Positions 1 to 39,225 of a stretch of DNA of 39,225 nt are shown here, piece after piece. The notes under the pieces are model-generated. The model saw only the letters and a program-made list of their open reading frames with translations. It was not told the DNA's origin and did no database searches. The stretch is from Calditrichota bacterium (GTDB lineage Bacteria; Calditrichota; Calditrichia; Calditrichales; J004), in NCBI GenBank assembly GCA_024277115.1, contig JAJRVW010000089.1, forward strand, positions 1 to 39,225. The letters are read 5' to 3'. Positions within the stretch are counted from its first letter, which is position 1, and every line of letters begins with the position of its first letter. Made by a program: the position numbers and the translations under genes.

Positions 1-23
1 ATGTAACAGAAAGTTTTAGAAAA

Positions 24-85
24 TGTCATTCTGAAAGAATCTTTTTTCTGGAAAACCATAAGAAAAGATGCTTACAGCATGACAT
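24..85. repeat. Intergenic inverted-repeat element, copy 1
   Basis: The ends TGTCATTCTG and CAGCATGACA are inverted repeats with one mismatch, and the interior contains a second pair of complementary A/T-rich arms. The same vocabulary (TGTCAT-CTGA at the edge, GATGCTT/GAAGCATC inside) recurs near 24072 and 27575. It therefore looks like a dispersed intergenic repeat rather than a gene-specific terminator. Lying downstream of the minus-strand ATPase, it could still act as a transcript-end hairpin. The rest of bases 1-197 shows no gene. Confidence 0.5.
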
Positions 86-197
86 TAAGGGGCGTTTTCT
101 TTTAAAACCTCGAAGAATTAAGTCCCATTTCTTATGTCGAAAGACGTTATTTACGGTTTGCATGTTTTTATGTCCTGTAACTTAGAATTGTTTTTCC

Positions 198-977
198 CTA
201 CTTCTTCAACAGCCACAAATAGGCATCTTCCAAAGTAGGGTTAACACTTATTGCCCCATCCATTGGTTTTAACTCGGCCAAAATACGGATACGAATTTCA
301 TTTTCGATACGTGTGTGATGAATGATATTGAATGTATCATCCAAAGCTTCAAACTCTTTTTCCGATAAATGTGCCTGCCATACCTTACCTTTTGCCTCAT
401 CAGCCATGCCCTGTGGAACACCCAGATAATTTAACCGGCCTTTGTTTAAGATGGCCACCCGGTCACATGAGCTGGCAATATCCTCGATAATATGTGTTGA
501 GAAAATCACCACCCGATCGCGGCTTAAATCTACTAATAAATTTCGAAACCGGATTCGTTCGCGCGGGTCAAGCCCGGCAGTCGGTTCATCCACTACCAAA
601 ATCCGTGGTAAGTGCAAAAGGGTTTGGGCAATCCCAACACGCTGCTTCATCCCACCGGAAAAAGAACCGATTTTTTTATGACGGGAATCTTTCAGATGAA
701 CCGAATCCAAGACAAACTCAATACGCTTCTGCCGTTCTTTTTTATCGAGCAGGTTTTTTAAAATAGCCTGATAATTAAGAAATTCCTCAGCAGTAAGATT
801 TTCGTACATACCAAAATCCTGCGGCAAATAACCAATTAATCCTTGCAGCTCCTCGCGGTGCTTATTTACATCATAGCCATTAATGGAAAGCGTGCCATAG
901 CTTTGTTCCAACACACCACAAATAATCCGCATCAACGTTGTTTTGCCGGCGCCATTGGGCCCAAGCAGGCCAAACAT
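198..977 (-). CDS. ABC transporter ATP-binding domain, N-terminally incomplete (continuation of the upstream RND frame)
   Basis: This frame encodes an ABC nucleotide-binding domain with Walker A GPNGAGKT at residues 6-13, a Q-loop in GYLPQDFG, signature SFSGGMKQR, Walker B ILVVDEP with the D-loop TAGLD, and the H-loop histidine in STHIIED. The domain matches the complete ATPase at 14131-15006 in order and spacing, but its first ATG corresponds to residue 30 of that protein, so the N-terminal strands are missing. Those residues (FTALEGVSL, then IKNG) are present in the same frame just upstream, split from this part by a single TAA at 990-992. No good ribosome-binding site precedes the ATG. The most likely original product is one RND-ABC fusion of about 1557 residues. 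As a free protein it would probably be unstable or inactive unless made by readthrough. Confidence 0.85.
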   Translation of the reverse strand: MFGLLGPNGAGKTTLMRIICGVLEQSYGTLSINGYDVNKHREELQGLIGYLPQDFGMYENLTAEEFLNYQAILKNLLDKKERQKRIEFVLDSVHLKDSRHKKIGSFSGGMKQRVGIAQTLLHLPRILVVDEPTAGLDPRERIRFRNLLVDLSRDRVVIFSTHIIEDIASSCDRVAILNKGRLNYLGVPQGMADEAKGKVWQAHLSEKEFEALDDTFNIIHHTRIENEIRIRILAELKPMDGAISVNPTLEDAYLWLLKK

Positions 978-989
978 GCCATTTTTAAT

Positions 990-992
990 TTA
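990..992 (-). other. In-frame TAA interrupting the RND-ABC fusion frame
   Basis: The minus-strand reading is ...GTATCGCTG TAA ATTAAAAATGGCATG..., so VSL-stop-IKNGM. Alignment with the cluster's other ATPase (CVSFEISEGL) places the stop where an ordinary residue should be. One C-to-T change from CAA (Gln) would explain it. No frameshift is involved, and the reading frame is open on both sides. Confidence 0.85.
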
Positions 993-3900
993 CAGCGATA
1001 CACCCTCTAAAGCTGTAAAAGGTTGTGTACGTTTCCCTACAAGTGGAAAAACGGCAACAAGTTGATAAAAAAGTTTACGGACAAAACCGAAGCGCCCACT
1101 GATTTTATTTATGTCTATTTTTTTTGCCTCAAGTTTTTGCGCCCCCTTGTAAACAATCAACAAAAAAGACCAAATCAAAAACATAAAAACAGCCGATGTC
1201 GGGCTATCTAATTTTAAGAATATGAAAACAATATTTAGAACAGGAATGCCCCACAGAACGCTACCATGAACCCAATCCGGTTGTTTTATTTTTTGCATTC
1301 GGAGAAGATTATTGGCCAAGTGCAGGCTTAAAGCGTAAACAATATGCATCATCAATACAATCCAAAAACCGGATTCCAGATAAAAATAGACAAAGTAAAC
1401 CGTGAAGATCCAAAGCACTATTTTCCATACTTCCCGGAGGATCAACTGCCAAAAGGATAAATGCATTCCGCTATTTAAAGTATTTGCACTTTTACGTTTC
1501 CATTCTTTTATAAAGCGCCCGGGCAAACCATACATTTTATAAATATTATTTATTTTGATGGTAATTTCCTCGCCCTCGGAGATATAATCTGATCGTGCTT
1601 GTCTTAAGCTATTTATTATAAAATAAGTTGTCCCGGGTATAATAAACAGTAGGGTAAAAAGATTGGCGAACTGCCAAATCCAGCTTTCGATATAAACATA
1701 AATGGCTACAACGCCGGTTATAAAAAAGATAGCCTGAATTATTTTAATACGCGGATTTAACGCTTTAAGCCAAATTAAACTGTTCTCTAAACCCGAATAG
1801 ACCGTAGGGATAAAAACAAGTGTGAATACCGTGCTTAATGAAAGTCCTCCGATTACTGCTATGGCAAAAGGAGCTGCGATACGTGTAACATATTGCTCTT
1901 CGCCAAGAGCGAGGGGAATCATAGCCACAATGGTGGTGAGTGCCGTAATGAGAATTGGCCTAAGGCGTGCTTGCCCGGATAGTAGTATCGCCCGCTCCAT
2001 ACGCATACCACGGCGGCGTAATTGCTGGGCATAATCAATCAGGATAATGCCGTTATTGACAACAATCCCAAGTAAAATTAATAGCCCGATCAGCACATTC
2101 ACATTGGCGATTGTATTACCGGAAAAAATTATGGCCCACAGCGAACCGGTGGCCGCCAGGGGAATTGTAAACATGATAATAAAAGGTTTTAATAAAGATT
2201 CGAAAACTGAGGCGAGGATCATAAAAATTAAAATAAAGGCAACAATAAATAAAAATTTAAAGTCGCCCAATTCAATATCTTCGTGCTCAATTTGCACGGC
2301 CAAACCTGATGGCAGGACAATAGACGCAACAGCATCTTCCACTTCTTCCCGTGCTGCCTCAAGTAGGGTGGACGAGCTGTTTATCTCGCTCACAAAATTA
2401 TAACTTACCTCAATGCGCCGCTCCTGGTTAACCCGGTTAATCCCTGCGCTACCTGTTGCCAAATACTGTTCACTTATTTGACCAAGGGGATAAACTGCGC
2501 CGCTTTGCGATTGAATATTTAGCTGCTCCAGGTCTGTACGGTTTTTTTGTTCCAGGTTGGCATTGCGGATGACGATATCATATTCATCCAATCCGTCTGT
2601 AAAACTAAGCCCGGTGGAGATTTCATTTTGGAACGACGAAAGCTCGGAAGCGATGACATTAAAAGTAATCCCTAAACGTGAAAGTTGCTCGTGGTCAAAT
2701 AATAAATGGAGTTCCGGGCGTTGCCGGGTGGCATTATTCCGCACCCGCGCTATGGATGATAAATCCTCCAATGCACCTTCCACATCATCTGCAAAAAGGC
2801 GCATGATGTTAAAATCTTTGCCGGTAATAATAATTTTACCACCGTTATTAGTAATCCCCAAAGCAGACATCAGGCCGCCGCTGATTGCCCCAGCAGGACC
2901 TCCACCGCGTCCACTAAAACGCATGCTGTTTTCGGGTTGCTCAAAACTCACATCGGCAGTAGAATAACGGCTTGTTATTTCATTTATAAATTCCTTAACC
3001 TCGGCAATATTGCGACCGTCAACCGCACTATAATCCTCCTTCAACTTCAGGGTCAGCACCGCTTCCTGCTCATAGATTTGACTTACTACATCCTGAAGTT
3101 CTTCAATCTCCGTAAACTTTTTTTCAAGTTCCTGCACAGCAAGATCGGTACGTTCCAGCGTATCGCCCTCGGGCATGGTCACATACAAGTTAAAATCTTC
3201 CAACTCAACATCTTCGGCGCCGGTCATACCCAAAACCAATGCCCAAACTACACTGAGTACAAAAACCGACACGGTGATTATTACCGTGCGTGCCGGGTGG
3301 CGCAACATGGTTTTTAGGATAAGGTTATAAAAGGGTAAAAATTTTCCCGATGTCACTGAGAACTGTATGGAATCAACGGAGCCTTTTTTTCCGGAAAGAA
3401 AAAAATAAGCAGCCATCGGGATGAGTACCAAGGCTGCAAATAATGAAATCAACAAAGTTGAGATTATTGAGATGCCAATTTGGAAACCAATTACACGGAT
3501 GATGTATTCATCTGCAAAAATAAAAGGGAGAAAGATTGCAATAGTGGTTAAAGTTGAGGCAGAGACCGATCGCGCCATTTGCCGGGTACCCTGTTTTGTT
3601 GCTTCAAGATAATCGGGATTTCGCCTGGCATTTCGATAAATATTTTCCAGAACGACAATGCTATTATCCAGCAACATACCTATAGCCAGGGCAATACCCA
3701 CCAGCGTAAGGTTATTCAGGGTTATATCAAAAGCATAAAAAACATTATAAGCCGTTAATACCGAAACAGGAATGGTAAGTGCAATAATCAGAACCAGGCG
3801 CAAATTACGCATAAAATACCATAAAATAATAATGGCCAAAATACCACCCCAAAAAGCCAGGCGGATAATCAGGTTAATATTATCTTCCAAAACTTCCGCA

Positions 3901-4871
3901 CTGTCCAATTGCACAACAATTTCAATATCCTGGTATGCCAGTTCTTTATTTAGGCGTTCAATCACCCGCTGCGTTTCGTGGGAAAGATCAATTAAATTGA
4001 CTTGTGTATCACGCACTAATTGCATAGTTACGGCTTCTTTGCCATTCACCCGGCTTATCGATGTCTCTTCGCGCACGGCAAAATGAATCGTGGCAATATC
4101 CTTTAAAAGAATGTTGCGTTGGGCATCCACTACGATATTTTCGATTTCACTTATTCGCGTATAATCACCCACCACATTCACTGTATTTTTAAGTTGATGA
4201 TTATCTACCTGCCCGACAAATGTTGTACTTTGCCGATATTTTGCAATAAGTGAACGCACCTGTCCGGGCGTTATGCCATATGCCTCGCTTTGTTGATTAT
4301 CGAGCACAATATTAACCGCACTTAAGCGGCCACCAAAAACCTCAACATTTGCAATGCCGTCAATAGACTCAAATTCTTTTTTGATTTCTTTATCGATTAT
4401 TGTACGGATTCTGTCAATACCGCCACTGCCCCGAACCTGAAGGTTCATAAACATATTGCTCAAGTCCTGGGTATCAATTTTTATAACTTGCACAAAAAAA
4501 TCGGATGACAATGAAGATTTTATGCCATCAATTTTTTCCTGCAATTTCAGGAAGGCATATTTCATATTTGTAGTGGGGTTGTAGCTGATATAAATCGTGC
4601 CACTCTGGCGACCGGCGCGGGATTCAATTTTCTCCACATCTTCCAGCATACCAACGGCACTTTCCAGGGGAATCAACGCTTCTCGCTCTAAATACTCCGG
4701 GTTCATTTCACGCCCCGCAGATACTTGCACAATTAATTGCGGCAACTCGATGACCGGCAGTAATTCCAATGGAAGTTGTTTGTATGAAATATAGCCCATC
4801 AGCGAAAGGCCAAGAAATAGCATAGAAATTAAAACTTTGCGCTGAAAGAACGATGTGATTTTTTTTGTCAT
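990..4871 (-). CDS. RND efflux permease with a C-terminal six-TM extension leading into an ABC ATPase
   Basis: Residues 1 to about 1029 are a full HAE1/AcrB-like RND permease: an N-terminal TM helix, porter domains, the TM4 motif GMLLDNSIVVLEN (D402, N403) and the TM10 motif VNNGIILID (N939, N940). It would export hydrophobic substrates across the inner membrane with the adaptor and TolC encoded upstream. Usual family length is about 1030 residues; this one is 1293. The extra part has about six hydrophobic segments (near 1045-1062, 1066-1084, 1139-1160, 1168-1185, 1205-1220, 1226-1242), with a strand-like stretch ITIKINNIYKMYG between the second and third. It ends in FTALEGVSL, the beginning of an ABC ATPase domain. 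A TAA then stops the frame, after which the ATPase continues in frame. It starts 34 bases after the preceding RND gene. The RND identity is certain; whether the fused product is made is unknown. Confidence 0.93.
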   Translation of the reverse strand: MTKKITSFFQRKVLISMLFLGLSLMGYISYKQLPLELLPVIELPQLIVQVSAGREMNPEYLEREALIPLESAVGMLEDVEKIESRAGRQSGTIYISYNPTTNMKYAFLKLQEKIDGIKSSLSSDFFVQVIKIDTQDLSNMFMNLQVRGSGGIDRIRTIIDKEIKKEFESIDGIANVEVFGGRLSAVNIVLDNQQSEAYGITPGQVRSLIAKYRQSTTFVGQVDNHQLKNTVNVVGDYTRISEIENIVVDAQRNILLKDIATIHFAVREETSISRVNGKEAVTMQLVRDTQVNLIDLSHETQRVIERLNKELAYQDIEIVVQLDSAEVLEDNINLIIRLAFWGGILAIIILWYFMRNLRLVLIIALTIPVSVLTAYNVFYAFDITLNNLTLVGIALAIGMLLDNSIVVLENIYRNARRNPDYLEATKQGTRQMARSVSASTLTTIAIFLPFIFADEYIIRVIGFQIGISIISTLLISLFAALVLIPMAAYFFLSGKKGSVDSIQFSVTSGKFLPFYNLILKTMLRHPARTVIITVSVFVLSVVWALVLGMTGAEDVELEDFNLYVTMPEGDTLERTDLAVQELEKKFTEIEELQDVVSQIYEQEAVLTLKLKEDYSAVDGRNIAEVKEFINEITSRYSTADVSFEQPENSMRFSGRGGGPAGAISGGLMSALGITNNGGKIIITGKDFNIMRLFADDVEGALEDLSSIARVRNNATRQRPELHLLFDHEQLSRLGITFNVIASELSSFQNEISTGLSFTDGLDEYDIVIRNANLEQKNRTDLEQLNIQSQSGAVYPLGQISEQYLATGSAGINRVNQERRIEVSYNFVSEINSSSTLLEAAREEVEDAVASIVLPSGLAVQIEHEDIELGDFKFLFIVAFILIFMILASVFESLLKPFIIMFTIPLAATGSLWAIIFSGNTIANVNVLIGLLILLGIVVNNGIILIDYAQQLRRRGMRMERAILLSGQARLRPILITALTTIVAMIPLALGEEQYVTRIAAPFAIAVIGGLSLSTVFTLVFIPTVYSGLENSLIWLKALNPRIKIIQAIFFITGVVAIYVYIESWIWQFANLFTLLFIIPGTTYFIINSLRQARSDYISEGEEITIKINNIYKMYGLPGRFIKEWKRKSANTLNSGMHLSFWQLILREVWKIVLWIFTVYFVYFYLESGFWIVLMMHIVYALSLHLANNLLRMQKIKQPDWVHGSVLWGIPVLNIVFIFLKLDSPTSAVFMFLIWSFLLIVYKGAQKLEAKKIDINKISGRFGFVRKLFYQLVAVFPLVGKRTQPFTALEGVSL

Positions 4872-4905
4872 ATTTTTTTAATTAATTATTGCTTAAGTCA
4901 ATCTA

Positions 4906-7900
4906 TTACAAACCCACCCTCAGCCTCTCCACATAATAATACACACAAGGTATCACAATTAGGGTTAATACAGTGGAGCTAACCAACCCACCAATAACCG
5001 CGATGGCCATCGGTGCACGTAAGGCAGCGCTTTCACCAAAACCAATCGTGAGTGGCAAGAGCGCTAAAATTGTGGTTAGGCTGGTCATAATAATCGGCCG
5101 GATACGCAATTGCCCCGCTTCAATAATCGCCGGAATAAGTGCCCTGCCGTTAATCCGGAGCTGATTAATGGCATCCACCAAAATAATCGAATCATTAACA
5201 GCAATGCCCATTAACATAATGATGCCAATATAAGCCATTACATTTAGCGGCATATTTAGTACAAAGAAAATAATAATTACGCCAACGGCCGCTAAAGGTA
5301 CGGTTAAAATAATCGTGAAAGGGTGTAGCAGGGATTCAAACTGCGCTGCCAAAACCATATAGATTAAAACGATGGAAAGGATTAGGGCAAATTTTAAACT
5401 GGCAAACGACTCACTCCGTTTTTCCTCTTCACCCGTAATTTTAAAAGTATAATTTGGAGGAAAACCGACTTTGTTCAAACCGTCTTTTACCTGTGATGCA
5501 ATCTCGGAAAGTGCGAAACTTTCATCAAAGTCGGCGCTGATCCAAGCAATACGTTTTTGGTTTCTTCGATACAATTCGCGTTGTGATTCAATGATATCAA
5601 ATCGGGCCAGATCGGTTAAGGGAATTTTTTTCTCCCCGCTATATATAAATGCATTTTTTAGATCGGCCAAGGTCAAATCAGGATAGGCAACATTAATATC
5701 CCGCAGTTCGCCATTATATTCCCACGAACCCGAACTTTGACCGGCCAGCAGCTCTTTTAATTGGTTGCCAATTTGCTCAATACTCAGATTATTATAACCG
5801 GCCACGATACGATCGATCACTAAATTAATTTGCGGCCTGCCTGCCTGAACACTGGTCTCAATGTTTTTTAAGAAGGACAGTTTTTTCAATACCTGTAATG
5901 ATTTTTCTGTCAACACCTTAAGTTCTTCCTGGGCATCACCTGTGATCTCCACCATCAACGGAGCGCTTATATCTGTTCCTAATGTGGCATTTAAAGAGGA
6001 CCCTTCCGGCTTAAGGCGATATTCTACATTTTCAAAGGAATCTAAATATGCTGAGACAAACCTGGAGAGATGCTTGGGTTGCCATGCCTCATTTTTAGTA
6101 AAACGTATCTTTAATAAAGCGCTATTTTCATTTTGCACCGTTTCGCTTGTATTGCCCGTCACCGAGGATGGCATTTCTCCAATTTGCGTATAAAGCACAA
6201 TGGAACTATCGGGAAATGATTGCAAAAGACCGTTCTCCAAACCTTCAACAAACCTATCGGTAAAAGTAAGATTTGTCCCCTCCGGCAAAGAAATTTCCAG
6301 GCTGTATGATGCGCTTTTTCCTTTAGGGATAAATTCGCTCTTCATAAAAAAAAGAGCGGCTGCACTAAACAGTACGGCAATCACAGAAAGCAATAGAACT
6401 GTTTTGCGTTTTTGAAGCACCAACTCCAAAAAGCCTTTATAGCCCTTAAATTGGATCGATTTACTTTGCCGAACCCCCTCTTTTAAAATCCAGTTGCTCA
6501 ACATGGGGATGACCAAAATTGCTACAACCAACGAGGCAATCAATGAAAAAGCAACGGTCCAGGCCTGCGCCTTAAATAATTCTGCTGAAGGGCCTTGCAC
6601 ATAAATAATTGGCAGGAAAACAATGATCGTTGTAATTGTTGAAGCTGTAATTGCCCCCGAGACTTGACTTGCCCCTTTTATGGCAGCTTCTTTCAAGGCC
6701 AGTCCTTCTTCCAATTTCCGGAAAATACTTTCCATTACAACAATGGCATTATCCACCAACATGCCCGCGCCAAGGGCCAACCCGCCAAGGGTCATTATAT
6801 TTAAAGAAAGCCCATTAAAATACATCAGGTTAAATGTGGCTACAATAGAAATGGGGATGGCCAGACTAATAACAATAGTTGTTCCCGCGCGCCGGAGAAA
6901 AACAAACAGGATCAGTACAGCCAGCAGAATCCCATAAATGGCGCTTTGTTCCACCTCGTTGATGGCGCTGTTGATAAATTTGGCTTGGTTGCTGATCACC
7001 GAAAATTTATAACCCGGCAATGCCTTTTTTATTTTCTTCAGTGCTTCATTTACTCTTTCCACTGCGGTTACAGTGTTGGATTTTGTCTCTTTATAAATAG
7101 CCAGGCCAACACTGCGCACGCCATTTATTTTTACCAGGCTTTGTGGCTTTTTATTGGCATATTTAACCCGTCCAACATCACTTAAAAGCACGGGTACCTG
7201 CCCTTGTTGATCAGGGCCTTTATAAGCGACCACAACCTTATTGATTTCATCCAAATCTTCGAAGGTGCCCAACCCTTTTATCACATATTTTTTTCCTAAT
7301 TCCTCGATTGAGCCACCGCTTATATCGAGATTTGAAGCTTGGATACGAGCGGCTACATCAGCTATGCTCAGACCATACGCATCTAATATTTGTTCTTCCG
7401 TCTCGATACGTACTTCTTTTTCCTCTCCGCCAATTACCTCCACCGCCGCCACACCGTCCAGCCGGATCAGTTCGTTTCGTATATAATTGTCACCTATGCG
7501 GCGCAGTGCATCCATATCCGTTATTTCCGGGTGGGAAAGACCAAGTAATAGAACCGGCGCGCCATTGGGGTCAAATTGTGAAAGGTTCAGTTCGTCAATT
7601 TCTGAGTTTTGGGAAAAGCGTGCGAGGTTTTTCTGCAGGTTAAGAAAAGCTTCATCCATGTCGGCATCCCAATTATAGACAACAGTGATTTGCCCCTGGC
7701 CTACACGCAAAATGGAAGAAACGGAAACGACTTTTCGTTGACGCATCACCAGCGCCTCGATATTATCAATAAATTTGCGTTCCAGTTCATCGGGCGGCAA
7801 TTCTCCCGATTTAATCTCGATATAAATACGTGGATTGGTCATATCCGGAAACAAATCTACAGAAAGCCTTTCGAAAGAAATAAGCCCCAGCAAGCCAACT

Positions 7901-7962
7901 GCGCTGATCAGCATAAGTACCGTTATGGGGAATTTTACAGAGAATTCGCTGATTGATTTCAT
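4906..7962 (-). CDS. RND efflux permease (HAE1/AcrB-like)
   Basis: This is a 1018-residue inner-membrane RND permease of normal length. It has the N-terminal TM helix followed by SFERLSVDLFPDM, two periplasmic porter/docking loops, and duplicated six-helix membrane halves. The TM4 motif is GMLVDNAIVVMES and the TM10 motif GIAVNDSIILVD, so the AcrB positions D407/D408/K940 read D/N/N, as in many non-AcrB RND groups. It is expected to act as a drug or lipid exporter, possibly as a heteromer with the second RND protein encoded 34 bases downstream (as in MdtBC). It follows the adaptor gene after a 209-base gap that contains an inverted repeat. The ribosome-binding site is weak (AAGAAA). The substrate cannot be deduced. 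Confidence 0.95.
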   Translation of the reverse strand: MKSISEFSVKFPITVLMLISAVGLLGLISFERLSVDLFPDMTNPRIYIEIKSGELPPDELERKFIDNIEALVMRQRKVVSVSSILRVGQGQITVVYNWDADMDEAFLNLQKNLARFSQNSEIDELNLSQFDPNGAPVLLLGLSHPEITDMDALRRIGDNYIRNELIRLDGVAAVEVIGGEEKEVRIETEEQILDAYGLSIADVAARIQASNLDISGGSIEELGKKYVIKGLGTFEDLDEINKVVVAYKGPDQQGQVPVLLSDVGRVKYANKKPQSLVKINGVRSVGLAIYKETKSNTVTAVERVNEALKKIKKALPGYKFSVISNQAKFINSAINEVEQSAIYGILLAVLILFVFLRRAGTTIVISLAIPISIVATFNLMYFNGLSLNIMTLGGLALGAGMLVDNAIVVMESIFRKLEEGLALKEAAIKGASQVSGAITASTITTIIVFLPIIYVQGPSAELFKAQAWTVAFSLIASLVVAILVIPMLSNWILKEGVRQSKSIQFKGYKGFLELVLQKRKTVLLLSVIAVLFSAAALFFMKSEFIPKGKSASYSLEISLPEGTNLTFTDRFVEGLENGLLQSFPDSSIVLYTQIGEMPSSVTGNTSETVQNENSALLKIRFTKNEAWQPKHLSRFVSAYLDSFENVEYRLKPEGSSLNATLGTDISAPLMVEITGDAQEELKVLTEKSLQVLKKLSFLKNIETSVQAGRPQINLVIDRIVAGYNNLSIEQIGNQLKELLAGQSSGSWEYNGELRDINVAYPDLTLADLKNAFIYSGEKKIPLTDLARFDIIESQRELYRRNQKRIAWISADFDESFALSEIASQVKDGLNKVGFPPNYTFKITGEEEKRSESFASLKFALILSIVLIYMVLAAQFESLLHPFTIILTVPLAAVGVIIIFFVLNMPLNVMAYIGIIMLMGIAVNDSIILVDAINQLRINGRALIPAIIEAGQLRIRPIIMTSLTTILALLPLTIGFGESAALRAPMAIAVIGGLVSSTVLTLIVIPCVYYYVERLRVGL

Positions 7963-8018
7963 GATAATTTTTCTTTTTTAATGATTATCTTTTAGGGGAC
8001 AACTTTACTACCCTTTGC

Positions 8019-8141
8019 CCTCTCCCGATAGATCGAGGATTTTCGCTTTGCTGCAACAGGTATGGGAACTTTATTCTCAGTCTTAATTATTTTTTGACAA
8101 ACCCGCACAATAAAGAATCCTAATTCCCTTCTCGGGAGAGG
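8019..8141. repeat. Inverted-repeat element between adaptor and RND genes
   Basis: Perfect 10-base arms CCTCTCCCGA (8019-8028) and TCGGGAGAGG (8132-8141) flank about 100 bases with no coding potential. The whole 209-base gap between the two genes is noncoding. The arms resemble the CCCTCTC-type arms inside the element at 22921-23146, which suggests a mobile or repeat origin. In an mRNA the arms could form a stem that separates expression of the adaptor from that of the permeases. Confidence 0.5.
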
Positions 8142-8171
8142 TTAAGTTTGATTTGTCATCCAACAAATTGA

Positions 8172-9224
8172 TCACCTTACAATCTTTACTTTGGAGTGGT
8201 TGCGCAGGGTCTCAAATCCTTTAATTACCAACCGTTCACCTTCTTTTAATCCGGAGAGTACTTCTACATTCTCTTCATTTTCAAGCCCTGTAACAATCAC
8301 CCTTTGTTGCGCGGCGCTTTTTTCCACTACAAAAACAGTCTTACCGCGACGCTTGGAAAGAATTACATTTTGCGGGATGATTAACGCACTGTCCTGAGAA
8401 GCGACAATCGTTTCTAATTTTACAAACATACCCGGACGTAGTTTATTGTTAGGATTATCCACAATAATTTTAGTTTTAAATGAACGGCTTTGGACATCCA
8501 ACGCAGGATCAACCTGCTGTACGGTTCCAATCAATGTATCACCCGGTAAATTATATTGGGTTACGCGCACAAATTGCCCACTTTTAATCCGCCCCAGTTC
8601 TTTAGCAGGAAAATCGACTTCAGCATACATAGTTTTATAATCCATTACCTCCGCCATAATCTGCCCGGCGGCAGTATACACGCCATTTGTGTAATAAGGC
8701 AGGCTGGTGATTACACCATCAAACGAGACAGTAACTCGTAATTTATTCAATTGGATTTTTGCATTTTCAAATGCATATCGTGCATCCATATAAGCACGCT
8801 CAGCATTGATCAATTCACGTTGGGTTACCCCACCCTTTTTAAATAAAGATTGCTGCTTCTCATATTCACGTTTGGATATATCCAAGGTTAATTCTTTGGA
8901 GTTGTAAGCAATATTATTTTCAAATTCCGGGTTATCTAAAAAGATTATCACCTGGCCTTGGGTCACTTTATCCCCCGGGCGAAAAGGTTGGCCACTTTCG
9001 GGGTTTTTTGCCAGCCGATAGTACCCGTCTGTCTGCGAAAGGAGCGTCTCCTTTTTTTGTGCCAGGATATCCGCCGTAGATGAAACAAATTCCATAATTT
9101 TGCCCCGTTTCAACTCCTTCACATTTACCGGGATTGTAATTTCCAACGCTTCGTCGCCAGCACCGTCATCACAGGAAAGCGAGAAAAAGGCTAAGCTCAA
9201 AAATATTATCCATGATTTTTTCAA
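8172..9224 (-). CDS. RND membrane-fusion (periplasmic adaptor) lipoprotein
   Basis: A 350-residue HlyD/AcrA-family adaptor linking an RND permease to an outer-membrane channel. The N-terminus is a lipoprotein signal ending in the lipobox LSLSC, with C18 as the predicted lipidated residue. It is followed by a lipoyl/barrel-sandwich half (GDKVTQGQVIIFLDNPEF), a helical hairpin (ISKREYEKQQSLFKKGGVT), the second lipoyl half (VSFDGVITSLPYYTNG), a beta-barrel region (YNLPGDTLIGTVQQVDP) and the membrane-proximal domain ending VKIVR. The start codon is TTG at 9222-9224, chosen because AAAGGAG lies at a good distance upstream and the signal peptide begins directly there. It sits between the TolC-like gene and the two RND permease genes, as expected for a tripartite pump operon. 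Confidence 0.94.
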   Translation of the reverse strand: MKKSWIIFLSLAFFSLSCDDGAGDEALEITIPVNVKELKRGKIMEFVSSTADILAQKKETLLSQTDGYYRLAKNPESGQPFRPGDKVTQGQVIIFLDNPEFENNIAYNSKELTLDISKREYEKQQSLFKKGGVTQRELINAERAYMDARYAFENAKIQLNKLRVTVSFDGVITSLPYYTNGVYTAAGQIMAEVMDYKTMYAEVDFPAKELGRIKSGQFVRVTQYNLPGDTLIGTVQQVDPALDVQSRSFKTKIIVDNPNNKLRPGMFVKLETIVASQDSALIIPQNVILSKRRGKTVFVVEKSAAQQRVIVTGLENEENVEVLSGLKEGERLVIKGFETLRNHSKVKIVR

Positions 9225-9289
9225 TGTGATTCTCCTTTAAAATTGTTCCGCTTCACTAAAATATTAATTAACCCAATGCAGCGGTTTTA

Positions 9290-10765
9290 TTATTTCGGGG
9301 TTTGTGTTACGTTTACCGCCTGGTCTTTTTCAAAATCCCACAAGGCTTGTACTTTTAAATCAAGTAATAAAAGTTTGTAATTAATTTGCGCGTCCACCAA
9401 GCTATTCTTTTTAGTGGAAAGCTGGTTCTGGAACAAGTTCAGGTCCATACTGGTCAGGTCACCGTTTTTGTACCGTTCCAAATTAATGTCATAGGTTTGT
9501 TGGGCAATCTTTACATTTTGTTTGGCCAGCTCAATTTGCAAAGCCTGGTTTTCCAAAGAACGATATGATTTCCTTAAACCGATAACAATATTTATTTTTT
9601 CATCTTCACGGTTAAATCGCGCTGTCTGTACCGAGATTTGCGCCGCTTTATCTCTCGATTTTTGCTCGCCCCAATCATAAAGGGGCACATCAAAAGAAAT
9701 ACTGACATCCTGGTTCTTATCCTGGTTATCAAATATTTTATTTGCTGATTCGTTTGTCCCGGTAAATCCATAACTTAAACGGACATTTCCTTTAAACTCG
9801 TTAGTGGCCGCTGCGCGCACCAAACTTGCTTTTGAACTGCGAATATCCAAATCACGCTGACGTAGCTCCATACGGTTAGCCAAACCCAGTTTAATTGTCC
9901 GCTCGAGTGATACCGCCACTTTTTTTTGATTAACCGTAGCAACCACTGATATATCTTTGTTAAGCTCTACACCCAAAAGTTGCTTTAAATCATCCAAAGA
10001 GTTTTGCAGGGTTACTTCACCATTTTGCATGGCAGAGCGGCTGGTAAGCAGGTTTAACTCGGCCTGGTAAAGTTCTTCTTTTGCCGAAAGCCCGGCATTT
10101 ACTTTGTTCTCAATTATTTTATAACTTTTCTCCGTATTGGCCAGGTCTTCCCGGCTAACCTGTAAGGCCAATTTGTTTTGATATGCACGATAAAAAACAT
10201 TTGCAACCTGCTGCTCCAGTTGCAATTCACTAATAACATAGCTCAGATAGGCATAATCTAAATCAGCTTTCACATCTTCCAAAGCCAGCTTTGTCCGGTT
10301 ATAGGTAAAAAGGGGTTGATTAAATGAAATGAACAAATTGTTGGAATAAATCTTATTTCGTATATCGCCCTGAAACTCGCTGCGGGTATCGCGATAATCA
10401 AGCGTATTTTGCAGGGACAGAGTCCCATCTGTTAATAAAATGGGTTGCGAAATTGTTAACGTCCCGCTGGATCGTTTTTCTTCCCGATCATTAAACCGGC
10501 CAAGCAATGCCTGAAAATTACGGCTACGGGTAAAAGAAAAAGGCTCTATATTTAAACTAAAATACGAATTAAGCGCCGCTTCCTGGGCATTAAGCAATTC
10601 CTGGTTGCGTTCCAGGTTTAAACGGGCATTTCGGATATTGGGGCTGTGTTCTTTGGCAATGGCCAGGGCTTCATCAAAATTGATGATTTGCTGGGCCGAA
10701 AGCGGCAGATATATTAAAAAGGACAAAACTAATATTATAACATTTCGCATATTTTTATCTTTCAT
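9290..10765 (-). CDS. TolC-family outer membrane efflux protein
   Basis: A 491-residue outer membrane factor with a cleavable Sec signal (ending LPLSAQQ) and the internal duplication typical of TolC. Each half has a long coiled-coil helical pair, for example DEALAIAKEHSPNIRNARLN near the N-terminus and LGLANRMELRQRDLDIRSSKASL in the middle. The family's C-terminal pattern NLERYKNGDLTSMDLN followed by LVDAQINYKLLLLDL is clear. It provides the outer-membrane exit duct for the adaptor and RND pumps encoded just downstream. Two ATGs lie close together; the first has AGGA upstream at a loose distance, while the second (MRNVIIL) gives a tidier signal peptide. Its gene begins only 38 bases after the reconstructed end of the permease/peptidase gene. 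Confidence 0.95.
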   Translation of the reverse strand: MKDKNMRNVIILVLSFLIYLPLSAQQIINFDEALAIAKEHSPNIRNARLNLERNQELLNAQEAALNSYFSLNIEPFSFTRSRNFQALLGRFNDREEKRSSGTLTISQPILLTDGTLSLQNTLDYRDTRSEFQGDIRNKIYSNNLFISFNQPLFTYNRTKLALEDVKADLDYAYLSYVISELQLEQQVANVFYRAYQNKLALQVSREDLANTEKSYKIIENKVNAGLSAKEELYQAELNLLTSRSAMQNGEVTLQNSLDDLKQLLGVELNKDISVVATVNQKKVAVSLERTIKLGLANRMELRQRDLDIRSSKASLVRAAATNEFKGNVRLSYGFTGTNESANKIFDNQDKNQDVSISFDVPLYDWGEQKSRDKAAQISVQTARFNREDEKINIVIGLRKSYRSLENQALQIELAKQNVKIAQQTYDINLERYKNGDLTSMDLNLFQNQLSTKKNSLVDAQINYKLLLLDLKVQALWDFEKDQAVNVTQTPK

Positions 10766-10802
10766 AATTTTTAAGATCCTAAATCATACAGTTTTAATGC
10801 GG

Positions 10803-10891
10803 CTATTCTTCCAACTCAACTTTAACGGCATCGGCAACAATCATACGTGCATCGCTGTCATCCGTCAAAATAATTTTGGCCGTGCCCTCTA
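10803..10891 (-). other. Out-of-frame tail of the permease/peptidase-like gene (frameshift at T8)
   Basis: Directly after the stop of the 10889-14113 gene, another minus-strand frame reads LEGTAKIILTDD and then MIVADAVKVELEE before TAG at 10803-10805. The pattern GTAK-(I/V)-x-L-x-D followed by VADAVK is the characteristic end of golvesin/xanthan-lyase-type C-terminal domains, and the first part of that domain lies in the upstream frame. The frames meet at a run of eight T (plus-strand A8 at 10891-10898). One additional T, or a -1 slip, would join them into a 1103-residue product. Confidence 0.8.
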
Positions 10892-13800
10892 AAAAAAATA
10901 ACTTTCCAAATAATTCCAACCCGGCTCAGCTTCAGAAAAATCCAACTCAATTTCATCTTCTCCTTCGGCATGATAAATAATATATTTTTGCACGCCAAAA
11001 GAACCGCCCCCACGGCGTCGCAATCTAAAATCACTACGATCCGGTACATGAATAAAAACCTGGTAAACCCCATCTTTGGGGATTTCGACCATCCAGGTTG
11101 CCTTACGCTCCCCGGAACCGCTGCGCGCATAATAGGCCGAGTGTACAAACTGGCCATACAACGATGGAAATTTTATTTTTTGCCATTGGGTTGGGATACG
11201 CCAAGACTTAAATCCAGCATATTCTTCTTTTTCTTTCTGGGCCCCTTTATGTACCCATTCTTTTAATTTGCTGTGATATTGCGGTTGCACATAACCAAAT
11301 TCATTGTTATTGTCATCGACAATGGAATTATTTTGTACTGCATCAAATTCTTTCCAATCTATTTCACTAATGCCATCGATGGCCTTTTTATTAATACGCA
11401 ACTGCGCGTCATCAAATAGAAAAGTGTAGGTGGCCGGCAAGTTTTGGGAAACAAGTGTGTTTACCCGGATTGTGCGTGGCTCGGTATCCAATACAATCCC
11501 AATTTGATTGGACTTCCCTGCCTTTATTTCAAATAACCATTTTTCATTATTTGCGGCCAGCCCTTCTGTAAAACGGCGGCGTCCCTCACCGGGGAAGCTA
11601 AAGCTAACCTCGATAAGGCCGTCTGTTTCTGTGGGATTCTTTACTATAAACAAAGTCTGATAACGCAACCTTTCCCCGTCCCGAATCTGATAAATTTTGA
11701 AGCCATCGATTAAAAACCCGGGCAGTTTATCTTCATGCTGCCAACGCCTCAATTCATCTTCCAAATCAAATTGGTATGTTTGCTTTAACGTGCTGGCGAT
11801 CGAATCAATCGGTACACTTTTAAAGCGATGGCGCTGTACCAGACTGGCCATAAAACCCGTAAAATTTTCCTTCCCCAGGGCATACTCAATTTTTTTTAAA
11901 AGGTAGCTCCCTTTTACCGCCAAAACCTTATTGACTAATTCTCTGTCGGCCGTTTTCATAATATAATCCAGGCTTGTATCGGCCAAGGCAAGATTTGCTT
12001 CTTCGGCATCGGTAAGCGCGCCCAGGGCCCAACGATTTTCCGAACTTGCCGGGGAGGCAGATAGCCGGAGGTTAGACTCCAACGCGATGGCAAAACCCTG
12101 ATTTTCTGCACTGCCCAATTTTAAAACAAAATTTAAAAAAAGTGGGTAAATAGTCAGATCGGGAATAAAGGAGCCCATATCCCCACCGCCAAAACGCCAG
12201 CCTCGCGCCCCGGTAAAGGTATTTGTGGCAAACCGTCTAAATAACATGATCTCTTTTTCGAGATCGGTAAAAGTTTGGTTGCCACGGTTTCCAAAACGTT
12301 TTCGGCGTTGCTGTAAATATTTAAAATAGGATGCTGAAACAGTTGCCAGGTTTTCCGGAAGCCAAACCTGCCCGGGTTGCAATAAATCTGCATTCGCCCG
12401 CCCATTGCGTTGATAGGCGTATAGATGGATCGGGGTTTCGACTAGACTTAGCCGGGAAAAAGGATAATCCAAACCAATCTTATTTTCAAAATCCTGCATA
12501 ATGCTTGCCACCAGCTCCGGCAAAGTATCACCAATTTCCTTAAAAAATTCTTTGTAATAATCATGTTTCGCCAGCGAGTACACGGCAACTTCCAAACTGT
12601 CTGCCCAAATTGATTGTTTTGTATAGGACCCGATGACCAGGGAAATCTCTTTTAAGGGCTGCCTGTTTTTAAATTTTGTTTTACTCTCACTAAGGACAAT
12701 AACCTTCCCTTGGGAAACAGCCGTTAACCCAGCCCGGGTTTCAACTTCTAAATTAAACCGGGAAAATGGCTTTAACAAATCGCGCTGGCCGGCGTGGCCA
12801 ATTTTGGGGTACCAATATAATGATGGAGGCAAACGCAGGTAATCCGGATTGTTAAATGCAAAGCGTGGCTCAGACCTGAACAACCAGATATAATTGGTTT
12901 GCTGCCTTTCTTCACCTGCAATATCCGGGTAGGCGATGCGATCATCAACATGGCCGGAATAGGCAATTTCCAGCAAGATAGATTTATCTACTTCCAATTT
13001 TTCCAACAGACTAATTTTAAGAATAAGCCCCTCATGCCCAAAGGGGACAATCTTGCCCGCTTGTTTTACCTGCTTTATTTTGAGCCCCGGATTTAACAAT
13101 AATTGCAAACTATCCAATGAATGATTGGTACGATTCTCAATGCGAAGCTCTGTATTTACCACAATTCGATTGCCTGCATGACGTAGCTTGATGTCATAGC
13201 TTTTAACCTGAAAATCTGCGTTTTCAGAAAAGGACTTTAACTGGTTCGAGATTGTATCACGAAGCGCCTGGCCTGTTTGATAATAATTGAGATAATTAAA
13301 AAATGAGATTGCACATAATATTGGAAGGACCACCAAAGCGCTAAAAATAAAAACCCGCGCCTTATTTGATTGCGGCAATCGTTGAACCATAAGGATGCTG
13401 AGCAGCATTAAAATCACCCCAAATATAAACCAGCCCATACGTTGTGAAATTAAAATCACAGGGTTGCTCAATCCGTTAAAATCAGAGTATATAAAAGGTA
13501 GTTTTACAGCAAGGACATCTAAGACAAGATAGGGCAAATCGATCGAGGCAATTAACAAACCCACGACCAAAATTATAACAACAGCCTGATTGCGGATGAC
13601 GTACATTAAAAACATTGTAAGCCCAACGCTAAAAACAATTGCCGGCAGAGAGAGCAGAAACGGATAAATTAAATACGCCTGCCAAACAACAGGTTGTGTG
13701 CTAAAAAATATATTTATGATTAACCCGACGAGCAGATAAATAAAGTTTAAGCTAAAAAAAAGTAGCAAAACCCCTGAGATTCGGCCCAGAATAAAACTTA

Positions 13801-14113
13801 AATTACTCATATCACGGATATAAATGACATCGGAGGTATTAAATTTTTTATCACGTTTATACAAATCCGTGGCAAGAAAAACCAGTACAATAATCAGCAC
13901 ATACTGTGGCAAAGCAATATTCATATAAGGTAAAAATGAATCGATGGGATGCAGGAAACGCGGGACCGGCGAAACCGAACTATGGAATAAAACATCTAAA
14001 CCGGCCAAACCCAAAATTGAACCAACGGCAAAAATTTTAAAAAACCAGCTGCGCAGCAGGATTTTAATCTCGTATAAAGCATTTATTTTTAATGATTGGT
14101 AAAAACTAGTCAT
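10889..14113 (-). CDS. ABC-2-type permease fused to an M1-peptidase-like region and golvesin-type C-terminal domain (frameshifted end)
   Basis: Residues 1 to about 285 contain the cytoplasmic start and several TM helices of an ABC-2 permease (IKILLRSWFFKIFAVG at the start). The remainder should be extracytoplasmic. Residues from about 300 to 870 follow the M1 aminopeptidase layout: an N-terminal beta domain (LTAVSQGKVI), a region aligning with the catalytic domain start (FSRLSLVETPIHLYAYQ), and a helical part (KGSYLLKKIEYALGKENF). However, neither GAMEN nor HEXXH is present, so it is not an active M1 zinc peptidase. Near 960-1074 a golvesin-type domain begins (HSAYYARSGSGERKATW, VYQVFIHVPD) and is cut by a frameshift at a T8 run. 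It follows its partner ATPase gene by 17 bases. Permease/M1 fusions are known in Bacteroidota-type genomes; the lost active site and added domain are the unusual parts. Confidence 0.85.
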   Translation of the reverse strand: MTSFYQSLKINALYEIKILLRSWFFKIFAVGSILGLAGLDVLFHSSVSPVPRFLHPIDSFLPYMNIALPQYVLIIVLVFLATDLYKRDKKFNTSDVIYIRDMSNLSFILGRISGVLLLFFSLNFIYLLVGLIINIFFSTQPVVWQAYLIYPFLLSLPAIVFSVGLTMFLMYVIRNQAVVIILVVGLLIASIDLPYLVLDVLAVKLPFIYSDFNGLSNPVILISQRMGWFIFGVILMLLSILMVQRLPQSNKARVFIFSALVVLPILCAISFFNYLNYYQTGQALRDTISNQLKSFSENADFQVKSYDIKLRHAGNRIVVNTELRIENRTNHSLDSLQLLLNPGLKIKQVKQAGKIVPFGHEGLILKISLLEKLEVDKSILLEIAYSGHVDDRIAYPDIAGEERQQTNYIWLFRSEPRFAFNNPDYLRLPPSLYWYPKIGHAGQRDLLKPFSRFNLEVETRAGLTAVSQGKVIVLSESKTKFKNRQPLKEISLVIGSYTKQSIWADSLEVAVYSLAKHDYYKEFFKEIGDTLPELVASIMQDFENKIGLDYPFSRLSLVETPIHLYAYQRNGRANADLLQPGQVWLPENLATVSASYFKYLQQRRKRFGNRGNQTFTDLEKEIMLFRRFATNTFTGARGWRFGGGDMGSFIPDLTIYPLFLNFVLKLGSAENQGFAIALESNLRLSASPASSENRWALGALTDAEEANLALADTSLDYIMKTADRELVNKVLAVKGSYLLKKIEYALGKENFTGFMASLVQRHRFKSVPIDSIASTLKQTYQFDLEDELRRWQHEDKLPGFLIDGFKIYQIRDGERLRYQTLFIVKNPTETDGLIEVSFSFPGEGRRRFTEGLAANNEKWLFEIKAGKSNQIGIVLDTEPRTIRVNTLVSQNLPATYTFLFDDAQLRINKKAIDGISEIDWKEFDAVQNNSIVDDNNNEFGYVQPQYHSKLKEWVHKGAQKEKEEYAGFKSWRIPTQWQKIKFPSLYGQFVHSAYYARSGSGERKATWMVEIPKDGVYQVFIHVPDRSDFRLRRRGGGSFGVQKYIIYHAEGEDEIELDFSEAEPGWNYLESYFF

Positions 14114-14130
14114 GGGTTTCCCAGAAAGTT

Positions 14131-15006
14131 TTAATTCAACAATTCCATAAAACAGACATAAGCATGTTCTAAATTGGGCTCAATTTGTTTGGCTTTAAAG
14201 CCCATTACTTTTTTTGCGACTATATCCACCTGCCAGCCGGAAGCAATGGGAACTGTGGAAATTACAATGTATTCCTGTTTTATTTTTTGCAAGGCGTTGT
14301 CATCTACTTCAAGCTGAAACGTATATTCTTTTGCCATTTCGATTAGCTCTTTTGGCGCACCGTTAAAAGCGAGTTTGCCTTTGTTTAACAAGGCCATATC
14401 CTGGCATGTGCTGGAAATATCACCAACAATATGTGTAGAGAGAATTATAATCCGCTCCCCTTTGGACATATCGGTTAAAAGGTTGCGAAAACGAATCCGT
14501 TCTTCCGGGTCCAGACCGGTAGTGGGCTCGTCTACAATTAGTATTTTAGGGTCACTAATTAAAGCCTGCGCAATGCCTACGCGGCGTTTCATCCCTCCAG
14601 AGAGTTTGTTGGCCAGTTTTTCACGCGAATCAAAAAGGCCAACACGTTCAAGCAATTCATCAATTCGTTTTATGCGCTCTTTTTTATTGGATATACCGGC
14701 CAACCGCGCGCTATAATCTAAAAACTCCCATGTTTTTATTTTGGGGAAGGTACTGAAGTCCTGCGGGAGATAACCCAACATAGCCCTTATTTCTTTACGG
14801 TTTTTTTGTAAATCAAATCCATCGATTTGTACAGCGCCACTTGTCGGTTTCATCAAAGTAACCAAGATGCGCATTAAAGTGGATTTCCCTGCGCCATTTG
14901 GGCCAAGCAATCCAAACAACCCCTCCGATATCTCGAATGAAACACAATCTAACGCCCTGTTTTGATTGGGATAAACCATTGACAGGTCATTTATAATAAT
15001 TTTCAT
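14131..15006 (-). CDS. ABC transporter ATP-binding protein
   Basis: A complete 291-residue ABC ATPase of the ABC-2/drug-export type (CcmA/GldA-like). Walker A is GPNGAGKST at residues 35-43, the Q-loop is in GYLPQDFS, the signature NKLSGGMKRR, Walker B ILIVDEP with TTGLDPEERIRF, and the switch histidine in STHIVGD. A C-terminal extension of about 70 residues ends LEHAYVCFMELLN. It is the first gene of the minus-strand cluster and lies 17 bases before the membrane permease it most likely energises. It is clearly paralogous to the ATPase domain at 198-977, sharing GLLGPNGAGK, GYLPQDF and ERIRFRNLL. Upstream bases 15007-15175 contain no gene and presumably hold the cluster promoter; a TTGACC hexamer lies there, but no convincing partner -10 box. 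Confidence 0.94.
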   Translation of the reverse strand: MKIIINDLSMVYPNQNRALDCVSFEISEGLFGLLGPNGAGKSTLMRILVTLMKPTSGAVQIDGFDLQKNRKEIRAMLGYLPQDFSTFPKIKTWEFLDYSARLAGISNKKERIKRIDELLERVGLFDSREKLANKLSGGMKRRVGIAQALISDPKILIVDEPTTGLDPEERIRFRNLLTDMSKGERIIILSTHIVGDISSTCQDMALLNKGKLAFNGAPKELIEMAKEYTFQLEVDDNALQKIKQEYIVISTVPIASGWQVDIVAKKVMGFKAKQIEPNLEHAYVCFMELLN

Positions 15007-15175
15007 AAGTGTGGATTGTTGAGGTAAAAATATTAGACAATCATTCTGGAAAATAATTTCAAAAAACGGTACGCACGGTCAATATAAAATGTTACACAGA
15101 ATATAAGAAGGGTAAAATTATAGGACAGGAATTAAAGCCGGCATGTTGAAAGCGGAAATAGAAAATACCTGTATT

Positions 15176-16936
15176 TTAAGAACGCCACTTGGAGAGGAAG
15201 TTAAATAAATTTTCCTGCTTAAAAGGCTTACTGATATAATCGTCCATACCGGCATCAATATATTTCTCACGGTCGCCTTTCATAGCATTGGCCGTCATGG
15301 CTATTATAGGCAAATATTTATTTCCTTTTTGCATGGATCGAATCTTCGCCGTTGCTTCAACACCACTTAAAGCAGGCATTTGAATATCCATGAACACCAA
15401 ATCATAATCATTTTTTGCAACCATGTTTACCGCCTCTTCCCCATCGCTGGCCACATCAATGGCGCAATGTGTTTTTTTCAACATCATAGATGCGACTTTT
15501 TGGTTTATCGTATTATCTTCGGCCAAAATAATCTTTTTACCCGCCATAAGTTGTTTGATCGACTGCATCATCTCATCGTTGTTCGCGCCATCGTCCACTG
15601 AGATTTTATCATGGTCAAGTTTAAAAGGAATATTCACATAAAATATGGTCCCCGTTCCAGGATAGCTTTCTACTTCTATGGTGCCATCCATTAATTCTAC
15701 AAGCTCTTTTGTGATGGCGAGCCCCAGGCCTGTACCGCCAAATTTCCGGGTCGTGGAAGCATCTGCCTGGGTAAAGCGCTCAAAAATGGTATCAAGACTA
15801 ATTGCATCAATTCCAATTCCAGTATCCTCAATTTTAAAGCGGGCCATAATGGAATCATCAGTTGTTGCTATTATTTTTACAGATAACCTGACAAAACCAT
15901 CCAAAGTAAATTTTATGGCATTACCGACTAAATTTGTAAGGATCTGCCGTACACGTACGGGATCACCAATAACATTCGCCTCAAACTCCACGGGTAAGAC
16001 CAACTCAAATGTGAGCGATTTTGCAGCCGCTGTTTCACCAAAAATTACACCTGTTTCGTTCAAATATTTAAATAAATTAAAAGAGACCCGCTCGACGCCC
16101 AGTTTCCCGGCCTCCAATTTTGAAAAATCCAAAATATCATTAATAATGGTCAAAAGTGTATCAGCGGAACTTTGGATCATGCTAACAAATTCTTGCTGTT
16201 CTTCATCTAAATTTGTTTCCTGAATTAATGAACTCATGCCAAGAATGCCATTCATTGGCGTGCGGATTTCATGGCTTACCGTCGCAATAAAGTCACCTTT
16301 CATACGGGTTGCTTCTTCTGCTTCATTTAAGGCTACTTTTAGTTTTCGATTTGCCTTTACAAGTTCCGATGCAAAACGGTCCGCGCGTTTTTTCTCGGCT
16401 AAAAACTGCAACCAGCTTTTATAGTGCATATGGCTGTAAAACGCATGTACAAGAAAACTTAAGATAAGTAAAAGAACAAGTGGGAGTTTTAATTCTTCAA
16501 GATAAAAAGGAGTAAATACGGCCGGAACCAAAAGCATCGTAGTGCTAAACGTATAATTAAGGGGCGGGTTCCGGTAAAGCGCAAACGCCGCCACATAAGA
16601 AACGCCTGTTAGCCATAAAAAAAGAATGATAATATAATGGTTTAATGTGGGCGAGAACATTATTTCGGCAATGTAGAGTGTTGCCCAAAACAATGCGCTC
16701 ATTTCAATTAAGGCCCATCCTGCAATCCGCTCCCAACTTTTATCCTTTCCAAAAAAGTTTAAATACAATTTTGCGGCCGAAATAAGGCTTATATAAACAA
16801 TCGCCCCGATATGTAAAGATGGATGGACAAGGCCGTCTGCGGGTATTAAGAATAAGAAGGCATATAAAAACATATGCCCGAATGTGGCTGCCAGGTTGTT
16901 GTCTTCAAAATTTTTTTGATATAAGCGCATAGTCAC
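15176..16936 (-). CDS. Hybrid sensor histidine kinase / response regulator
   Basis: A 586-residue membrane kinase. Residues about 15-165 form five or six TM helices with no sizeable periplasmic sensor. A coiled linker (about 176-210) leads to a HisKA domain with phosphoacceptor H222 in VSHEIRTPMNG. The HATPase domain shows the N box (NLVGNAIKF), G1 (EDTGIGI) and G2 (GGTGLGLAI). A C-terminal receiver domain has acidic residues in LAEDN, phosphoacceptor D517 in LVFMDIQMP, and K in ISKPFK. The signal is probably sensed by the membrane domain itself. There is no separate response regulator next to it, so output must pass through a phosphotransfer protein elsewhere or remain internal. Start is GTG at 16936 or ATG six bases later; no clear ribosome-binding site decides between them. 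Confidence 0.95.
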   Translation of the reverse strand: MTMRLYQKNFEDNNLAATFGHMFLYAFLFLIPADGLVHPSLHIGAIVYISLISAAKLYLNFFGKDKSWERIAGWALIEMSALFWATLYIAEIMFSPTLNHYIIILFLWLTGVSYVAAFALYRNPPLNYTFSTTMLLVPAVFTPFYLEELKLPLVLLLILSFLVHAFYSHMHYKSWLQFLAEKKRADRFASELVKANRKLKVALNEAEEATRMKGDFIATVSHEIRTPMNGILGMSSLIQETNLDEEQQEFVSMIQSSADTLLTIINDILDFSKLEAGKLGVERVSFNLFKYLNETGVIFGETAAAKSLTFELVLPVEFEANVIGDPVRVRQILTNLVGNAIKFTLDGFVRLSVKIIATTDDSIMARFKIEDTGIGIDAISLDTIFERFTQADASTTRKFGGTGLGLAITKELVELMDGTIEVESYPGTGTIFYVNIPFKLDHDKISVDDGANNDEMMQSIKQLMAGKKIILAEDNTINQKVASMMLKKTHCAIDVASDGEEAVNMVAKNDYDLVFMDIQMPALSGVEATAKIRSMQKGNKYLPIIAMTANAMKGDREKYIDAGMDDYISKPFKQENLFNFLSKWRS

Positions 16937-16954
16937 GATTTTATTAGTTGCAGG

Positions 16955-16972
16955 TTTAGACTATCGTCTAAA
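16955..16972. promoter_or_regulatory. Short inverted repeat upstream of the hybrid kinase
   Basis: TTTAGAC-TATC-GTCTAAA is a perfect 7-4-7 inverted repeat 19 bases upstream of the kinase start. Its size and place would suit a dimeric regulator or an mRNA 5' hairpin. No matching copy was noticed elsewhere in the window. Confidence 0.3.
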
Positions 16973-17030
16973 ATAAAGCACACCTTAAAAAAATTGAAGT
17001 ATCCCGGCCGAACAATACAGAAGAACACAT

Positions 17031-18032
17031 TTATCGCAAGAGGACAACAGAAGTAATATAAAGTATATAGCCAAAAAACAAGATAAACGACATAAAACGG
17101 GTAATTTTATTTTTCCACAACATCACTGTAAATAAGAGTACGGTAAAAAGGAGCATTATGGGGAAATCGGACCAGATGACAGTATCTTTTACAGGAATAG
17201 GGAAAAACAATGCAATGGGCCCGGCCACACCGAGGATATTAAAAAGGTTGCTCCCGATAACATTGCCTACAAGAAGCTCGTTCTCCTTTTTGATTACGCT
17301 TATTATGCCCGTTGCAAGCTCAGGGAGTGACGTGCCAAAGGCAACCATTGTTAAGCCGATAACGACCTGACTTATGCCCAATGCTTCTGCAATGGCCGTT
17401 GCCGAGTTGATCGTAACTTGCGATCCATAACCAAGAACAAGTATTCCAACCACAGTCCAAATCAAAAAAACAATAATTTTAGACTTTTTTGACAGCCCGT
17501 CGATCAATTTCCAACCTGTCTCGATATGTGGAATATCCTCGCCGGCAGTCTTTTTCCGGTCTTTTACGCTTTCGCGGATTAGCAGGCCGGTAAACAGAAA
17601 AATGCCCAAAATAAGTATCCCGCCCTCAACAGCGTTTACAGTGTTGTCCATGGCAAAAAACCAGAACAGAAAAGAAACCCCGGCCATCCAGACAAGCTCG
17701 TTTTTAACGTCTTCCTTTAAATTTAGGATAGGGCGCAGTAAAGCGGAAAAGCCCAACACAAGCCCGATATTGGCAATATTGCTGCCGATGATATTCCCCA
17801 CTGAAATATCAATATTGCCATTATAAGCGGCAATAAAACTTACCAAAAACTCCGGAGAAGAGGTGCCAAACGCTACAACGGTTAAGCCTACAATTATTGG
17901 GGAAATACGCAATATCAACGCAATCCGAGACGATCCACGAACCAGCAGTTCTGCCCCGATATAAAGTAAAAACAAGCCTAAAAGGAAAAACAATACATTA
18001 ATAAAAATCAAAGGGAGGTTTCCAAAATTCAT
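17031..18032 (-). CDS. Calcium/sodium exchanger (CaCA family, YrbG-like)
   Basis: A 333-residue inner-membrane antiporter with about ten TM helices and the internal inverted duplication of the CaCA superfamily. The two alpha-repeats are visible: GLTVVAFGTSSPEF with GNIIGSNIANIGLVLG in the first half, and GLTMVAFGTSLPELATG with GNVIGSNLFNILGVAG in the second. These carry the acidic and asparagine residues that bind the cations. It exchanges Ca2+ for Na+ or H+ across the membrane. Length is typical for the bacterial family. It stands as a single gene between the kinase and the VIT-VWA gene, with a palindrome-rich spacer of 225 bases upstream. A TlpA-like protein and a calcium-repeat barrel protein are encoded further along, but no functional link can be shown. 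Confidence 0.95.
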   Translation of the reverse strand: MNFGNLPLIFINVLFFLLGLFLLYIGAELLVRGSSRIALILRISPIIVGLTVVAFGTSSPEFLVSFIAAYNGNIDISVGNIIGSNIANIGLVLGFSALLRPILNLKEDVKNELVWMAGVSFLFWFFAMDNTVNAVEGGILILGIFLFTGLLIRESVKDRKKTAGEDIPHIETGWKLIDGLSKKSKIIVFLIWTVVGILVLGYGSQVTINSATAIAEALGISQVVIGLTMVAFGTSLPELATGIISVIKKENELLVGNVIGSNLFNILGVAGPIALFFPIPVKDTVIWSDFPIMLLFTVLLFTVMLWKNKITRFMSFILFFGYILYITSVVLLR

Positions 18033-18164
18033 TATAAAGATGTTAATCTAAAATATTTGGAAGTTACTACAAAATTGAATCGTAATATTTTGGAAATTTA
18101 TCACACGAAAGAAGACCTTCGAGGGTCATTATTATTTGCCAGCAATTTGCGACTTAGGTTTGTA

Positions 18165-18196
18165 AAACCATCCATGTTTTAAAACATGGATGGTTT
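18165..18196. repeat. Perfect 32-base palindrome
   Basis: AAACCATCCATGTTTT is followed directly by its reverse complement, giving 16-base arms with no loop. Imperfect outer arms (ACTTAGGTTTGT before, ACAAACTTAGT after) extend the symmetry. A near-palindrome GACCTTCGAGGGTC also lies close to 18114. It could terminate the VIT-VWA transcript on the minus strand, but the extent of symmetry is more like a REP/intergenic repeat. Confidence 0.65.
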
Positions 18197-18257
18197 CGAC
18201 CTTGTTCACAAACTTAGTTTGGGAACGCACTTGTATGGAATATAAAAACCGTGCTTT

Positions 18258-20420
18258 TTATTTTTCAATTTTATAAACAACCTTTTCCCACTGAAAAATA
18301 ATCTGATCGCCTAAAGATAGAATCTTGCCAATTTGTTTATCCCGGCCTAATAATTTCAGATAGTTTTTATCCATAAACTTAATATTTTTAATTTTGGTAG
18401 AAGTCGTGTCAATCCCTTTTTCTACCCAAAACCCATCTTTTAAGCTAAAAGCTTTTCCGGCCATATTTTTATGTGTCAACAACATATCCTCGTCCTGCTC
18501 TGCTTCGGCCATAATCGATTTTCTTGCGCTGCTTGCAATAACTGCCCGTTGCCCGGATGAGGCTGATGCTTCTCCGAATGATCCACTCAAAACATCGTAA
18601 ATACCGGAGTTTATCCCGCGTGAATCCATGGCTTTTTTCCGTGCTTTAATTTGGGCCGATGCACGAGGCGCCAAGACATTGTTTGCTACCGCGTCATTTT
18701 GCTCTTGCACAAGATAAGACGTGTAAGGGGTTATAATCCCAAACTCCTCACCCAGATTTTTTACCGACTGAACCAGTTCTGCATTCTCCCCTTCAAAGCG
18801 GATTTTGTTGAGCAGAAAATTTACTTTGCGGTTGGCCCATAATTTGGCAATAAACTTATTATCATTTTCACGTTTGGCAAAATTGACGCTATAATCAAAC
18901 GAGCGGCGAGAGGCATTCTCTTTTCCGTTCAAAGTTATTTCCGCCTTGCCCGTTTTACTGTAACGCCCGGTTACCATAATGCGCTGCCCTTTAAAAACAT
19001 CCGGTAATTTTTGTGGATAAACATCATAAATTTTAATGCCGTTCACTTTTATTTTTACGTCGGTTAAAAGCGGGCTGGAAATTTTTGTAAACAAGGCCGA
19101 GATAACCGATTCGATATTTTCATTCGGTTGCACATAACTGGCGCTGCCATTGCTTTCTTCGGCCAGTTTGTCCAACAACCAGGTATTCACATCATAACCC
19201 ACACCAAAATTAAACAGACGGATAAAATTGCTGCTTTCATTCTGAATATTCCCGACAATTTCCTTTATATCCAGCACACCTTCGGTTGGCAGTCCATCCG
19301 TCAAAAAAACGATGCTTGTCGGGCGGCCATCTTTTTTCTTTTTGGTGCGCAAAGCCCGCAACAGCGCTGCGTTGATATTCGTGCCGCCGCTGGCATTTAG
19401 GTTATCAATAAAATAGAGGGCATTTTTTTTCTGCTCTTTCCCGGCCTGTTGCAATTTACCCGAAAAGGCATTTACCGAGCTGCTAAAACGGATTATTTCA
19501 AAGCGGTCATCTTTATTTAAAACATTTACACAAAAACGCAGGGCCTCACGCGCCTGTTCAATTTTATCGCCGCCCATACTGCCCGATACATCCACGACAA
19601 AAATAACATCTTTTGGGATAGCCCGTTTGTTTATTGCGCCAAAAGCGGGATTTGCAAAAAACATAAAATAGCCGTCACGATCGGTACGCGGGCGAAATGT
19701 GAGCAACGAACCATTAATTTGTTTTGCAGAAAGCGCGTAAAAAAGGATACAATTACGGCTGCCATCAATATTTGTACCCTTAAAATGTATTTTTATTTTG
19801 CGATTGTTTTCACGGTCAATTTCAATTTTATGGGACGGAGAATAAATATTTGCCAATTCCTGCCCGGCGGAAAGCTCGAGGTTTATCTCATAATTATCGA
19901 TTGCCCCCTGCCCACTTTGACGAATGGGCAACACAAATTTATAATTGCCTGATTCAAAAGGGACAACCTGGCTATAGCTCAGCTCAATTTTACGCGTCTC
20001 ATTAGCTGCAATCGGAAAAATACTAGCCTTAAACAAACCATAATCCACATATTCCAGTAAGGCCGGGTCTTTCATCTTCCGCACGATTTCTTCGTAAATG
20101 GCGCGTGCTTTTTTGCTGTCCAAAATCTGCCCTTTGGTTTTTCGGCCATTTATATACAAATAAAAATCATCCATCTGCGCGATTCCCGGCAGGCTGTAAA
20201 TGTACTCCCCCTCCAATTGCCTGGCCGATTTATTAAAAAAAGATTGCTCCAGCTTTACCTGTGCCACATCCTGGGAAATATTAATATGGGCCACAACTTT
20301 TCTCAGCTCGATTGGGATGGCCGGCATTTTGGGTGGCAAGGGTTCCGGGAAAATAATCCGCCCCTGCGCAAAAAGTAAGCCCGCACTTAGTACTAAAAAT
20401 AAAAAGATTCTCTGTAACAT
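18258..20420 (-). CDS. Secreted VIT-VWA domain protein
   Basis: A 720-residue exported protein with a Sec signal (ending AGLLFAQG), a vault-inter-alpha-trypsin (VIT) domain (from about residue 30 to 160, including LEGEYIYSLP and AIYEEIVRK) and a von Willebrand A domain with an intact MIDAS site: D277 in FVVDVSGSMGG, a threonine in ASGGTN, and an aspartate in VFLTDGLPTEG. The C-terminal part has a beta-rich region and the GEEFGIITPYTSYLV motif usual for this bacterial family. It probably binds protein ligands through a metal ion in the periplasm or at the surface. I chose the ATG at 20420 because GGAGG sits at a proper distance; an ATG 12 bases earlier overlaps that GGAGG. It is divergent from the ECF sigma gene, which may control it. 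Confidence 0.92.
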   Translation of the reverse strand: MLQRIFLFLVLSAGLLFAQGRIIFPEPLPPKMPAIPIELRKVVAHINISQDVAQVKLEQSFFNKSARQLEGEYIYSLPGIAQMDDFYLYINGRKTKGQILDSKKARAIYEEIVRKMKDPALLEYVDYGLFKASIFPIAANETRKIELSYSQVVPFESGNYKFVLPIRQSGQGAIDNYEINLELSAGQELANIYSPSHKIEIDRENNRKIKIHFKGTNIDGSRNCILFYALSAKQINGSLLTFRPRTDRDGYFMFFANPAFGAINKRAIPKDVIFVVDVSGSMGGDKIEQAREALRFCVNVLNKDDRFEIIRFSSSVNAFSGKLQQAGKEQKKNALYFIDNLNASGGTNINAALLRALRTKKKKDGRPTSIVFLTDGLPTEGVLDIKEIVGNIQNESSNFIRLFNFGVGYDVNTWLLDKLAEESNGSASYVQPNENIESVISALFTKISSPLLTDVKIKVNGIKIYDVYPQKLPDVFKGQRIMVTGRYSKTGKAEITLNGKENASRRSFDYSVNFAKRENDNKFIAKLWANRKVNFLLNKIRFEGENAELVQSVKNLGEEFGIITPYTSYLVQEQNDAVANNVLAPRASAQIKARKKAMDSRGINSGIYDVLSGSFGEASASSGQRAVIASSARKSIMAEAEQDEDMLLTHKNMAGKAFSLKDGFWVEKGIDTTSTKIKNIKFMDKNYLKLLGRDKQIGKILSLGDQIIFQWEKVVYKIEK

Positions 20421-20550
20421 AATTTCCTCCATTTTGGATTAATATTTTAAGATTCCGTTGAATGCCCGCCCGTTAATTCTTTAATCTTGATTCTTGGCTG
20501 CCTTTTCATTTACTTCTTAGCTCTTAATGTCATTAATCCACAAAAGGTAA

Positions 20551-21105
20551 ATGCTTAAACGAATTTTTCTTTCGGACAAGGAAATTGTACGGCGTGTAAA
20601 AGCCAACGACCGTTCCATTTTAGGCGAGCTTTATGTTACAAACGAGCGCATGATTGCAGGCTATATAAAAAATCACGGTGGCGGGAAATCCGATATTCAG
20701 GATTTATTACAGGAGGCGATCATCGTTTTGTGGCAAAATATTAATGCCGGCCGCTTCGAGGTAAAATCTAAAATAAGCACCTATCTTTTTGCCATCGCCA
20801 AAAACAAATGGATGGCCGAAATGCGCCGCCGGAAAAAACTGGAGTACGATAGCGCCGAGCTGGAGAACAAAACGGATGGGAACGATTCGTTGGAAAAAAT
20901 CATTGAGGATGAACAGAAGAATAGAATTGCAAATGCCCTGGAAGGTTTAAAACCGCCTTGCAAGGAACTGCTTTTATTATTCTATTTTGAGGAAAGGTCA
21001 ATGGACGACATTGCAAATACATTGAATTTTGCCAACGGCAATGTGGCCAAAGCCAAAAAATATCAATGCAAGAAGGCATTGGAAACATTGATAAAAAAGA
21101 GATAG
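20551..21105 (+). CDS. ECF-type RNA polymerase sigma factor
   Basis: A 184-residue sigma-70 family protein with region 2 at about residues 20-90 (DIQDLLQEAIIVLWQNI, then STYLFAIAKNKWMAEMRRRKK) and region 4 at about 125-180 (LKPPCKELLLLFYFEERSMDDIANTL, an HTH). It lacks regions 1 and 3, as ECF factors do. The start follows AAAGGT at suitable spacing. Downstream, after a RAYT transposase gene, lies a gene for a single-TM protein with the look of an anti-sigma factor, so the pair was probably once adjacent. The divergent VIT-VWA gene shares the 130-base spacer and is a plausible target. The signal is unknown. Confidence 0.93.
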   Translation: MLKRIFLSDKEIVRRVKANDRSILGELYVTNERMIAGYIKNHGGGKSDIQDLLQEAIIVLWQNINAGRFEVKSKISTYLFAIAKNKWMAEMRRRKKLEYDSAELENKTDGNDSLEKIIEDEQKNRIANALEGLKPPCKELLLLFYFEERSMDDIANTLNFANGNVAKAKKYQCKKALETLIKKR

Positions 21106-21126
21106 AACATGGCTATGGTTCGGTCG

Positions 21127-21190
21127 CGGGTGGTAGAGACGCAGTTGGTGGTAGAGACGCGATTAATCGCGTCTCTACAGAACAAGGTGG
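21127..21190. repeat. REP-like palindromic unit, copy A (upstream of RAYT)
   Basis: A half site GTAGAGACGC (from 21133) is followed 18 bases later by a perfect 28-base palindrome, GTAGAGACGCGATTAATC-based, at 21151-21178, then GAACAAGGTGG. The arrangement of half site, full palindrome and trailing GGTGG is repeated at 21516-21579. Palindromes of this type are typical targets or partners of RAYT (Y1) transposases, whose gene begins just after. Confidence 0.85.
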
Positions 21191-21199
21191 AACACATAT

Positions 21200-21814
21200 A
21201 TGGGTTTATTTAAAAATACATACAGGGTTGAAACAACACGGTTAAAATATTGGGATTATTCCAATCCGGGCCTTTATTTTATTACAATTTGCACCAATCT
21301 CCATTCTTGTGATTTTGGTGAAATTAGAAATGCCCAGATGGTTTTAAATGAACATGGTAAAACTGTCGGTGAAATTTGGAAATTAATCCCAACTAAGTTT
21401 GAGAATGTAGTTTTAGATGAATTTATCGTTATGCCAAATCATGTTCATGGGATTATAATTATCACCCAAATGGATTCGGTTGGGGATAAAAATACAATTG
21501 GTGATGCAGACACGTGCGGTGGTAGAGACGCGGGTGGTGGTAGAGACGCGATTAATCGCGTCTCTACGGAACGGGGTGGCATAACCGGCGAAAAAAATCC
21601 AATGCTCTCAAACCATTCTATAGGTAAAATTATACGCTGGTACAAAGGACGTTCTACCTTTGAAATTCACAAAAACATAAATCCAGATTTTAAATGGCAA
21701 TCACGTTTCTACGACCATATTATCCGGAATGAAAAATCATATTTAAAAATAAAAGAATATATTCGCTACAACCCCAACAAATGGGAAGATGACAGATATT
21801 ATGAACATCAATAA
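21200..21814 (+). CDS. REP-associated tyrosine transposase (RAYT, Y1_Tnp family)
   Basis: A 204-residue single-strand DNA transposase of the Y1 HUH class. The divalent-metal HUH motif is MPNHVHGIIII at about residues 78-88, and the catalytic tyrosine is expected in YLKIKEYIRYNP near the C-terminus. The conserved start (RLKYWDYSNPGLYFITICT) and WQSRFYDHIIRNEKSY are intact, so the protein looks functional. Between HUH and tyrosine parts there is a low-complexity loop, CGGRDAGGGRDAINRVS, which is the translation of a REP-like palindrome. It lies between the sigma gene and the putative anti-sigma gene, and its end overlaps the latter's start. This placement suggests an insertion into a sigma/anti-sigma operon. 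Confidence 0.92.
   Translation: MGLFKNTYRVETTRLKYWDYSNPGLYFITICTNLHSCDFGEIRNAQMVLNEHGKTVGEIWKLIPTKFENVVLDEFIVMPNHVHGIIIITQMDSVGDKNTIGDADTCGGRDAGGGRDAINRVSTERGGITGEKNPMLSNHSIGKIIRWYKGRSTFEIHKNINPDFKWQSRFYDHIIRNEKSYLKIKEYIRYNPNKWEDDRYYEHQ
21516..21579. repeat. REP-like palindromic unit, copy B (inside the RAYT gene)
   Basis: A half site GTAGAGACGCG at 21522 and a perfect 28-base palindrome at 21540-21567 repeat copy A with the same 18-base offset and the same trailing GGTGG. It lies within the transposase coding sequence in frame, adding about 20 residues to a loop without disrupting the domain. Confidence 0.88.
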
Positions 21815-22814
21815 AAATAACAGCAATGAATTTGCTGAAAAATATATTTTGAACCAGCTTAATGCAGATGAAAAAACCGCCTACGAATCTTTTCTGGAAG
21901 AAAACGAACAGGCGCGAAAAGAATTAGAAGAAACCCGTGCCCTAATTAATGGCCTGCGTACAGTTGGCGCCGATGCCATGCGCCGAGAAATTGAACAACA
22001 GGTAGAGGAAATAAAATCCCCAAAAACAGATTGGTTTTTATTATATAAGGCCGCGGCTATTTTATTTATTTTTGTACTTGTGCCAGCTATACTCTACTTC
22101 CAGCTTTATGAAATAAAAGATGACATTGCCTCTATAGAACAATTTGTACCGCAGGAATTCAATGAAATTAAAGAAACCGAAAACGAGAAAGAACAACCCG
22201 CCAAAGCACCTGAGGCAATTTTTAACGAGAAACTTGCTCTGACTGTACAAAAAAATCAAACAAAAAAAGCACGCAGTAAATCACCAAAAATTGAAATAAG
22301 TACGCCAGCTGCAAATCAACAAAGAAAAAAAAGGACCATGGGTGATAATATTGCAAGGAAAAAAGACCAAGATTTATTAGAAGATGATTTGGAAAATTTG
22401 GACTATATGTCGGACATAACTTTAAGTGCATCATCGGGACCGGCGCTAAGACTCAGTAAGTCGTCCGGCACAGAAGAAAGTAGCATAACAAATTATATGA
22501 TTGAATCACCACCGACTGTTAGCCATATTTTTAAGCACGATAATCAAAGTGTTCAATTTCAGTTTCATAAAAACAGTGAGACAAATATTTTTCCCGACTC
22601 TTTTGCCGTAAAAATATACACACATTCAAAAAACACCCTTTTATTGACATGCGATGTTCCCAAGGCAATTTTTATTCTGGATAGAAAAGATATTTCACTC
22701 AAATGGCATAAAGAAAAAACAATCCAACTTGTTTTAGCGGATAGTAATTTTTATGAAATAACATTGGGTGGTAAAAAAACACAGGCCAGTAAAATCACTT
22801 CCTTGTCTAAGTAA
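21789..22814 (+). CDS. Putative membrane anti-sigma factor
   Basis: A 341-residue protein with an N-terminal cytoplasmic helical region (FAEKYILNQLNADEKTAYES, then EENEQARKELEETRAL) resembling the sigma-binding part of anti-sigma factors. One TM helix follows at about residues 84-104 (AAAILFIFVLVPAILYF), then a long charged linker and a beta-rich C-terminal domain outside the membrane. There is no zinc-binding HXXXCXXC motif. The function is inferred mainly from this layout and from the ECF sigma gene upstream. The gene overlaps the end of the RAYT gene. ATG at 21801 is an alternative start and may be the original one; neither has a strong ribosome-binding site. It could equally be a membrane protein unrelated to the sigma factor. 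Confidence 0.7.
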   Translation: MTDIMNINKNNSNEFAEKYILNQLNADEKTAYESFLEENEQARKELEETRALINGLRTVGADAMRREIEQQVEEIKSPKTDWFLLYKAAAILFIFVLVPAILYFQLYEIKDDIASIEQFVPQEFNEIKETENEKEQPAKAPEAIFNEKLALTVQKNQTKKARSKSPKIEISTPAANQQRKKRTMGDNIARKKDQDLLEDDLENLDYMSDITLSASSGPALRLSKSSGTEESSITNYMIESPPTVSHIFKHDNQSVQFQFHKNSETNIFPDSFAVKIYTHSKNTLLLTCDVPKAIFILDRKDISLKWHKEKTIQLVLADSNFYEITLGGKKTQASKITSLSK

Positions 22815-22920
22815 AACCACATTCCTGATCAACTTTGTGTTGATTAAACACTTATAAACTCTTTCAGTATGCCAAGCAAGAATCGGGTGGCTTTTGTGTA
22901 AAAAGTTTCAGATTTTTAAA

Positions 22921-23146
22921 TAACGTGAGTTCGATATAAAACTTTTGCATTGAGAAAACTATTTTAACTCTAAGATAGGTATATAAAACAACTCACCCCT
23001 AAGCAGTTTCTGCTGATTTTTAAGTTTTTCAAGTCCCCTCTCTTATTGAAAATCCCGAGTATCGGGGCAAGAGAGGGGATTTAGGGGTGAGTTCCAAAAA
23101 AAAATATACTGAAAATAAATTTTTTCTTTAGATCGAACTCACGTTA
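22921..23146. mobile_element. MITE-like element with nested hairpins
   Basis: The ends are 15-base perfect terminal inverted repeats, TAACGTGAGTTCGAT (22921-22935) and its complement (23132-23146), extended by TAAA after one mismatch. Inside are a perfect 13-base pair (AACTCACCCCTAA, 22990-23002, with 23081-23093), an 11-base pair (TCCCCTCTCTT, 23034-23044, with 23069-23079) and an innermost CCCGA-GTA-TCGGG. There is no ORF. No clear target-site duplication is visible. It fills most of the 356-base gap between the anti-sigma and methyltransferase genes and ends 24 bases before the latter's start. Confidence 0.75.
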
Positions 23147-23170
23147 AATACAAAAAAAAACAAAGGCATT

Positions 23171-23992
23171 ATGAACGCAGAATATCCCATCATCGAACAA
23201 GCGTTAATCTACATAGAAAAGAATTTTAAAAACCAACCGGAATTGGATGAAATTGCCAGCCATCTCAATATCAGCCCCTCTCATCTGCAACGTACTTTTA
23301 AAGATTGGGTCGGCATTAGCCCAAAGCGTTTTTTACAGTTTTTAACAATCGATCATGCCCGTAAACTCCTCCAGGAATCACGATCGGTTTTAGAGGCCAC
23401 CTTCGAAAGCGGGCTTTCCAGTCCGGGCAGGATACACGACCTTTTTGTAAATATTGATGCTGTAACGCCAGGCGAATTTAAAGAAATGGGCAAAGGATTA
23501 AAAATTGAATACGGTCAGCACCAATCACCATTTGGTATATGCACGCTGGCAACAACCCAGCGCGGTTTGTGTTTTATGGGATTTCATGGCAAGGCATTTG
23601 GCCAGAGTTTTATGGACGATATGACCAGCCGTTTTCCGGAAGCCATTTTTAAAGAAAACAAATCAGCCACGCAGGTTTATTTTGATGCAATCTTTAATCC
23701 AAACCAACCAAAAAAGAAACTGACGCTTTTCTTAAAGGGAACCAATTTTCAGATAAAAGTGTGGGAAGCACTCTTAAAAATACCAAGCGGCAATGTGTGC
23801 TCTTATGGGGATATTTCAAAAATAATCGGCAAACCAAAAGCAAACCAGGCTGTCGGCAGCGCTGTTGGTGCTAACCCGATCAGTTACTTAATTCCTTGTC
23901 ACCGAGTTATACAAAATATGGGAATATTTGGCGATTATCATTGGGGCAGCGCGCGCAAAAAAGCAATGCTAATTTGGGAATCACAGAAATAA
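23171..23992 (+). CDS. AraC-type regulator fused to O6-alkylguanine-DNA methyltransferase (Ada-like, without the N-terminal zinc domain)
   Basis: A 273-residue protein with an AraC HTH pair at residues 1-100 (LDEIASHLNISPSHLQRTFK, then ISPKRFLQFLTIDHARKLL) followed by an alkyltransferase domain. The active-site motif IPCHRVIQ has the acceptor cysteine C243. The DNA-recognition helix is in VCSYGDISKIIGKPKANQAVGSAVGANP. It transfers methyl groups from O6-methylguanine to itself. The phosphotriester-accepting Ada domain with its zinc cysteines is absent, so the usual methylation switch for transcription is missing; this shorter architecture is common outside enterobacteria. AAAGG lies upstream of the ATG. 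A MITE-like element occupies the promoter region. A hairpin follows the stop codon. Confidence 0.93.
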   Translation: MNAEYPIIEQALIYIEKNFKNQPELDEIASHLNISPSHLQRTFKDWVGISPKRFLQFLTIDHARKLLQESRSVLEATFESGLSSPGRIHDLFVNIDAVTPGEFKEMGKGLKIEYGQHQSPFGICTLATTQRGLCFMGFHGKAFGQSFMDDMTSRFPEAIFKENKSATQVYFDAIFNPNQPKKKLTLFLKGTNFQIKVWEALLKIPSGNVCSYGDISKIIGKPKANQAVGSAVGANPISYLIPCHRVIQNMGIFGDYHWGSARKKAMLIWESQK

Positions 23993-23995
23993 AAA

Positions 23996-24024
23996 AGGCC
24001 TTGTAGAAATTATCTGCAAGGCCT
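23996..24024 (+). terminator. Hairpin after the methyltransferase gene
   Basis: AGGCCTTGTAGA and TCTGCAAGGCCT form a 12-base stem with one mismatch and a five-base loop, starting four bases after the stop codon. The following U-tract is poor, so termination may be weak. Confidence 0.6.
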
Positions 24025-24071
24025 ATTAAGTTCAGTTATTAATTACTGTCCACATTTATTTCAAAAAAAGC

Positions 24072-24215
24072 TGTCATTCTAAGCTGTTTTATAGCGAAGA
24101 ATTCTTTGTTAATATTGTCAACTCTTCTATTTGCACAGCTTGAGATGCTTCTCCCGCCTAAACTACGGGCGCTCAGCATGGTACACTAAAGTTTCCATAC
24201 TAGGGACAGACATCA
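24072..24215. repeat. Intergenic repeat element, copy 2
   Basis: The segment begins TGTCATTCTAAGCTG, contains GCGAAGAATTC and GAGATGCTTCTCCC, and ends with CTCAGCATGG and GGGACAGACAT. These pieces occur in the same order in the element near 27541-27719 and in part at 24-85. It has no coding potential and lies between the convergent methyltransferase and lipoprotein genes. Confidence 0.5.
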
Positions 24216-24230
24216 ATCATCTTACAATAT

Positions 24231-25682
24231 TTATTTCCTAAACAGGTTAAAGGTTTTAACCTCACCATTTTGCCGTAATTTGCCAAAACCGTTTTCATTA
24301 AAACTAACTTCAATTGTAGATTGATCTGCAAGGGTAATTATACCCGTTCCATCACCAACCGGAGAGAAGTTATATTTTGCAGTTGCAATTGCCGCATCAC
24401 CATTATCATACGATGCTTTATTAGTATATACGGCATAACTGAATACGCCACTTCCTTCGCCATAATATTCTGCGCTGACCGTTACATAAAGGCTGTCTCG
24501 GGTAATCCACCAACCTGTCAACAGAGTTACATCATCCAGTTCCTGCACATTAAACTTGCCATTGGCACCATTATGACGGGAAATCTCAATGGTGCTGATT
24601 CCGGTATTGCCATCACTGGCAATTAGTATCGATGCATAGCTGCTATCTCCAGTTAGAAAACGTACACTTCGGAAAAAGCTTGCATCAAAAGTTTCGGCAA
24701 GCGAATCCCAATTTACCGTAGCTGATTTATAAATTGTATCGAGGTATTTGTGGCTCTTAAAATCTGTCAGGCTTCTGTAGTATCCATTACCATCGTCCGC
24801 CACATCATTAAACTCACCGGTAACCGTTGTTCCATCCCGGAACTCCCTGCTAAAAGAGCCGGTATTATCACCATTAAAAGTATAAGTGGTCGTGGAGATA
24901 GAGCCATCTTTAAAATGTAACGTACGGGTGATCGTCCCAGTGCCATCTACGTTATAGTTAAGTTTATTAACAATTTTAACTATTTCTAAATCCGAACTGA
25001 ATGTTGAAACTGAGGTAGCAATAAATGAAGTGGGTTCGCCATTTAGCCATCCGCCAAGTTCAATAAATACCTCAACTGTCCTTAAAGGAAAACCCTCTTT
25101 ATATTTTTTTAGATTATATACACGGGCATCCGAGAAATCTATAGAATCACTTTCAGATAGATATCCCTTAAAAGCTGTCGAGTCATAAGTCACCTTTGGG
25201 TCAAAAGTTTGGCCGTTTACATTAACTTCGGCAAACTCATAAATCACATCATAGTAAACAATCAGATTACTATCTGTATCAAAATAACCGCCCTGACGAT
25301 GTCTGTTGCCATCTTCGTATGTTGTATCAACAACAGGGAATGGGATTATTAGGGTTGTTTTATTTAACTGTTTTGACCGGATCATGGCCACATCAATATT
25401 TCTGGAACTTTTAAAAACCTGTTTGGCAATCCCTGAAATAGTCGAAAAAGAGCCCTGGCCATCAAAACTAAGATCTTCTACATCTGCCCCTGGGTTTGTA
25501 ATGGCTTCTATCTCACTACTGGACTGAAAATACTCATTGAGTTCAAAACCAACAGCGGCCTGATCTTCAACCGATTCCGAGACTTCCAGCTCAGCTTCTT
25601 TATTGCTTGTTGTGCTATTATCGCATGAGTATAAACCCATCCCGATGATAAGCATTAAAAATGATAAAATATAACGTTGCAT
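24231..25682 (-). CDS. Lipoprotein of unknown function
   Basis: A 483-residue exported lipoprotein: signal peptide with lipobox MGLYSC, C20 as the predicted lipid-anchored residue. The mature part is beta-rich with repeated T/G/F/D patterns, such as DGTGTITRTLHFKDGS, NGDNTGSFSREFRDG and DGTTVTGEFND, faintly like MORN-type repeats, and the same pattern returns near the C-terminus (VGDGTGIITLADQS). I recognise no enzyme motif. AGGAGG at four bases from the ATG fixes the start. It is a single gene upstream of which lies a terminator for the next minus-strand gene, so it is transcribed alone. Likely an envelope or surface protein; the function is open. Confidence 0.88.
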   Translation of the reverse strand: MQRYILSFLMLIIGMGLYSCDNSTTSNKEAELEVSESVEDQAAVGFELNEYFQSSSEIEAITNPGADVEDLSFDGQGSFSTISGIAKQVFKSSRNIDVAMIRSKQLNKTTLIIPFPVVDTTYEDGNRHRQGGYFDTDSNLIVYYDVIYEFAEVNVNGQTFDPKVTYDSTAFKGYLSESDSIDFSDARVYNLKKYKEGFPLRTVEVFIELGGWLNGEPTSFIATSVSTFSSDLEIVKIVNKLNYNVDGTGTITRTLHFKDGSISTTTYTFNGDNTGSFSREFRDGTTVTGEFNDVADDGNGYYRSLTDFKSHKYLDTIYKSATVNWDSLAETFDASFFRSVRFLTGDSSYASILIASDGNTGISTIEISRHNGANGKFNVQELDDVTLLTGWWITRDSLYVTVSAEYYGEGSGVFSYAVYTNKASYDNGDAAIATAKYNFSPVGDGTGIITLADQSTIEVSFNENGFGKLRQNGEVKTFNLFRK

Positions 25683-25864
25683 GTTTCCTCCTGATTCATG
25701 TTAAAAAAAATAATTTAGTTCAAAATTTATGCCAATGGCGATCAATTTAGTTTATGCCTGCTGCCTTAGGCTTTGTCGACGGTCAATTTTTGAAAATTAA
25801 TATTTTATGTGCAAAAAGGTTACTTTTTAAGCAATGTATTTTCGGATAAGCAGAAAGAAGAAAA

Positions 25865-25898
25865 AAATGCCCGTAAAAACCTGGGTTCTCACGGGCAT
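25865..25898 (-). terminator. Rho-independent terminator of the barrel protein gene
   Basis: On the minus strand AATGCCCGT and ACGGGCATT form a nine-base stem, followed by TTTTTTC, 19 bases after the stop of the 25917-27428 gene. Strong stem plus U-tract. Confidence 0.88.
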
Positions 25899-25916
25899 TA
25901 GAGAGTGAAGGAAAAA

Positions 25917-27428
25917 TTAGAATGTAAAAACGGTTTGGATCAATGTAGTTTTGATTGTCTCGTTGGAGCCCTTAATTTTTCCATCACCGTTTATATCACG
26001 GAAAGTCTGACGGAAGTCAAAAACCAATGCCGCGCCACCACCAATATCATAACCAAATTTATAACCGATGATCGTTCCTTCGGTTTTATCAAAAATCTTT
26101 TTAAGGCCTGTATTATTCTGGTAGAAATACGCGCCGGCCGTTTTTATTTTAGGAACTAAGTTTGAATTAAGGTCAAGATTGGCACGAAATGTTTTTAACT
26201 CCAGGCTATTTTTGGACATGTTTTGATATTCAGCGCCAAAAACCACAAAATCGGCAATATTAAAATCAGCGCCGATCACATAGCCTTTTAGTTTTTCATT
26301 TATACCAAGCAAGGCATCGCGTTTGGTTAGTACAAAACTGCTATCTCCAACCGTTCTGGCCACAGCCCGCTCAAGTTCGTAAGTTGTTCCAAAATATTCC
26401 GGGATAAATTTTTCATCAAAAATACGGTATTCCGCAAAAGCATTAATAAAAGCAAACTTGGCCCGTACGCCTGGCGCTGTAGCACCCCAACCGCCATCAT
26501 TGGCAAATTGGGCAAACTGCGAATAAACAGTCAGTTGCAGATATTTTTTCTTTACAAAAGGATAGGCGATATCCGCCGCAAAAGCAAGCTGGCCCTTGTT
26601 CTTGGCATTTTTAACATTAAAAGGGTCTGCTTTCAACACGGTTCCGTCTATGTCGTTGTTGGCAATTAGTGGGTCTTGCGAGTTATCGGTGTAACCGTCA
26701 CCATCCCGGTCCGGGTCAAGCGCATCGGGCACGCCATCGCCATCGGTATCCACGCTGTATTTTTTCTTTGTGGGAAAATCATCAACAAAATCCGGTACGC
26801 CATCATTATCCTTATCTTGCAATCCTTTGTACTGGTTAATATCGGCCACGGCGCTGATACCAATTTCCAAATCGCCAATTACTTTCATGCTGAAACGACC
26901 TGCAAACAAACCGCCGCCATCAAAAGATTCCGAAAAATTATTGACCATCGCCTGGAAGCCAAAACGTTTGCCCTGAACCCCAAGCTCCATACCTGTACGG
27001 ATGACACTTGGATATTCAACCGCATTGGAATAGTGGTTCATTAACAGGCCATAACCCAAAGTGTAATTATCGATGGCGCCGGCCTTTACATAAAAAGGAT
27101 CGCCGGGGCGCGCCCAACGGACAAAATAAAGTTTTTCAAAAAAGTCGCTGGCTTCGTCCCAGTTTTCTTTACGGATATTGCCATCGGCATCAAGATAAAG
27201 GCTTAAATCCAATGCAATGCCCAGCTTGCCAATTGTAATTAAAGGGCGAATTCCAATTTGGTTATAAACCTGGCCATCCAAAACAGCAGCGCCTGCCGAA
27301 AGCCCCATGGTTATATCAAAGCCACCGGAATTTTCATCCGGCTGAGGTGGCAGTGCAGGTGTTTCATTTTCACCGGCATAAAGGCTCACAGAAAATAATA
27401 TCAAAAGTATAAAAGTAATCAAACGCAT
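25917..27428 (-). CDS. Outer-membrane beta-barrel protein with thrombospondin type 3 (calcium-binding) repeats
   Basis: About 503 residues with a Sec signal (LFSVSLYAGE) and amphipathic beta strands throughout, ending in ...LIQTVFTF with a C-terminal aromatic residue, as outer-membrane barrels do. In the middle (near residues 210-260) sit DNDGVPDFVDDFP, DTDGDGVPDALDPDRDGDGYTD, which are aspartate-rich type 3 repeats that bind calcium. An insertion of such repeats between barrel strands is expected to lie in an extracellular loop or periplasmic turn. It may be a porin or surface protein; the substrate is not deducible. Two adjacent ATGs compete: AAGGAGGA overlaps the first, so the second is preferred. 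A strong terminator follows. Confidence 0.85.
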   Translation of the reverse strand: MRLITFILLILFSVSLYAGENETPALPPQPDENSGGFDITMGLSAGAAVLDGQVYNQIGIRPLITIGKLGIALDLSLYLDADGNIRKENWDEASDFFEKLYFVRWARPGDPFYVKAGAIDNYTLGYGLLMNHYSNAVEYPSVIRTGMELGVQGKRFGFQAMVNNFSESFDGGGLFAGRFSMKVIGDLEIGISAVADINQYKGLQDKDNDGVPDFVDDFPTKKKYSVDTDGDGVPDALDPDRDGDGYTDNSQDPLIANNDIDGTVLKADPFNVKNAKNKGQLAFAADIAYPFVKKKYLQLTVYSQFAQFANDGGWGATAPGVRAKFAFINAFAEYRIFDEKFIPEYFGTTYELERAVARTVGDSSFVLTKRDALLGINEKLKGYVIGADFNIADFVVFGAEYQNMSKNSLELKTFRANLDLNSNLVPKIKTAGAYFYQNNTGLKKIFDKTEGTIIGYKFGYDIGGGAALVFDFRQTFRDINGDGKIKGSNETIKTTLIQTVFTF

Positions 27429-27540
27429 CATTCCTCCTTGGTAAATTTTAAAGACGGGACAATATATACAATTTTAGATTTTACGAAAAACAAATTAATT
27501 GACCTTAGTTTTGGACATTAAACTATGTTATCAAATTATT

Positions 27541-27719
27541 TAGTGTCTGTCTTTAAAATAAGGATTTACTGAATTGTCATGCTGAGGTGTTTTTTACCGA
27601 AGCATCCCAATATTTATCAAATCCTTTTTAGATGGGGTTCTTCGTCACAAAACGGCTCTGAATGACAGGATTGTGATTTTTCATTTTGTATGATATTCTG
27701 AGTTTAGAGACAGACACTA
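27541..27719. mobile_element. MITE-like inverted-repeat element enclosing intergenic repeat copy 3
   Basis: The outer ends TAGTGTCTGTCT (27541-27552) and AGACAGACACTA (27708-27719) are perfect 12-base inverted repeats, extended by TAAA after one mismatch. Inside, TGTCATGCTGAG and CTCTGAATGACA form a second imperfect inverted pair, with GAAGCATCCC and GGTTCTTCG between them. No ORF. It lies in a 482-base gap between divergent genes; the remaining gap holds only the promoter of the downstream gene. Confidence 0.65.
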
Positions 27720-27846
27720 TTTAATCCTTTTCCTAAATTTAAACAAAATTTTTCCGATGATAAATGACCTTCTCCCATCCGGTGAAAGGCTCAAAAGTTT
27801 TTCCCCCACACCCGAATTTTGCCGGTTGGGAACTTTTTTTATACGT

Positions 27847-27875
27847 TTGGCATTAATCGTTTTCCCTCTTATATT
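27847..27875 (+). promoter_or_regulatory. Sigma-70-like promoter for the thioredoxin-domain gene
   Basis: TTGGCA (27847-27852) and TATATT (27870-27875) are separated by exactly 17 bases and lie 35 bases before the ATG, which is preceded by AAGGAGA. A good match to the housekeeping consensus, though FCB bacteria may use different boxes. Confidence 0.55.
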
Positions 27876-27910
27876 TTATCCCTCACAAATATAATCTTTA
27901 AGGAGAAGAT

Positions 27911-29542
27911 ATGCGTAAAGTAATGATTTTACTCTTTGCGGCACTGCTTCAATTTAGTTGGGCCGGGCTGACAATAAATGGAACCATAAAAAATGCACAA
28001 GGCAAAACACCCAAATTTGCCGATGCACATTTGATGCTTCTTGGAGAAAATGTACCTTTAAAAAGTGTCCACGCAGATAAGCAGGGCAATTTTATTTTTG
28101 ATGCTGAAGACGGAAAAATTTATACACTTAATATCACCGCGGCAGACCACCAGGGATTAAATATCCCCATCCTTAGCGATAACAAAAACCAAACCATTGA
28201 AATTGAAATACAATTACAAGCCAATAACTACAAAGAAGATTTTAGTGAAGTAAAAATTATTGGCGACTGGAATAAATTTAATTTCCGGAATGCAGAGAAA
28301 ATGGAACGGCGGGACGACGGGACTTTTAAATATACTGTTACAGGCGATGCGGAAAAAGTTGCCTACCAGCTCTTGGACATCGACTCAAATGGCCACAGTG
28401 TCAATGGTACTATGAACGATGATTTTGAATATGACGGTGGCGGGGACTACCGTTCCATCGTGAAAACGGCCGAGGGCAAGGTTGATATAATTTTTGACCC
28501 GCAAAAAGTATTCAGGTCGGGTGGCTCAAATCAAGCCAATGTTGCGTTTAAAAATAACGACCCCCAAAATAAAATTTGGCAGCTTGAAAAGAAATCCAGT
28601 TCCGATGTTAATAAGTTTCGTGCAGAACGCAGCGCTTATTATGCCAAACATAAAAACCTAGATGGTTTTAGTTTCGATTTTTCAAATCTTTTGGCCTTTC
28701 TTGAAAAAGAAATGGACAGTAAAGAAAAACTAATTTCAAGATACGCAGCTGCAAAATATGTCGGGATTCTGGACGCTGCGCAAGAGGATGGTAATTTTAA
28801 AAAAGTGGCCAACCTTCTTTCCATTGCAGACCCCTTATGGGCTTTAAATCCATTTTCTCTTGTCAGTACTTTTACTCAGGTTTATGGGGCAGAAAAAGCA
28901 AATGAAAAGATTGCAAAAGAATTTGATACGATCCCTTCAAAAAATGTACAGGCAAAAGTTCTGGTTATCCAAGGCATGGATGCCAAAAGCAAAAATAATA
29001 TGGATTTGGTAGGTGAGATATACAATACTTTAATAAAAGATTATCCTGAGCAGAAAAATGAACTGCGTTGGTACCTTGGTGAACTCGACCCCAACAAGGC
29101 CATCACCAAAGGCAAACAAGTTCCTGAGTTTAATGTTCAGTTGATCCATAGCGATGAAATGGTTTCGCGCGAATCGATGCTTGGCACATTTTACCTGTTG
29201 GATTTTTGGGCTGTGTGGTGTGGCCCATGCCGTGCGGAAATGCCCAACATTCATGACGCGTACAAAGAATTTAAAAGCGATAAATTCGAAATCCTCAGCC
29301 TCTCTTTTGACCCCAAAATAAGCGCGGTCGATAAATACCGGAAAGAGACCTGGCCGATGCCCTGGCTGCATACTTTTGTAGAAAAGGGTTTTAAAAATGA
29401 ACTGAGTAAACGCTTTGAGGTGAACGGTATCCCCAAGCCAATTTTAGTAAACGATAAAGGGATTATTATCGCAACGGGCAGTGAGTTGCGCGGTAGTGAA
29501 TTAAAGAAAACCCTCAATAAGTTTTTAAATACAACCATGTAA
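27911..29542 (+). CDS. TlpA-like periplasmic thioredoxin with E-set (glycogen-binding-like) domain
   Basis: A 543-residue exported protein with a short Sec signal (LLQFSWAGL). Residues about 20-110 form a carboxypeptidase-regulatory-like or similar beta domain. About 115-200 resemble an AMPK/CBM48-type E-set domain (VKIIGDWNKFNF, DDGTFKYTV, YQLLDIDSNGHSVNG). A helical region follows. The C-terminal 140 residues are a TlpA/ResA thioredoxin domain with the redox motif WCGPC (C437, C440) and cis-proline segment GIPKPILV. It probably reduces or isomerises disulfides in the periplasm. Similar multi-domain TlpA proteins are common in Bacteroidota-like genomes. A clear promoter and AAGGAGA precede it. 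It is monocistronic, ending at a shared hairpin with the convergent gene. Confidence 0.93.
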   Translation: MRKVMILLFAALLQFSWAGLTINGTIKNAQGKTPKFADAHLMLLGENVPLKSVHADKQGNFIFDAEDGKIYTLNITAADHQGLNIPILSDNKNQTIEIEIQLQANNYKEDFSEVKIIGDWNKFNFRNAEKMERRDDGTFKYTVTGDAEKVAYQLLDIDSNGHSVNGTMNDDFEYDGGGDYRSIVKTAEGKVDIIFDPQKVFRSGGSNQANVAFKNNDPQNKIWQLEKKSSSDVNKFRAERSAYYAKHKNLDGFSFDFSNLLAFLEKEMDSKEKLISRYAAAKYVGILDAAQEDGNFKKVANLLSIADPLWALNPFSLVSTFTQVYGAEKANEKIAKEFDTIPSKNVQAKVLVIQGMDAKSKNNMDLVGEIYNTLIKDYPEQKNELRWYLGELDPNKAITKGKQVPEFNVQLIHSDEMVSRESMLGTFYLLDFWAVWCGPCRAEMPNIHDAYKEFKSDKFEILSLSFDPKISAVDKYRKETWPMPWLHTFVEKGFKNELSKRFEVNGIPKPILVNDKGIIIATGSELRGSELKKTLNKFLNTTM

Positions 29543-29551
29543 GTTTATAAT

Positions 29552-29579
29552 GATACCATCCCTCGCAAGGGATGGCATC
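29552..29579. terminator. Bidirectional hairpin between convergent genes
   Basis: GATACCATCCCT and AGGGATGGCATC form a 12-base stem with one mismatch and loop CGCA. It lies 9 bases after the thioredoxin-gene stop and 6 bases after the end of the convergent gene at 29586. U-tracts are weak in both directions. Confidence 0.65.
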
Positions 29580-29585
29580 GTTGTA

Positions 29586-30674
29586 TTAAATTGCAATCGT
29601 AATACCGGCGCTAAAATTATTATACTTACCAATATTATAATCTGCATTGAGGTTTATAATTAAAAAACGGATGCTAAGCCCCAAAGTAATCCGGCTGGTA
29701 TTTTCACCTTCAATTTCAAATTTTACTTTTTGTACGATTGGTTCCAGGGTTGGGCCACGGTCTACAATAAAATCATAATTTACTTCCATTGTGGCGCTCT
29801 CCAACATAAAACCCGCATAAGGTGTAATATTTAGCGCATCAAACCCAAACTGCTTACTCGCATTTAAACCAAAGGCCGTTGTTTTTGTTTTAAAGATGTC
29901 GCCGATTTTTAGCGTTTGGGTAAAAAAGCCGGCCGATACATCGAAAGGCAAAGGCATGGGCAACCAGGCCGCCGGGTTATGTTGCAGGCCATAGCCAAAA
30001 TATTTAAAACTACCCAGGTCCGGGTCCAACTCGGCCTCTGGCAAATATCGCAAAGTGACCTGTGTGCCGTAAATTGTACCAAGGCTTATTTGTGGCGCAA
30101 GCATGGGTAAGAAATCTGCATTGGCCAGTTCTTTAAAGCCGGCCACGGGCAAAACCACCTGCTGGTCTTCAACATTAATCGATTCGCCACTGGTAGGCTC
30201 GGTTATGGTTTGGCCGGGAAAGGTGATGGTGATATTTTCGTCGGGCGATCCGATAATTGTCGCGCCCTCCATTGTTACATCAAATGCCCTGGAGGTGAGC
30301 TGATTTATAAAATCATCACGGATGGCATCTGTAAGATTGCCCCAATTGGGATCGGCGCTTAAAATTTGTTCGGCTTCTTTATTAGAAAAATTAAATTGAC
30401 CACTTGTTAAAAAGCTTGTTGCATCGTTGGGAAACTGGGAACCCATAAAAATAAAACCTATCTCAAAATCAAAACCCAAAACTTTATCTTGTGGCGCTTT
30501 ATGGAACCAGCCGGCATTTAAATTTGCCCCAAAACCGGAGGCTATTGGATTTAGATAACCCGCGGCCGCATCGGCAGAAAGGTTTTGTAAAGTTTGTTCC
30601 AGGCTTCCTTCTTCCTGGGCAAAACTTATATTTACAAATAAAAAAATCATAAACAACAAAATGAACGTACGCAT
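29586..30674 (-). CDS. Outer-membrane barrel-like protein of unknown function
   Basis: A 362-residue exported protein with Sec signal (FVNISFAQEE). It has alternating hydrophobic beta strands and many aromatic residues, with a long polar insertion (about residues 90-170). The C-terminus consists of paired strands (TSRITLGLSIRFLIINLNADYN and NNFSAGITIAI), as in small outer-membrane barrels. It resembles uncharacterised proteins of FCB bacteria (the DUF6588 type comes to mind, not verifiable here). AGGAGG at seven bases from the ATG supports the start. It is divergent from the nos cluster, from which it is separated by 318 bases; a link to nitrous oxide respiration cannot be claimed. Confidence 0.8.
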   Translation of the reverse strand: MRTFILLFMIFLFVNISFAQEEGSLEQTLQNLSADAAAGYLNPIASGFGANLNAGWFHKAPQDKVLGFDFEIGFIFMGSQFPNDATSFLTSGQFNFSNKEAEQILSADPNWGNLTDAIRDDFINQLTSRAFDVTMEGATIIGSPDENITITFPGQTITEPTSGESINVEDQQVVLPVAGFKELANADFLPMLAPQISLGTIYGTQVTLRYLPEAELDPDLGSFKYFGYGLQHNPAAWLPMPLPFDVSAGFFTQTLKIGDIFKTKTTAFGLNASKQFGFDALNITPYAGFMLESATMEVNYDFIVDRGPTLEPIVQKVKFEIEGENTSRITLGLSIRFLIINLNADYNIGKYNNFSAGITIAI

Positions 30675-30992
30675 AACAGGCCTCCTAAATTGATGGGATT
30701 AAAAAGAATATATAAATAGGGTTCAAATAAAATGCCAAAGAAATAGCGATCTTCTTAATTGACTGATTCTTAACATCTTATAAAGAATTATTATTTATAT
30801 AATCAAAGAAATTGTCGGGATTGTGCAACAATGGGGACATGGTCAATAGTCGCCCATCTGCGACAAAAATGAAGAATAACAAAACTTAAATTTTCAAAAT
30901 AATCATCGAATATGGCGAAAAAAATTTTTCTTCGGTCAATTTTATCTTAAATTCCCTGACTAATTTTTTAAACCTATCCAAGGAGACTATTA
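30675..30992. promoter_or_regulatory. Divergent spacer with candidate operators upstream of the nos cluster
   Basis: No gene is visible. Two small inverted repeats stand out: ATTGT-GCA-ACAAT at 30820-30832 and GTCGC-CCATCT-GCGAC at 30849-30864. Neither fits the FNR consensus TTGAT-N4-ATCAA exactly. Because the cytochrome gene starts at 30993 behind a good AAGGAG, the nos promoter must lie here. Confidence 0.4.
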
Positions 30993-31505
30993 ATGAAGTT
31001 AATTACTTTACTGAGTATTTTATCTCTTTCTTTTCTTATTGCCTGTGGTGGCGGAGAAAAGAAAGCAGAGCAAGAAGCTGCAAAACCAGCAAACCCGAAT
31101 GGCCTTACCGATTTTGAAATGGAACATGGTATCGGGCCGGTAAAAGAGGAACTACAACTTGGCGCAATTGACCCGGCCAAAGTAGCTGCCGGAGAGAAAA
31201 CCTTTAAATCTTTATGTGCGCCTTGCCATAAACTGGACAAACGCCTTGTTGGCCCTGCACAGCGTTATACCGCAGACCGCCGTTCACCGGAATTTATTTT
31301 AAATATGATTATGAACCCGGATGAAATGACTAAAAGACACCCAACAGGCAAGAAATTACTGGCTGAGTACTTGGCGCCGATGAGCAACCAAAACCTTACT
31401 TTAGATCAGGCAAAAGAAGTTTTGGACTATTTACGTTCGGTGGCAAAAGAAGGGCATGAAAAAAATATTGAAGCTGCACCAATTTTTAGTGGACAGCAAA
31501 AATAA
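30993..31505 (+). CDS. Lipoprotein monoheme cytochrome c of the nos cluster
   Basis: A 170-residue exported lipoprotein: lipobox LIACG with C18, a linker, then a small class I cytochrome c domain. Haem c attaches at CAPCH (C75, C78, H79), and M130 in LAPMSNQNLT is the likely distal ligand. A helix LTLDQAKEVLDYLRS completes the fold. Position as first gene before the Rrf2 regulator and nosZ makes it the likely electron donor to nitrous oxide reductase; many clade II clusters encode such small cytochromes. AAGGAG precedes the ATG. A strong terminator directly follows, so it may be made in excess of the downstream genes. Confidence 0.92.
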   Translation: MKLITLLSILSLSFLIACGGGEKKAEQEAAKPANPNGLTDFEMEHGIGPVKEELQLGAIDPAKVAAGEKTFKSLCAPCHKLDKRLVGPAQRYTADRRSPEFILNMIMNPDEMTKRHPTGKKLLAEYLAPMSNQNLTLDQAKEVLDYLRSVAKEGHEKNIEAAPIFSGQQK

Positions 31506-31536
31506 CCCGACAGTTTAGTAACATTTTTTTAGATCA

Positions 31537-31567
31537 AAGCCATGGATTTTTCCATGGCTTTTTTTTT
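31537..31567 (+). terminator. Strong rho-independent terminator after the cytochrome gene
   Basis: AAGCCATGGA-TTTT-TCCATGGCTT is a perfect ten-base stem followed by a run of nine T. It separates the cytochrome gene from the Rrf2 gene, which must have its own promoter or depend on readthrough. Confidence 0.93.
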
Positions 31568-31653
31568 GTGAAAAAAATCTTTTTTTGTTTATTATTTAAT
31601 TTCTTAGCCGTATATTAAGACATCAGACTCTTCTATCTTTAGAAAATAAAAAA

Positions 31654-32091
31654 ATGTTATTATCAAAATCTTGTATATATGGCGTTCGGGCAACTATTTA
31701 TCTTGCTATGCATCAGAACAGGCAATATGTTCCTATTAAGGAGGTTGCCAAAACACTAAATATCTCTTTCCATTTTTTAACTAAAATCTTGCAGGTACTT
31801 ACCAAAGCAGGGATGATAAAATCGACTAAGGGGCCCAATGGCGGGGTGGCCTTATTAACATCGCCGTCCGATTTGACTGTTTATAATATTGTTTATGCCT
31901 TGGATGGAAGTGAATTATTTGATGAATGTGTGCTTGGGCTTCCTGGCTGCTCCGATGACAATCCCTGCCCTTTGCACAGGATATGGCGTGTCACAAAAGA
32001 AGAACTAAGAAATGAACTAAAAAGTGAATCCCTTCAGGATTTGGCCGACCAAATCTTGGATGGAACAATTCGACTATATGATGTAAATTAA
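31654..32091 (+). CDS. Rrf2-family regulator with a three-cysteine cluster motif (NsrR/IscR-like)
   Basis: A 145-residue winged-helix regulator. The N-terminus SKSCIYGVRATIYLAMH and the recognition helix VAKTLNISFHFLTKILQVLTKAGMI, followed by the wing KGPNGGVAL, are typical Rrf2. C92, C99 and C105 (spacing X6 and X5) fit a ligand set for an iron-sulfur cluster, as in NsrR and IscR, where spacings vary by species. In this context a nitric oxide- or redox-sensing role controlling nos genes is likely, but the exact signal is inference. It is flanked by terminator hairpins on both sides, so it may be expressed on its own and autoregulated. Direct repeats TTTTAACCAA (32097, 32117) just downstream are possible sites for it. 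Confidence 0.9.
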   Translation: MLLSKSCIYGVRATIYLAMHQNRQYVPIKEVAKTLNISFHFLTKILQVLTKAGMIKSTKGPNGGVALLTSPSDLTVYNIVYALDGSELFDECVLGLPGCSDDNPCPLHRIWRVTKEELRNELKSESLQDLADQILDGTIRLYDVN

Positions 32092-32096
32092 TAAAC

Positions 32097-32126
32097 TTTT
32101 AACCAACTAAAATTGTTTTAACCAAT
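32097..32126. repeat. Direct repeats TTTTAACCAA with 20-base period
   Basis: TTTTAACCAAC starts at 32097 and TTTTAACCAAT at 32117, two helical turns apart; a third AACCAA occurs near 32210. They lie between the regulator gene and the fasciclin/nosZ genes, a sensible operator position, but I have no independent support for binding. Confidence 0.35.
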
Positions 32127-32138
32127 GGAGGTCCTATC

Positions 32139-32198
32139 ATGTTATACTACAAAAAACCCAAAAGTTTTTATTGGGTTTTTATTCTCAGTGTGGGGTAG
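32139..32198 (+). CDS. Possible 19-residue small ORF or leader peptide
   Basis: ATG at 32139 follows GGAGG with seven bases between, stronger than most ribosome-binding sites here, and encodes MLYYKKPKSFYWVFILSVG before TAG. The peptide is basic at the N-terminus and hydrophobic at the C-terminus. The coding region contains a complete hairpin with U-tract (32152-32180), so translation and termination would compete. It may be a leader that controls the fasciclin-nosZ transcript, or a chance ORF. Confidence 0.35.
   Translation: MLYYKKPKSFYWVFILSVG
32152..32180 (+). terminator. Terminator or attenuator between the Rrf2 gene and the fasciclin gene
   Basis: AAAAACCCAA and TTGGGTTTTT form a perfect ten-base stem with a nine-base loop and a terminal U-run. 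It lies wholly inside the small ORF 32139-32198. Confidence 0.65.
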
Positions 32199-32258
32199 AA
32201 ACTTTAATTAACCAACACTTTTATAATCAATTTAATTTCAATTAGAGGAGATACTATA

Positions 32259-32813
32259 ATGAAGTCAATCCTTATAGTCTTGTTTTCACTTGTACTCATT
32301 TTGGGTTCATGCAAACAAACAGATTCACAAGCCAGCTCGGGTGAAGATTTTACAAAGAACACCCCCTTGGGCCAGGCATCTGTTGTAGATGATGAGTCTG
32401 CAAAAAATATTTTACAATTAGCCATTGCCACACCGGATTTATCTACACTTGTAGCAGCCGTTCAGGCAGCTCAGATAGAGCATATTCTGGTAAACGCCGG
32501 ACCACTGACTGTTTTTGCACCGGTCAACTCAGCGTTCGATGCTTTGCCCGAAGGAACGGTAGAGACACTGTTAAAACCTGAGAATAAAAAGAAGCTGGCA
32601 TTTATTTTGACAAACCATGCCGCGCCAAGCACATATAAAGGACGCTTACTTAAAGACGGGCGTAAAATTTATATGGCCACAGGTGAGTATATTCCCATCA
32701 GGAGAGATGGCGATGATATTTATATCGGTGATGCAAAAATCCTGGCCACAGTTGATGCATCTAATGGCGTCGTTCATTTAATTGACAAAGTATTAGTTCC
32801 AAAAGAAAAATAA
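32259..32813 (+). CDS. Fasciclin-domain lipoprotein in the nos cluster
   Basis: A 184-residue lipoprotein with lipobox ILGSC (C18) and one fasciclin (FAS1) domain from about residue 50 to the end. FAS1 H1 box is GPLTVFAPVNSAFDALP and the H2-like part is NGVVHLIDKVLVP. FAS1 domains usually mediate adhesion or protein contacts. Here the gene ends 25 bases before nosZ and has its own GAGGAG ribosome-binding site, so it is co-transcribed with nosZ. A periplasmic role near the reductase (scaffold, cofactor or electron-transfer partner) is a reasonable but unproven guess. Confidence 0.92.
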   Translation: MKSILIVLFSLVLILGSCKQTDSQASSGEDFTKNTPLGQASVVDDESAKNILQLAIATPDLSTLVAAVQAAQIEHILVNAGPLTVFAPVNSAFDALPEGTVETLLKPENKKKLAFILTNHAAPSTYKGRLLKDGRKIYMATGEYIPIRRDGDDIYIGDAKILATVDASNGVVHLIDKVLVPKEK

Positions 32814-32838
32814 AACAATCATAAACAAAGGTATAATC

Positions 32839-34797
32839 ATGAAGTTATCTTTTAAATCATTTTTAATTTTATTAATGTTTGGCCTTTCCTTGGCTATAGT
32901 GAGCTGCCAGCAGGGTTCAGGCAATAGCGCATTAAAAAGCAGTACTGCTGAAAAAGTATTTGTTGCACCTGGCGAATACGACGAGTTTTATGCATTTGTG
33001 TCCGGTGGTTTCAGCGGCCAACTTGCCGTTTACGGGTTACCTTCCGGAAGATTATTTAAAATCATCCCCGTCTTTTCAGTCGATGGCGAAAAGGCCTGGG
33101 GATTCAATGAAGAAACTAAGCCTATGTTGGAAACATCCTATGGGTTTATACCTTGGGATGACTCGCACCACCCGGATATATCCCAAACAAATGGTGTTTT
33201 GGATGGAAGATGGGTATTTATAAATGGTAATAACACCCCCCGGATCGCAAGGATCGATTTAACTACTTTCGAAACTGTTGAGATTATTGAACTGCCAAAC
33301 TCTGCTGGCAATCACAGTTCTCCTTATGTAACCGACAATACCGAATATGTAATCGCGGGTACACGTTTTGGCGTTCCTGTTCCACAAAGGGATATTTCCA
33401 TCAACGATTACAAAGGTAATTTTAAAGGTGCCTTGTCATTTATAAAAATTGATCAGGAAACCGGCGGTATGGATCTTTCCTTTCAAATATTAATGCCTGG
33501 TTTTGATTATGACAAAGCGCATCCGGGCAGGGGCAAATCGGATGGATGGATGTTTTTTACTACATATAATGTTGAAGAAGCAAACACACTGTTAGAAATT
33601 AATGCGTCTCAAAGAGACAAAGATTTTATTGCCGCGGTTAACTGGAAGAAAGCCGAAGAGTATATTAAGGCCGGTAAATTTAGAACTATGAAAACCAAAT
33701 ATGCGCATAACGTATATAATGATGAAACACATTCTGCTACATCGACCATGAAAACAGAAGTCCGCATTCTTGATCCGGGCAATTTACCAGGATTAGTTTA
33801 CTTTTTACCTATGCCTAAATCGCCTCATGGCTGCGATGTTGACCCATCAGGCGAATACATTGTTGGCAGCGGTAAATTATCTGCAAATGTTACCGTGCAT
33901 TCTTTCCCTAAGATGATGAAAGCCATTAAAGAGAAAAAATTTGATGGCGAATCATACGGTATTCCCATTTTAAAGTTTGAAGATGTATTGGCCGGCGTTG
34001 TTGAGCAGCCAGGCCTTGGCCCACTGCATACAGAATTTGACGGCAAAGGAAATGCCTATACCTCATTCTTTATTTCTTCGGAAGTGGTTAAATGGAAATT
34101 GGGGACATGGGAAGTAATCGACAGAAAACCGACTTACTATTCTGTTGGCCATGTAATGATCCCGGGTGGCAACTCTCAGAAGCCATTTGGAAAATATCTC
34201 CTGGCAATGAACAAAATAACCAAGGATCGTTTTTTGCCAACTGGCCCGGAAGTAACCCAGTCTGCACAATTATATGACATTACGGGCGACAAGATGGAAT
34301 TACTACTTGATTTCCCGACCGTTGGTGAGCCACATTATGCGGCAGGTATCCCGGCAGACTTAATTAAGGCGAAATCTAAAAAATTCTTCAAGCTTGACGA
34401 GAACAAACACCCTTATGCTACTAAGAGCCAGGATGATGTTAAAGTTGTCCGCGATGGTAAGGATGTCCATATTTACATGACTACGATCCGCAGCCACTTT
34501 GCCCCTGACAATATTGAAGGCGTTAAAGTTGGCGATCGCGTTTATTTTCATGTTACGAACATAGAACAAGATTATGATGTTCCGCATGGCATCGCTATGA
34601 TTGGCGCAAACACGTCCGAACTTCTTATTATGCCTGGGCAGACAGAAACATTTGTCTGGGAACCAAAAGAAGTTGGTGTATGGCCATTTTACTGTACTGA
34701 TTTCTGTTCAGCTCTGCATCAGGAAATGCAAGGATATGTTCGTGTATCCCCAAGAAACTCAAAAATTAAACTTAGTTGGTCTTTAGACGGTGAATAA
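32839..34797 (+). CDS. nosZ: Nitrous oxide reductase, clade II (lipoprotein/Sec type)
   Basis: A 652-residue copper enzyme reducing N2O to N2 in the periplasm. A lipobox (IVSC, C23) replaces the twin-arginine signal found in clade I enzymes, so it is Sec-exported and probably membrane-anchored. The seven-bladed propeller carries CuZ histidines visible in DDSHHPDIS (H110, H111), GNHSSPY (H159), SPHGCDVDPSGEY and GPLHTEFDG. The C-terminal cupredoxin domain has the CuA site: H583 in DVPHGIAM and CTDFCSALHQEM (C619, C623, H627, M630). All key ligands I can check are present, so the enzyme looks functional. It follows the fasciclin gene by 25 bases; a hairpin after its stop may reduce transcription into the accessory genes. 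Confidence 0.97.
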   Translation: MKLSFKSFLILLMFGLSLAIVSCQQGSGNSALKSSTAEKVFVAPGEYDEFYAFVSGGFSGQLAVYGLPSGRLFKIIPVFSVDGEKAWGFNEETKPMLETSYGFIPWDDSHHPDISQTNGVLDGRWVFINGNNTPRIARIDLTTFETVEIIELPNSAGNHSSPYVTDNTEYVIAGTRFGVPVPQRDISINDYKGNFKGALSFIKIDQETGGMDLSFQILMPGFDYDKAHPGRGKSDGWMFFTTYNVEEANTLLEINASQRDKDFIAAVNWKKAEEYIKAGKFRTMKTKYAHNVYNDETHSATSTMKTEVRILDPGNLPGLVYFLPMPKSPHGCDVDPSGEYIVGSGKLSANVTVHSFPKMMKAIKEKKFDGESYGIPILKFEDVLAGVVEQPGLGPLHTEFDGKGNAYTSFFISSEVVKWKLGTWEVIDRKPTYYSVGHVMIPGGNSQKPFGKYLLAMNKITKDRFLPTGPEVTQSAQLYDITGDKMELLLDFPTVGEPHYAAGIPADLIKAKSKKFFKLDENKHPYATKSQDDVKVVRDGKDVHIYMTTIRSHFAPDNIEGVKVGDRVYFHVTNIEQDYDVPHGIAMIGANTSELLIMPGQTETFVWEPKEVGVWPFYCTDFCSALHQEMQGYVRVSPRNSKIKLSWSLDGE

Positions 34798-34846
34798 TTT
34801 GTAACCAAAAACCAAGGGAAATCTCTAAGTTTTTATAATTTACCTT

Positions 34847-34873
34847 AATGGCTCCGGTTTCTACGGAGCCATT
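34847..34873 (+). terminator. Hairpin terminator or attenuator after nosZ
   Basis: AATGGCTCCG and CGGAGCCATT form a perfect ten-base stem with a seven-base loop, followed by ATTTT. It lies between nosZ and the accessory genes and could set a high nosZ to accessory-protein ratio. Confidence 0.8.
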
Positions 34874-34911
34874 ATTTTACGCGTTTCAATTTGCTTATTG
34901 GATTTAACGAA

Positions 34912-35505
34912 ATGAAAAAATCAAAACTGTTAATGCTTACCGGATCACTTTTATTATTGTCTTTATTTGTATTGCCTTTATGGAATATTACATTAGAAGC
35001 GCCACAATATCCTTCTTCGTTAGGGATTGATATTTATATCACAAAAATGCAAGGCCATAATGAAGGAGATATTCAAAATATCAACATTATGAACCATTAT
35101 GTAGGAATGGATAAATTACCCGAACAAATGAAAGAGTTTGAACTGTTTCCGATAGTTGTAATAGTTATGGTCATTCTGGGTGTAATAATAGGTTTTATTG
35201 GAAAAAAGAAACTCTTTCTTACGTGGTTTGTCGCGATGTCTATTCTGGGCTCAATAGGTATGTATGATTTTTATTTATGGGAATATGAATATGGACATAA
35301 CTTAAATCCTAAAGCGCCCATCCAGTTCCCCGGCCAGGCATACCAACCACCATTAATCGGCACTAAAACTATTCTTAACTTTAAAGCACACTCATACCCA
35401 AGAAGTGGTGGATATTTACTTTTTCTTGGAATGTTTATGAGCCTCGGTGCGTTCTATGTTGCAATTAAAGAAGAAGAGGCGGAGTCAAAAAATGCAGCAA
35501 CCTAA
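34912..35505 (+). CDS. Small membrane protein of the nos cluster (NosB-like position)
   Basis: A 197-residue inner-membrane protein with about four hydrophobic segments: near residues 8-25, 87-104, 110-127 and 167-184. The non-membrane loops contain conserved-looking IDIYITKMQGHNEGDIQNINIMNHYVGM and the motif PKAPIQFPGQ. I chose ATG at 34912; a TTG 21 bases upstream has no better support. Its place between nosZ and nosL matches that of the poorly understood membrane protein genes (nosB) of clade II clusters, but similarity to NosB cannot be judged here. The histidines and methionines in the first loop could bind copper. Its end overlaps the start of nosL by 14 bases, so translation is coupled. 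Confidence 0.85.
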   Translation: MKKSKLLMLTGSLLLLSLFVLPLWNITLEAPQYPSSLGIDIYITKMQGHNEGDIQNINIMNHYVGMDKLPEQMKEFELFPIVVIVMVILGVIIGFIGKKKLFLTWFVAMSILGSIGMYDFYLWEYEYGHNLNPKAPIQFPGQAYQPPLIGTKTILNFKAHSYPRSGGYLLFLGMFMSLGAFYVAIKEEEAESKNAAT

Positions 35506-35926
35506 ATTAGCTGTTCTAATTTTAATGGTCATTTCATTATTAGCGGCATGTTCGATAGAACCTAAAACTATTGAGTACGGTAAAGATGCATGTTCATTCT
35601 GCAAAATGAATATTATTGATAACCAGCATGTCTCACAACTTGTGACCCAAAAGGGTAAAGTTTTTGTTTTTGATTCCATAGAGTGCATGCTGCGCGCACT
35701 AAATGAAAAAGATGAGAAAGATATTGCACTCTTTGTAATTGCTGATTATGCTTCACCTGGGAAATTTATCAATGCCGTTCAGGCCACATACCTGATAAGC
35801 GAAAATATTCAAAGCCCGATGGGTGCAAACTTATCTGGATTTATAAGCAGGGAAGCAGCTCAAGAGATTCAAAAAGAAAAATCAGGAACACTTTATTCAT
35901 GGCAAGAAATAAAAGCTAAATTTTGA
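35492..35926 (+). CDS. nosL: Copper chaperone lipoprotein NosL
   Basis: A 144-residue lipoprotein (lipobox LLAAC, C20) with the NosL copper-binding signature CSFCKMNI (C34, C37, M39) and the downstream VFDSIECMLRAL and ADYASPGKFINA regions typical of the family. It delivers Cu(I) to NosZ in the periplasm. The start at 35492 is favoured because the signal peptide begins directly there and GGCGGAG lies upstream; a longer start would overlap the preceding gene far more. It is followed by a terminator before nosD. Confidence 0.95.
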   Translation: MQQPKLAVLILMVISLLAACSIEPKTIEYGKDACSFCKMNIIDNQHVSQLVTQKGKVFVFDSIECMLRALNEKDEKDIALFVIADYASPGKFINAVQATYLISENIQSPMGANLSGFISREAAQEIQKEKSGTLYSWQEIKAKF

Positions 35927-35948
35927 TAAAAGATATAATTTAGCTGCA

Positions 35949-35992
35949 AAAAATGAAGTATATCCAAAGGACCGGTTATGCTTCATTTTTTT
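35949..35992 (+). terminator. Terminator between nosL and nosD
   Basis: AAAAATGAAG and CTTCATTTTT form a ten-base stem around a 22-base loop, followed by more T residues. It implies a separate or read-through transcript for nosDFY. Confidence 0.75.
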
Positions 35993-36083
35993 TTATGTAT
36001 TGATCTAAATTCGCTTACAATATATCCCATAGTTTTATTTTATTGAAGTGATAAACAAACAGAACCAGGCAATAAGATACGGC

Positions 36084-37328
36084 ATGACCATAAAATCTTT
36101 CATCCCATTTATTTTACTTCTTACAACCTCTGTACTTTTTGCAGGGAAAACAAAAGTATGCCCATCGTGTGAAAACCAATCCATCCGCACAGCCATTAAA
36201 TCGACCCCAGTAGGCGATACACTCATTATTGAACAAGGTACTTATTTAGAATCCGACTTAACCATTGATAAACCAATTACTATCATCGGGATTAATTACC
36301 CTGTTATCGATGGCGAGGAAAAGAGCTATATCTTTAACATAATAAGTGATAGCGTAACAATTAAAGGGCTTACTTTAAAAAATGTTGGCTTAAGCTATAC
36401 AACCGATTTTGCAGCCATCCACACCTATAACGTAAAAACCTTTCACTTCGAGGATAATAGAATATATAATGCTTTTTTTGGGTTTCATATCGAGAAATCC
36501 AAAAATGGAATTATTAAAAACAACACCATTATAGGTTCGGCAATTACCGAATATAATTCAGGAAACGGTATCCATTTGTGGCACTGTTCTAAAATACAAA
36601 TCCTCGGAAATACGATAGAGAAAATGCGTGATGGGATTTATTTTGAGTTTGTAAAAAACAGCATTGTGCAGGGGAACCTGAGCCAGAAAAATGTCCGTTA
36701 TGGGCTGCATTTCATGTTTTCTGACAACAACCAGTATAAAAACAACCATTTTGAAATAAATGGCGCAGGGGTTGCCGTTATGTTTTCTAAGAATGTTATT
36801 ATGGAAAATAACACATTCCGTTTAAACTGGGGTTCGGCCTCATACGGTTTGCTTCTGAAGGAAATTAACGATGCCGTAATTTTGAATAATACGTTTGATC
36901 AAAATACCATTGGGATAAATGCCGATGGAACAAACCGAATTATTTTTAAAAATAATAATTTTAAAAATAATGGTTGGGCAATCCGCTTTTTGGGCGCCTG
37001 TTATGGCAATAACATCATACAAAATAATTTTTTACAAAATGCCCTGGATATTTCATACAAAGGGAGCATGAACAATAATATTTTTGATAAAAATTACTGG
37101 AGCGAATACGCCGGTTATGATCTGGACAAAGATAATATTGGTGATGTACCCTACCGCCCTGTTAAACTATTTTCTTATGTGGTAAATAATACCCCGGAAA
37201 CAATTATTTTATTGCGTAGCCTATTTGTGGACATAATAAATTTTTCTGAAAAAGTTTCCCCCATTTTTACACCGGACAATTTAAAAGACTTTAACCCGTT
37301 AATGAAACCGATACAAACAAATGATTGA
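36084..37328 (+). CDS. nosD: Periplasmic copper-site maturation protein NosD
   Basis: A 414-residue exported protein with a Sec signal (LLTTSVLFA) and a right-handed parallel beta-helix made of CASH/PbH1 repeats: VTIKGLTLKNV, NGIIKNNTIIG, IQILGNTIEKMRDGIYF, NVIMENNTFRLN and IIFKNNNFKNN follow at regular intervals. The C-terminus has NIFDKNYWSEYAGYDLDKDNIGDVPYRP, characteristic of NosD. A CPSC motif lies at the mature N-terminus. Together with NosF and NosY it assembles the CuZ site of NosZ. Start: ATG at 36084 gives a clean signal; GTG at 36048 is possible. Its last eight bases overlap nosF. Confidence 0.96.
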   Translation: MTIKSFIPFILLLTTSVLFAGKTKVCPSCENQSIRTAIKSTPVGDTLIIEQGTYLESDLTIDKPITIIGINYPVIDGEEKSYIFNIISDSVTIKGLTLKNVGLSYTTDFAAIHTYNVKTFHFEDNRIYNAFFGFHIEKSKNGIIKNNTIIGSAITEYNSGNGIHLWHCSKIQILGNTIEKMRDGIYFEFVKNSIVQGNLSQKNVRYGLHFMFSDNNQYKNNHFEINGAGVAVMFSKNVIMENNTFRLNWGSASYGLLLKEINDAVILNNTFDQNTIGINADGTNRIIFKNNNFKNNGWAIRFLGACYGNNIIQNNFLQNALDISYKGSMNNNIFDKNYWSEYAGYDLDKDNIGDVPYRPVKLFSYVVNNTPETIILLRSLFVDIINFSEKVSPIFTPDNLKDFNPLMKPIQTND

Positions 37329-38028
37329 AATAAAAAACCTATATAAAAGTTATGGCCCCGTTGATGTTTTAAATGGTATAAACCTTACCCTTGACCAAAA
37401 AGGGATAATTGCAATTTTAGGCCCCAATGGCTCAGGTAAAACAACCATGATCAAAACCATATTAGGGATGGTTATTGCCCAAAAGGGTGATATTTTACTA
37501 AATGGGGAAAGTGTCAAAAACAAATGGTCGTACCGTGATCAAATTTCCTATCTGCCACAAATTGCCAACTTTCCGCAAAACCTGAGCGTGACGGAGCTTA
37601 TCGGAATGATTAAGAACCTGCGCACACAGCAAGCTGATGACGTAGCTTTGATTGAATTATTCGGGTTAACACCCTTTTTGGATAAAAAACTGGGAACTCT
37701 TTCCGGGGGCACACGGCAAAAGGTAAATATCGTTCTCACATTTATGTTCGATTCGCCATTGGTCATATTGGATGAGCCAACAACCGGCTTGGACCCTGTG
37801 GCACTTATCCACTTAAAAAAAATAATCAACGAAGAAAAACAAAAAGGGAAAATGATTTTAATTACAACGCATATTATGAACCTCGTTGAAGAAATCTCCG
37901 ATCAGGTAATATTTATCCTGGATGGCAATATCTATTTTAACGGTACTGTTTCAGGCCTGAAATCCCAAACAAAACAAACAAACTTAGAACACGCCATAGC
38001 TGCAATCCTGGAAAAAAACCATGCTTAA
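37321..38028 (+). CDS. nosF: ABC ATPase NosF
   Basis: A 235-residue ABC ATPase with Walker A GPNGSGKT (residues 34-41), Q-loop ISYLPQIANFP, signature TLSGGTRQK, Walker B LVILDEPTTGLD and switch histidine in ITTHIMN. It energises NosY for CuZ maturation in the NosDFY complex. The start overlaps the end of nosD (ATGATTGA), and its end overlaps nosY by eight bases: tight translational coupling of all three. No unusual residues seen. Confidence 0.96.
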   Translation: MIEIKNLYKSYGPVDVLNGINLTLDQKGIIAILGPNGSGKTTMIKTILGMVIAQKGDILLNGESVKNKWSYRDQISYLPQIANFPQNLSVTELIGMIKNLRTQQADDVALIELFGLTPFLDKKLGTLSGGTRQKVNIVLTFMFDSPLVILDEPTTGLDPVALIHLKKIINEEKQKGKMILITTHIMNLVEEISDQVIFILDGNIYFNGTVSGLKSQTKQTNLEHAIAAILEKNHA

Positions 38029-38803
38029 AATTTTAAAATACAGCTTTTTTGATTTAGCGCGTAGCCGTTGGAGCTATATTTATTTTCTCTTTTATTTATT
38101 ACTTGGCTTTATTCTCTTTTTCTTAAACCACGAAGTCAGCAAAGCCGTAATTACCTTACTCAACATAATTATAATACTAACACCATTAATTGGTACCATT
38201 TTTGGTGTGATGTACTATTACAGTTCAAAAGAATTTACAGAGCTACTCTTAGCACAGCCTTTGAAACGTACAACTATTTTTATTGGTCAATATCTTGGGT
38301 TAAGTTTATCCTTGTCCCTAAGCCTGATACTTGGGCTAGGCATCCCATTTGTCCTTTACGGTGTTTTTCTATCGTCCGCAATCTGGAATTTTACGATGCT
38401 ACTTCTCATCGGAGGGTTTTTAACCTTTATTTTCGTGGCATTGTCTTTTCTTATAGGCCTGTCATTTAATGATAAAATTAAAGGCTTTGGGGTTGCAATC
38501 TTACTTTGGCTCTTTTTAGCGGTTATCTATGACGGAATTTTTCTACTATCGATGATCCTTTTTGACGACTATCCCTTAGACAAATTTGCATTGGCTATGA
38601 CCATGTTTAACCCAATAGATTTATCACGCATTTTAATTTTATTAAAACTGGACATATCGGCATTATTAGGTTATACAGGTGCGGTATTTCAAAAGTTTTT
38701 TGGTACAAATTTCGGTATGATTATTTCGATGACCGTTTTAAGTTTATGGATTCTTGTCCCAAGTTGGTTCATGGTAAAAAAGGCATTGAAAAAGGATTTT
38801 TAA
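38021..38803 (+). CDS. nosY: ABC permease NosY
   Basis: A 260-residue ABC-2-type inner-membrane permease with six TM segments. The cytoplasmic start MLKILKYSFFDLARSRW, the coupling stretch YYYSSKEFTELLLAQPLKRT, and the region NPIDLSRILILLKLD are typical of NosY. With NosF it forms the transporter that works with NosD on NosZ maturation. It is the last gene of the cluster, followed by a long hairpin. Confidence 0.95.
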   Translation: MLKILKYSFFDLARSRWSYIYFLFYLLLGFILFFLNHEVSKAVITLLNIIIILTPLIGTIFGVMYYYSSKEFTELLLAQPLKRTTIFIGQYLGLSLSLSLSLILGLGIPFVLYGVFLSSAIWNFTMLLLIGGFLTFIFVALSFLIGLSFNDKIKGFGVAILLWLFLAVIYDGIFLLSMILFDDYPLDKFALAMTMFNPIDLSRILILLKLDISALLGYTGAVFQKFFGTNFGMIISMTVLSLWILVPSWFMVKKALKKDF

Positions 38804-38839
38804 AAAAACATATGTTTTATAAATCCACAAATTAAATGT

Positions 38840-38903
38840 CATTTTGTAAAAGCCTTTTCCCCTTGTATTTGGGAATTTAATTGAAAAGGACTTTTACAAA
38901 ATG
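38840..38903. terminator. Long hairpin between nosY and the DoxX gene
   Basis: CATTTTGTAAAAGCCTTTTC (38840-38859) pairs with GAAAAGGACTTTTACAAAATG (38883-38903), a 20-base stem with one bulged base around a 23-base loop. It lies between convergent genes and could end both transcripts, though the stem is unusually long and has no clear U-tract. Confidence 0.65.
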
Positions 38904-38952
38904 TTAAAATAGCTTAAAAAAATTAACTCTGTTGTTTTTTTTATTTAAAACC

Positions 38953-39225
38953 TTAAGCAACAGCAGATTTTTTAGAAGCAATATAGTTATCGACCGATAA
39001 AATACCCGAGCCAAATAAAAAATAAATCCCTAAAAGGACTAAAACCAAAACATCAAGTTCCAGTGATTGCCCGGCTGTCATAAAGCCTTGCTCCAGGTGA
39101 ACAACAAGTACAGCCCCAATAAGAACAGGTATTTGGAGCAATGCCGCAAATCGAGTCAGTAAACCAATCGCAAGGCATAACCCGCCTAGTAAATGAGAAA
39201 TAGTAATATAGGAAAAATACCAATA
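38953..39225 (-). CDS. DoxX-family membrane protein, 5' part outside the window
   Basis: The open frame runs off the right edge and encodes the C-terminal 90 or so residues. HLLGGLCLAIGLLTRFAAL is the typical DoxX/SURF4-like membrane segment, followed by a second helix (IPVLIGAVLVVHLEQGF) and a third (ELDVLVLVLLGIYFLFGSG), ending ASKKSAVA. The first in-frame start-like codon inside the window (TTG, 39141) is internal, so the real start lies beyond 39225. DoxX proteins are small inner-membrane proteins linked to redox or quinone metabolism in some bacteria. It is convergent to nosY. Confidence 0.85.
   Translation of the reverse strand, partial: YWYFSYITISHLLGGLCLAIGLLTRFAALLQIPVLIGAVLVVHLEQGFMTAGQSLELDVLVLVLLGIYFLFGSGILSVDNYIASKKSAVA

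Follow-up and report, generated by a model that had tools for sequence, protein, structure and literature searches.

RND pumps and ABC exporters count as distinct classes of transporter, each with an energy source of its own. The locus described here, in a Calditrichota bacterium, raises the question of whether the two can be built into a single polypeptide and, if so, what such a protein might do. A conserved single RND-ABC chain lets one ask whether two engines cooperate on one substrate. The stretch of DNA that we analysed (the window; 39,225 nucleotides) is the entire contig C28 of its genome.

A single frame encodes an RND permease, six membrane segments and an ABC ATPase

The fusion locus occupies positions 198-4871 on the minus strand. 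As had been predicted from the letters of the sequence, an RND permease, six extra membrane segments and an ABC ATPase share one frame here, with a read-through length of 1,557 residues when an in-frame TAA is counted as one residue. The features are listed below.

990-4871, minus strand: RND ORF, 1,293 aa; PF00873 over residues 7-1026, E 1.1e-165
1794-4871, minus strand: RND permease part of the fusion, residues 1-1026; PF00873, aligned with six relatives
1605-1754, minus strand: two extra membrane helices, residues 1040-1089; AlphaFold2 model and hydropathy of relatives
1530-1559, minus strand: predicted first beta strand of the ABC nucleotide-binding domain, residues 1105-1114; AlphaFold2 model strand 135-144
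1128-1454, minus strand: four predicted membrane helices inside the ATPase domain, residues 1140-1248; AlphaFold2 model and hydropathy of relatives
990-992, minus strand: in-frame TAA in the window copy; a sense codon at the same place in aligned relatives
198-1019, minus strand: remaining ABC domain, with Walker A, Q-loop, signature, Walker B, H-loop and C-terminal extension; PF00005, E 9e-30

Both family assignments were borne out by the Pfam matches listed. The RND part is a full-length domain, PF00873 (ACR_tran) matching residues 7-1026 with 553.5 bits against a curated cut-off of 28, and a full-length match over the cut-off was present in 7/7 members of our alignment A1. Residues 1027-1293 form an extra stretch beyond the RND part in the upstream ORF. 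Downstream of the TAA, a stand-alone ATPase ORF (198-977, 259 aa) continues in the same frame.

An AlphaFold2 model of residues 971-1557 (model residue 1 being residue 971), of moderate quality with a mean pLDDT of 75.9 and a pTM of 0.56, predicted an ABC fold with four helices inserted in it. Two helices follow the RND part (residues 1040-1060 and 1064-1089, model residues 70-90 and 94-119); a beta strand comes next, and then four more helices (model residues 170-194, 198-222, 229-251 and 254-278). Because solved ABC ATPase domains align with the C-terminal model from about model residue 131-133, the strand at residues 1105-1114 would be the first strand of the ATPase and the four helices would be inserted behind it. 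Residues 2-239 of 1vpl, for example, aligned with model residues 133-586 over 234 of 238 residues (Z 26.2, rmsd 1.8), reading across the TAA and skipping the insert. In the model, a complete nucleotide-binding fold is present in the read-through chain, and the four helices appear to be an insertion within the ABC ATPase domain, as judged from the aligned length, the comparison table giving end points only. The fold search was a test of the ATPase, and barely one of the six helices.

With its first strand upstream and four helices inserted, the ATPase does not begin where the 259-residue ORF begins, and this ORF is therefore missing the beginning of the fold. Indeed, PF00005 matches it only from profile position 14 onward. 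The original prediction had taken the downstream part for a complete ABC ATPase, which has to be corrected, since its N-terminal portion lies in the upstream ORF. The six membrane segments were recovered, but not as the single block that had been supposed: in both a 19-row alignment and the AlphaFold2 model they are arranged 2 + 4, with the first strand of the ATPase in between and the four lying inside the ATPase domain. A crude hydropathy count over 35 relatives' copies gave two segments before the strand in 22, one in 4 and none in 9, the last class arising partly from copies missed by the pattern for the RND end; after the strand it gave four segments in 22, three in 8, two in 4 and five in 1. 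The fusion thus presents an ABC ATPase domain carrying a predicted four-helix membrane insertion, of which we know of no other instance.

The fusion is found in three phylum-level groups

We searched the RND ORF against 60 genomes (its own, relatives and others of the domain). Some RND match was found in 58/60, and in eight the match spans practically the whole 1,293 residues, namely in the window's genome, G001, G019, G024, G025, G027, G030 and G011. The same-genus relative G001 has a copy that is 80% identical and reads through 1,582 codons without a break. In 6/9 gene-positive Calditrichota genomes (G001, G019, G024, G025, G027 and G030) the frame is uninterrupted, at 1,540-1,683 codons, and runs through the RND part and the extension before terminating in the ATPase. 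G011 (locus L078) carries a different in-frame TAA, inside the RND part, and in G022 the fusion gene is cut by contig ends.

A profile of the extension matched 9/40 of the Calditrichota genomes searched. It also matched 41/82 genomes from the phylum to which a KSB1 MAG belongs, and 6 or more of the 395 sampled from that of a Bacteroidetes MAG; with at most six candidates scored per genome, this last count is a lower bound. The three genome sets have no overlap. In 34 of the 41 positives of the KSB1-type phylum the frame surrounding the extension is 1,431 codons or longer, and the presence of RND and ATPase inside it was confirmed for 11. Named genomes were scanned with a single peptide pattern, so that genome counts are again lower bounds, and this gave 20 loci, including MAGs labelled KSB1, Prolixibacteraceae, Saprospiraceae and Bacteroidetes; several of these loci duplicate contigs of the genomes above (for example, L063 is from G025). 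The RND end, the extension and the ATPase lie in a single frame at 18/20 of them. Uninterrupted homologues therefore exist, and the objection that homologues always keep the two as separate ORFs fails. The two exceptions are L080, which ends within the extension, and L079, which consists of two ORFs: an insert of about 200 bases (5504-5717) separates the two helices from the first strand of the ATPase, and both halves look preserved.

To judge from these reading frames, the fusion is real and conserved across three phylum-level groups, and the hybrid protein that had been proposed from the window stands.

Some further observations concern particular records. One genome, G066, carries besides L075 a second, more divergent fusion copy of 1,585 aa (L131, on contig C288), which has an adaptor, an RND and a gene 7 of its own (see below). 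The record of L062 is labelled Actinomycetota, and its genome, G060, is in the set of the KSB1-MAG phylum, so that the label is probably wrong. Searching plasmid records with the full-length L063 fusion (tblastn, E limit 1e-100) gave no match.

An in-frame stop interrupts the gene in the window's genome

The window copy is interrupted by the TAA at 990-992, which is followed by an ATG after four more codons. At this place the aligned relatives, including those of the 19-row set, have a sense codon. In comparison with G001, pN was 0.092 after the stop, 0.103 in the RND part and 0.25 in the extension between them; synonymous sites were saturated, and for this reason no dN/dS ratio is given. As conservation is no lower beyond the stop than in the RND part, the break is either recent or an error, two cases that saturation at synonymous sites makes indistinguishable. 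It is quite possible, though short of probable, that in this genome alone the gene is a fresh pseudogene, or yields a truncated RND protein and a re-initiated ATPase fragment. The TAA speaks for such a reading and the low pN beyond it against, and the reading is compatible with the explanation that we favour for the family as a whole.

The fusion belongs to a cluster of seven genes

In cluster order, the genes encode an ABC ATPase, an ABC-2/M1-like protein, a TolC protein, an adaptor, an RND permease, the RND-ABC fusion and an ABC-2-like permease. Around the fusion (gene 6) they are placed as follows.

14131-15006, minus strand: gene 1, stand-alone ABC ATPase; PF00005, E 1.1e-33
10889-14113, minus strand: gene 2, large protein with a weak M1-peptidase-like region; PF01433, 21.8 bits, under the cut-off of 27.7
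9290-10765, minus strand: gene 3, TolC-family outer-membrane channel; PF02321, E 5.8e-42
8172-9224, minus strand: gene 4, periplasmic adaptor (membrane fusion protein); TIGR01730, 184.6 bits against a cut-off of 94.9
4906-7962, minus strand: gene 5, second RND permease, 1,018 aa; PF00873, E 8.8e-201
1-197, minus strand: contig end; gene 7 sits on another contig, C229:174-878

The inner-membrane pump, adaptor and TolC channel of a tripartite pump are thus encoded together in the window, and the adaptor, the TolC protein and the second RND bear out the original prediction that the rest of the pump adjoins the fusion. In gene 2 of the window no HExxH motif was found, and the peptidase part therefore looks inactive; presumably this is an ABC-2 permease, a label that we take over from similar proteins. 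The end of gene 2 matches Golvesin_C, under the cut-off. Neither the second ABC ATPase of the cluster (14131-15006) nor the helix insertion in the fused one featured in the original prediction.

We surveyed the cluster at 18 long-contig loci, drawn from 17 of 47 match-positive genomes of the KSB1-type and Bacteroidetes-type phyla plus G066. Fusion and gene 7 occurred together in 18/18 of these chosen loci, and all seven genes in 15/18. The three incomplete loci are L121, without detectable genes 1-4; L131, without genes 1-3; and L130, which has only gene 5, at a distance. In L122, genes 1-5 are on the opposite strand. Of the 20 named loci, 17 have gene 7 behind the fusion and 14 have gene 5 in front of it; the remainder are cut by contig ends, except for L081 and L074. 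In L081, where about 800 bases remain past the fusion, neither gene 5 nor gene 7 was found, and in L074 gene 5 lies further upstream, as seen in L130.

In relatives, gene 7 encodes about 240 residues and stands directly after the fusion. The copy of the window's genome (C229:174-878) is 84% identical to that of G001, and C229 opens with the same 123 bases as the window, in reverse complement. Positions 1-140 of the window belong to a dispersed repeat that matches ten places in the genome almost in full (95-100% identity), four of them at the ends of contigs C28, C227, C229 and C10. As the shared 123-base end is part of this repeat, the joining of C229 to the window rests on synteny.

A model of the gene 7 protein (L063 copy; mean pLDDT 80.4, pTM 0.78) was compared with solved structures. 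Foldseek placed membrane chains of PmtCD, NosDFY and CcmABCD first, with weak E values (best 0.012, none below 0.001). A second structural comparison placed NosDFY chain 7znq_y first (Z 15.9, rmsd 3.6, 212 aligned residues, 13% identity), tied within 1 with ABCA chains, including ABCA1, and ABCG chains. Pfam PF12679 (ABC2_membrane_2) matched under its cut-off, with E above 0.1 in two of three copies. The predicted fold is a strong lead that gene 7 encodes an ABC-2-type membrane subunit, and gene order and fold together make it the likely membrane partner of the fused ATPase. With this separate ABC-2-like permease following the fusion in 18/18 and 17/20 loci, respectively, of the two sets, it becomes less likely that the six helices serve the ATPase as a membrane domain of its own.

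Elsewhere in the window (32839-38803, plus strand) lies a nitrous oxide reduction cluster with a nosZ-type propeller protein, NosL, NosD, an ABC ATPase and a 260-aa ORF without a Pfam match; the last two are labelled NosF and NosY by position.

The ATPase motifs are intact and the fused chains group together

In 19 aligned copies of the fused ATPase, Walker A, the Q-loop, the signature, Walker B with its glutamate and the H-loop are invariant or nearly so. Motif patterns were also counted in 36 copies, chosen for having a Walker A past residue 300, with repeat loci of the same gene dropped; the window (with its stop), L079 and L080 are outside this set. Walker B, signature and H-loop were present in 36/36, and the Q-loop and the first strand in 35/36 each. 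By these patterns, the ABC catalytic motifs appear intact in the fused ATPase. Its best scores were with the GldA and DrrA models, both under their cut-offs; GldA and DrrA are ATPases of separate-subunit exporters. Its nearest relative in its own genome is gene 1 of the cluster (45%).

In a tree of the ATPases, the fused copies are separate from one clade (100/100) of 19 gene-1 proteins. L079 seems to have been split secondarily, since its ATPase half groups among the fused copies. With this split half scored as stand-alone, the fused copies require two label changes on the tree; the outgroup is on very long branches and the root is unsure. The fused ATPases may have one origin. The RND tree (FastTree, midpoint root) counts the window's fusion twice (also as L090) and its gene 5 twice (also as L087), and shows the broken gene of G011 as two pieces. 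In it the fused RND parts form one group of 24 rows with no other row inside, at a low support of 0.618, and the gene 5 RNDs one group of 18 rows with a support of 1.0. Genes 5 and 6 each forming one group over the same loci is as expected of paired subunits.

A model for export in two stages

Sequence and prediction together establish a single frame, intact catalytic motifs and a conserved seven-gene cluster. We propose a model whereby an ATP-driven ABC exporter is tethered to a two-RND tripartite pump and exports in two stages, a model that we hold to be moderately likely. Two fused chains would supply two ATPase domains, dimerising on a dimer of gene 7, and the ATPase dimer and the gene 7 dimer, with its predicted ABC-2 fold, would make up a complete ABC exporter. 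The fused RND and the gene 5 RND would form a mixed trimer with the adaptor and TolC. In the MdtBC trimer the subunit count is 2:1. That mixed RND trimers exist is described for MdtBC in PMC8277102. In the first stage the ABC part, powered by ATP, would move a substrate from the cytoplasm or the inner leaflet to the periplasmic face; in the second the RND part, powered by proton flux, would take it up and expel it through the adaptor and TolC.

The fusion might instead be a tether only, holding together an ABC exporter and an RND pump with different substrates or ensuring that they are made in equal amounts. Such an arrangement is conceivable but somewhat unlikely. It would agree with a cluster that seems to encode every part of both systems, and with L079, where the chain is split and both halves are preserved. 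However, a plain operon already gives co-expression, yet the fusion persists in most copies seen.

A more radical alternative is that the RND trimer works as an ATP-powered pump, driven or gated directly by the fused domain as it hydrolyses ATP. In such a dual-energised exporter the ATPase, welded into the membrane by its four inserted helices, would act directly on the cycling of the trimer, and two fused chains with one gene 5 RND would place two ATPase domains under one trimer. An ATP-driven RND pump would be categorically new; we consider it unlikely, and the dual-energised arrangement as improbable. The covalent link kept in three phylum-level groups is in its favour, and so at first sight are the proton-relay positions. 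When aligned with solved RNDs, the fused RND keeps the equivalents of AcrB D407, R971 and T978, and those of D408 and K940 are Asn, as in every fused row that covers them. According to the sections of PMC8277102 on AcrB, the proton-relay residues are essential and substituting one of them abolishes extrusion. However, the same Asn pair occurs in 9/11 unfused RND loci (L010-L020, top hits and as such biased to close kin) and, with gene 5 excluded, in 4/8 distinct unfused RNDs that span both positions in the window's own genome. Since unfused RNDs carry it too, the pair is not a mark of fusion, and we rejected it as a sign of ATP drive. The substitution at both positions also means that proton drive of the RND part itself is unproven. 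The separate ABC-2-like permease gene that follows the fusion likewise argues against direct drive.

Finally, that neighbouring genes merely look fused, by chance or assembly error, as the stop and nearby ATG of the window copy might suggest, can practically be dismissed, being refuted for the relatives by long frames that run without a break in numerous separate assemblies; moreover, the first part of the ATPase fold is absent from the downstream ORF by itself.

Comparison with known systems

The fusion resembles RND efflux permeases (AcrB, MdtB/MdtC; PF00873) in having a full-length RND part with adaptor and TolC encoded alongside, and mdtBC, too, is a pair of adjacent RND genes, as in this cluster. 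It differs from them in about 530 extra C-terminal residues, which hold six helices and an ABC ATPase. With the separate-subunit ABC-2 exporters (NosDFY, DrrAB, PmtCD) it shares an ATPase nearest to GldA and DrrA and a downstream permease predicted to have the same class of fold; unlike theirs, its ATPase is joined to an RND permease and, in the model, interrupted by four membrane helices.

MacAB-TolC likewise joins ATP-driven export to an adaptor and TolC. In the parts of PMC5595328 that deal with MacB, the protein is described as having an N-terminal ATPase, four helices and a periplasmic domain resembling that of RND. In contrast, the fusion has a full RND permease first and its ATPase last, at the C-terminus, and the Pfam results for full-length fusion members contained no MacB-type domain. 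RND-TolC fusions also combine an RND permease and another pump part in one chain, but there the partner is an outer-membrane channel domain and not an ATPase. The window's genome has such a gene (L083, G000:C71:5901-8990), in which an RND permease is followed by a TolC-type OEP domain in a single frame of 1,458 aa.

Our searches of the open-licence PMC literature, which leaves out preprints, turned up no paper that we could recognise as dealing with an RND-ABC fusion, and this is weak evidence of novelty. The RND, ABC-2 and tripartite parts are of known kinds; their fusion into one chain appears to be new.

Follow-up and report, generated by a model that had tools for sequence, protein, structure and literature searches.

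How does the gene for a transposase come to carry, within its own reading frame, a copy of the repeat on which its family acts, and what keeps that copy in place? This question is raised by a locus of a Calditrichota bacterium, which we analyzed on a stretch of 39,225 nucleotides (contig JAJRVW010000089.1 of assembly GCA_024277115.1, here called the window). RAYTs of subclass 2.4 (= RAYT group 4; Bertels et al., 2017) are known to be associated with "double foot" REPs, with 5' GT[AG]G and 3' C[TC]AC (Quentin et al., 2018; PMC6006769). According to the same study, members of this subclass have the motifs NH[IFV]H, WQ, and YIxNNP, no conserved domain after the core, an insertion between beta3 and alpha-C that varies in length and sequence, and an in-frame REP in the part of the tnpA-REP gene that lies between HuH and Y (PMC6006769). 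The RAYT in the window adds one more case to this phenomenon already reported by Quentin et al.

Organization of the RAYT locus

The features of the locus are as follows.

20551..21105, plus strand: ECF-type sigma factor gene, the upstream partner of the interrupted operon
21129..21190, plus strand: upstream 62-nt unit (half-site, palindrome, tail GGTGG)
21132..21143, plus strand: upstream half-site, 18 nt before the upstream palindrome
21151..21178, no strand: upstream REP, perfect 28-nt palindrome GTAGAGACGCGATTAATCGCGTCTCTAC, ending 21 nt 5' of the RAYT start codon
21200..21814, plus strand: RAYT / TnpA-REP gene, 204 aa, Y1 HUH endonuclease of the RAYT group 4 (TnpA_Y1 subclass 2.4) type
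21431..21448, plus strand: codons of the HUH motif MPNHVH, residues 78-83, in invariant columns of 19 RAYTs
21482..21607, plus strand: variable linker from the HUH strand to helix alpha-C, residues about 95-136, predicted disordered (pLDDT < 50)
21518..21579, plus strand: internal 62-nt unit (half-site, palindrome, tail), inside the RAYT gene
21521..21532, plus strand: internal half-site, consisting of the left arm alone, 18 nt 5' of the palindrome
21540..21567, no strand: internal in-frame double-foot REP, perfect 28-nt palindrome GTAGAGACGCGATTAATCGCGTCTCTAC, inside the RAYT gene
21758..21760, plus strand: codon of the catalytic tyrosine, Y187 in YIRYNP, in an invariant column of 19 RAYTs
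21801..22814, plus strand: gene for a putative anti-sigma factor, overlapping the RAYT stop codon with its start at 21801 (21789 is the listed start of the ORF)

The RAYT gene sits exactly between the ECF sigma factor gene and the putative anti-sigma factor gene (20551-22814), overlapping the start of the latter. The putative anti-sigma function of the downstream product is suggested by its position beside the sigma factor gene and by its sequence character.

Both palindromes (21151-21178 and 21540-21567) are perfect 14+14 nt inverted repeats, identical to each other, and both have the GTAG...CTAC ends of a double-foot REP. Exactly 18 nt 5' of each lies a half-site, GGTAGAGACGC(A/G), and identity between the two 62-nt units is 92%. 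The internal unit reads in frame as GGRDAGGGRDAINRVST, leaving an unbroken ORF of 204 aa, and its REP falls between the codons of H83 (HUH) and Y187 (the catalytic Tyr). The initial annotation had described the same half-site and palindrome, at the same offset, both before and inside a RAYT gene that stays full length, with the gene's cognate REP lying in frame within it; this description is confirmed. The internal palindrome encodes GRDAINRVST, and just 8 of the 663,552 synonymous codings of this peptide form the palindrome. This count, together with the synonymous shuffling of 95 RAYTs described below, rules out that the internal palindrome arose by chance. As RNA, the internal unit forms a 12-bp hairpin, and, compared with shuffles, the surrounding sequence has a moderately better fold (z -2.45). 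In the upstream unit, over 21129-21178, the half-site can replace the left arm of the palindrome as the pairing partner of the right arm, making two competing hairpins possible just 5' of the RAYT start codon. A literature search with the bare sequence GTAGAGACG gave no match on bacterial repeats among the papers listed.

In anatomy and class, the window gene is almost certainly a RAYT of group 4 / subclass 2.4 with an in-frame internal REP. Its product matches Pfam Y1_Tnp just over the cut-off and the NCBIfam family REP_Tyr_transpos (REP-associated tyrosine transposase) with E 7e-12, yet under the curated cut-off. E. coli TnpA-REP (4ER8) is the sole solved relative found by a profile of 19 relatives, and also the best fold match of an AlphaFold model of the window RAYT. 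In this model the core is confident, and pLDDT falls below 50 in residues 95-136 of the protein (98-139 in the numbering of the modelled chain), a segment that includes GRDAINRVST. E. coli TnpA-REP, a member of subclass 2.2, shares the HUH/Tyr fold with the window RAYT, but its chain is shorter (165 aa) and has no long linker from HUH to W, and the REPs that belong to it form bulged hairpins (PMC8266576).

The agreement with subclass 2.4 extends over the motifs NHVH, WQ, and YIRYNP, the last of which is one position off YIxNNP; the end of the protein 12 residues past YIRYNP, with no conserved domain or C-terminal extension after the core; the variable HUH-to-W insertion; and the GTAG..CTAC REP that both flanks the gene and lies in frame inside it, between HuH and Y. 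While the essentials are thus the same, the window locus is set apart by its YIRYNP, by the half-site before each palindrome, by its nine genomic copies, and by a REP on the upstream side only, none being found downstream because the end of the gene overlaps the next gene. A near-identical multicopy element with subterminal hairpins, as in IS200/IS605 insertion sequences, is not what the genome shows: it has one intact RAYT and one distant frameshifted relic.

Other known repeats are less close. Di Nocera et al. (2013; PMC3733652) described GTAG REPs, REPtrons, and REPs within other genes. REPtrons resemble the window locus in having a GTAG-tagged palindrome adjoining a RAYT gene, but the window REP is tagged at both ends, has a low copy number, and lies inside the RAYT gene itself, whereas the REPs of REPtrons only flank or overlap the ends of the RAYT gene (PMC3733652). 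Rickettsial palindromic elements, which the same article cites, are likewise palindromic repeats translated in frame in proteins; they occur in many unrelated genes, while the host gene in the window is a transposase whose family acts on the repeat (PMC3733652).

Internal palindromes recur in the linker of related RAYTs

Related RAYTs were drawn from 98 genomes and from a scan of genome contigs with alignment A1. Palindromes were scored as arm length less two for each mismatch and called strong at a score >= 10 with a loop <= 8. Such a palindrome was found in the linker of 65 of 95 intact RAYTs, a share of 68% that may be inflated and is not a census, since 80 loci were ranked or chosen by their likeness to the window RAYT. 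Elsewhere in the coding sequence there were four, and synonymous codon shuffles placed a palindrome in the linker of a mean of 1.6 of the 95 (range 0-7). The initial annotation had asked for a comparison of homologues, in which an ordinary loop with no palindrome would have spoken against its proposal; the loop proved to be palindromic in most. The carriers span about a dozen phyla, and linker length among the 95 relatives varies from 15 to 116 aa. Some of the 30 relatives (30/95) that do not have a strong palindrome have weaker or long-loop ones, such as L056 (arms of 18 nt, separated by 37 nt) and L061 (arms of 15 nt, separated by 39 nt), where an insertion within the linker has split the arms. 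Because these 30 do without a strong palindrome, the internal palindrome is not essential.

The foot lies in codon phase 0 (n=32) or phase 1 (n=19) and never in phase 2 (n=0), because GTAG in that phase would be an in-frame TAG stop. The two phases yield unrelated peptides, for example VETRLIASLQ and GRDAINRVST.

The linker also shows other kinds of change. Stems extended 8-11 bp past the GTAG foot into unique gene sequence occur in 3 of 42 internal palindromes, compared with about 0.001 expected; in L161, L097, L100, and L184, the stems run about 8-11 bp past the foot into gene-specific sequence. Half-sites are frequent, as are in-frame tandem expansions of the linker. In the linkers of L181 and L182, units of about 7-9 aa resembling AVGRDGG / AVGRDDGDG are repeated in frame and in tandem beside the internal palindrome, and their number differs between species at a syntenic locus.

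Retention and compensatory change of the internal hairpin

A congener of the window species (G001) has a RAYT at the same junction, between the ECF sigma factor gene and its neighbor. The two RAYT proteins are 68% identical and the downstream genes 36%. The inner palindrome is identical at 28/28 nt, compared with 57% identity for codons outside the palindrome. For this first RAYT pair alone, the signal from codon identity inside the palindrome is weak (P about 0.003), and the shared palindrome is weak evidence of retention because other copies in the genome could convert it.

The retention argument is instead carried by a second RAYT pair, for which other copies are absent. This second RAYT lies between a transporter gene and hypB; it is frameshifted in the genome of the window (G000; L169, contig C20, about 31000-31700, internal palindrome GAACGCAGGGGCGTATTGCAATACGCCCCTGCGTTC), intact in G001, and missing from this locus in G002. 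Its palindrome is the sole copy in each genome (G000 and G001) at <= 3 mismatches. The palindrome core is identical at 24/24 positions between the two, while the rest of the linker is hardly alignable. The foot has changed on both sides, from GTAG..CTAC to GCAG..CTGC, which is one compensatory change. In a second genus, the inner hairpins of two RAYT genes that are 95.4% identical (L173 and L174) show one wobble and two compensatory double changes, one from G:C to C:G and one from T:A to G:C, and the encoded amino acids are altered. In the inner hairpins, it is the pairing that is kept and not the peptide. Conservation at the level of the peptide was ruled out by the two codon phases and by these amino-acid-changing pairs. 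Overall, long-term retention of the hairpin is very likely, and a part of its perfection may be mutational rather than selected.

Cognate copies and foot classes

A genome-wide count of the palindrome, as the initial annotation had proposed, gave nine copies at <= 3 mismatches in 5 Mb of the window genome, and none for a reversed control pattern. All five exact or near copies that were checked outside the window locus are intergenic. In general, GTAG REP families have many genomic copies, most of them intergenic. Among the 65 carriers, 25 have a near-identical palindrome <= 1.2 kb outside the gene, compared with 2.4 expected for the palindromes of other RAYTs.

The palindromes fall into foot classes, GTAGAGAC, GTAGGGAC, or GTAGGGGC. 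On the RAYT tree, foot class changes 8 times, compared with a shuffled mean of 15.1 and a minimum of 10 (500 shuffles), but across phyla it agrees in only 34/44 cases versus 28.6 expected. With all pairs pooled, the center of the palindrome tracks the enzyme (Mantel r 0.21, 0/5000 permutations). Covariation of center and enzyme between nearest relatives across phyla is unsupported, with 2 shared versus 1.6 expected; as the center is no more shared across phyla than expected, the sequence of the palindrome turns over.

Palindromes of this kind are few per genome, with a median of 3.5 across 40 genomes. A single strict palindrome was found in 11 genomes, in three of which (G105, G117, and G118) it is not the internal copy, so that five to eight are counted as having the internal copy alone. 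In five (G109, G110, G130, G131, and G134), the internal RAYT copy is the sole palindrome found with a relaxed pattern too, G134 adding one non-palindromic chance match, though draft genomes may hide further copies.

Arrival of RAYT units at operon junctions

The RAYT of the window is absent in G002, G005, G011, G014, and G018, where the sigma factor gene and the downstream genes are adjacent or overlapping. At the second locus, the transporter and hypB genes of G002 are 15 nt apart, with the RAYT absent. These empty junctions in sister genomes indicate that both RAYTs arrived as compact units at gene junctions within operons, leaving their neighbors unbroken.

L173 and L174 (1447-2144) are near-identical RAYT units of about 700 bp at unrelated loci of two congeners, with only about 41 bp upstream and the gene in common and with unrelated flanks. 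This sharing also suggests that what moved was a compact unit of about 700 bp, and the two units look recently moved. A hairpin, GATCTTTTTCAT / ATGAAAAAGGTC, lies just 5' of the gene, within the shared unit. Quentin et al. (2018) found no evidence for mobility of these class 2 genes (PMC6006769); given that statement, the apparent movement deserves a closer look.

The direction of copying at the window locus can be read from the tail of the upstream unit. The same GGTGG stretch stands 3' of the inner palindrome in both the window species and the congener G001. Inside the gene it encodes the conserved GG of RGGITGE / QGGITGE, and upstream of the gene it is missing in G001. By this comparison, the upstream unit of the window was probably copied outwards from inside the gene.

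Discussion

The best explanation overall, and one we consider likely, is that the window contains a group-4 RAYT gene that permanently holds its own cognate double-foot REP in a disordered linker. Being shared with a congener and recurrent in relatives, the hairpin is old and inherited rather than a fresh, tolerated insertion. During replication, when its DNA is single-stranded, the palindrome would fold into a hairpin, and it would do so in the mRNA as well. Template switching, a process described for hairpins in PMC8794818 and PMC3820800, may help to keep both arms perfect. The enzyme, whose relatives bind and cut GTAG-hairpins, could bind its own gene or mRNA at the palindrome. The internal copy might then act as a self-recognition or regulatory site and, when the gene enters a new genome, as a portable source of cognate REP.

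Whether the hairpin is selected is a separate matter. A REP may have entered the linker of an ancestral RAYT as a passenger, tolerated by the loop and maintained by template switching that keeps its arms perfect, with no function needed. We give this account a serious chance, somewhat short of even. It resembles the view of Quentin et al. (2018), who considered the loop peripheral and of little impact on activity (PMC6006769), and it fits a loop that is predicted to be disordered as well as peripheral. The 3/42 stems that are extended 8-11 bp past the foot are what template switching would produce, and the frequent half-sites and in-frame tandem expansions are also in its favor. Taken alone, however, it fails to account for a palindrome that keeps the cognate foot class of the enzyme's clade, or for the prevalence of palindromes at the linker site where the genome has no REP family.

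A selected self-binding role for the internal hairpin is, on our analysis, quite possible, if doubtful. In its fuller form, which we advance tentatively, the internal REP would be a selected cis-element, recognized by the enzyme in its own DNA or mRNA (for autoregulation or a preference for its own gene) and carried along by the gene to seed a new REP family. The sequences are compatible with an internal REP that marks or regulates its own DNA or mRNA, as the initial annotation had suggested. Of its two alternatives, that the element keeps a copy was rightly offered, while insertion followed by tolerance does not stand as a recent event.

A recent insertion of a genomic REP into the window RAYT, tolerated by chance, is very improbable. 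In its favor, the genome has identical copies at other sites, and REPs are known to have inserted into genes (PMC3733652). Against it, the orthologous locus of G001 has the same internal palindrome, the linker is palindromic in most relatives too, and some genomes have no copy other than the internal one. With nine copies in 5 Mb, a random strike on one linker of about 130 nt would also be unlikely. Equally hard to sustain is the idea that the encoded peptide matters, as a conserved loop serving, for example, REP recognition, with the palindrome incidental: the loop is always translated in frame, but its two codon phases give unrelated peptides, compensatory changes alter its amino acids, the palindrome is improbable under synonymous shuffling, and the loop is modelled as disordered.

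Our survey adds to the known phenomenon that it is widespread, that it is located in one protein loop, and that the hairpin is kept perfect over long evolutionary times. The compensatory changes are an unusual natural case in which pairing is kept over peptide within a coding sequence. The hairpin could be removed by synonymous recoding with the protein untouched, which gives simple experimental access. RAYTs and REPs stay associated in bacterial genomes over long periods, which raises the question of what ties enzyme and repeats together. Should the gene contain the substrate of its own product, maintained as a hairpin, the link would be physical, and enzyme and site would move and evolve as one. 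If the internal REP is indeed a selected cis-element, a RAYT and its cognate site would be one heritable unit.
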